Origin: Actinomycetota bacterium
GTDB lineage: Bacteria; Actinomycetota; CADDZG01; WHSQ01
Assembly (NCBI GenBank): GCA_013694625.1
Contig: JACDCD010000037.1
Location: 1 to 35,958, forward strand
Direction of reading: 5' to 3'
DNA length: 35,958 bases
In this document: positions 1 through 35,958 of the stretch, piece by piece
Layout: every line of letters begins with the position of its first letter
Numbering within the stretch: position 1 is the first letter of the stretch
Notes under the pieces: generated by a model
The model's input: only the letters and a program-made list of their open reading frames with translations
Database searches by the model: none
Told to the model about the DNA's origin: nothing
Program-made: the position numbers and the translations under genes

Positions 1-704
1 GCCTGCCATTCCTCGGCTTTGCCGATGCGCGAATCCTCGGGTGGCGTCTGGCCCCTGCGGTACTTCCCTGTGAGGAATCCGGAGCCGAGTGGGCCCCATG
101 GAATAATGCCGAGTCCCGCCTCGAGGGCCGCATCCCTTACTTCGTAATCGACGTTGCGTTCGACCATCGAGTACTGGGGCTGCAACGAGACGAATCTTTC
201 GAAACCCCTGACGTCGGCAACATGCAGCGTCTGGGCGATCTGCCAACCGGAGAAGTTGGACAGGCCCAGATAACGGACCTTGCCCTGACGCACCAGATCG
301 GTGAGTGCCCCCATGGTCTCTTCCAGGGGAGTTGCGCCGTCCCAGGCGTGGACCTGATAGAGATCGATGTAATCCGTCCCGAGCCGCCTGAGGCTGGCTT
401 CGCATCCCTGCATGATGTGCTTGCGCGAGATACCGACGTCGTTCGGTCCATCTCCCATGGGAAAGCGGACCTTTGTCGCCAGGACGATGTCGTCCCGCTT
501 GTCTTTGATCCTGCGGCCTGTGATCTCCTCCGAAACCCCGGCCGAATAGACGTCGGCCGTGTCGATGAAGTTCCCTCCTGCATCGAGGAACAGGTCGACG
601 AGAGCATGGGAATCCGATTCGTCGATCTCCCGGCCGAAGGTCATCGTCCCCAAGCAGATCTCGGAAACCATCACCCCTGAACGTCCCAAACGCCGATACT
701 CCAT
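1..704 (-). CDS. aldo/keto reductase (3' end outside window)
   Basis: NAD(P)H-dependent oxidoreductase of the aldo/keto reductase superfamily, with a cytosolic TIM-barrel fold. I translated the minus strand from ATG at 704 and obtained 234 residues before the window edge; the family is usually about 310-330 aa, so roughly the last quarter is missing. The four catalytic positions are recognisable: Asp48 and Tyr53 in FIDTADVY, Lys78 in LATKV and His119 in YQVHAW. The [10 protein letters not shown] strand typical of the family also follows. A GGGAGG ribosome site lies a few bases upstream of the ATG, which decides the start. The gene is divergent from the phosphoesterase at 843. The substrate cannot be told; it resembles the general YajO/Tas-like stress or sugar-type reductases. 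Confidence 0.93.
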
Positions 705-842
705 ACCTTTGCCTCCCTATATCGCTGCCATGAACTGCCGAACGTTCCCTATCCAGATCCAACCCCGGCGCGCCTCCAGATAATCCTCGGCTTCGGCATC
801 TGTACGGCGGGAGGGTCGCGCGCCTCCTTCTAAGATCAATCG

Positions 843-1517
843 GTGACCCGCATCCTGGCGATGGCCGACGAGGTGGACAAGGTCCTCTATTCGAAGGAGT
901 GCCTGGCGCGCCTGAACCCCGATCTGGTGGTTGCCTGTGGAGACCTCCCAGGGGATTATCTCGAGTACATCGTCACGATGGCATCTGTCCCCCTGGTGTT
1001 CGTACCCGGCAACCACGACCCCGATCTGAGCCCTCGTCGCCCCGAGGAGGAACTGGCCGCATTCACACAGCCCTTCAGCTTCGATCGGGCCGGCCGTAAC
1101 CCGCCAGGACCGGCGGGATGCATCAACGCCGACGGACGCATCGTCGAATCGGCCGGCGTGGTGATCGCAGGCCTCGGCGGAAGCCACGCCTACAACTTCG
1201 GGCCGAACCAGTACACCGAGGCTCAGATGCGCCGCCGCACCCTGCGCCTCCAGGTCCGGGACCGGCTCAGGCGAGCAGGGAACCGGAAACCCATCGATCT
1301 GTTGATCACGCATGCACCTCCACTGGGCCTGGGAGACGAGGGGGATCTGGCCCACAGGGGGTTTGCCTGCTTTCACCCGTTGGTCCGATCCCTGGCGCCG
1401 GAATTGCTGGCTCACGGGCACGTCCATCCCTACGGTCAAAAACCCCCGGCCCACCATCTGGCGAATACCGAAGTGGTCAATGTCGTCGGCCACCGGCTGC
1501 TAGAACTGAGCCGATGA
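843..1517 (+). CDS. metallophosphoesterase, calcineurin-like
   Basis: Predicted 224-aa cytosolic metal-dependent phosphoesterase. Visible motifs in order are a GD motif in VVACGDLPGDY, GNHD in FVPGNHDPD, a THAPP strand and GHVH in LAHGHVHPYG. The first metal-binding motif, normally D-x-H near the N-terminus, reads MADEVD here, so the usual first-motif His is absent. I recall the same ADE-type start in other actinobacterial members, so it is probably a subfamily trait rather than decay. The start is GTG at 843; no better upstream start is seen. Its stop overlaps the ATG of the next gene by 4 bases (ATGA), implying translational coupling with the ParB-like protein. Substrate unknown. Confidence 0.85.
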   Translation: MTRILAMADEVDKVLYSKECLARLNPDLVVACGDLPGDYLEYIVTMASVPLVFVPGNHDPDLSPRRPEEELAAFTQPFSFDRAGRNPPGPAGCINADGRIVESAGVVIAGLGGSHAYNFGPNQYTEAQMRRRTLRLQVRDRLRRAGNRKPIDLLITHAPPLGLGDEGDLAHRGFACFHPLVRSLAPELLAHGHVHPYGQKPPAHHLANTEVVNVVGHRLLELSR

Positions 1518-2407
1518 GCTTTCACCCGCTACCGCAGCCGTCCACCTTCGAGAGGGCCCGGCGCAGGGAGGCCTACAGGCGCTTTGCCCGGGCGGTCAAA
1601 GGCCGGGGGGGCGGAGAGAACGAGCTTCTGCCCCTCGATGAGGTGAGGGAGCGCCTGCGCCTGTTCGAGCAAACCTACGTTGGCGTCCGTCCCATTCCGG
1701 TGGAGAAGGTCGTGGGCACCGCCGGGCGGTCCCAGGACTTCGATCGCAACTTTCTTCCCCGAAGGCGCGGGGTCAGCGAGCGCTGGAAGCGCGTCGAGCG
1801 GGTGTTCCCGGAGGGCGCCTTCCCACCCATCGTCGTCTACCAGCTCGGTGATTCGTACTTCGTCGTAGACGGGCATCACCGCGTGGCAATCGCCCGCCAG
1901 CGCGGCATGAGCTTCATCGACGCAGAGATCACCCGTCTCAACACCAGCTTCGAGCTTCCTCCGGACGCCGATATCGGCAGGATCATCCACGCCGAGCAGC
2001 AAAATCTGTTCATGGCGGAAAGCCACCTCGAACGGGCCCGCCCGGAGGCCATTATCGAGCTCGATCGCCCGGACGGCTATGCCGAGCTCCTCGAGCTCGT
2101 AAAGGCGCACGGTTACGACCTGGTGCAGGAACGGAGCGAGGTCATGTGTCCGGAGGAGGTCTCAGGCGATTGGTACGATCATGTCTATCTGCCCACGATC
2201 GACGCCATTCATCAGGAACAGCTGACAAAGGCCTTTCCCGGCGCTACCGACGGCGACATGTTCCTGTGGATCTACCACCGGCGGCGCTGCCTCTTTCCCG
2301 AGCAAGGCAGGATGCGGCTCGAAGACACCGTCCGGGACACGAGCGCCGAGAAGCTCGGGCACGGAAAGCGAGGGGCCGCCACCAGGGCGCTGGGGTTGTC
2401 GAGATAG
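1514..2407 (+). CDS. ParB/sulfiredoxin-fold domain protein
   Basis: A 297-aa protein. The open frame extends upstream to 1118, but the ATG at 1514 overlaps the stop of the phosphoesterase gene (ATGA) and starts a protein-like sequence, so I use it. The centre holds FPPIVVYQLGDSYFVVDGHH followed by RVAIARQRG, the pattern of the ParB N-terminal (nuclease-like) fold, whose DGHHR segment corresponds to the CTP/ATP-binding GxxR-type motif. An acidic helical C-terminal part follows, with no obvious helix-turn-helix, so it is not a classical chromosome-partitioning ParB. It may be a nucleotide-dependent regulator or enzyme acting with the phosphoesterase; that is inference. A hairpin follows the gene at 2446-2478. 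Confidence 0.82.
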   Translation: MSFHPLPQPSTFERARRREAYRRFARAVKGRGGGENELLPLDEVRERLRLFEQTYVGVRPIPVEKVVGTAGRSQDFDRNFLPRRRGVSERWKRVERVFPEGAFPPIVVYQLGDSYFVVDGHHRVAIARQRGMSFIDAEITRLNTSFELPPDADIGRIIHAEQQNLFMAESHLERARPEAIIELDRPDGYAELLELVKAHGYDLVQERSEVMCPEEVSGDWYDHVYLPTIDAIHQEQLTKAFPGATDGDMFLWIYHRRRCLFPEQGRMRLEDTVRDTSAEKLGHGKRGAATRALGLSR

Positions 2408-2445
2408 GAGGCCTGTACGCCTCCCGACCTCCCTCGGAGGGGCGC

Positions 2446-2478
2446 CCTCGCCGGCCCGGCGCCTCCGGGCCGGCGAGG
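2446..2478. terminator. strong hairpin between convergent genes, probable bidirectional terminator
   Basis: A perfect 14-bp stem (CCTCGCCGGCCCGG paired with CCGGGCCGGCGAGG) with a 5-base loop CGCCT lies between the stop of the ParB-like gene (2407) and the stop of aceE (2480). It reads equally in both directions. There is no T-run on either side, so if it terminates transcription it does so as the U-less hairpin type reported in high-GC actinobacteria. A smaller 6-bp hairpin (GGAGGC/GCCTCC) lies just before it at 2407-2424. Confidence 0.6.
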
Positions 2479-2479
2479 C

Positions 2480-5152
2480 TCAGGCGAACAGCGGGGAGGT
2501 CGTCTCGGGATCGATCTCGTAGCGCTTGATCGCCTCCGTCACCACCTCGGGTTTGATGTCCCCGGCCTCGGCCAGCAGCGCAAGTGTCGCCACGACGATG
2601 TGCTCTGCATCGATCTCGAAATGGCGCCTCAGGGCGGCCCGTGAATCCGAACGTCCGAAGCCATCGGTGCCGAGCGGCAAAAACCGGGCGGGCACCCACC
2701 GCGCCACCTGGTCGGAGACGGCTTTCATGGAATCACCGGCAGCTATAACCGGCCCGTCTTTGTTCTCGAAGCAACTTGTCAGGTAGGGGACACGCGGCGC
2801 TTCCTCGGGGTGCAGCCGGTTCCAACGCTCTGCCTCGAGGGCGTCGGTGCGAAGCTGTTGGTAGGAGGTCGCGCTCCAGACATCCGCGGCTACCTCATGA
2901 CGCTCTCCCAGGAGCTCCTGAGCGCGCAACACCTCCTGCATGATGGTCCCCGATCCGAGGAGCTGCGTCTTGTGCGGGCGATCGGCCTCGGCCTCGCGAA
3001 AGAGGTACAACCCGCGGAGAATCCCGTCTTCGACGTTCTCGGGCATCGCGGGCTGGCCGTACGCCTCGTTGTAGAGCGTCAGGTAGTAGAAGATGTCCTC
3101 TCCACCCTCGATCATCCTGGTCAGCCCGTTTCTGACGATTGCCGCTGTTTCGAACGCAAAGGCCGGATCGTAGGACAGACATACCGGGTTAGTCGTTGCA
3201 AGCAACAGTGAGTGGCCATCCTGGTGTTGCAGGCCTTCTCCGTTGAGAGTGGTGCGTCCGTACGTCGCCCCCAGCAAGAATCCGCGTCCGCGTTGGTCTC
3301 CGAACGACCAGATTAGGTCTCCGATACGTTGGAAGCCGAACATCGAATAGAAGGTGAAGAACGGAATCATGGTTTCGCCGTGCGATGCGTAAGAGGTGCC
3401 TGCCGCGGTGAAGGTCCCCATCGAGCCGGCCTCGGTGATGCCTTCCTCCATGATCTGACCTTGCTGCGATTCCCTGTATGCCAGCAGATGCTCGGCGTCA
3501 ACCGGCTCGTAGAGCTGGCCGTGCGCGGCATATATCTTGAACTCCGGGAACAACGACTCCATCCCGAAAGTGCGCGCCTCGTCGGGGATTATGGGAACGA
3601 TGCGCTTGCCGACGTTCTTGTCGCGCATGAGCTTCCGCAACAACCGAACAAACGCCATGGTTGTGGCGACAGGCTGCTTCGATCCCTTGGCGAACTCTGC
3701 GTACAGATCTTCCTTCGGTAGCTCGAGCTTGGAGGCAACCACCCTGCGCTCGGGCAAAAAACCCCCCAACGCCTTGCGGCGCGCCAGCAGGTACTCGACC
3801 TCCTTTGAGTCCTTGCCCGGGTGGTAGTAGGGGGCCTCGCCCTCGTGGATCTCCTCGTCCTTGATGGGAAGCTCGAGTCTGTCGCGGAAGACCTTCAGCT
3901 CCTCCATCGAAAGCTTCTTTACCTGGTGGGTCACGTTGCGGCCTTCGAATGCCCCCCCCAGCGCCCAACCCTTGACCGTCTTGGCGAGGATGACGGTCGG
4001 TGCATCGCCAAGCCCCACCGCCGAGGCATAGGCCGCATGCAGCTTCCGATAGTCGTGGCCACCCCGTCGCAATCTCCGGAGCTCTTCATCGGTCAGATGG
4101 GCACTCAGCTCCTTGAGCCTCGGATCGGAGCCAAAGAAGTTGGCTCTGACATATTCGCCCGATTCAACCGCAAGCTTCTGGAACTCTCCGTCCAGGGTGG
4201 TGTTCATCTTGTTGACGAGCACGCTGTCTTTGTCGCGTGCCAACAAGTCGTCCCATTCACGGCCCCAGATGACCTTGATGACGTTCCAGCCGGCGCCCCT
4301 GAAGATGGACTCGAGCTCTTGAATGACTTTTCCATTTCCACGCACGGGGCCATCCAGCCGCTGCAAATTGCAGTTCACCACGAAGGTCAGATTATCGAGC
4401 CCCTCGCGCGCCGCTATCGAAAGCGCTGCCATGGACTCGGGCTCGTCCATCTCGCCATCGCCCACGAACGCCCAGACGTGTTGGTCGGAGGTGTCCTTGA
4501 TACCCCGGTGCTGAAGGTACCGGTTGAAACGCGCCTGATAGATCGCATTGAGAGGGCTGAGCCCCATCGACACAGTCGGAAACTCCCAGAAGTCGGGCAT
4601 GAGCCGGGGATGCGGATAGGAGGACAGGCCGTCGCCGAATGCCTCTCGGCGGAAGCTGTCGAGCCGCTCCTCGCTGATGCGGCCCTCCAGAAAGGCGCGC
4701 GCATAGATGCCAGGTGTGCCGTGACCCTGAATGAAGACCTGATCCCCCCCGCCGGGATGATCTTTGCCCCGGAAAAAGTGATTGAAGCCGACCTCGTAGA
4801 GCGAAGCCGCCGACGCGTAGGTCGAGATGTGGCCGCCGATCCCGTCGTGGTGTTTGTTGGCGCGCGACACCATCACCGCTGCATTCCAACGGGTTATCAA
4901 ACGGATGCGCTTCTCGATGGCCTCGTCGCCGGGGAAGTAAGGTTCCTGCTCGGGCGAGATCGTGTTGATGTAGTTGGTGGACACCATCGAGGGCAAGCCC
5001 ACCTGCCGGCAGCGAGCCTCGTGCATGAGACGCGACAACAGGTAGCGGGCGCGCCCGGGTGAGTGATCGATGACCTGTGCCAACGCCTCGGTCCACTCTG
5101 CGGTTTCCTCCGGATCTATGTCCGGCAATTGATCTTTGAAGACGTCGTACAT
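2480..5152 (-). CDS. aceE: pyruvate dehydrogenase E1 component, homodimeric type
   Basis: Thiamine-diphosphate-dependent decarboxylase that oxidises pyruvate and acetylates the lipoyl group of E2, feeding acetyl-CoA to the TCA cycle. The 890-aa length and sequence fit single-chain (homodimeric) AceE. The ThDP/Mg motif GDGEMDE is at about residues 231-237, with the closing NCN at about 260-262. HDGIGGHIS and [17 protein letters not shown] upstream, and a transketolase-like pyrimidine domain with EGITEAGSM further on, are also typical. The frame could begin at a GTG at 5161, but a GGAG box lies 8 bases before the ATG at 5152 and overlaps that GTG, so ATG 5152 is preferred. No E2 or E3 gene is nearby. 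An inverted-repeat element lies just upstream at 5167-5196. Confidence 0.96.
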
Positions 5153-5166
5153 GCGGCTCACTCCAA

Positions 5167-5196
5167 CCTAGACGGATCGGCCGATACCAGACTAGG
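5167..5196. promoter_or_regulatory. interrupted dyad upstream of aceE, possible operator
   Basis: Two nested inverted repeats share one centre: an outer pair CCTAG (5167-5171) and CTAGG (5192-5196), and an inner perfect 10-base palindrome ATCGGCCGAT (5176-5185). The element ends about 15 bases before the aceE ATG on the minus strand, so it could be an operator or a 5' leader stem. The rest of the 205-base space between aceE and vapC shows no gene and no convincing sigma-70 promoter. Confidence 0.35.
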
Positions 5197-5357
5197 CCCA
5201 ATCGGAGGAGTACCTGACCCCGTCCCAAGGACGGCCCCAGGGGACCCACCTCGTCGACAACATCTTTCCGCCGGGAGAGCGCGGGATCTGATCCTCGATA
5301 AGGGAGCGGACCATTCGATGCTCAGATAGCCTTGTGTATACCGGAGCGGCGGCGAAG

Positions 5358-5735
5358 CTAGCGCAAGTCCTCGGCCCTCCACTCGCCGTCACAGCCGAGA
5401 ATCTCGGGATCTCCCGTGAGGAGCACCGCATCGTGGGCTTGCGCGGTCGCGATGGCGAATGCGTCTGCGAACGCCAAGGGATGCGCTGCCTTGATCGCGG
5501 CAGCTTCGAGCACCCGAGCCGGGGAGGCGAGGTCGAGGATGACCCTGGAGCGCACATCGTTGACGGTCGCGTAAGCCGCTGTGCGCCCAGCCGATCTGTG
5601 GACGATATAAAACACCTCGCCGAGGTTGATCCAGTTCATGACCGGGCGCTCTTGAAATGTCCCCTCCACTCGTGTTGCGGCGGGGTCAGCTCCTTCGAGC
5701 CAGCGCAGAACCGCCCAGGAATCCAGGCAGATCAG
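5358..5735 (-). CDS. PIN-domain toxin, VapC-like, CTG start
   Basis: PIN-domain ribonuclease, the toxin of a type II toxin-antitoxin pair. From a CTG at 5735 the product is 125 aa and carries the whole PIN acidic set: Asp5 in LICLDSWAVL, Glu40 in NLGEVFY, Asp91 in FADAFAIATA and Asp109 in LTGDPEI. The first conventional start in this frame is GTG at 5669, which would delete the first 22 residues including Asp5. No ATG, GTG or TTG exists between the upstream in-frame TGA and that GTG. The CTG overlaps the antitoxin stop (CTGA, as ATGA would) and has GGAG five bases ahead, so I take it as the real start. It is probably translated by coupling to the antitoxin and probably autoregulated by the complex. 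Confidence 0.85.
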   Translation of the reverse strand: MICLDSWAVLRWLEGADPAATRVEGTFQERPVMNWINLGEVFYIVHRSAGRTAAYATVNDVRSRVILDLASPARVLEAAAIKAAHPLAFADAFAIATAQAHDAVLLTGDPEILGCDGEWRAEDLR

Positions 5736-5947
5736 CGAGGCTCCGATCGCCGGTCGGCCTCGAGGGCGCCGACGAGATCAAGCCCCCGAAACGCGCCCCG
5801 CAGGGAACGGGATGATCGAGCGGGTGCAACATGGACACCTCGTCGATCGAGAGTGAAAACGACCTCGTCGCCGGGTTCCAGACCGAGCTGGTTCCGCATC
5901 GCCTTGGGGATCACGACCTGGCCCTTGGGTCCCACCTTGTGAGTCAT
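5732..5947 (-). CDS. AbrB/SpoVT-type antitoxin, VapB-like
   Basis: A 71-aa antitoxin partner of the PIN toxin. The N-terminal half is a swapped-hairpin AbrB-type DNA-binding domain: THKVGPKGQVVIPKAMRNQL, then a GLEPGDEVVF strand. The charged C-terminal tail (roughly residues 45-71) is the expected toxin-binding region. A GTG at 5953 is also in frame, but ATG 5947 gives the standard family start. TATACT ends six bases before this ATG and no ribosome site is visible, so the message may be leaderless. The stop overlaps the toxin start by three bases. It probably represses its own promoter together with VapC, as is known for this family. Confidence 0.9.
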   Translation of the reverse strand: MTHKVGPKGQVVIPKAMRNQLGLEPGDEVVFTLDRRGVHVAPARSSRSLRGAFRGLDLVGALEADRRSEPR

Positions 5948-5953
5948 ACCCAC

Positions 5954-5959
5954 AGTATA
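5954..5959 (-). promoter_or_regulatory. putative -10 box of vapBC (leaderless)
   Basis: On the minus strand TATACT (one mismatch to TATAAT) is followed by six bases and then the vapB ATG. This places the likely transcription start on the A of the start codon. No good -35 box is seen at 16-18 bases. The box lies immediately downstream of the premature nei stop codon at 5962-5964. Confidence 0.45.
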
Positions 5960-5961
5960 AC

Positions 5962-6483
5962 CTATGTTCGCCCTGCCTCACACTTGTAGACGTTGCCGAG
6001 CCCCGCCATCACGGTCTGGTCGAGAAGGGCCTCGCCGAGGGGCCGGCCACCCTGCGCCTCAACGCGCCGGAGCGCCTCGTCCGGGTCCCAATCGGAGCCG
6101 AGCAGATCAGGGCCGAGATGGCCCACAGCCTCATGCTCGCCGGTCGTCGGGATGACCTCGGTGACGGCCAACCTGAAACCGACGGCCACCGACCGCCGGG
6201 TCTCGAGCACGGCACGAGCCTGGGAGGCAGGCGCCCGCCAGCGTTCTCCGGGCCGGTATAGCTGCCAGACGCCGTCCATCATGAAATGGGTGTGCAGCGT
6301 CATCCCATCTTCGATTCGAAAGAGCAGATGCTTGCCGCGCGCAGCGACCTCCAGGACGCGGCGGCCCGAAAGATCCACCGTCGCAAAACGGGGAACGCGG
6401 ATATCGGTCCTGGTAAGGGTTTGGCCGGCGAGGGCGCCGTCCAGGCGCGTCGCAGCCAGGTGGACGGTGTCTCCTTCAGGCAC
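5962..6483 (-). pseudogene. nei: Nei/Fpg-family DNA glycosylase, 3'-truncated
   Basis: N-terminal two thirds of an endonuclease VIII/formamidopyrimidine-DNA glycosylase (base-excision repair of oxidised bases). GTG at 6483 gives MPEGDTVHLAA, with the Pro2/Glu3 active-site pair, followed by the beta-sandwich (GKHLLFRIEDGMTLHTHFMM) and the first part of the helix-two-turn-helix (LLDQTVMAGLGNVYKCE). The family then needs about 80-100 more residues including a zinc finger. Here the frame runs AGRT and stops at 5962 after 173 aa. No remnant of the missing tail is seen in other frames; vapBC begins at once. The start overlaps the lhr stop by 8 bases, so it was an lhr-nei operon. It is probably inactive, since the zinc finger contributes to DNA binding in this family. 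Confidence 0.85.
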
Positions 6484-9400
6484 GAACTCGCAGTCCCTTG
6501 GAGGTCGGCCGAAACCCCGCTTCGATCAACGCACGCGCAAAGGGCGTATCGAAGACAGCTTCTCCGTCGGCCTTCTCGACTGCCAGCCGCCCCAGGAGGC
6601 CATCCCGTGCCGCCAGCGCAAGCGAATCCGCCGCCGACCTGAGGACCTCGGGGTCGTCAGAATAGGATAGAAGCGTACGCCCGCCCCGTTCGACATAAAC
6701 TGCCAGATTGCCGTCGACGAGAGCGACGACGGCCCCCGCCTTTCTCCCGGGCCGGTGACCTGTGGTCTCCTCATCGCGCCGTGGCCACCCCAAGGCCGCG
6801 CCGTAGGGATTGGCTGGATCGGTTGCTGCGAGAACCTGGGTGACGGGCCCTCCGCGAGGCTCGGCCACTGCCCGCATGCGGTCGACCGCGCCGGGCAGGG
6901 CGAACTGGGCGCCACCCAGCCCGTCGACGAAGTAACCGCGCCGGCACCGGCCCGCCTCCTCGAGCGCCTTCAGGACCGGGTACACGGCGGCCCAGCCTCC
7001 GGGGACACCCTCGGCCACCACCGAACCCCGGGTGAGAACCCCGTAACGCTCGAGCATCTGCTCGGCCAGAGCATGCAGGCGTCGCGTCGGCGACTCCTCG
7101 CGCACGGGGACGAGGCTCCATCGACCGGCGGCCTCAGGCGGCCCGCCACGGACCGGGAGCCCAGGGCGACGCCCCCGGCCGGGGTGCTGCCGCCTTGATC
7201 TTCCCCTCGGCGCGGTAAGTGCCCGAAGAGGCGCCAAGGTGTCGTTGGTGACGAGACCGGCCCATACCGACTCCCACAGCCCGAGCAACAGCGCACTGTC
7301 ATCCTGAGATCCGACCGCGTCCGAGATCTGCCGGAAGAACAGCGCCCCTCCTCGATCGAGGGCCTCGTGGATCGCAGACGCCTCGTCCGACAACGCCTCC
7401 GGCGGCGCCTCCGGGATCAGGAGCGAAGCTGCCTCCGCAAGCGCGAGCCGCACCCAGCCGTCGTCGCTGCCGATCGCCCCGGCTCCGGCCCACACGACGT
7501 CGCCGGAGGCGCCCAACTCGTCCAGGGTCGCAGGAAGGTAGCCGGGCAATCGGCTCGCCAGCACCTGCCGCTCGAGAACCGACGCGGGGATCGGCGAGCC
7601 CTGGAGCTTTTCGACGATGTCGAGAACCGCGCCCCTTCCCCTCTCCCGCCGTCCGGACACACCCACTCCGTGCCACACCAGCGAAAAGGCCGCAAGCCTG
7701 GACGGGGCGGCCGGCTCGATGGCCCGGCGCCACGCGGCCAGAGACCGGCGGCGCAACCGTCTGAGAACCTCGGCGTCGATCCACTCCCTGGCCATGCCGC
7801 CGGGACGGAACTCACCCTCGACCACGCGCCCGGCCACCTCCAGCGCCCGCAGTGCGCCGGCCACAACCGCCTGCCCAAGTCCCAGTCGCACGGCCGGCTC
7901 GGCCGCCTCGAAGGGCCCGTGGGTGCGCGCGTAGCGTGCGACAAGATCGCCCAGGGGGTCACCCACCGGCTCCAGAAGGGCCTGGGGGATCCCGACCGGC
8001 AGAGCGCTCCCCAGTGCATCCCGAAAACGTCCGGCATCTTCGATTGCGGCCCATCGAGGGGCTCCGGCGATGCGAAGCTCGACGGCGCGCCGCGTACCCC
8101 GTAGCCGCTCGAGCCATTCCGGGACCGCCTCGGGATCGCCCACCCTCGCTGCGATCTCCGCCGCGCTGAGGTCGCCGATCATTCTGAGAAGATCGTGCAG
8201 CTCGTCCGGGTTGCGTGCTTTGCGCTCGTCTGTGAGCCTCTGGAGCTCCAGCTCGACCTCGCCGAGTGCGGCCGGGTCGAGTAGATCGCGCAGCTCTTCG
8301 TGGCCGAGAAGCTCGGACAAAAGCGAACGGTCTAGTGACAGAGCCTGAGCGCGCCGCTCGGCGAGGGGAGCATCGCCCTCATACATGAACGCGCTCACAT
8401 AACCGAACTGCAGCGACGAAGCAAACGGCGAGGGGGTGGCGGTTTCGACCTCGACGACCCTTATGGAGCGCGACCTTATGTCGGTCATGAGCTCGGTCAG
8501 GCCGGGTAGATCGAAGACGTCCTGCAAACACTCCCGGTAGGTTTCGAGCATCACCGGGAAAGAGGCGTACTTGGACGCCACCTGGAGCAGATGGGCGCTC
8601 CTTTGCCGCTGCTGCCACAGCGGCGTGCGAGAGCCCGGACGTCTCCTGGGAAGCAACAGCGAACGTGCGGCGCACTCTCGGAAGCGGCTGGCGAACAACG
8701 GGCTGCGTCCCACCTCCTCCACGACGAGATCATGGATCTCCTCGGGGTCGAAGAGAGCGAACGAAGACGGTGGAGCCTCTTCGGCTTCGGGCAGGCGCAC
8801 AACGATGCCGTCATCGGTATAGATGCACTGAACCTCGAGCCCGGTCGAGCTTGCAAGGCGGGCTTCGATTGCCTGAGCCCAGGGCGCGTGAACCCTCGCC
8901 CCGAACGGAGAGTGGATGCACACCCTCCAGTCCCCGAGCTCATCCCGGAAGCGCTCGAGCACCAAGGTGCGGTCGTCGGGCAGCACACCGGTTGCACTCT
9001 GTTGCTCGGCGAGGTACCCGATCAGGTTGGTGCCGGCAAGCTCGTCGAGCCCGGCGCGCCGGAGCCGGGCGCGTTGGACGTCTGGGTCCATCCTCGCCAG
9101 CTCTCCGACGAAGGCACCGAGGGCGCGCCCCAGCTCGAGCGGGCGACCCGGTGCGTCGCCGTGCCAGAAAGGCATCTTGCCGGGCTGTCCCGGAGCAGGA
9201 GTGACCACGACGCGATCCGGAGTGATGTCCTCGATCAGCCAACTCGACGACCCGAGCATGAAGACCTCGCCGACGCGGCTCTCATAGACCATCTCCTCGT
9301 CCAGCTCCCCCACCCTCGCCTGCTTGGCCCCTGCAAGGAAGACCCCGAACAATCCCCGGTCCGGGATGGTGCCGCCGGAGGTCACCGCCAGGCGCCCGGC

Positions 9401-10912
9401 GCCCGGGCGGGATCTGAGCACACCGCTGGTGCGGTCCCAGTTGAGCCGTGGTCTGAGCTCGGCGAACTCATCGGAGGGATAGCGCCCCGCGAGCATGTCG
9501 AGAACCGACTCGAACGCGCTCGGTGGCAGGTCGGCAAACGGGGCGGCGCGCCGAATCAGCTCTTCGAGCTTGGCAACATCCCAGTCGTCCACGGCCACCA
9601 TGGCGACGATCTGCTGCGCCAGCACGTCGAGTGGATTGCGTGGATACCGCAACTCCTCGATGGCCCCCTCTTTGATGCGCTCAACCACCACCGCGCACTC
9701 GAGGAGGTCACCTCGGTATTTGGGGAAGAAGATCCCCCGGCTGACCGCGCCAACCTGGTGCCCGGCGCGGCCCACCCTCTGGAGCCCCGAGGCGACCGAA
9801 TCGGGCGCCTCGACCTGGACCACGAGATCGACCGCGCTCATGTCGATTCCCAACTCTAGCGAGCTGGTGGCAACCACCGCCGGAAGCCGCCCCGCCTTGA
9901 GGTCGTCTTCGATCACCAGCCGCTGCTCGCGACTGACCGAACCGTGGTGGGCGCGCGCCACCTGTTTCTCGGCCAGCTCGTTGAGCCTGGCGCAGAGTCG
10001 CTCGGCCAGCCGCCTCGAGTTGGCGAACACGATCGTGGACTGGTGCTCCAGTATCAGTTCGAGCAACCGGCCTTCGAGATGGGGCCAGACACTCGAGCGC
10101 TCCACCGCACCGGAAGCCGATCCACTGGTGAGCTCTTCACCGTCGGGGCCCCCGGGCGCCGTCATGTCTTCGACCGGCACCACCACCGAAAGGTCGTAGA
10201 CCTTGTCGGCCGTCTGAGCCTGCACGATCACCGGCGTTCTGCCTCCGCCCATGAAACGCGCCACCTCATCCACCGGACGTACGGTGGCCGACAGGGCTAT
10301 CCGCTGGGCCGGACGAGGGAGGAGGGCATCGAGTCGCTCGAGGCTGAGGGCCAGGTGGCTGCCCCGTTTGGCCCCCGCCACCGAATGAATCTCGTCCAGG
10401 ATGACCGTATCCACGGCGCGCAGGGATTCGCGCGCCCGGGAGGTGAGCAGGAGGAACATCGACTCCGGTGTGGTTATGAGGATGTCGGGTGGCGCCGACA
10501 GGAACTTCCGGCGCTCGTTCGCCGGGGTATCACCCGTTCGCACACCGACCGTTATGTCCGGCGCGGTAAGGCCGATGCGTGCTGCGGCCTGGGTGATGCC
10601 CGCCAGTGGCGAGCGAAGATTTCGCTCGATGTCGACGGCCAGCGCCTTGAGGGGCGAGACGTAGAGGATCCGCAGACGATCTTGCGGCCTGGCTGCAGTG
10701 AGAAAGGTGCGCGCCGCAAGGCGATCCAGCGACCACAGGAAGGCGGCCAGCGTCTTGCCCGACCCTGTGGGGGCAACAACCAGTGCGTCCTTGCCGGAAG
10801 AGATGGCCTCCCATGCCCCCGCCTGGGCAGGCGTGGGAGCGGCGAAGGCCGACCTGAACCACGCGCGGGTCGCAGGAGAAAAACGCTCCAGGGAACTCGA
10901 GTTGCCGGCCAT
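6476..10912 (-). CDS. lhr: Lhr-type ATP-dependent DNA helicase
   Basis: Large superfamily-2 3'-to-5' helicase of DNA repair, 1478 aa from ATG 10912, close to the usual size of full-length actinobacterial Lhr (about 1500). Walker A APTGSGKT is at about 47-54, the DEIH Walker B box at about 173-176, then SAT in ALSATVRPV. The second RecA domain contains SSLELGIDMSAVD and QRVGRAGHQ. The winged-helix and beta-barrel core and a long Lhr C-terminal domain follow. A TTG at 10939 is also in frame, but ATG 10912 starts immediately before the conserved region. It overlaps nei by 8 bases; an lhr-nei neighbourhood is known from mycobacteria, which suggests a common repair role. The 48 bases upstream separate it from the nuclease remnant on the same strand. 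Confidence 0.95.
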   Translation of the reverse strand: MAGNSSSLERFSPATRAWFRSAFAAPTPAQAGAWEAISSGKDALVVAPTGSGKTLAAFLWSLDRLAARTFLTAARPQDRLRILYVSPLKALAVDIERNLRSPLAGITQAAARIGLTAPDITVGVRTGDTPANERRKFLSAPPDILITTPESMFLLLTSRARESLRAVDTVILDEIHSVAGAKRGSHLALSLERLDALLPRPAQRIALSATVRPVDEVARFMGGGRTPVIVQAQTADKVYDLSVVVPVEDMTAPGGPDGEELTSGSASGAVERSSVWPHLEGRLLELILEHQSTIVFANSRRLAERLCARLNELAEKQVARAHHGSVSREQRLVIEDDLKAGRLPAVVATSSLELGIDMSAVDLVVQVEAPDSVASGLQRVGRAGHQVGAVSRGIFFPKYRGDLLECAVVVERIKEGAIEELRYPRNPLDVLAQQIVAMVAVDDWDVAKLEELIRRAAPFADLPPSAFESVLDMLAGRYPSDEFAELRPRLNWDRTSGVLRSRPGAGRLAVTSGGTIPDRGLFGVFLAGAKQARVGELDEEMVYESRVGEVFMLGSSSWLIEDITPDRVVVTPAPGQPGKMPFWHGDAPGRPLELGRALGAFVGELARMDPDVQRARLRRAGLDELAGTNLIGYLAEQQSATGVLPDDRTLVLERFRDELGDWRVCIHSPFGARVHAPWAQAIEARLASSTGLEVQCIYTDDGIVVRLPEAEEAPPSSFALFDPEEIHDLVVEEVGRSPLFASRFRECAARSLLLPRRRPGSRTPLWQQRQRSAHLLQVASKYASFPVMLETYRECLQDVFDLPGLTELMTDIRSRSIRVVEVETATPSPFASSLQFGYVSAFMYEGDAPLAERRAQALSLDRSLLSELLGHEELRDLLDPAALGEVELELQRLTDERKARNPDELHDLLRMIGDLSAAEIAARVGDPEAVPEWLERLRGTRRAVELRIAGAPRWAAIEDAGRFRDALGSALPVGIPQALLEPVGDPLGDLVARYARTHGPFEAAEPAVRLGLGQAVVAGALRALEVAGRVVEGEFRPGGMAREWIDAEVLRRLRRRSLAAWRRAIEPAAPSRLAAFSLVWHGVGVSGRRERGRGAVLDIVEKLQGSPIPASVLERQVLASRLPGYLPATLDELGASGDVVWAGAGAIGSDDGWVRLALAEAASLLIPEAPPEALSDEASAIHEALDRGGALFFRQISDAVGSQDDSALLLGLWESVWAGLVTNDTLAPLRALTAPRGRSRRQHPGRGRRPGLPVRGGPPEAAGRWSLVPVREESPTRRLHALAEQMLERYGVLTRGSVVAEGVPGGWAAVYPVLKALEEAGRCRRGYFVDGLGGAQFALPGAVDRMRAVAEPRGGPVTQVLAATDPANPYGAALGWPRRDEETTGHRPGRKAGAVVALVDGNLAVYVERGGRTLLSYSDDPEVLRSAADSLALAARDGLLGRLAVEKADGEAVFDTPFARALIEAGFRPTSKGLRVRA

Positions 10913-10960
10913 GCATCCATCTTCCCGCCTTCGGGCCAAGGCGGTGGTCGCAGAAGGAGC

Positions 10961-11837
10961 TCAGTCCTCGTTCGTGGTGTTGTCGGAAACGTGCCTTTGG
11001 CCCGCGCTGCAGAATCTGAGGAAGTCGCACGAGTGGCAGATGACGCCCGGTCTCGGCTCGAACCTGCCGGACTGCACCTGCCCGAACATCGCCGTCAGAT
11101 CATTGCCGGTGGTGGTGAGCTCGATTGCCGGGATGGGATCGGCGCGCCCGCTGCCCAGGTAGAAGTAGGTGAGGTTGAGCCTGGAGGGATCGACTTTCCA
11201 GACCTCCTGCGCGGCAAGCGAATAGATCGCAAGTTGAAGGCGGGCCACGGCATCGGCTTCATCGGGCTCGCGACCGGTCTTGTAGTCCACCAGCTCCCAG
11301 GTTCCATCCTCATGCACGTAGACGGCGTCGATGCGACCTCGCACCAGAAGTCCGTCGCTGATTGCCAAGACGAACGCCTGCTCCGTGAAGCGGGGGATCA
11401 TCCCCGAGAACCGGCTCGCCTGCCAGGTGCTCTTGAGCTTCTGCTCGAGAGGAACCGCATGTCCCGGTGGCTCATGGGCACGCGCCGGATCGCCGATCTC
11501 TTCGGGTGCGAGGTCCACGGGCTCTTCCGGGTCCTCTAGCCGGCCCTGACCCACGGATCGAATTTCGATCCAGCGGTGTATGTCCTGACCCAGGCGCGCC
11601 GCCGCGCTGGGCCGACGCGGGAGTAGGCCTCACCACAGTCCAGTAGAACTGTTTGGGACAGCGCGACAACTGCACCATCGACGACACCGACATGCTCGGG
11701 AGGCGCTCGCCGAGAACGGGGGGCGCGCCCGGCATGCCCATTAGTTGGAGCTGATCGGCTCTCTCGGCGTGCTGATCGAGTTCCACCCGGTCGACCTCCA
11801 ACCGGTCCAAGCTCCTGTTTGTCGACTTGGGATCCAT
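10961..11837 (-). pseudogene. RecB-type PD-(D/E)XK nuclease C-terminal remnant, frameshifted
   Basis: Two overlapping minus-strand frames together spell the C-terminal nuclease of a UvrD/RecB-like fusion protein. The first frame (from 11837) gives SVSSMVQLSRCPKQFYWTVV then RP. Near 11624-11628 the reading moves by one base into PRRPSAAARLGQDIHRWIE. It continues with VRGRIDAVYVHEDGTW, ELVDYKTGR (the D...DxK active site), a LQLAIYSLA helix and CHSCDFLRFC. One extra base in the context CCTACTC explains the break. The four Cys (one in RCPKQ, then C-x2-C-x5-C) match the Fe-S staple of AddB-like nucleases. No helicase domain precedes it, because the AdnB-like gene ends 34 bases upstream with its own nuclease. 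I read it as the tail of a lost third paralogue; a sequencing error could explain only the frameshift. Confidence 0.8.
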
Positions 11838-11871
11838 TAGCCTTTCGAGAACCGTCTCCAGGCGTCGTTGT

Positions 11872-14800
11872 TCAGGTGGCGAGAGGCTGCTCTGCGCCGA
11901 TGAACGCGTAGGTCAAAGTGATGCGACCCTCGGGGACGGTCACCAGGCCGTTGGCGCGCAAAGCCTCGGCGTAAAGCTCCAGTTGATCGGCTTCCTCGTT
12001 TTTCTCAAAACGTCTGCCGGTCTTGAAGTCCACAATTTCCAGCCCCCCGTTGTCCGTTTCGTAGACGGCGTCGATCCGGCCTCGAATGATCCTGCCGTTC
12101 TTCTTCAACGCGAACGGCAACTCGATCATCGGCTCGCCGCTGGGGAGCCTGGCAATCGTCCGGTCTCCGTACTCGGCCTCCCACCTCTTCAACATGTTCC
12201 CGATTTGGCCCGGGGTCGAGATCTCGCCCGGCTCGTCCAGTTCCGTCTCCTCGGCGAAAAAAGACACGCTTCGACTGCGCTCCTCGATCTTCTTGTGCAC
12301 CTCTGTGCCGATGCGGCGAGCGAACGTGGGGCGATCCGGCAACGGTCGCGCCAGATCCCATGCCGAGAGCTCACCCTTCCGCAGGCGCACGTAGGACGTC
12401 GCCGACAGAACATCGGGAATCTTCGGTTGGATCGGCGCATCGGGTTTCATCGCTGCGGCGATCACCCCGAGATGATGCTCGTGCTCGGCGATCAGCCCTC
12501 TCGCTCCGGCGCTCTCGTCGCCCGGTAACCCAGCCAAGAGCGACTCGATCGTCAGCTCACCGGAAATGACCCCATCGGCGGCGCTCCCCCATCCGCGCGG
12601 GAACAAATCATCGTCCGGGCCCGAGCGCGCCTCGGGGGGCCACTGCCGGCGGTCCTCCATAGCCGCAAACATCGGGTTTGCCTCGGGCTGGTCATCACGC
12701 CGAGTCACTTCGACGAGACCCTTCGCCTCGAGGGCGGCGACCTCTTTCCAAAACGGTGAAGGTCCTTTCGCGCCGGCATCGCGCCCGTACCACCACGCTG
12801 CGGTAACTGCGAGCCGCTGTTTGGCTCTGGTGAGGGCAACGTAGAACAGCCGTCGCTCGTCTTCGATGACGCGCTCTTTCACTGCTTTCTCGAAGGCCGG
12901 CAGCTTGCCCGCGAACCTTGGCATGTTCTCGGAGTCCTCGCGTACCTCGTAAGGGAGCTCGGAGTAGCTTGTGAGCGGGTTCGATGCTTTTGTGTTGGGG
13001 AAGATCGAGTAGATCGGCTCGCCGGTGCGCCCACTGGTCCCCGATGCTACCGAGGGGACGAAGACACATTCGAATTCCAGGCCCTTGGCGGCATGAACCG
13101 TCATCAACTTGACGGAGTCCTGCTCGGCCGGTTGGGTGGCTTCGAGAGTCTCCTCCGCGACCTCTGCCGCGTCCAGATAAGCGATGAAGCTGCGCAGTGT
13201 CGCTTCGCCTTCCACAGGCGCGAATTGGGCGACGTGATCCAGAAAATTCGAGACGTTCTGGCGAGCCGCAGGAGCAGCGCGCGACGAGGATGATTCGAGA
13301 GCGCTCACGATGCCCGCTTCACGGATAACCGTCTGTACGAGCTCGAGCAGCGGCGCCCCCGACCTCCTACGGATCGAGCCGAGACGGGTCGAGAAAGAGC
13401 TCAGGCGCTGCTTCGCCTCAGCACTCAGGTCCTCGATCCCGTCGAGGTGGTTGAGCGCGTCCGCCAGCGAGTAGCCGACGTCGCCCGGCTCCATCTCGCG
13501 CGCCGTTCCCTCATCGCCGCCGGCGAGACGTACCCGGAAGTCCCAGTTCTGGGACGTTGCCCAGCGAGCCAGCAGCGAGAGGTCACGATAGTGAATCCGC
13601 CAGCGGGGACCGAGCACAATCCGACCGACCCACCGGTTGGCACCGGGCTTGCTTTCCAGCGCCCGCAGCCACGCAACCACCTCTGTGACCTCGGGGGTTT
13701 TCAACAGGCCACCAAGGCCGACAACCTCGACGGGGACCTCCCTGGCCTCGAGCTCTTGGAGCAGCATGTCCATCGCCGCCTTCCGCCGCACGAGGATCGC
13801 GATGTCCTTCCAACGAACGGGCTCACGCGTGGGTGCGGACGGGTGGTCATGCATGCGTTCGCAGTGCTCGGCGATCCATGCCGCTTCAGACTGCTCGTCC
13901 GCGAACAAGCCCACCCCCACTGCGCCGGTTCCGTTACCCGGTTGGGAACGCAACGGATCGCCGGGCCGTCGCGACTGATCGATCGAGGCGACGATCTCGT
14001 TGGCGACTTCAAGGATCCTGGAACCCGAGCGAAAGTTTTCGGAAAGAGAAACGGGGCCGTAAGCCGTTCCGTCCCCACGGGGGAAGTGATCCGGGAAGCC
14101 GATCAGGTTGTACATCGTCGCCCCCCGCCAGGCGAAGATAGCCTGGCGGGCGTCGCCGACGGCGGTCACCGCGCCGCCCCTTTTTATCAAGGCCTGCAAC
14201 ATGCGGCGCTGGGCGACATTCGTGTCCTGGTACTCGTCCAGCAGCACGAATGGGAAACGCTCGCGGTAGGTGTCCCGCACGTCGTCGTCGCCTTCCAGCA
14301 CCTCGACGGCCTTGGTGATCTGATCGCCGAAGTCGATACGCGCGGTTCGGTTCTTTCCCTCGATGTAAGCAGCAACGGCGCGGCATAGCTCTTTGCGCTT
14401 GAGCGCTGTCTGGACGATCTTGTCATCGACGTCTTGCATTGACAGAATGTGATCGGCGGCGGCTTCGATGTCTGTGACCCCCACCATGTGGTCCGCGATT
14501 GAGCTCGCGAGATTCAGCGTTTGGCCGACGACGTACGACGAGCGCACCTCGAGGACGTCGAAGGGAGGCACATCGTCCAGACAGGAGAGGACGAGCTGCC
14601 ACTGCTGAGCCTCGGAGAGAAGCCCCGACTCTGGTTCGACGCCGACGAGCAGGCCATGATCGCGAACGATGCTCGCGGCGAACGCGTTGTAGGTTTGAAC
14701 GGTCACGTCCTCGCCGGAATCGTCGTGAAGCGCGGCGAGGGCGAGATGGATGCGCTCCTGTAGCTCGCCGGCCGCCTTGTTGGTGAAGGTGAGCCCAAGG

Positions 14801-14997
14801 ATCTGGCTCGGCGAGTACGGCCGGGTTTCCAGCGCCCACGCGATGCGGGCAGCCATCACGGCGGTTTTGCCTGAGCCGGCCCCGGCGATGAGGTAGAGCG
14901 GCTCGAGGTCGTGGCTGATGGCGCTCCACTGCTCATCGGTGGGCTCGTAACCCTTGAGCGCAGCCCGGATAGCGTCGGACTTACGAGGATCGGTCAC
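11872..14997 (-). CDS. UvrD-like helicase with RecB-type nuclease, AdnB-like
   Basis: Superfamily-1A helicase-nuclease for double-strand-break end resection, probably one half of an AdnAB-type heterodimer. The frame is open to 15159, but GTG 14997 overlaps the upstream stop as GTGA, giving 1041 aa. Walker A AGAGSGKT is at about 38-45, the intact DEYQD Walker B box at about 254-258, the SENFRSG motif IV-like segment follows, then MTVHAAKGLEFE and the ERRLFYVALTRAKQRL motif VI. The C-terminal nuclease has RGRIDAVYETDNGG and EIVDFKTGR, with Asp976, Asp990 and Lys992 as the likely active site. It lacks the Cys cluster seen in its upstream partner. Against AdnAB, the intact motor motifs suggest the AdnB role, but the letter is not certain. 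Confidence 0.88.
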   Translation of the reverse strand: MTDPRKSDAIRAALKGYEPTDEQWSAISHDLEPLYLIAGAGSGKTAVMAARIAWALETRPYSPSQILGLTFTNKAAGELQERIHLALAALHDDSGEDVTVQTYNAFAASIVRDHGLLVGVEPESGLLSEAQQWQLVLSCLDDVPPFDVLEVRSSYVVGQTLNLASSIADHMVGVTDIEAAADHILSMQDVDDKIVQTALKRKELCRAVAAYIEGKNRTARIDFGDQITKAVEVLEGDDDVRDTYRERFPFVLLDEYQDTNVAQRRMLQALIKRGGAVTAVGDARQAIFAWRGATMYNLIGFPDHFPRGDGTAYGPVSLSENFRSGSRILEVANEIVASIDQSRRPGDPLRSQPGNGTGAVGVGLFADEQSEAAWIAEHCERMHDHPSAPTREPVRWKDIAILVRRKAAMDMLLQELEAREVPVEVVGLGGLLKTPEVTEVVAWLRALESKPGANRWVGRIVLGPRWRIHYRDLSLLARWATSQNWDFRVRLAGGDEGTAREMEPGDVGYSLADALNHLDGIEDLSAEAKQRLSSFSTRLGSIRRRSGAPLLELVQTVIREAGIVSALESSSSRAAPAARQNVSNFLDHVAQFAPVEGEATLRSFIAYLDAAEVAEETLEATQPAEQDSVKLMTVHAAKGLEFECVFVPSVASGTSGRTGEPIYSIFPNTKASNPLTSYSELPYEVREDSENMPRFAGKLPAFEKAVKERVIEDERRLFYVALTRAKQRLAVTAAWWYGRDAGAKGPSPFWKEVAALEAKGLVEVTRRDDQPEANPMFAAMEDRRQWPPEARSGPDDDLFPRGWGSAADGVISGELTIESLLAGLPGDESAGARGLIAEHEHHLGVIAAAMKPDAPIQPKIPDVLSATSYVRLRKGELSAWDLARPLPDRPTFARRIGTEVHKKIEERSRSVSFFAEETELDEPGEISTPGQIGNMLKRWEAEYGDRTIARLPSGEPMIELPFALKKNGRIIRGRIDAVYETDNGGLEIVDFKTGRRFEKNEEADQLELYAEALRANGLVTVPEGRITLTYAFIGAEQPLAT

Positions 14998-17900
14998 GCC
15001 GGCAGTTCCTTGCCCTCGGCCCACAAGGGGCACAGCGGCTTGAACTTGCACCACCGGCAGTCTGCCTCCGGATTCGGACGGAAGTCCTCGGCCAGTACCG
15101 CCTCCATGAGACCCGGAAGACGCTCGAGCGCCCTCTCGGCTTCGTCGGGGTTCTGGCAACGTTTCTGCACGTCACCCTTAGACAACGGTGCGTTGGGGTA
15201 GACGAGCTGCATCGACGCCGGGTCGCCCAGAGACGACAGCTCGGGATCGGAGCGGGCCGCCAAGTAGTAGACCGCGAGCTGGAGCGACTCACGAGCCTCG
15301 TCCCAGGACACCACCGACTTGGACGTCTTGTAATCCGAGATGACGAGATTCTTGCCGATCTTGTCGACGCGGTCGATTCGCCCAGTGATCCGGTGGCCTT
15401 CCAGCTCGACCTTGAATCCCTTCTCGGCAACAGCGGACTTGCCCGGCTTGAGGAAGCGGACGTAGCGATCGATCATCACCTCGCCCTCGCGCCGGAACTG
15501 GCGTGCAACGGCCTTGTTCGGGAAGACGTTCTCGTCGAAGAGCTCCTCATAGCGAATAAGGGCTGCCTGTTGGTTCGTGATCACATTCATCTCGCACTCC
15601 TCGAACACCTTATGCACCCACGACCCGAACGCCATGTTATGGCTCGACTCGGGGTCGAGGCCGAGGACGATGCTCAACAGGTACTGGAGGCCGCAGTTGT
15701 CGTACGTTGAGATGCGCGAGTACGAGGTCCGGAGCTTGTCGGGTGCCAGATCGTCGGCATCGGCCTGCTGGGCCCGAATGGGAACGCTCCCCTCGGTCCA
15801 TTCCCACCGCCACCACCATTCGCTCGGCTGAGCTGCGCGGCATGACGGATCGAGTTTGCCGATGGCGTCGATCGCGGCGAGCGCGGCCACCCGTTCGGGC
15901 CGCGGGCTGCGAGGGTCCGCCAGCACCCTCCGGTAGCCGGCCGCGGCCTCCCCGAAGGTAAGAGGCGGCCGATCCCCCTGCTCTTCGACGTCGGGCATCT
16001 GGCCGATCAGCTCTTCGATGAAGCGGCTCGGCTCGCCCCGACGAGACGGCCCGGGAGATGTGGTGACGATGCACCGCGTGGTTGCCCTCGTCGTCGCGAC
16101 GTAGAAGACGCGCCGATCCTCCATCTCGTTCTTGCGGGCGCGGGCCACGGGGTTTGTCTCGTCGAGAAAGTAGGGATCGAACAGGCCGCTTGCCCGCCGG
16201 CCCTTCGGGATCGCGCCCTGCACCACCCCGGCCACCGCGACGACGGACCACTCCTTGCCCTTCGCCCCGTGGAAGCTGACGACGTTGACGCCGCCTCCGG
16301 ACCGTTCAGGCGGAAGCCATGGGTCGGACCCGAAGTCGGCGCGTCCGATCGTTTGGAGGTAGTCGTCGAAGGTGCCGCCTCCTCCGCGACGCTCGACGAA
16401 ACGCCCGAGCGAGCGGCTGAACGCGACCAGCGCGTCCAGATCGCGGTTGGCGGGATCGTCGAGGCCGCGGCGAGCCCGTTCCAAAAGATCACGACACAGA
16501 CCTGACCTCCCCCACACCACCCAGAAAGCCTCGTCCGCGGGCGCGTCCCTTTTGGTCCGCAAGAGATCGCGTAGCTCGATGAGCTCAGCGATCTTCCCCC
16601 CCGCATCGGGGTCGCCGTCGAGCTCAGCACTGCTCTCGATCAACCTCGACAAGGTCCTGCCGGAAAGACGCGCCACACGCTCGAGCTCGCGCACGGTCGC
16701 GTCCTCGAGGTCTATCAGCGGAGATCGCAAGAGTTGGACAAGCTGTTCGCTGTCGTGTTCGGATGCAAAGGCGTACTGCGCTAGATCGGTGAAAGCGCGG
16801 ACAATCGGCTCACGCGCCAGCGGCCGGTCGGGAGCGCTTATGGAGAACGGGACTTCGAGCGCGTCGAGGGCTCGTTCGAGCGCCGGGAGCATCGCCCGCG
16901 GGGACGTGAGCAGGATCGCCATGTCCTCATAGGGCACACCCTCTGAGAGATGGGCCGTGCGCATGGTGCGAGCGATGGATTCGACCTCGACCGCCAGGCT
17001 GCCGTACCGATGGACTTCGAGAGAGCATTTGCCGGCGAAGTTGCGGGGACGACGATCGCCATGGCCGTTGCGCCCGATCAGCGCGGCCGCCTGCCGGCCG
17101 AGCCCGGCCCCCAGCCGGTAAGAGGTCGCAAGGGTTACCGTCTCGTGGTGGCCGAACTCCCTGCCGAAGTCGTTGGTCCATTCGGGCTCGCCACCCCGGA
17201 AGGTCTCGATCGCCGAGTCGGCGTCCCCCGCAAGGACGAGCGATCGTCCGGTGCCGCCACCGCCGCTGGGACTGAGGAAGTATAGGAACCGCCGTTGCAG
17301 GAGCGCCAACTCCTGGCCGTCGTCTACGAGGACGTGGACGAAGCGCCGGTGCAGCGATTCGCGGACGTGATCGAAGTTGGCGATGAGCTCGGTCGCTTCA
17401 CGCAGCAGCGTGGGGTAGTCGATGCGCGAGCGGGCCTTTAGCCGGTCGCGATGGGCCTTGAAGAAGCGGATGAGCTCGGTCCATTTTGGCCGGCTGGCTG
17501 CAAGGGCTTCCAGCTCGGCCTCGTCCAGCGCACGCTGTTCGGCGCGGATGCAGAAGTCCACGACTTCATCCACAAAGCCGCGATTGCGAAGAAGCGTCCG
17601 GTGGTGCGGCCAGTTGGCCTGCATCTCCCCAGCGAGGGCATCGCGGACATCCCCCCACTGCTCGGGGCTCGTCAGGAGCACGGGCGGCTCGTTATAGCCG
17701 AGATCCTCGTAGTGACGAGAGACGAGGTGGTTGGCGAAGCCGTGCCAAGTGTAGACCGGCACCTCGACCAGGGCCTCGAGGCCCTCATGGAACAACAACC
17801 GCCGGGTCAGCCTCTCTTGCAGAGCGATCTTCTGGGCCCGGTTCGGAACCAGGAAAAGGATCCGGTCGGGAGAGCAATCCCGCGAACATGCGAGGTGCAC

Positions 17901-18059
17901 GAAGCGTTCAGCGAGGGTGGTGGTCTTGCCGGTGCCCGGGCCTCCGTGGACCAGGAGGAGCGGACCGGCATCGTGGTCGACGACGCGGCGCTGATCCGTG
18001 TCTAGATCCAGGCCCCGGCCGGGTTCGGTTTGCTCTTGTTGTTCCTGCGTCATTCTCAT
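14994..18059 (-). CDS. UvrD-like helicase with Fe-S RecB-type nuclease, AdnA-like
   Basis: A 1021-aa helicase-nuclease, first gene of the resection pair. Walker A HGGPGTGKTTTL is near residues 39-50. The Walker B position reads HVLVDDGQEL, so DEYQD is replaced by DDGQE, a weakened motor box. FHGAKGKEW and DRRVFYVATTRA are the later helicase motifs. The C-terminal nuclease shows GRIDRVD (Asp896) and ISDYKTSK (Asp909, Lys911). Four Cys at 789, 1001, 1004 and 1010 (C then C-x2-C-x5-C) predict a 4Fe-4S staple as in AddB and Dna2. ATG 18059 is used; a second ATG at 18053 has a slightly better GGA box. It is coupled to the next gene by a 4-base overlap. The 117 bases upstream (18060-18176) hold no gene or clear promoter. 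Confidence 0.88.
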   Translation of the reverse strand: MRMTQEQQEQTEPGRGLDLDTDQRRVVDHDAGPLLLVHGGPGTGKTTTLAERFVHLACSRDCSPDRILFLVPNRAQKIALQERLTRRLLFHEGLEALVEVPVYTWHGFANHLVSRHYEDLGYNEPPVLLTSPEQWGDVRDALAGEMQANWPHHRTLLRNRGFVDEVVDFCIRAEQRALDEAELEALAASRPKWTELIRFFKAHRDRLKARSRIDYPTLLREATELIANFDHVRESLHRRFVHVLVDDGQELALLQRRFLYFLSPSGGGGTGRSLVLAGDADSAIETFRGGEPEWTNDFGREFGHHETVTLATSYRLGAGLGRQAAALIGRNGHGDRRPRNFAGKCSLEVHRYGSLAVEVESIARTMRTAHLSEGVPYEDMAILLTSPRAMLPALERALDALEVPFSISAPDRPLAREPIVRAFTDLAQYAFASEHDSEQLVQLLRSPLIDLEDATVRELERVARLSGRTLSRLIESSAELDGDPDAGGKIAELIELRDLLRTKRDAPADEAFWVVWGRSGLCRDLLERARRGLDDPANRDLDALVAFSRSLGRFVERRGGGGTFDDYLQTIGRADFGSDPWLPPERSGGGVNVVSFHGAKGKEWSVVAVAGVVQGAIPKGRRASGLFDPYFLDETNPVARARKNEMEDRRVFYVATTRATTRCIVTTSPGPSRRGEPSRFIEELIGQMPDVEEQGDRPPLTFGEAAAGYRRVLADPRSPRPERVAALAAIDAIGKLDPSCRAAQPSEWWWRWEWTEGSVPIRAQQADADDLAPDKLRTSYSRISTYDNCGLQYLLSIVLGLDPESSHNMAFGSWVHKVFEECEMNVITNQQAALIRYEELFDENVFPNKAVARQFRREGEVMIDRYVRFLKPGKSAVAEKGFKVELEGHRITGRIDRVDKIGKNLVISDYKTSKSVVSWDEARESLQLAVYYLAARSDPELSSLGDPASMQLVYPNAPLSKGDVQKRCQNPDEAERALERLPGLMEAVLAEDFRPNPEADCRWCKFKPLCPLWAEGKELPA

Positions 18060-18176
18060 CCGGTCACGCTACACGGGTGCTGTGACAAGAAGCGGGGCCG
18101 CCTGAGAGCCTCGTGGTCGAAAAGGGCTGCTTAGGCCCAGACAAGCAAGGACGGCGGGCGCTGCCGACGCGTTTTG

Positions 18177-18446
18177 CTAAGTTCGGCCCAGAAGGCGAAC
18201 CACGCGCCCGAGGTTGACATCCCAACCGACCCCGAAGGCGCGCGGGGTGAAGATCTGGGCTTTGTCGGGGGCCCACCAGGCACTCCGCAGGCGCTCGAGG
18301 GTCGGGACGCGAAAATCGTAGGGCACGAACCCGAACACCTGCCCGTGCCAGCTGCGCTCGGCGGCGGGCTTGCGAACCTCCTGTCCGAGCGCGGCCACCG
18401 TCGTCACCGCAACTGCGTAACCAAGCAATCGCCTGCCTCGTCTCAT
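18177..18446 (-). CDS. DUF5808-like small membrane protein
   Basis: An 89-aa protein with one N-terminal hydrophobic helix (LLGYAVAVTTVAALG), then a conserved soluble part. KPAAERSWHGQVFGFVPYDF, RVPTLERLRSAWWAP and TPRAFGVGWDVNLGRVVRLL agree with my memory of the actinobacterial DUF5808 family, whose function is unknown. The ATG at 18446 is preferred over the GTG at 18449 because AGGAGG lies four bases before the ATG. It stands between the adn block and the lipoprotein gene, all on the minus strand, with a 37-base gap from the lipoprotein stop. No operator seen. Confidence 0.8.
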   Translation of the reverse strand: MRRGRRLLGYAVAVTTVAALGQEVRKPAAERSWHGQVFGFVPYDFRVPTLERLRSAWWAPDKAQIFTPRAFGVGWDVNLGRVVRLLGRT

Positions 18447-18483
18447 CACCCCTCCTGTCTGCGATCGACCCGAGGCCGGCGAC

Positions 18484-19017
18484 CTAGGTGCCGGCCTCGA
18501 ACCTTGCTCTGTAGGCTTGTTGCAACTCGGCTCGATCCTGAAACGTAAAGGCTATGTAGATGTCACTCAGGGCGTCGGTGTACTCCTCCTGGGGAAGGTC
18601 GAACTTGTACGTCACACATCCGCCCTGAAAAACGTAGAAGCGGCTGGCTGTGTAACGCGCCTCGAGGCGGTAAGGCTCCTCCCACAGACGGGTGCCGGAC
18701 TCATCAGAGGGAAGACTCTCTGCCTTGGAGACATCGCATCGAGGCTCGAAGGTTACCAGAAGAGCACCAACGCCACCCCTGTCCAGGCTGAAGGAGAAGC
18801 GTGACCCGGAACTCTTGACGTCCATGGAGTCGATTGTCCAACCTGCGGGCATCGCTTCTATGCAGGGAACGTACTTCGCCTCGGGGACCGACTGCGTCAT
18901 CAGGAAGGTAGTGGCGATGCCCTGTCCATCGCAGGTCGGAACTGCGTCGCGGATGCTGGCGCACCCAGCCAATCCGAGCACAACCGCAATAAAGACAAGC
19001 CACTGTCTGCGTTTCAC
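18484..19017 (-). CDS. predicted lipoprotein of unknown function
   Basis: A 177-aa exported lipoprotein. GTG 19017 is the chosen start: it overlaps the kinase stop as GTGA and begins a clean type II signal peptide (VKRRQWLVFIAVVLGLAGCA) with lipobox LAGC and the lipidated Cys at residue 19. The frame is open farther upstream, but that part is the kinase gene in another frame. The mature part has several further Cys (TCDGQG, VPCIEAM, PRCDVSK, GGCVTYK), an even number that could form disulfides outside the cell. No known domain is recognised. Tight coupling to the kinase-like gene suggests the two proteins work at the membrane together; that is inference. Confidence 0.78.
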   Translation of the reverse strand: MKRRQWLVFIAVVLGLAGCASIRDAVPTCDGQGIATTFLMTQSVPEAKYVPCIEAMPAGWTIDSMDVKSSGSRFSFSLDRGGVGALLVTFEPRCDVSKAESLPSDESGTRLWEEPYRLEARYTASRFYVFQGGCVTYKFDLPQEEYTDALSDIYIAFTFQDRAELQQAYRARFEAGT

Positions 19018-19619
19018 AACAGTCCGGCCGTCTGAAGGTTGCTCGAGATAATCAGGATCGCCACCAGGCCGCTGAGGACGACTCCGGTGGTGAGGCCGAT
19101 CCGTCTCACGCTCCAACGCTGGACCTTGATCGGAGGATGCGGCGGCGCCAGCTCTCTGAAGCAGGCGACAAGATCCTCCCCCGCGCTGCGCATCATCTTG
19201 TGGAGTGAAGGACGCGTCACCTCGGATGTCGCGGCGAACGCCTCGGCGACATCATGAGGTGTGAACAGGCGCAGCGCCCGCTCGTAAACCAGCTCAGGGG
19301 TGCTGCGGATTGCCAGAACCAGCATCATGTTGGCGAGATCTGCAGCCTGGCGCCAGGGGCTGGGGCGCACCTGGCCAAATGCCACATCGATCAGGGCCAC
19401 CTTCTTGTCGCCCCGCACCAGCACGTTGGCCGGCTTGATGTCGCGATGCGCAAGACCGGCGTCCCACATCAGGCGGACCACTCGAAGCGCGTCATCGATC
19501 ACCGCCTCGTCAATCACAGCTTCGCCGCTTTCTCGAGCCCCGTCGATGAACTGGGTGACGAGGAGGTACTCGCGCTCGGGCACGATCTCGACAATGCCGT
19601 AGGGATCTGCGACCGGCAC
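19014..19619 (-). pseudogene. membrane-anchored kinase-like protein, N-lobe missing
   Basis: C-terminal lobe of a eukaryotic-like or lipid-kinase-like protein. Visible are the hinge EYLLVTQFIDGA, the catalytic loop AHRDIKPANVLVR and a magnesium loop reading LIDVAFGQVRPSPWRQAADL. Near the end is a membrane helix (IGLTTGVVLSGLVAILI). A kinase needs about 80-100 more residues (P-loop and Lys) upstream. Instead the recognisable frame reaches only about 19637, where PAP2 coding sequence begins on the other strand. GTG 19619 is the first start available. I recall this type of kinase in actinobacterial proteins fused or adjacent to PAP2 domains. Probably a broken gene; it could still be expressed as a membrane fragment, since the lipoprotein downstream remains coupled to it. 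Confidence 0.7.
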
Positions 19620-19636
19620 CCCTGCATCGCGCGTGA

Positions 19637-19939
19637 CCGCAGGTCTTGGCCTGGAGCCTGGCCGCCGGGGTGGGCGCGGCCCGCCTCTATGTCGGCGCCC
19701 ACCTGCCCCTTGACATCTCCGGGGGGGCCGGGCTGGGCTATGCGGTGGCGGCCGCGGTCCATCTCCTGTTCGGGAGCCCCGCCTCCCCGCCCGGGGGACC
19801 GGCTACGGTCCGCGCTGAAGAAGGCCGGCTTCCGGGCCGATGGTCACGTAGGAGAGCCGAAAAAGCACATCCAAATCCGACCCGTGCGGCTCCCTTTGGC
19901 ACATACTCCACACCCCGGCTTGGGGCGGGGAGCATCTAG
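19637..19939 (+). pseudogene. PAP2-family phosphatase C-terminal remnant
   Basis: From about 19637 the plus strand encodes AWSLAAGVGAARLYVGAHLP followed by LDISGGAGLGYAVAAAVHLL. This is the last catalytic motif (R-x5-H-x3-D) and final membrane helix of a PAP2 lipid phosphatase. The frame is closed upstream by TGA at 19634-19636, so all earlier helices and the first two motifs are missing. After LLFGSPASPPG the frame passes a GGGGG run; shifting one base there gives RLRSALKKAGFRADG, which resembles the linker that leads into the kinase in PAP2-kinase fusions. The frame otherwise ends in TAG at 19937. It abuts the N-truncated kinase on the opposite strand, so both genes are broken at one point. 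Confidence 0.6.
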
Positions 19940-19953
19940 AGCCTGGAGGCTGC

Positions 19954-20193
19954 ATGGAGGAAGCCGGATTGCCCGAGTGGGAGAGATCCATGATCGAGGA
20001 CACCATTCTCGAGGCAGAGAGCCGGGCGCGCCTGGCCGAGGACAGAGCCAGGAGCCGGGCGCTCCAGCTTGCACGCGAGCAGGGCTACCATCGGCTGGCG
20101 CTGGCCATCGAGCGTCCCGAGGTCGCGGGGGTCAGCCCCGCACAGCTCAAGCTGTGGAGCACCGACCCCACTCTCTTCGATCAGGCAGGCTGA
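19954..20193 (+). CDS. small charged helical protein, unknown
   Basis: A 79-aa protein starting at ATG 19954 with GGAGG four to five bases upstream, which supports it being a real gene. The first half is strongly charged and likely one long helix or coiled coil (MIEDTILEAESRARLAEDRA). The second half (GYHRLALAIERPEVAGVSP, then LKLWSTDPTLF) looks globular or disordered. No family recognised. It lies 26 bases before the carboxypeptidase gene on the same strand and may be cotranscribed with it. Low-complexity Arg/Glu/Ala content is common in spurious frames of high-GC DNA, so confidence is moderate. Confidence 0.55.
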   Translation: MEEAGLPEWERSMIEDTILEAESRARLAEDRARSRALQLAREQGYHRLALAIERPEVAGVSPAQLKLWSTDPTLFDQAG

Positions 20194-20219
20194 CGCCCCA
20201 ATCTCCCTGCGGGGAGATA

Positions 20220-21515
20220 ATGTCTCCCATGCCTCCGCTGCGGCGACCGGTCCTGACGATCCTCCTTGTGACCGCCGTCATAGGGGTGGGCGCACCACCC
20301 CCCGCGTGGGCCTTTAGCCCCTGTTCGCCGGGTGACCGGCCGTTCACCTCAACCGTCGCCGGCCATTCCACCGCGGACGACGGGCGCTGGAGCCGGAAAG
20401 TGGACGATCTGCTTCGGGGCCGGCGGATGGGCGTGGCGCTCCTCGAAGCGGGCGCGCCCCTGTATGCATCCAGAGCCAGGGTCCACCGCATTCCCGCCTC
20501 CAACGAGAAGCTGCTGTTGTCCATGGCCCTGCTGGATCGCCTGGGCCCGAAGGCAAGGCTGACAACCTCCGCCTGGTCTCGCCCTCCCAGCAACGGCCTG
20601 ATCAGGGGCGACCTGTGGATCTCCGGAGAAGGCGATCCGTCGATAACGGGGGGCGGTCCCTACGGGGACGTACTGAAGTTCCGCCCGACACGACTCGGGC
20701 GGCTGGCTCGGCGGGTTCAAAAGGCCGGCGTCAGAGAGATCTCCGGGCGAGTCATGGGTCAGACCGGGCCGTTTGACCGCGCTTGGTACGCCCCCGGGTG
20801 GCGCCCCGATTTCCCCCAACTGGAGGTTGCGCTCCCTACCGCTCTTACCTTTGAGGGAAACGTCGCCCACGGCCGGTACACGTCGCACCCTGAGCGCCTC
20901 GCCGCCCGGAAGCTGACCCGACAGCTCGGGCGCCTGGGTGTCGATGTTAGCGAGCGGCCGGGCGCCGGGAAACGCCCTGGGGACCTCGCCCCTCTGGCCC
21001 GGTTGAGCTCCGTTCCTCTCGTGATCCTGATGCGGTGGATGAACCGGCAATCCTCGAACTTCTTCGCGGAGGTCCTGGGCAAGCGCCTGGGGCTCGAGGC
21101 GGCCGGCGCGCCGGGGACGATTGCCAAGGGCGCCCGCGCCATCGAGCAGATGGCCGCCGACCGCGGCGTAGGCGTGGTTGCGCACGATTCCTCAGGGCTT
21201 TCCTATCGGAACCGGATCTCGCCATGGGGGCTGGCGCGATTGCTGGCTTGGGCGGAGGGGCGGAGGTGGGGGCCCAGGCTCAGATACCTCTTGCCCGCTC
21301 CGGGGGAAGGGACGCTGAAGGGACGGTTGAAGGGAGTGCGGGTGAGGGCCAAGACCGGCACGCTGAACGACGTCTCCGCCCTCTCGGGATGGGTGTGGCT
21401 CAGGCGCTCGCGTACATGGGGCGAGTTCTCGATCCTGTCCCGCGGAATGTCCAAGGGCAAAGCGGTCGCGCTGGAAGATCGCATCGTCGGGATCCTGTCC
21501 CGTTCCGCGGCCTGA
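20220..21515 (+). CDS. dacB: D-alanyl-D-alanine carboxypeptidase/endopeptidase (PBP4/S13 family)
   Basis: Exported penicillin-binding protein that trims or cleaves peptidoglycan cross-links; 431 aa. Signal peptide at residues 1-31 (VLTILLVTAVIGVG ... PAWA, cleavage before Phe32). All three serine-hydrolase motifs are present: S94-N-E-K97 in PASNEKLL, S278-S-N280 in RQSSNFF, and K378-T-G380 in RAKTGTLNDVSALSG. The S13-type inserted domain lies between the first two motifs (GDLWISGEGDPSI, LTFEGN). ATG 20220 follows GGGGAG by three bases; an ATG at 20229 is an alternative. The frame extends far upstream without meaning. It is somewhat short for S13 but complete. The gene symbol is by family only. 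Confidence 0.92.
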   Translation: MSPMPPLRRPVLTILLVTAVIGVGAPPPAWAFSPCSPGDRPFTSTVAGHSTADDGRWSRKVDDLLRGRRMGVALLEAGAPLYASRARVHRIPASNEKLLLSMALLDRLGPKARLTTSAWSRPPSNGLIRGDLWISGEGDPSITGGGPYGDVLKFRPTRLGRLARRVQKAGVREISGRVMGQTGPFDRAWYAPGWRPDFPQLEVALPTALTFEGNVAHGRYTSHPERLAARKLTRQLGRLGVDVSERPGAGKRPGDLAPLARLSSVPLVILMRWMNRQSSNFFAEVLGKRLGLEAAGAPGTIAKGARAIEQMAADRGVGVVAHDSSGLSYRNRISPWGLARLLAWAEGRRWGPRLRYLLPAPGEGTLKGRLKGVRVRAKTGTLNDVSALSGWVWLRRSRTWGEFSILSRGMSKGKAVALEDRIVGILSRSAA

Positions 21516-21572
21516 CCCTCCACGAGGAGGAAGGAGCGACCGCTCGGCCCGCCCCCTGCTGATTCCAAGGTT

Positions 21573-21592
21573 CGGCACCCACCTGCGTGCCG
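21573..21592. terminator. hairpin between convergent genes
   Basis: CGGCAC (21573-21578) and GTGCCG (21587-21592) form a 6-bp GC-rich stem with an 8-base loop, between the carboxypeptidase stop (21515) and the stop of the DUF6458-like gene (21605). On the plus strand a pyrimidine-rich CTCTCTT follows within a few bases. This is a possible terminator for either gene; the stem is short, so the call is weak. Confidence 0.4.
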
Positions 21593-21604
21593 GCTCTCTT
21601 GGGG

Positions 21605-21826
21605 CTAGAGGACCTCCCGGTCCCTCTCGCTCACCACCGTGCGCTCACGGCGGTTGTAGGGCGAAAAGCTGCTCCAGAACAGAAGCGAAAGCATCAAACC
21701 CAAGGCTCCCACGACCATCAGGATGATCCCCACCGTGTCGATGTCGATGCCCGAGGTGTCGAACTCGACCGCAAAGGCCAAGATCGCTCCAAGGGCCAGC
21801 AAGAAGATGCTCACTCCGATACCCAT
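21605..21826 (-). CDS. DUF6458-like small membrane protein
   Basis: A 73-aa protein with two membrane helices: GVSIFLLALGAILAFAV and VGIILMVVGALGLMLSLLFW, joined by a short acidic loop (EFDTSGIDIDT), then a charged tail (YNRRERTVVSERDREVL). This pattern matches my recollection of the actinobacterial DUF6458 family of unknown function. ATG 21826 gives the typical MGIG start and has GGAGG ten bases upstream. A GTG at 21832 has better spacing and is a possible alternative. The 124 bases between it and the phosphatase gene hold nothing recognisable. Confidence 0.8.
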   Translation of the reverse strand: MGIGVSIFLLALGAILAFAVEFDTSGIDIDTVGIILMVVGALGLMLSLLFWSSFSPYNRRERTVVSERDREVL

Positions 21827-21950
21827 GACCACATCACCTCCAGAGAACGGGACCCTCGACGGGCTCCAGCACACGCCGGACGACCCTCGACTTACCTCCC
21901 TACTATCGGCGCGACAAATCGGAACTCAACCCCCTCGAAAGCGAGCCCCG

Positions 21951-22547
21951 CTACACGCCCGGGGCAAAGTACGACGCCGAGGTCAGACCCTTGTCGTCGA
22001 GCACCAACGAGGTGATCGATCCGGTGGAGCACTCGAGAAAGCCCAGCCATGGAGGGATCCTTCTCCGGGCCAGCGCCAAGCGGGCCACCAGCACCGGGGT
22101 CTGGTGAGAGACGATGACGATTTCGTGTCCCTCGCACGACGCCATCGCTTGACCGATGACCTCCAGCACGCGCTCCCTGACCTCCGTGAACGATTCGCCC
22201 CAGGAGGGTCTCAAGGGGTTCCGAAACCCCCACAGATGCTTCGGCGAGCGCAGAAGGGCGCCGAGGGTTCGCCCCAGCCCCTCCAGCGTGTTGGCGCTTT
22301 CGGTCAAACGTTCATCGGTGGTCACGTCCAGACCATGGGGAGTAGCGATGATCGCCGCAGTCTCCTGTGCCCGTTCCAAGGGGCTTGCCCACACCCCTCC
22401 GACATCCGCCCGCGCTAGTCTCTGGGCCGCGGCTTGTGCCTGGAGAAGACCACGCTCCGAGAGGTGGTAGCCGGGCAGCCGGCCGTAGATCACCCCCTTG
22501 GGGTTCTCGACCTGTCCGTGGCGGACGAGATGCACGGTCGCCTTCAC
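21951..22547 (-). CDS. histidine phosphatase family protein
   Basis: Phosphoglycerate-mutase-like phosphatase of 198 aa. The catalytic RHG is at residues 9-11 (HLVRHGQVENPKG). Further on come YGRLPGYHLSERG, VWASPLERAQETA with the second Arg, the GESFTEVRERV acid region, and the second catalytic His in IVIVSHQTPVL. GTG 22547 is used because the conserved sequence begins directly after it; the frame is open to 22586 without similarity. The substrate is unknown: members dephosphorylate sugar phosphates, alpha-ribazole phosphate or nucleotides. The gene is divergent from the reductase at 22654, with 106 bases between. Confidence 0.9.
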   Translation of the reverse strand: MKATVHLVRHGQVENPKGVIYGRLPGYHLSERGLLQAQAAAQRLARADVGGVWASPLERAQETAAIIATPHGLDVTTDERLTESANTLEGLGRTLGALLRSPKHLWGFRNPLRPSWGESFTEVRERVLEVIGQAMASCEGHEIVIVSHQTPVLVARLALARRRIPPWLGFLECSTGSITSLVLDDKGLTSASYFAPGV

Positions 22548-22653
22548 GCAGGTTGTCCTTGTGGTAGTGGCTGCATCGGTCCACATTGTCGACCATCGCA
22601 GCCTTGAGCGTTTCGACGAGGCCGCCGGCGCATCGCGTACCCTCCCTTGTTAC

Positions 22654-23784
22654 ATGACCGAAATCCTGCTGTTCGGAGCCTCCGGCCACACCGGACGGTT
22701 GACCGCACGGGCACTGGCGGAGCAGGGCGCAAGCTTCGGGGTCGCAGGAAGGGATCCGGCTGCTCTGGCCGAGGTGGCCGACGCGACGGGTGCGCAGAGT
22801 GTCCGGCGCGCCGATGCAACCGACCCCGACTCCATCGTTCGTGCAGTGCGTGGGGTGAGGGTACTCGTCTCATGCGCCGGGCCCTTCGTGGACATGGGAC
22901 GAGCCGCTGCCGAGGCGGCACTACGCGCCGGCGTCCACTACCTGGATTCCAGCGGCGAGCCGGCATGGGTGGCCCGCCTTCTGGGTTATGACAGCGCCGC
23001 GCACACCAGGGAGATCGCCATGGCGCCGGCGATGGGATGGGACGAGGTCCCTGGGGATGTCGCCTCGACCCTGGCCCTGTCTCCTCCGGCCGACGGAAGG
23101 GGCCCTGGGGGGCCCGGGGATCTCACGCTCACCTATGCCCTCCCGTCGCAGGCCTCGACCGGGACCCTTCGCTCGGCGGTACGGATCATGGGTGCGCCCG
23201 GCGTGTGGAGGCGCGCCGGACGGCCCGTCCAGATACACGCCGGGGAGTGGCATCGGTGGGCGCCGATGCCGCCTCCCCTCGGAGTGAGGTCGAGCTTGGC
23301 ATGGCCGCTCGCGGAAGCCCACCTGGCGCCTCTGCACCTCCCGTTGGCATCGCTTAGAACATTCGTCACCGCAGGGACGATGGCGAGAACCGGGATGCGG
23401 GTCTGGGGGCCGGCGCAACCATTGCTCGCCGGGCCCCGGCGAGCGGATGCCGTCGCTGCCATCCTGCGCCGCTCGGTGACCACGCCAACGGGTCCCCGCG
23501 GTGGAAGGTGGACCATCCTGGCGGAGGGTGGCTCCCCGCAGGGCCACAGGAATGTCGTCATGATGGGCATGGACCCCTACGGCCTGACTGCGGGCATGCT
23601 GGCGACAGGAGCTCGTGTCATGGCCCGGCCCGGCTACGGCGTGACCGGCGTGGTCGCACCCGTCCAGGCGGTGGGACTCGGGACACTCCAGGCCGAGCTC
23701 GCCCGCATGGGGGTTACGACAGACATCCTGGAACGGCCCGAACATGAGGCGGCGATCGGAGCAAACGGAGAAGGGAGGACCTGA
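22654..23784 (+). CDS. saccharopine dehydrogenase-like NAD(P)-binding protein
   Basis: A 376-aa oxidoreductase of the saccharopine dehydrogenase/trans-acting enoyl reductase superfamily. The N-terminal Rossmann motif is GASGHTGR at residues 8-15, followed by ALAEQGASFGVAGRDPAAL and VLVSCAGPFVDMG, both typical. HYLDSSGEPAWV and PAMGWDEVPGDV follow. ATG 22654 starts the conserved part; the frame is open upstream but only as antisense of the phosphatase. A TACCCT box ten bases before the ATG and no ribosome site suggest a very short leader. In mycobacteria related proteins reduce lipid or polyketide intermediates; the substrate here is unknown. The next gene starts four bases after the stop. Confidence 0.87.
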   Translation: MTEILLFGASGHTGRLTARALAEQGASFGVAGRDPAALAEVADATGAQSVRRADATDPDSIVRAVRGVRVLVSCAGPFVDMGRAAAEAALRAGVHYLDSSGEPAWVARLLGYDSAAHTREIAMAPAMGWDEVPGDVASTLALSPPADGRGPGGPGDLTLTYALPSQASTGTLRSAVRIMGAPGVWRRAGRPVQIHAGEWHRWAPMPPPLGVRSSLAWPLAEAHLAPLHLPLASLRTFVTAGTMARTGMRVWGPAQPLLAGPRRADAVAAILRRSVTTPTGPRGGRWTILAEGGSPQGHRNVVMMGMDPYGLTAGMLATGARVMARPGYGVTGVVAPVQAVGLGTLQAELARMGVTTDILERPEHEAAIGANGEGRT

Positions 23785-23788
23785 GGAG

Positions 23789-24169
23789 ATGGGCGCACGG
23801 CTTCAATACGCGAAGGTGATCGACCGGGAGCTCTTCTATTCGCGGGGAGGTCGTATCCATCCCGGCCTCGTCAACGAGGTTGCTCTCAAAGACGGTCAGG
23901 CCGTTGTCGGCGCCTTCCTCGTACTCCGTGCCTGGACGCACGACCACGGTTCGTTCACCGAGCAGTGGAAGATCGAGGGGCCCGGGGGGGCGCTCATCTA
24001 CAGCAGCGTCCCACGCGAGATACATCTCGCGACGACAACCCATGTCGAGAAGCTCGAAGACGAGATCGCGGACCTCGAGATAGAAGATCCAGACCCGGAT
24101 TACCAAGCAGTCTTTCTCCTTGACGACGAGGAGGTCGCACGGACGAGATTCTCGATCAGAGCCTCCTGA
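23789..24169 (+). CDS. conserved-looking protein of unknown function
   Basis: A 126-aa protein starting at ATG 23789, four bases after the stop of the reductase gene. GGGAGG lies about ten bases upstream and GAGGAG touches the ATG. It seems to be a beta-rich N-terminal domain (VVGAFLVLRAWTHDHGSF, EQWKIEGPGGALIYSS) with an acidic helical segment (VEKLEDEIADLEIEDPDPD) and a final strand (VFLLDDEEVARTRFSIRAS). No signal peptide or membrane helix, and no family recognised. Close spacing implies cotranscription with the reductase. The 156 bases after it hold no gene I can support. Confidence 0.7.
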   Translation: MGARLQYAKVIDRELFYSRGGRIHPGLVNEVALKDGQAVVGAFLVLRAWTHDHGSFTEQWKIEGPGGALIYSSVPREIHLATTTHVEKLEDEIADLEIEDPDPDYQAVFLLDDEEVARTRFSIRAS

Positions 24170-24325
24170 CCCAACCCCGCATACGCTCCCACACAGTCGC
24201 CGAGGAGCCCTCAGCACCTCCGACGGTGTTCTATGGCCCACCTATACCCACGCCCGATAACCTCACAGAGCGTTTAGAACAGGCCGTATGACCGACGCCG
24301 ATTACGGCCGCCCGGAGACTCCCCG

Positions 24326-25852
24326 TTGCGTATGAGGACACGCGTGATCCTGGGGGCGGCTCTTTCGCTGGTGGTCGCGCTGGTTGCCATCGGACTCAGA
24401 CTGGCCGTGCCCGCCGACGCTCCCCCGTCGGTGGACTTCGCCCAACCCAATGGGAAGATCAGGCCCCCCTTCGACCCGGCCCCCAGACCGTCCGCCGGCC
24501 CACAGAAGGCGACGACCCAATGCAGTGGCGTCATCGTGACACCGGATCAGGATCTCGGTGCGGTGATCTCCGCTCAGGTTCGGGGGGCCACGATCTGCCT
24601 GCAAGCGGCCGTCTACCGCATAACCGAACCGCTCACCCCCGGCGAGGGGCAGACTCTCATCGGGCAGGCCGGGACGGTGATCGACGGTTCCAAAGTGGTC
24701 ACCGACTGGGAATTCGACGGGGAAAACTGGGTAGCGAACGGTCAAAGCCAGGGGCCTACGGTCATCGAGTGGAGCGGGCCCGAACTGACCTTGCCCCAGG
24801 CGCTCTTCGGTGAGGACCTCTTCCTCGACGGAGAGCCGCTCACGAAAATTGGAGTCTTGGAGGGCGGCACGATCCATGGACGCGCTCCGGACGCCCTGGG
24901 TCCGGGCGAGTACTTCTTCGATTACGACTCCGACACAATCCTTCTGGGCTCGGATCCCGAGGGTCACTTGATCGAGACCTCGGTGGCTCCCGGAGGGATC
25001 GGGGGAACCGCCAGGCACGTGACCATTCGAGGACTTGTCGTCGAACAAACCGCAGGCTACGGGATAGATGGGAATCAGTACTGGTCGGTCAAGGACAACG
25101 AGAGCCGCCTCAACCACACCACAGGGATAGGCGTTTCGGGCTTCAGCCGGATAACACGCAACCTCGTGCATCAAAACGGCAAGTACGGTCTAACCGCAAG
25201 CGGCAGGGACGTTGTTGTGAAATACAACCGCGTTGAATCCAACAACCTCGCCCGATTTTCGACGGTCAACGGAGGCTTTTGGGACGCCGGCGGCTCAAAG
25301 TTCGTCTTTACCGAAGACATGACTCTTCGAGGGAACTATTTCGTCGACAATTTCGGCGACGGCATCTGGCTCGACCTCAACAACTCGAACGCCGATGTCT
25401 ACGGCAACCATTCGAGTGGAAACCAGAGGTTTGGAGTGTTTGTCGAAATTAGCTACCGCGTATCACTCCATGACAACTACATTGGAGCAAATGGCGACTA
25501 CGGAATCTTTGTCAACTCCTCATCACAAGTCGAAGTGGTCAACAATCTCGTAACCGGCGGCGTCGTGCTGGCGCAACAGAGCAGAGGCGAAGGGACACTA
25601 GGGCCCCACGTGGTGGAGGACAGCCTCGTGCGTGGCAATGTCGTTGATCTGTCAACCGGGCGTCAAGGCGTGTTGAGCGGCACGGACGTCGGCGACGGCG
25701 TCTTCACCGAGCAGAATAATAGCTTCGAGGGCAATATCTATCATCTGCCCTCACGTGATGCCGAGAACTTCTTGTGGTCCAACCAGTCCTTTACGGTTCA
25801 GGAATGGGTTGGAGCCGGTCTGGACACGAACGGAGAGTTCTATGCTCGATGA
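24326..25852 (+). CDS. secreted/anchored right-handed beta-helix protein
   Basis: A 508-aa surface protein. An N-terminal hydrophobic helix (VILGAALSLVVALVAIGLRL) acts as signal or anchor, followed by a Pro-rich spacer. From about residue 230 there are repeated parallel beta-helix coils rich in Asn and Gly: VTIRGLVVEQTAGYGIDGNQ, RITRNLVHQNGKYGLTASG, VVVKYNRVESNN, MTLRGNYFVDNFGDGIWLD, VSLHDNYIGANGDYGIFVNS. This is the fold of polysaccharide lyases, epimerases and tailspike-like proteins, so it probably binds or modifies polysaccharide. GGAG lies eight bases before the TTG at 24326; ATG 24332 is an alternative. The second half is only about 48-50% GC, unlike its surroundings, suggesting transfer. 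It lies three bases before a sulfotransferase. Confidence 0.85.
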   Translation: MRMRTRVILGAALSLVVALVAIGLRLAVPADAPPSVDFAQPNGKIRPPFDPAPRPSAGPQKATTQCSGVIVTPDQDLGAVISAQVRGATICLQAAVYRITEPLTPGEGQTLIGQAGTVIDGSKVVTDWEFDGENWVANGQSQGPTVIEWSGPELTLPQALFGEDLFLDGEPLTKIGVLEGGTIHGRAPDALGPGEYFFDYDSDTILLGSDPEGHLIETSVAPGGIGGTARHVTIRGLVVEQTAGYGIDGNQYWSVKDNESRLNHTTGIGVSGFSRITRNLVHQNGKYGLTASGRDVVVKYNRVESNNLARFSTVNGGFWDAGGSKFVFTEDMTLRGNYFVDNFGDGIWLDLNNSNADVYGNHSSGNQRFGVFVEISYRVSLHDNYIGANGDYGIFVNSSSQVEVVNNLVTGGVVLAQQSRGEGTLGPHVVEDSLVRGNVVDLSTGRQGVLSGTDVGDGVFTEQNNSFEGNIYHLPSRDAENFLWSNQSFTVQEWVGAGLDTNGEFYAR

Positions 25853-25864
25853 AAGGTGTGGCTC

Positions 25865-26758
25865 GTGGCCGGAATAGCCAAGACCGTCTCAGAGAACGAG
25901 TCTCTGCGCAGGTTCTTCATTCCCGCCTACCGTTTGCTCGCCAGGACGGTCGTCTTCTACCCCGGCCCTCGGGTGCTTGCCACCAGCGTTCCAAAAGCGG
26001 GCACGCACCTCGTCGCATCACTGCTGAAGAACTTCCCGCGCATGATGTTCTCCGGCAGGCACTCGTCACTTGCAGAATGGGCCTTGCCGGGAACCCGCTC
26101 CGACGTCGCAGGAAACGTTCCTGAACTGGATTGGGATCGCCTCGAACGCGCGCTGAAAGCAGTTAATCGCGGGCACTTCATGACTGCCCACTTTCCGGCC
26201 GTTCCCGAACTGAGGGAGATGTTGCAGCGTCTTGATTACAAGACGGTCTTTATGATCCGCGACCCACGCGACGTGGCCATCTCGAACGCCTTCTACATCA
26301 CCCGGTTGAAGCGCCACTTCCTCAACGAACGCTTCAACCAGGAGATGACCACGCTGGACGAGCGAATCATGGCTTGCATCACAGGGCTTCCGGTTACCGA
26401 GGCCAGTTCAGGACTGATTTCAATCGGACAACGCATCACCAACTATGTCGGGTGGAAGGACGACCCCGGTACGCACCTATGCCGCTTCGAAGACCTCGTA
26501 GGCGCAAACGGAGGGGGAAGCGACGAGGCGCAACGACGCGAGATCGAGTCGATTGCAACCCACATCAACAGGCCTCTGTCCCCCGGTGATATCCAGCGCA
26601 TCGCCAGAAAGACATGGTCACAGGACAGCTCGACCTTCCGGAAGGGCGTGATAGGCGACTGGAAAAACCACTTCAACGACGCTCACAAAGAAGCCTTCAA
26701 GAGGGTCGCCGGACAGGAGCTTGCCGACCTCGGTTTCGAGCGGAATCTCGACTGGTGA
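25865..26758 (+). CDS. PAPS-dependent sulfotransferase
   Basis: Transfers sulfate from 3'-phosphoadenylylsulfate to an acceptor, here probably a glycan or lipid; 297 aa. The 5'-phosphosulfate loop is SVPKAGTHL (41-49). The 3'-phosphate site is RDPRDVAIS (132-140). The C-terminal FRKGVIGDWKNHF is the PAPS-binding RKGxxGDWK motif of the Sulfotransfer_1 family. Two GTG starts exist, 25856 and 25865; GAAAGG lies eight bases before the second, which I use. No signal peptide, so cytosolic or membrane-associated. It follows the beta-helix gene closely and converges with the ligase gene, whose stop is only five bases away. GC is about 55% in parts, lower than neighbouring genes. Confidence 0.92.
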   Translation: MAGIAKTVSENESLRRFFIPAYRLLARTVVFYPGPRVLATSVPKAGTHLVASLLKNFPRMMFSGRHSSLAEWALPGTRSDVAGNVPELDWDRLERALKAVNRGHFMTAHFPAVPELREMLQRLDYKTVFMIRDPRDVAISNAFYITRLKRHFLNERFNQEMTTLDERIMACITGLPVTEASSGLISIGQRITNYVGWKDDPGTHLCRFEDLVGANGGGSDEAQRREIESIATHINRPLSPGDIQRIARKTWSQDSSTFRKGVIGDWKNHFNDAHKEAFKRVAGQELADLGFERNLDW

Positions 26759-26763
26759 CAATC

Positions 26764-28281
26764 CTACGACACGGGAGCGAACTCACGCCCTAGGGCCGAC
26801 GGGCTCCGTTCGCGTGCCAGGCTGGTTTGTTCTTCGGGCGTGAGCGGCGGGTCTTCAAGACGCAGCGAGAGGGCCAGGAAGACGAGGCAGGGATAGCCGA
26901 AGACTTCGAAGGTGTATCCCGTGGCACTCCGGACCACCAGCACCGACAGGAGCACAATCGGTACCACGTCGCCGTGGGCCGCCACCTTGAGGGAACGCCA
27001 CAGCATGAGCAACAGGCCAAGCGCAAGCAAGCTCGTCCCGACCACACCGGTGCCGACAATCGCTTCGATCCACGTCCCATGAATCGTTGCAGTTGAGGTC
27101 CGGCCGATCTCGGCCAAGACCTCGTAGCGCGTTGCGGTCAACAATCCCTTGCCTATGATCGGAGACTCCTCCCAGACGGGAAGGGCCGCCGACCACCAAC
27201 CGGCGCGCCCGTTCAGGCCGGTGACGATTTCCTCGGTCTGCCCCCGTAGCACGAAGGCCTGCACCTTGCTCGAATCATTCATGGCAAGTGAAAACCCACC
27301 CAGCATGGCAAGCGCCACCAACACAGCCGCCCACCGTCTCCTGCCGAACCAAAGAACGGCCATCAGCCCCACGGCAAAGGCCGCATATCCTGTGCGGTAC
27401 TGCGCCATGATCAGGGTGGCGAACGAGAACGCCGTGATGAACTTCAAGGTGAGGGGCCTCGGTCCACCGCCGTCCCCGCGGGGGTACAGCAGATTGGCAA
27501 GCGACCAAACCGTTATCAGCGCGGCCAGTACTCCGAGGTAGTCCGAGGCGAGGGTGGGGAAGACTCCGTTCAATCGAATGGGAAGAGGCGTGTAGCCACC
27601 CAGGCGAGGCGCCACCCGTTCGAGCGCAGCGCTGGGCAAGACAGCCGCTCCTGCCCACGCCGTGGCCATCAGGGAAACGGCAAACCAGTAGAGCGTAGCG
27701 AGGATGCGGGGAACCGCCTGCCTTCCGGCAACCCGGCACGCCCCGGCCATCACGACCACTGCCGCCGTGAGATCGAAGACCCTGAATCCGGTGAGCAGGA
27801 AATTGCGGGAGTAGAACGCTCCGATCAGGACCACGAAGATGTATGCCATGTAGAGACGGAAGGGACGGGAGGTCAGAGGGGCCCGGGCCTCGACCCCCGG
27901 GCGCGTGGAAGCGAGCGAGGAGACAAGCCCAAGAAACAACGCAGCCCCGAGACAGATCAAACGAAAAGCGCCCGCAGAGTCGACGGGGTTGTCCACCAGC
28001 GCCTGGGCGTCGCGCACCCGGAAGACCAGCTTGCTGAGCAGCAAGAGGAGCATGGGTATCTCGACTGAGAGGTAGCCGTATCGGGGAAGCCGTCCGATCC
28101 AGTCCGTCGGGAGCAGCGCTGCTGCAATCACAGCGCCGACGACGGCTAGGGCGAGGGCCTGTCCAACCCCTCCCAGAGCGACTCCGACTCCGATGAGAAC
28201 CGCCAGCACAGGCGCGGCCGCGGCAACCCAGGCCGCTGCGGTCCCGCCGGTCGACCTATTCGGAAGAGTCTGAGTGCTCAC
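26764..28281 (-). CDS. O-antigen ligase/Wzy-like polymerase
   Basis: Polytopic membrane protein of 505 aa with about a dozen hydrophobic segments, from VAAAAPVLAVLIGVGVALGG near the N-terminus to VVPIVLLSVLVV near the C-terminus. A large loop with RTGYAAF and NGRAGWWSAALPVWEESPII followed by GKG fits the WaaL/Wzy family, which ligates or polymerises lipid-linked glycan on the outer face of the membrane. GTG 28281 is used because GGGAG precedes it by five bases; it overlaps the end of the Wzz-like gene by 26 bases. The frame is open to 28359. Chain-length regulator plus polymerase in one operon is the classic pairing. Confidence 0.87.
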   Translation of the reverse strand: MSTQTLPNRSTGGTAAAWVAAAAPVLAVLIGVGVALGGVGQALALAVVGAVIAAALLPTDWIGRLPRYGYLSVEIPMLLLLLSKLVFRVRDAQALVDNPVDSAGAFRLICLGAALFLGLVSSLASTRPGVEARAPLTSRPFRLYMAYIFVVLIGAFYSRNFLLTGFRVFDLTAAVVVMAGACRVAGRQAVPRILATLYWFAVSLMATAWAGAAVLPSAALERVAPRLGGYTPLPIRLNGVFPTLASDYLGVLAALITVWSLANLLYPRGDGGGPRPLTLKFITAFSFATLIMAQYRTGYAAFAVGLMAVLWFGRRRWAAVLVALAMLGGFSLAMNDSSKVQAFVLRGQTEEIVTGLNGRAGWWSAALPVWEESPIIGKGLLTATRYEVLAEIGRTSTATIHGTWIEAIVGTGVVGTSLLALGLLLMLWRSLKVAAHGDVVPIVLLSVLVVRSATGYTFEVFGYPCLVFLALSLRLEDPPLTPEEQTSLARERSPSALGREFAPVS

Positions 28282-29923
28282 GCGTTCTCCCGCGAGAGTT
28301 CCCGGCGGAGATCCTCTGCGGTGCTGGACGGTGCCGCGATGCATAGTCGCCGTCACCACCTGCCGGGTGACTGCGCGCCTCGTGCAGATCGGAGCGGTTC
28401 AAGACTGCACCCAGGATGCGGGCGTCGACCTGGTCGAGTTGCTCTCTCGTCCGCTGGATGGCGCTGCGGGATGTCCGGGTGGAGTCCGCAACCACAAGCA
28501 CGGCGTCGGTGACCGGCGCCAACGTCATGGCATCCGCCGAGGGAAGGGTCGGCGCCACGTCGACTATGACGAAGTCGGCCGCCTCCCGGAGCTCGGCCAG
28601 CAATTTTGCCATTGCGTCGGAACCGAGGAGCTCGGTGGGGTTGTCGGGAGTCGGTCCGCTCGGCAGCACCCGGAGGTTGGCAATCCCGGGCTGGACAAGG
28701 GCAGTCGCAAGCTCGATCTGCCCCGAGAGCACGCTCGTGAGCCCTGTGTGGTTATCGATCCCGAAATATTCCATGAGGCGGGGCCTTCTCAGGTCGGCCG
28801 AGACCAGGATGACCCTCTTGCCCGCCTGTGCGAGCGCCACCCCCAGATTGGCCGTGGTACCCGATCGGCTCTCCTGAAGGTTGGGGCTGGTCACGAGCAG
28901 AACCTTCAGGTGGCGTTGAGACGCTGCGAAGAGCACGGCGGCTCGAAGCGTCCGGTATGCCTCCGCCGCCGGAGAATGGGGCTTCTCGGCGGTAACCAGG
29001 GAAACGCGGTTCTTTTCCCGGCGGGAGCCCACGAGAGGGACGACCGCAAGCGTTTTCATTCCGGCGTGATACTCGAGCTCGTCACGGTCCCGAAGGCGGT
29101 CGTCCAAACGATCCCTAAGAAGCGCCACCCCGGCGCCGAGGGCAAGTCCGAGGAGCAATCCGACAAGGAGGTTGCGCACCGGCTGAGGACTCGAGGGCGA
29201 CGTCGGCGTGGGCGCCTGCTGAACGATCTCGCCAACCGTGCTGGTCGTGAGCGGCTCCGACGAGGCGAACGGCCCGAGCTGCCCCCGTAGGAACAGGATC
29301 GTGCCGCTGATCGTGGTTCTCTGTGCGTCGAGTTGGGCTATCTCCGAGGCATCGCTGGCCCTTGCCAACTGATCAGCTAGCTTCCCCAGCTGCCTCTGAC
29401 TGCTCTCGAGCTGATCCTGCAGAGGCGCCACCGAGTCGGTGATTTGCTGCAGCCGGTATTGGAGGTAACCATCGGCAAACGCCTGGGCCAGCGTGGCTGC
29501 TTCGGCCGGCTCGGTCGAGGAATAACCCACGTCGAGGACCGAGGTGGTTCCCTGTGAGGTGACGTCGAGGCCATCCAGAAGGTCTTCGGGGTTGCCCGAG
29601 AAGCTGACCGCCTTGTTCGCCGCGACCAGGTTGGCCACCTCGGGGGAGGTGGCGAGGATGGACTCGGTCTCCATGTTGACGGCTTCCGCCGGCGAGGTCG
29701 CCGCTATGGGATCGGGACGCACGAGGATCAGGGCGTGGGACTCGTAGGTGCGTGGTTGTCTCAGGGTCAGCAGAAGAGCAGCCGCGACGGCGAGGATGGT
29801 GACCCCGATGATCGACCATTTACGGTCCCACAAGAATTTGAACTGCCTCTGGAGGTGGAAGGTGCCATTGCTACCTCCCATGGCCTCGCCTGTCGCCACT
29901 ATCGTCACTCCCTTGGTTTCCAT
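28256..29923 (-). CDS. Wzz/BY-kinase-like chain-length protein with degenerate P-loop
   Basis: A 555-aa polysaccharide co-polymerase. Membrane helix 1 is at about 38-54, a periplasmic-type Wzz domain with a coiled-coil region follows, and helix 2 is at about 249-269. The cytoplasmic CpsD/CapB-like domain comes next. That domain keeps EAYRTLRAAVLFA and a Walker B-like strand (FVIVDVAPTLPSADAMTL, Asp455). The Walker A loop, normally GEGKS/T-T, reads NLQESRSGTTANL (348-360) with no Lys, and the Walker A' DADLRRP reads SADLRRP. The tail has a single Tyr rather than a Tyr cluster. It is therefore likely a pseudokinase retained for structure. Starts are uncertain: ATG 29923, or GTG 29899 with GGGAG eight bases upstream. 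The 233 bases upstream hold no other gene. Confidence 0.88.
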   Translation of the reverse strand: METKGVTIVATGEAMGGSNGTFHLQRQFKFLWDRKWSIIGVTILAVAAALLLTLRQPRTYESHALILVRPDPIAATSPAEAVNMETESILATSPEVANLVAANKAVSFSGNPEDLLDGLDVTSQGTTSVLDVGYSSTEPAEAATLAQAFADGYLQYRLQQITDSVAPLQDQLESSQRQLGKLADQLARASDASEIAQLDAQRTTISGTILFLRGQLGPFASSEPLTTSTVGEIVQQAPTPTSPSSPQPVRNLLVGLLLGLALGAGVALLRDRLDDRLRDRDELEYHAGMKTLAVVPLVGSRREKNRVSLVTAEKPHSPAAEAYRTLRAAVLFAASQRHLKVLLVTSPNLQESRSGTTANLGVALAQAGKRVILVSADLRRPRLMEYFGIDNHTGLTSVLSGQIELATALVQPGIANLRVLPSGPTPDNPTELLGSDAMAKLLAELREAADFVIVDVAPTLPSADAMTLAPVTDAVLVVADSTRTSRSAIQRTREQLDQVDARILGAVLNRSDLHEARSHPAGGDGDYASRHRPAPQRISAGNSRGRTREHSDSSE

Positions 29924-30156
29924 CGTTGCTCGGACCGGCCTCCGCACCTACAGCTGAGATAAACGCCGCAGATGGGAGAAAGTTGCCGACTGGGCGCGCC
30001 CCCACCCGGATGAGGCGGGATGCACGCTTGGCCAACCTTACACCGGGCCCGCTCTTACTGGAAATAAAAGGGTATCGCCCATTGGGATTCCGGGATGCAG
30101 AGCTCGCCTGGCCCCGACGATCGGTGCCGAAATCCGGCCTGTGGCACAGTGATCCT

Positions 30157-30978
30157 GTGACGATCCTGTGCTACCACACCGTTGAACGCGACTGGCGGTC
30201 GACCCTGGCGGTGACACCCGAGGCCTTCTCCGAGCACTGCGCATGGCTGGCGCGCCGGCGCGTCGTGCCTCTCGAGGAGGCCATCGAGCGGATCGACCGG
30301 CTGGGCCGCTTGCCGCGCGGTGTGACCGCGCTGACCTTCGACGACGGTTTCGCAGGCCTCTATGAGCACGCCTGGCCCGTGCTCTCCCATTTCGGCCTTC
30401 CGGCCACGGTTTTCCTGGTTGCCCAAACCCTGAGCCCGGAAGGCCGCGCCGTGGATTGGGCGCCGACCTCGCCCCCCGGCGCAGGGACTCTGCATCTCGA
30501 CCAGGTGCTCGAGATGCAGGCCGCAGGCATCGCGTTCGGATCCCACAGCTACGCCCATCTCGATCTCATCAACTTGGACGCCGACGAGTGCGAACGAGAC
30601 CTCCGGGAGAGTCGCAGGCTTCTCGAGGACCTCCTGAAAAGAAGCGTGCCCTATCTCGCCTATCCCCGCGGCCTCCACAACGAAACCGTCCATCATGCGG
30701 CGGAGGCGGCCGGATTCTCCCATGCATTCAGCCTGCCCGAGGGTCCGGAGGAAGTAACCAGCTACGCGATACCCCGTGCCGTCATCATTCCGGGGAACGG
30801 CGTCACCACCTTGCGTTTCAAGACCTCACGGCTGTATCTACCCTTCCGCCGCACCCCACTGTGGCCGGCGTTGCGAGCTGTGGCCCGCAAGGTCGGGCTG
30901 GGCCTCCACCTTGACCAGAGCCACACGGGACGGACGCTTCCCCGCACCAGTAGACCTCGCAACCGAATGCGTCGGTGA
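30157..30978 (+). CDS. polysaccharide deacetylase (NodB/CE4)
   Basis: Metal-dependent deacetylase acting on N-acetylated glycans; 273 aa from GTG 30157. Motif 1 TFDDGF has Asp62 and Asp63, motif 2 GSHSYAH has metal ligands His130 and His134, and motif 3 appears as YLAYPRG near 167-172. The N-terminus ILCYHTVERDW is typical of the small CE4 enzymes that begin just before the first strand. The frame is open to 29926, and GTG 30124 is an alternative start; no clear ribosome site is seen for either. No signal peptide in the short form, so it may act on intracellular lipid-linked sugars or be secreted otherwise. Divergent from the Wzz-like gene and convergent with the GT4 gene. Confidence 0.88.
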   Translation: MTILCYHTVERDWRSTLAVTPEAFSEHCAWLARRRVVPLEEAIERIDRLGRLPRGVTALTFDDGFAGLYEHAWPVLSHFGLPATVFLVAQTLSPEGRAVDWAPTSPPGAGTLHLDQVLEMQAAGIAFGSHSYAHLDLINLDADECERDLRESRRLLEDLLKRSVPYLAYPRGLHNETVHHAAEAAGFSHAFSLPEGPEEVTSYAIPRAVIIPGNGVTTLRFKTSRLYLPFRRTPLWPALRAVARKVGLGLHLDQSHTGRTLPRTSRPRNRMRR

Positions 30979-30998
30979 TTGTGCAGCGGCGCACGAGG

Positions 30999-32141
30999 TC
31001 ATGACATAACCCGCTTGTATGCCGCCTCCAGGAGCGTTAGTGACGATTCCGGGCTGTTGCGTTTCAACCAGAGTTTGTAACCTCCGTCGCCGAGCCGGAT
31101 GCACTCCTCGTCGTTCCCCAGGCGCCCTATCGAGTCCGCCCAGTCGGCGGTGTCGGCCGGGTTCGCCAGGAGCCCCGTGACCCCGGCCTCCACGGCTTCG
31201 GTAAGGGCGCCTATCCGGCTGGCGATCACCGGCACCCCCGCCCCGTAAGCCTCGGCGATGGTCCTCGGTGCGCCCTCGTAGCAGACCGACGGCACCAGGA
31301 CGGCTCGGGCGCCGCTCAGCAGGGTCGTCGCCCGTTCGGGCGGGACCGCGCCGAGGAACTCGACCCCCGGCCCCGCTTTCGCTTTGAGAAGGCTCATCTC
31401 TGGACCGTCTCCGGCGATCACGAGCCGCCCGAGATCCGGGCGCCAGGTGTCGACGACCACCTCCGCGCCCTTTTCAGACGACAACCGACCGAGGAACAGG
31501 AAATATTCGCCGGGTCCCTCGCGCCTGGGCGACGGCCAGGTGAAATTGGGCTTGACCTCCAGACGCTCCCGGGGCCAGCCCGCCTCGACGTGCTTGTCCG
31601 ACACGAAGCGGCTGACGCACAAGAACAACGCCACGAGCCCGAAACTTTTCAACCCCCTATGGAGCGAAAGGGAGACCGCGTAGGCTCCACTTCCCGGCAA
31701 CGAGTCGCGAAAACAACGGTGGACGATCCCACGCCACGGGAGGTGTCCGAGACAGTCCTCGCATACCTTTCCGTCTCTCAGGAAGGTGGCCGGCAGACAG
31801 AGAAGGCGGTAGTTGTGGAGCGTCATCACCGTGGGCACCCCGGCGGACGACGTGGCGCGCAGGACGGCGGGCGACAATGCAGGAAACAGGTTGTGGAAGT
31901 GAACAACGTCGGGTTTGTGCTCACGCATGGCGCGCCGAAGCTGTGCGACGCTCTCGGTCGCCCACACCGCTTGCTGAGCCGTCCTTGCCAGTCCAAAGCT
32001 CGAGGAAGTCGCCGCTTCAGGATCCCAGAGCAGGACGTCGTGGCCCCCGCTCCTCAACAGCTCGACCTCGTCGTCGACGACCCGGTTCTCACCGGAGACA
32101 GGACCGGACTGATAGCGAGAGTGGCCGACCAGAACACGCAT
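30999..32141 (-). CDS. glycosyltransferase family 4 (GT-B)
   Basis: A 380-aa retaining glycosyltransferase for glycan assembly on the cytoplasmic face. The N-domain has MRVLVGHSRYQSGPVSGENR and PDVVHFHNLFP. A Cys-containing segment (VCEDCLGHLPWRGIVHRC) is typical of one GT4 subgroup. The C-domain has YFLFLGRLSSEKG, RLVIAGDGPE and the E-x7-E motif in CYEGAPRTIAEAYGAGVPVI. ATG 32141 shares its A with the stop of the upstream sulfotransferase gene (TAATG), so translation is probably coupled. No ribosome site is seen. The frame is open upstream to 32222 but inside the sulfotransferase gene. Sugar donor and acceptor unknown. Confidence 0.93.
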   Translation of the reverse strand: MRVLVGHSRYQSGPVSGENRVVDDEVELLRSGGHDVLLWDPEAATSSSFGLARTAQQAVWATESVAQLRRAMREHKPDVVHFHNLFPALSPAVLRATSSAGVPTVMTLHNYRLLCLPATFLRDGKVCEDCLGHLPWRGIVHRCFRDSLPGSGAYAVSLSLHRGLKSFGLVALFLCVSRFVSDKHVEAGWPRERLEVKPNFTWPSPRREGPGEYFLFLGRLSSEKGAEVVVDTWRPDLGRLVIAGDGPEMSLLKAKAGPGVEFLGAVPPERATTLLSGARAVLVPSVCYEGAPRTIAEAYGAGVPVIASRIGALTEAVEAGVTGLLANPADTADWADSIGRLGNDEECIRLGDGGYKLWLKRNSPESSLTLLEAAYKRVMS

Positions 32142-32986
32142 TAGTAACCGAGGAGGTCGAGTGATGTTCGGGTACGCTCCAGGAGGAGAGCAGCCTGCGC
32201 AGGGCTGATTTGATCCTGCCATCCCTGTGTAGCTCCTTCGTTCACAAACCTGATGTCACGAGAGCGCGCCCTCGTAAACGTGTCCTTGGGGGCAACGTCC
32301 TCTTTTGCCCGCATCCTTTCGACGGCGTTGTTGCGCACGACAGCTTCGATCGTCGACGCGTCTAGAGAAACGCCAAGGAAGTTCGTCACCTGGGCGAGAG
32401 TTTCCTCCGGCTTACTGCGGAGCTCTTCGAATTTGACGAGATGCAAATGGCCGCGACGTGCGGGCACACTCGTCATCCAGTACCGAACGTGGTCCGCCCA
32501 TGACCCGAATGGATTGGTGTTGCCTTCGAGAAAGGCAAAGAAGAACTCATCAAAGCTTTGATCGCTCCCTTGCCGTTTTGCGAGCTTGTACTCGGAAATG
32601 ACAACACTGCGCGGATCGCGGGCCAAATAGACGACCTTCCGGTCGCCACGGGAGTAAGGATCGTGTGTACCTACAACGCGTCCGCCGCCGGGAAGAACGC
32701 GACGAGCATTGCGCCCCGTGTAGGTGTTGACGACATCGAAGTCTGCGCTTTGTCCCGATAGGCTCTCGTATAACAAAAAGCGCATCCACGTCGAGCCGGA
32801 TCTCGGATAGGTCGCGAGCAATGCGTCGTACGGGGTCAGGTAGCGCGCTCTCACACGCAGAACGGGACGTTGGTGACCGGCCCACTGCAGCAGGCGTCGA
32901 ATTCTTGGGTTTGTCATGTAGGCGTCACGGACGGCTTGCATGTATCCTGCAGCTCCCTCGTTCGATTGCGGCACTCGTCCTGTCAT
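32141..32986 (-). CDS. PAPS-dependent sulfotransferase (second)
   Basis: A 281-aa sulfotransferase distinct from the one at 25865. The 5'-phosphosulfate loop is YPRSGSTWM (60-68), the 3'-phosphate site is RDPRSVVIS (123-131), and the C-terminus has FVNEGATQGWQDQIS in place of RKGxxGDWK. It has no signal peptide. ATG 32986 is used without a clear ribosome site; ATG 32941 with AGGA upstream is an alternative. It is followed by the GT4 gene with a one-base stop/start overlap, which suggests that the same glycan is built and sulfated by this pair. It shares a 64-base divergent promoter region with the ATP-grasp gene. Confidence 0.92.
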   Translation of the reverse strand: MTGRVPQSNEGAAGYMQAVRDAYMTNPRIRRLLQWAGHQRPVLRVRARYLTPYDALLATYPRSGSTWMRFLLYESLSGQSADFDVVNTYTGRNARRVLPGGGRVVGTHDPYSRGDRKVVYLARDPRSVVISEYKLAKRQGSDQSFDEFFFAFLEGNTNPFGSWADHVRYWMTSVPARRGHLHLVKFEELRSKPEETLAQVTNFLGVSLDASTIEAVVRNNAVERMRAKEDVAPKDTFTRARSRDIRFVNEGATQGWQDQISPAQAALLLERTRTSLDLLGY

Positions 32987-33018
32987 AGGCAGGAGTGACC
33001 GCTCGACCCAAGATGTTA

Positions 33019-33039
33019 GCGGTGGTCACCGCCTATAGT
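33019..33039 (+). promoter_or_regulatory. divergent intergenic palindrome and -10 box
   Basis: In the 64 bases between the divergent sulfotransferase and ATP-grasp genes there is an inverted repeat GCGGTG-GT-CACCGC (33019-33032) immediately followed by TATAGT (33034-33039), eleven bases before the ATP-grasp ATG. TATAGT has one mismatch to the -10 consensus. No good -35 box is seen. A repressor bound to the palindrome would cover the spacer of this promoter. Confidence 0.4.
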
Positions 33040-33050
33040 TTGACCTCGGG

Positions 33051-34286
33051 ATGAATGGTTCGGACCGCGATGTACTCCCCAACAAGGAAAATGGTGTGCC
33101 CCCAAACCAACCTCTAGCGTGCGTCATCGGTGACATGGATCTTCTGCGCCCCCTGGGGCTCGCCAATATACCGTGCGCAGCCGTCGCACCGCCCGGCGCG
33201 CCGCCTCGATATTCTCGCTTCACCCAGGCGGTCGTGGAATGGGCGGATCCGTCTGATGACGCCGGCGCCCTGGCGGACAGGCTGGTCGATTTTGCCCAGG
33301 GGCAGAGACAGAAACCTGTGCTGTTCTACGAGGGAGACTGGGACCTCCTGCTGATATCCCGGAACCGCGACCGTCTGTCGGGCTTCTTTGACTTCGTCAT
33401 CCCCGATGGCTCACTGGTCGAGGATCTGGTCGACAAGGCCCGCTTCCGGACGCTTGCGCACACCCTCGGGCTCCCCGTCCCGTCGAGCGTGCAGGTCGAC
33501 ACCGCCACCGCCCTTCCGGAGGATGTCGATCTTGACTATCCACTCATCCTCAAACCCTTGACGCGCCGCACCGCCACATGGATGCCCATATTCACAGAGC
33601 TGAACCAGAGTGAGGCCAAGGCGATCGAGGTTCGGTCCCGGCGGGAGATGGCCGCGCTGTGGCCCCGCCTGGCGTCGTCGGGCGCCGAGGTGCTGGCCCA
33701 GGAACTCATCGAAGGTCCCGAGACGAGCATCGAGAGCTACCACGTGTACGTAGATCGGGGGGGATCCACCGTCGCCTCGTTCACGGGAAAGAAGATCCGC
33801 ACCTATCCCAAGGGCTACGGCCACAGCACCGCGCTCGAGATCACCGCCAGCGCCGAGGTGGCCTCTCTGGGCGCCGAGCTCATTCAGAAACTCGACCTCC
33901 GGGGTGTGGCCAAGCTCGACTTCAAGCGTTCCCCCGGCGGCGCCCTCTATCTCCTCGAAGTCAATCCCCGCTTCTCGCTGTGGCACCACCCGGGGGCCAG
34001 GGCCGGAGTCAATCTTCCGGCGCTCGTCTACGACGACATGGTGGCAGGGGCCCGGCGGAGCACAGGGCCGGCGCAGCCCGGCGTGAAATGGTGCCGCTTG
34101 CTCAACGACATCAAAGCCGCAAGGAGCGAGGGCATCTCTTTTTTGCGGTGGCTGCCCTGGGCCATGACCTGTGATGCGCGAGCGACGTTGGCATGGGACG
34201 ACCCGTTGCCCTTCCTCAGAGGGGTCTTGTGGCCTCATGCAGCCGCCGGTCTGCGGGCACTTCGGCGGCGCACAGCCCGGATCTGA
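33051..34286 (+). CDS. ATP-grasp carboxylate-amine ligase
   Basis: A 411-aa ATP-grasp enzyme that activates a carboxylate as acyl phosphate and joins it to an amine or similar group. The N-terminal pre-ATP-grasp fold (PLACVIGDMDLLRPLGLANI) is followed by DLVDKARFRTLAHTLGLPVP. The nucleotide-binding strand is YPLILKP (163-169). QELIEGPETSIESYHVYVD (217-235) and the Mg-binding LLEVNPRFSLWHH (301-313) follow. It resembles the carbamoyl-phosphate-synthase-like ATP-grasp proteins often found in surface polysaccharide loci, where they may attach amino acids or similar groups to sugars; that role is inferred. ATG 33051 starts with a short leader from TATAGT. Followed by a phosphoesterase eight bases later. 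Confidence 0.88.
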   Translation: MNGSDRDVLPNKENGVPPNQPLACVIGDMDLLRPLGLANIPCAAVAPPGAPPRYSRFTQAVVEWADPSDDAGALADRLVDFAQGQRQKPVLFYEGDWDLLLISRNRDRLSGFFDFVIPDGSLVEDLVDKARFRTLAHTLGLPVPSSVQVDTATALPEDVDLDYPLILKPLTRRTATWMPIFTELNQSEAKAIEVRSRREMAALWPRLASSGAEVLAQELIEGPETSIESYHVYVDRGGSTVASFTGKKIRTYPKGYGHSTALEITASAEVASLGAELIQKLDLRGVAKLDFKRSPGGALYLLEVNPRFSLWHHPGARAGVNLPALVYDDMVAGARRSTGPAQPGVKWCRLLNDIKAARSEGISFLRWLPWAMTCDARATLAWDDPLPFLRGVLWPHAAAGLRALRRRTARI

Positions 34287-34293
34287 GGTTCCC

Positions 34294-35091
34294 TTGCGCT
34301 ATGGCATCATCTCAGACATCCACGGAAACCTGCCGGCGCTCCGGGTGGCGCTTGCCGAGCTGCGCCACCAGGGTATTGATGAGCTTCTGTGCACCGGAGA
34401 CCTGATCGGCTACGGCCCCTGGCCAAACGAATGCGTGGCCGAGATCGCCGAGGCGGGCGCTGTCTGTGTGGCGGGCAATCATGACCTGATCGTTGTCGAC
34501 AGACTGCCGAATGCGAGATTATCGAACCACGCGAGGTTCATATTGGAGTGGACGCGCACCGTTCTGGACCCCGGCGCAGCGGCCTATCTCGGGACGCTCC
34601 CCTTGCAGGCGAACGTCGAACCGGAGCTCAGGCTTGCGCACGGCTCCCTCGAAGACCCCGAGCGCTACATCTTTCGGGACGAAGATGCGGCGCAGCAGCT
34701 GGCGCTCCTCGGAGAGTTGGTTCCGGCGGCGCAGACCCTGCTCCTGGGACATACGCACAAGGCCATGGCCTACGGGATGCGAACGCGGGAGCTGAGGATC
34801 ATTCCCCGAGCGCCCATGTCTCTTGCAGGAGATAGGCACTTGTTGAACCCGGGAAGCGTCGGACAGTCGCGCGAGCGCAGACCCTGGGCCCGCATGGCTC
34901 TGCTTGATCTCGAGGATCGGCAGATGACCTTCTTTGCGCTCGACTACGATTTGGATCTGTGCCGTAAGGAGCTCATCCGCCATGGACTTCCACCGGGAGC
35001 CTGTCATGCGCCCCCGTCGCCGGTATCGATGGGGCGACGCCTCATAAGCCGCCTGGGACGGCGAGCCTTGCGCTCGGTCCGCGGGTCGTAG
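34294..35091 (+). CDS. metallophosphoesterase, YfcE/MJ0936-like
   Basis: A 265-aa calcineurin-like phosphoesterase with every metal motif intact: D8-x-H10 in ISDIHGN, GD (35-36) in CTGDLIGYGPWP, GNHD (61-64) and GHTH in LLLGHTHKAM. A C-terminal extension of about 50 residues (DYDLDLCRKELIRHGLPPG and onward) ends in a basic tail. The TTG at 34294 is the likely start: GAGG lies five bases upstream, and it begins exactly at the family N-terminus. The frame is open to 34171 inside the ATP-grasp gene. The close spacing implies one transcript with the ligase. Substrate unknown. Confidence 0.9.
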   Translation: MRYGIISDIHGNLPALRVALAELRHQGIDELLCTGDLIGYGPWPNECVAEIAEAGAVCVAGNHDLIVVDRLPNARLSNHARFILEWTRTVLDPGAAAYLGTLPLQANVEPELRLAHGSLEDPERYIFRDEDAAQQLALLGELVPAAQTLLLGHTHKAMAYGMRTRELRIIPRAPMSLAGDRHLLNPGSVGQSRERRPWARMALLDLEDRQMTFFALDYDLDLCRKELIRHGLPPGACHAPPSPVSMGRRLISRLGRRALRSVRGS

Positions 35092-35170
35092 GTCGACTAG
35101 CCGGACCGCGAGGTCTGCCTCGGATGCTCGCGCATGGATACCCTGCTCGTCCGGGCTGGAGGGCCGGCGG

Positions 35171-35958
35171 CTAGAGGCGTCCGGAGCTCGGGGGGACCGG
35201 CGCCTCCTCTTCGACCTCTTCCTCGACCGGCACCACGACGTTGTCCTGGCTATCCCCGTCCACACCACCGCCGGTCAGGCGCCCCGTCAAGGCGCCGATG
35301 GCGGCCCGATCCTCTGGGCCCAAACCCAGAAGCAGAAGCAGACCAAGGTAAACCAACCCGACAACGACCACCGCAACCGCCGCCGCGACGACGCCCGTTC
35401 CGACTCCGGCAAGCGCAATCACGGCCCTTGCTGCGCCAACGGAAGCAACCCCCGCAGCGATGGGCTTCCAGTAATCGAGACGATATGGATGCAGTCTTGA
35501 CGCCGACCAGACCTGCCAGAGGGGCAAAAGGTTGTTAAGCGCCGTCCCGACAAGGTGGGCGACGGATGCGCCGAGAACTCCGTAACGCGGTATGAGCCAG
35601 AAACCCAGGGCTATCTCAGCCGCAACGACGGCCACATAGTCGAAAAACGCAAGGCGGGAGCGACCGGTGAGGATGAGCGTGGTGGTGACCGGACCCGTCC
35701 CGAAGATGAACAGGACGGAGAAGGCGAGAACGACGAGAGCCGTGCTTGCGTCCCGGAAATCAGAGCCGAAGATCGAAAGGATCTCCTTGGGGAACATGAC
35801 CTGCAAACAGAACAAAGGGAACGCCAAGGTGAAGCTCCACTTACCCATGCTCTTGAATAGCGTGGTCAACTCCGCCCGGCGGTTCTGCAGGTAGAGGTTG
35901 CTGGCCATCGGGCTGTAAACCTGATTGAGAGCGACGTTGATCGCGCTGGGCGCCAGGG
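35171..35958 (-). CDS. Wzx/MATE-type polysaccharide flippase (5' end outside window)
   Basis: C-terminal part of a polytopic membrane transporter that moves lipid-linked glycan across the membrane; the gene enters from the right edge. About six or seven membrane segments are visible, including FTLAFPLFCLQVMFPKEIL, ALVVLAFSVLFIFGTGPV, FDYVAVVAAEIALGFWLIP and VVAAAVAVVVVGLVYLGLLL. RYGVLGASVAHLVGTALNNL is characteristic of the Wzx/polysaccharide biosynthesis family. A Met at 35908 is in frame, but coding continues upstream (ALNQVYSPMASNLYLQNRR), so the start lies beyond 35958. The soluble tail is acidic (VPVEEEVEEEAPVP). It converges on the phosphoesterase gene; the 79 bases between show no clear terminator. 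Confidence 0.88.
   Translation of the reverse strand, partial: LAPSAINVALNQVYSPMASNLYLQNRRAELTTLFKSMGKWSFTLAFPLFCLQVMFPKEILSIFGSDFRDASTALVVLAFSVLFIFGTGPVTTTLILTGRSRLAFFDYVAVVAAEIALGFWLIPRYGVLGASVAHLVGTALNNLLPLWQVWSASRLHPYRLDYWKPIAAGVASVGAARAVIALAGVGTGVVAAAVAVVVVGLVYLGLLLLLGLGPEDRAAIGALTGRLTGGGVDGDSQDNVVVPVEEEVEEEAPVPPSSGRL

Follow-up and report, generated by a model that had tools for sequence, protein, structure and literature searches.

Gene Content of a Predicted Polysaccharide Locus

The window, that is, the whole stretch of DNA that was analyzed (35,958 nucleotides), is the entire contig C115 from the 2.72 Mb, 98% complete genome of an uncultured soil actinobacterium. Between positions 24326 and 35958, ten genes follow one another in the order beta-helix protein (+), sulfotransferase ST1 (+), Wzy (−), Wzz/BY-kinase-type protein (−), deacetylase (+), GT4 glycosyltransferase (−), sulfotransferase ST2 (−), ATP-grasp ligase (+), metallophosphoesterase (+), and flippase (−). 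All ten had been named in an earlier note on this DNA, and each was confirmed with Pfam and NCBIfam profiles.

The beta-helix protein (24326–25852, +; 508 aa; PF13229, 7.4e-19) starts with a hydrophobic N-terminal segment and is probably exported. An 82% ortholog adjoins ST1 in the sister species G007, and beta-helix genes are present in the further ST1 loci L027, L179, and L186. A three-row profile matched the AlgE4 C5-epimerase alone and weakly (E 0.028); this candidate was dropped because the match is too weak to name a function. A phmmer search against the PDB gave no match, and an AlphaFold model made from two sequences (mean pLDDT 33) was too poor for use. The “surface protein” of the earlier note is a putative assignment; the product might instead be an enzyme resembling an epimerase or a lyase.

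The Wzy-type protein (26764–28359, −; PF04932, Wzy_C, 7.2e-13) belongs to the polymerase/O-antigen ligase family and has relatives at 40–42% in L025 and L027. As the Wzy_C domain is common to O-antigen ligases and polymerases, its polymerase role is a putative one. The overlapping gene (28256–29947, −; PF02706, TIGR01007) encodes a fusion of a Wzz chain-length protein with a BY-kinase-type ATPase and scores 160.9 bits against a TIGR01007 cut-off of 108. The Walker A motif of the ATPase reads TSPNLQESRSGTTANL, relatives having, for example, TSVSFGEGKSTTAANL. It departs from BY-kinases of the Wzc/CapB kind in that QESRSGT replaces GEGKST and a single tyrosine occurs among the last 45 residues. 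Given this degraded Walker A, the fusion protein probably lacks kinase activity and serves as a chain-length co-polymerase. The polysaccharide (N-)deacetylase (29926–30978, +; PF01522, 8.4e-23) is IcaB/PgaB-like, has no obvious signal peptide, and scores under the cut-offs of TIGR03938 and TIGR03933. The GT4 glycosyltransferase (30999–32222, −; PF13692, 7.6e-26) has 42–53% relatives in the ST1 loci L047, L181, and L186.

The Wzx/MOP flippase gene (35171–35958, −) is cut by the contig end, and the window holds its C-terminal half. A flippase search of the same genome located the N-terminal half (PF01943, Polysacc_synt, 1.3e-17; PF13440) at the end of contig C153, whose terminal 127 bases match the window's final 127 exactly, in reverse complement. 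Joining the two contigs yields one uninterrupted flippase frame of 538 aa. The rightward extension proposed in the earlier note thereby supplies the missing core genes: a PHPT (PF02397, 8.7e-62), an epimerase, a WecG-type GT26 (PF03808, 3.6e-54), a UDP-glucose dehydrogenase, and, at the far end, a third sulfotransferase, ST3. Beyond ST3 lies a gene for a RecB-like PDDEXK nuclease. The gene set of the proposed locus of about 12 kb with two sulfotransferases was thus correct, but its count and extent were too small: approximately 7.2 kb more lie on C153, and the whole locus comprises 15 genes over about 19 kb, with three sulfotransferase genes (two PF00685, one PF13469). Since genes lie on both strands, several transcription units rather than one operon are to be expected. 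The joined stretch contains a single Wzx, Wzy, Wzz, and PHPT and, besides the PHPT, only two glycosyltransferases (GT4 and GT26). Flippase, polymerase, Wzz/PCP co-polymerase, and PHPT with glycosyltransferases are all present, and the region has the appearance of an entire Wzx/Wzy polysaccharide locus that also encodes three sulfotransferases.

Sulfotransferases and PAPS Supply

ST1 (25856–26758, +; 300 aa; PF00685, Sulfotransfer_1, 7.5e-15) bears the full SULT-fold signature of 5′ PSB loop, 3′-phosphate RxxxxxxxS, and RKGxxGDW. Its PKxGTH loop (SVPKAGTH), RDPRD (RDPRDV), and FRKGxxGDW motifs are kept in an alignment of six orthologs, and its profile aligns with solved PAPS sulfotransferases at all three. 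The nearest named relative of the genome is the unclassified Actinomycetota MAG MGR_bin333, with 91% identity in ST1. ST3 (PF13469, 1.5e-11) has a conserved GxxRSGSTILD-type loop together with LVRDPRAV. No export signal was recognized in any of the three proteins.

ST2 (32141–32986, −; 281 aa; PF00685, 1.9e-30) aligns over nearly its full length with SULT structures (E 6e-27). Its activity is less certain, because it does not have the RKGxxGDW 3′-phosphate motif: at this place ST2 and its orthologs carry FVNxGxxxGW or a near variant, and Arg replaces the Lys of the 5′ loop. The polysaccharide might then be assembled by the Wzx/Wzy route while some of the sulfotransferase-fold proteins, ST2 especially, are inactive on sulfate or use another donor, leaving less sulfate than three genes suggest. 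This is a possibility to be kept in mind, but we consider it rather unlikely: the replacement motif is itself conserved, the 5′ loop, a His, and the RDPRSV region (RDPRSVVIS) are retained in an alignment of six sequences, and many carbohydrate sulfotransferases are without RKGxxGDW.

The genome encodes one APS kinase (CysC, contig C211; PF01583, 9e-65) and one ATP sulfurylase of the Sat type (contig C148; PF01747, 1e-98), both outside the polysaccharide locus; PAPS can therefore be made. The earlier note had advised looking for PAPS synthesis genes of the cysNCD type. Such synthesis genes are present, but as Sat plus CysC; a cysNCD-type operon was set aside as a candidate, as the ATP sulfurylase is Sat-type and the sole gene with a PAPS_reduct domain is CysH-like. 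The latter adjoins sulfite reductase and siroheme genes, as judged from the sequences of its neighbors.

Conservation and Linkage to Polysaccharide Genes

In the genome collection used, the order of the source organism consists of one family of 16 genomes. ST1 is found in six of these and ST2 in five, all of which also have ST1. A single contig of G004 holds ST1, ST2, Wzx, Wzy, and several PF13469 sulfotransferases, and one of G006 holds ST1, ST2, a beta-helix gene, two PF13469 sulfotransferases, Wzx, Wzy, and two sugar epimerases; G005 has ST1 and ST2 with a Wzz/BYK gene. The suggested co-occurrence of both sulfotransferases with flippase and polymerase is thus borne out on one contig in each of two genera. 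Gene order varies among the family genomes, and what is conserved is hence the gene set rather than one operon. In one member with ST1 (G013, locus L028), no polysaccharide genes were recognized near it.

Across the sample of 396 Actinomycetota genomes, 17 have relatives of ST1. Outside the family, nine ST1 neighborhoods were read, and the genomes that hold them also supplied nine stretches as controls. Genes for Wzx, Wzy, Wzz, or PHPT occur near ST1 in 8/9 of these loci versus 1/9 controls, a small sample in which two controls are short contigs; a second sulfotransferase family occurs in 7/9 versus 0/9. Two of the nine neighborhoods (L179 and L186) include a beta-helix gene, and a near-complete relative of the present locus in G225 (L181) combines ST1, two ST3, GT4, Wzy, Wzz, GT26, and an epimerase. 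Furthermore, no more than 1.3 kb separates ST1 from a flippase gene in 16 loci, among them those of an Anaerolineae genome (L048, with Wzx, ST1, an ST2-type gene, and GT2) and of Pseudosulfitobacter plasmid P1. Conserved linkage to polysaccharide genes, on which the earlier reading had been made to depend, is therefore found across several Actinomycetota families and across several phyla.

This linkage bears on the question whether the sulfotransferases act on a glycolipid, a small metabolite, or a natural product, in the manner of mycobacterial Stf or rhizobial Nod-factor sulfation, their place in a polysaccharide locus being incidental. ST2 aligns best with cytosolic small-molecule SULTs and also with the Teg/StaL glycopeptide sulfotransferases, and the genome has eight Sulfotransfer_1 matches, several of them away from the locus. 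Moreover, in the Bacilli, whose ST1 family members show 27–32% identity, Wzx/Wzy core genes were found nearby in 0/18 loci. Together with the exception in G013, this shows that the ST1 family is not always an exopolysaccharide enzyme, and a polysaccharide role predicted from sequence should not be extended to the Bacilli homologs. For the present locus an incidental position is nevertheless improbable: the likeness to SULTs mirrors the fold only, and the adjacency to flippases and the linkage to Wzy, Wzz, and PHPT recur across families and phyla.

The ATP-Grasp/Metallophosphoesterase Pair

The ATP-grasp ligase (33051–34286, +; 411 aa; PF15632, 5.8e-8; PRK12767-like) is followed directly by a metallophosphoesterase (34294–35091, +, assuming a TTG start at 34294; PF12850 and PF00149; 3e-16) that resembles PDB 3rqz (E 1.7e-25). 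Outside the genus, ATP-grasp orthologs are 40–55% identical overall, those of G009, G004, G364, G220, and Azospirillum falling at 52–55%. In at least nine loci, namely the window, G007, G009, G364, G220, G325, G084, Azospirillum ramasamyi, and A. brasilense, a phosphoesterase ortholog comes directly after the ATP-grasp gene. In A. ramasamyi, the two overlap by 4 bases amid flippase, GT4, aminotransferase, and nucleotide-sugar dehydrogenase genes. The phosphoesterase gene is absent after the ATP-grasp gene in G307 and after a second ATP-grasp copy in G007; fragments only, on the other side of the ATP-grasp gene, are seen in G141, and the partner position in G004 is cut by a contig end. Few polysaccharide genes were recognized around the pair in G364 and G325. 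An AlphaFold model of the ATP-grasp protein from a single sequence (mean pLDDT 35) was too poor for use.

In each of the two species of the genus, ST2 and the ATP-grasp gene are divergently oriented neighbors; contig C185 carries paralogs of the two, side by side. A function of the ligase in sulfation only was considered and dropped, as the pair loci of G009 and Azospirillum show no sulfotransferase: where the surroundings can be read, the pair sits among polysaccharide genes with or without sulfotransferases and is thus not tied to sulfation. A literature search combining ATP-grasp, metallophosphoesterase, and polysaccharide biosynthesis returned no paper on the pair. From its family, it is plausible that the ligase forms an amide or an ester. 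We tentatively suggest, as a speculative reading that we hold with low confidence, that the two genes are a module for an undescribed decoration of the repeat unit which is here coupled to sulfation, ST2 and ATP-grasp genes or their paralogs adjoining in two separate loci. That the pair is conserved in polysaccharide loci of Actinomycetota as well as of Azospirillum is a side result that may be newer than the main finding.

The occurrence of the pair in loci of G009 and Azospirillum without a visible sulfotransferase, and the use of both strands, would also fit two adjacent loci, one sulfated (beta-helix, ST1, Wzy, Wzz, GT4, ST2) and one without sulfate (ATP-grasp, phosphoesterase, Wzx, PHPT, GT26), but there is little chance of this given one each of Wzx, Wzy, Wzz, and PHPT over the whole stretch, ST3 at its far end, and the ST2/ATP-grasp neighborhood repeated in both species and, as paralogs, on C185. 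A chance origin of the gene set is dismissed in view of the strong domain E-values and the recurrence of the set in other genomes.

Proposed Working of the Locus

Taken as one unit, C115 and C153 very probably carry a Wzx/Wzy-dependent exopolysaccharide or capsule locus with a sulfated product. Its gene content, the intact PAPS-site motifs of ST1, the capacity for PAPS synthesis, the conserved linkage, and the adjacency to the flippase are direct observations; the sulfated-polysaccharide reading of the earlier note is well supported by the gene content, PAPS capacity, and linkage among them, and its product is a predicted one. The enzymatic steps, their substrates and order, and the sulfate on the final polymer are inferred, as set out in the following model.

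The PHPT would start the repeat unit on undecaprenyl phosphate, and GT4, GT26, and transferases encoded elsewhere would lengthen it, with uronic acid provided through the UDP-glucose dehydrogenase. ST1, ST2, and ST3 would then move sulfate from PAPS onto the lipid-linked unit in the cytosol. PAPS is cytosolic and none of the three proteins has a recognized export signal, which makes sulfation of the lipid-linked unit before flipping the most economical model; the adjacency of ST1 to flippase genes fits this order. The deacetylase may expose an amino group, and the ATP-grasp/phosphoesterase pair may attach an amide- or ester-linked group, roles that are suggested for all three proteins by their families. 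Wzx would flip the unit, Wzy would polymerize it, and the Wzz protein would fix the chain length. Finally, the beta-helix protein may trim, epimerize, or bind the exported polymer.

Relation to Known Sulfated-Polysaccharide Systems

Sulfated bacterial exopolysaccharides have long been described as nearly a cyanobacterial speciality. The characterized example is synechan, encoded by the Wzx/Wzy-type xss locus of Synechocystis PCC 6803, whose product has been shown to contain sulfate (PMC8205485). According to the available part of that report, xss resembles the present locus in having sulfotransferases of distinct subfamilies (two in xss), polymerase, flippase, co-polymerase, and glycosyltransferases, but differs in its eight glycosyltransferases and the XssQRS regulatory system; the same part names neither an ATP-grasp/phosphoesterase pair nor a beta-helix protein for xss (PMC8205485). 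A tblastn search of a plasmid collection with ST1, ST2, and ST3 reported no cyanobacterial plasmid match, and close kinship with the synechan sulfotransferases therefore seems unlikely.

Within the Actinomycetota, the wps-1 locus of Actinoplanes missouriensis is a predicted sulfated-exopolysaccharide locus tied to sporangium formation (PMC13390465, 2026). Like the present locus, it has Wzx, Wzy, Wzz, and sulfotransferases of different families (two in wps-1, with families that are named otherwise there), and a gene for an APS-forming enzyme adjoins wps-1. It differs in its further genes, which are for a GH26, a kinase-like protein, and a methyltransferase (PMC13390465). A literature search on actinobacterial sulfated exopolysaccharides gave wps-1 as the single direct precedent. 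The earlier remark that sulfated glycans are uncommon among actinobacteria thus stands as to rarity, but the trait is not without precedent, a predicted one (PMC13390465).

Sulfated capsular polysaccharide structures have also been reported for Vibrio sp. KMM 8419 and Cobetia marina KMM 1449, and the available parts of these reports describe capsule loci with sulfotransferases, as here, in hosts that are marine Gammaproteobacteria (PMC11641403, PMC11766843). In the exopolysaccharide locus of Pseudosulfitobacter pseudonitzschiae plasmid P1 (NZ_CP087043.1), an ST1-family gene comes straight after the flippase gene, and an autokinase, glycosyltransferases, and a metallophosphoesterase are further encoded; unlike the present locus, it includes a polysaccharide export protein, and its ST1, annotated as hypothetical, is only about 30% identical.

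The present locus is a further locus of the sulfated-exopolysaccharide type, in a distant uncultured lineage, and adds a third sulfotransferase and the ATP-grasp/phosphoesterase pair. A Wzx/Wzy locus with three sulfotransferases, its relatives in several uncultured Actinomycetota families, and flippase-linked ST1 homologs in other phyla suggest that the trait is wider than such descriptions allow. ST1 beside a flippase gene could serve as a marker for finding producers of sulfated polysaccharides, and the ATP-grasp/phosphoesterase pair is a concrete and testable candidate for a part in polysaccharide decoration.

Conserved genes of the polysaccharide locus

Adjacent genes for an ATP-grasp ligase and a metallophosphoesterase (33051-35091 in the window) form a conserved pair, found again in eight further neighbourhoods (L147, L144, L201, L202, L215, L216, L219, and L220). 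The pair spans Actinomycetota and Azospirillum, often within polysaccharide loci, and a literature search for it returned no reports. In the window's own genome, a second locus (L010; G000:C185, 8630-14963) carries an ST2 sulfotransferase paralog adjoining an ATP-grasp paralog, together with a PF13469 sulfotransferase, the phosphosulfolactate synthase ComA, the phosphatase ComB, and a lactate-racemase-like protein; this locus is possibly tied to sulfolactate.

The Wzz protein (28256-29947) has a BY-kinase-type domain with a degraded Walker A motif and no Tyr-rich tail, and GEGKS(T) is retained in its relatives at two other loci (L179 and L180).

Elsewhere in the window, 5962-18059 appears to be a DNA-repair neighbourhood. 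Its genes, named from sequence alone, encode a glycosylase resembling Fpg/Nei, a large helicase of the Lhr type, and two UvrD/AddA-like helicases that carry PDDEXK-type ends. Another PDDEXK gene follows the polysaccharide locus on contig C153.

Related loci in other lineages

Some Bacilli genomes contain clusters of about 20 kb (L071, L073, and L076), each with three to four ST1-family sulfotransferase genes and standing apart from Wzx/Wzy genes. In a Verrucomicrobia MAG (L059, 2596-17485), an ST1 homolog adjoins Wzy, and the epimerase (63%) and GT26 protein (58%) strongly resemble their counterparts in the window/C153 polysaccharide locus. An epimerase-GT26 unit may have been transferred.
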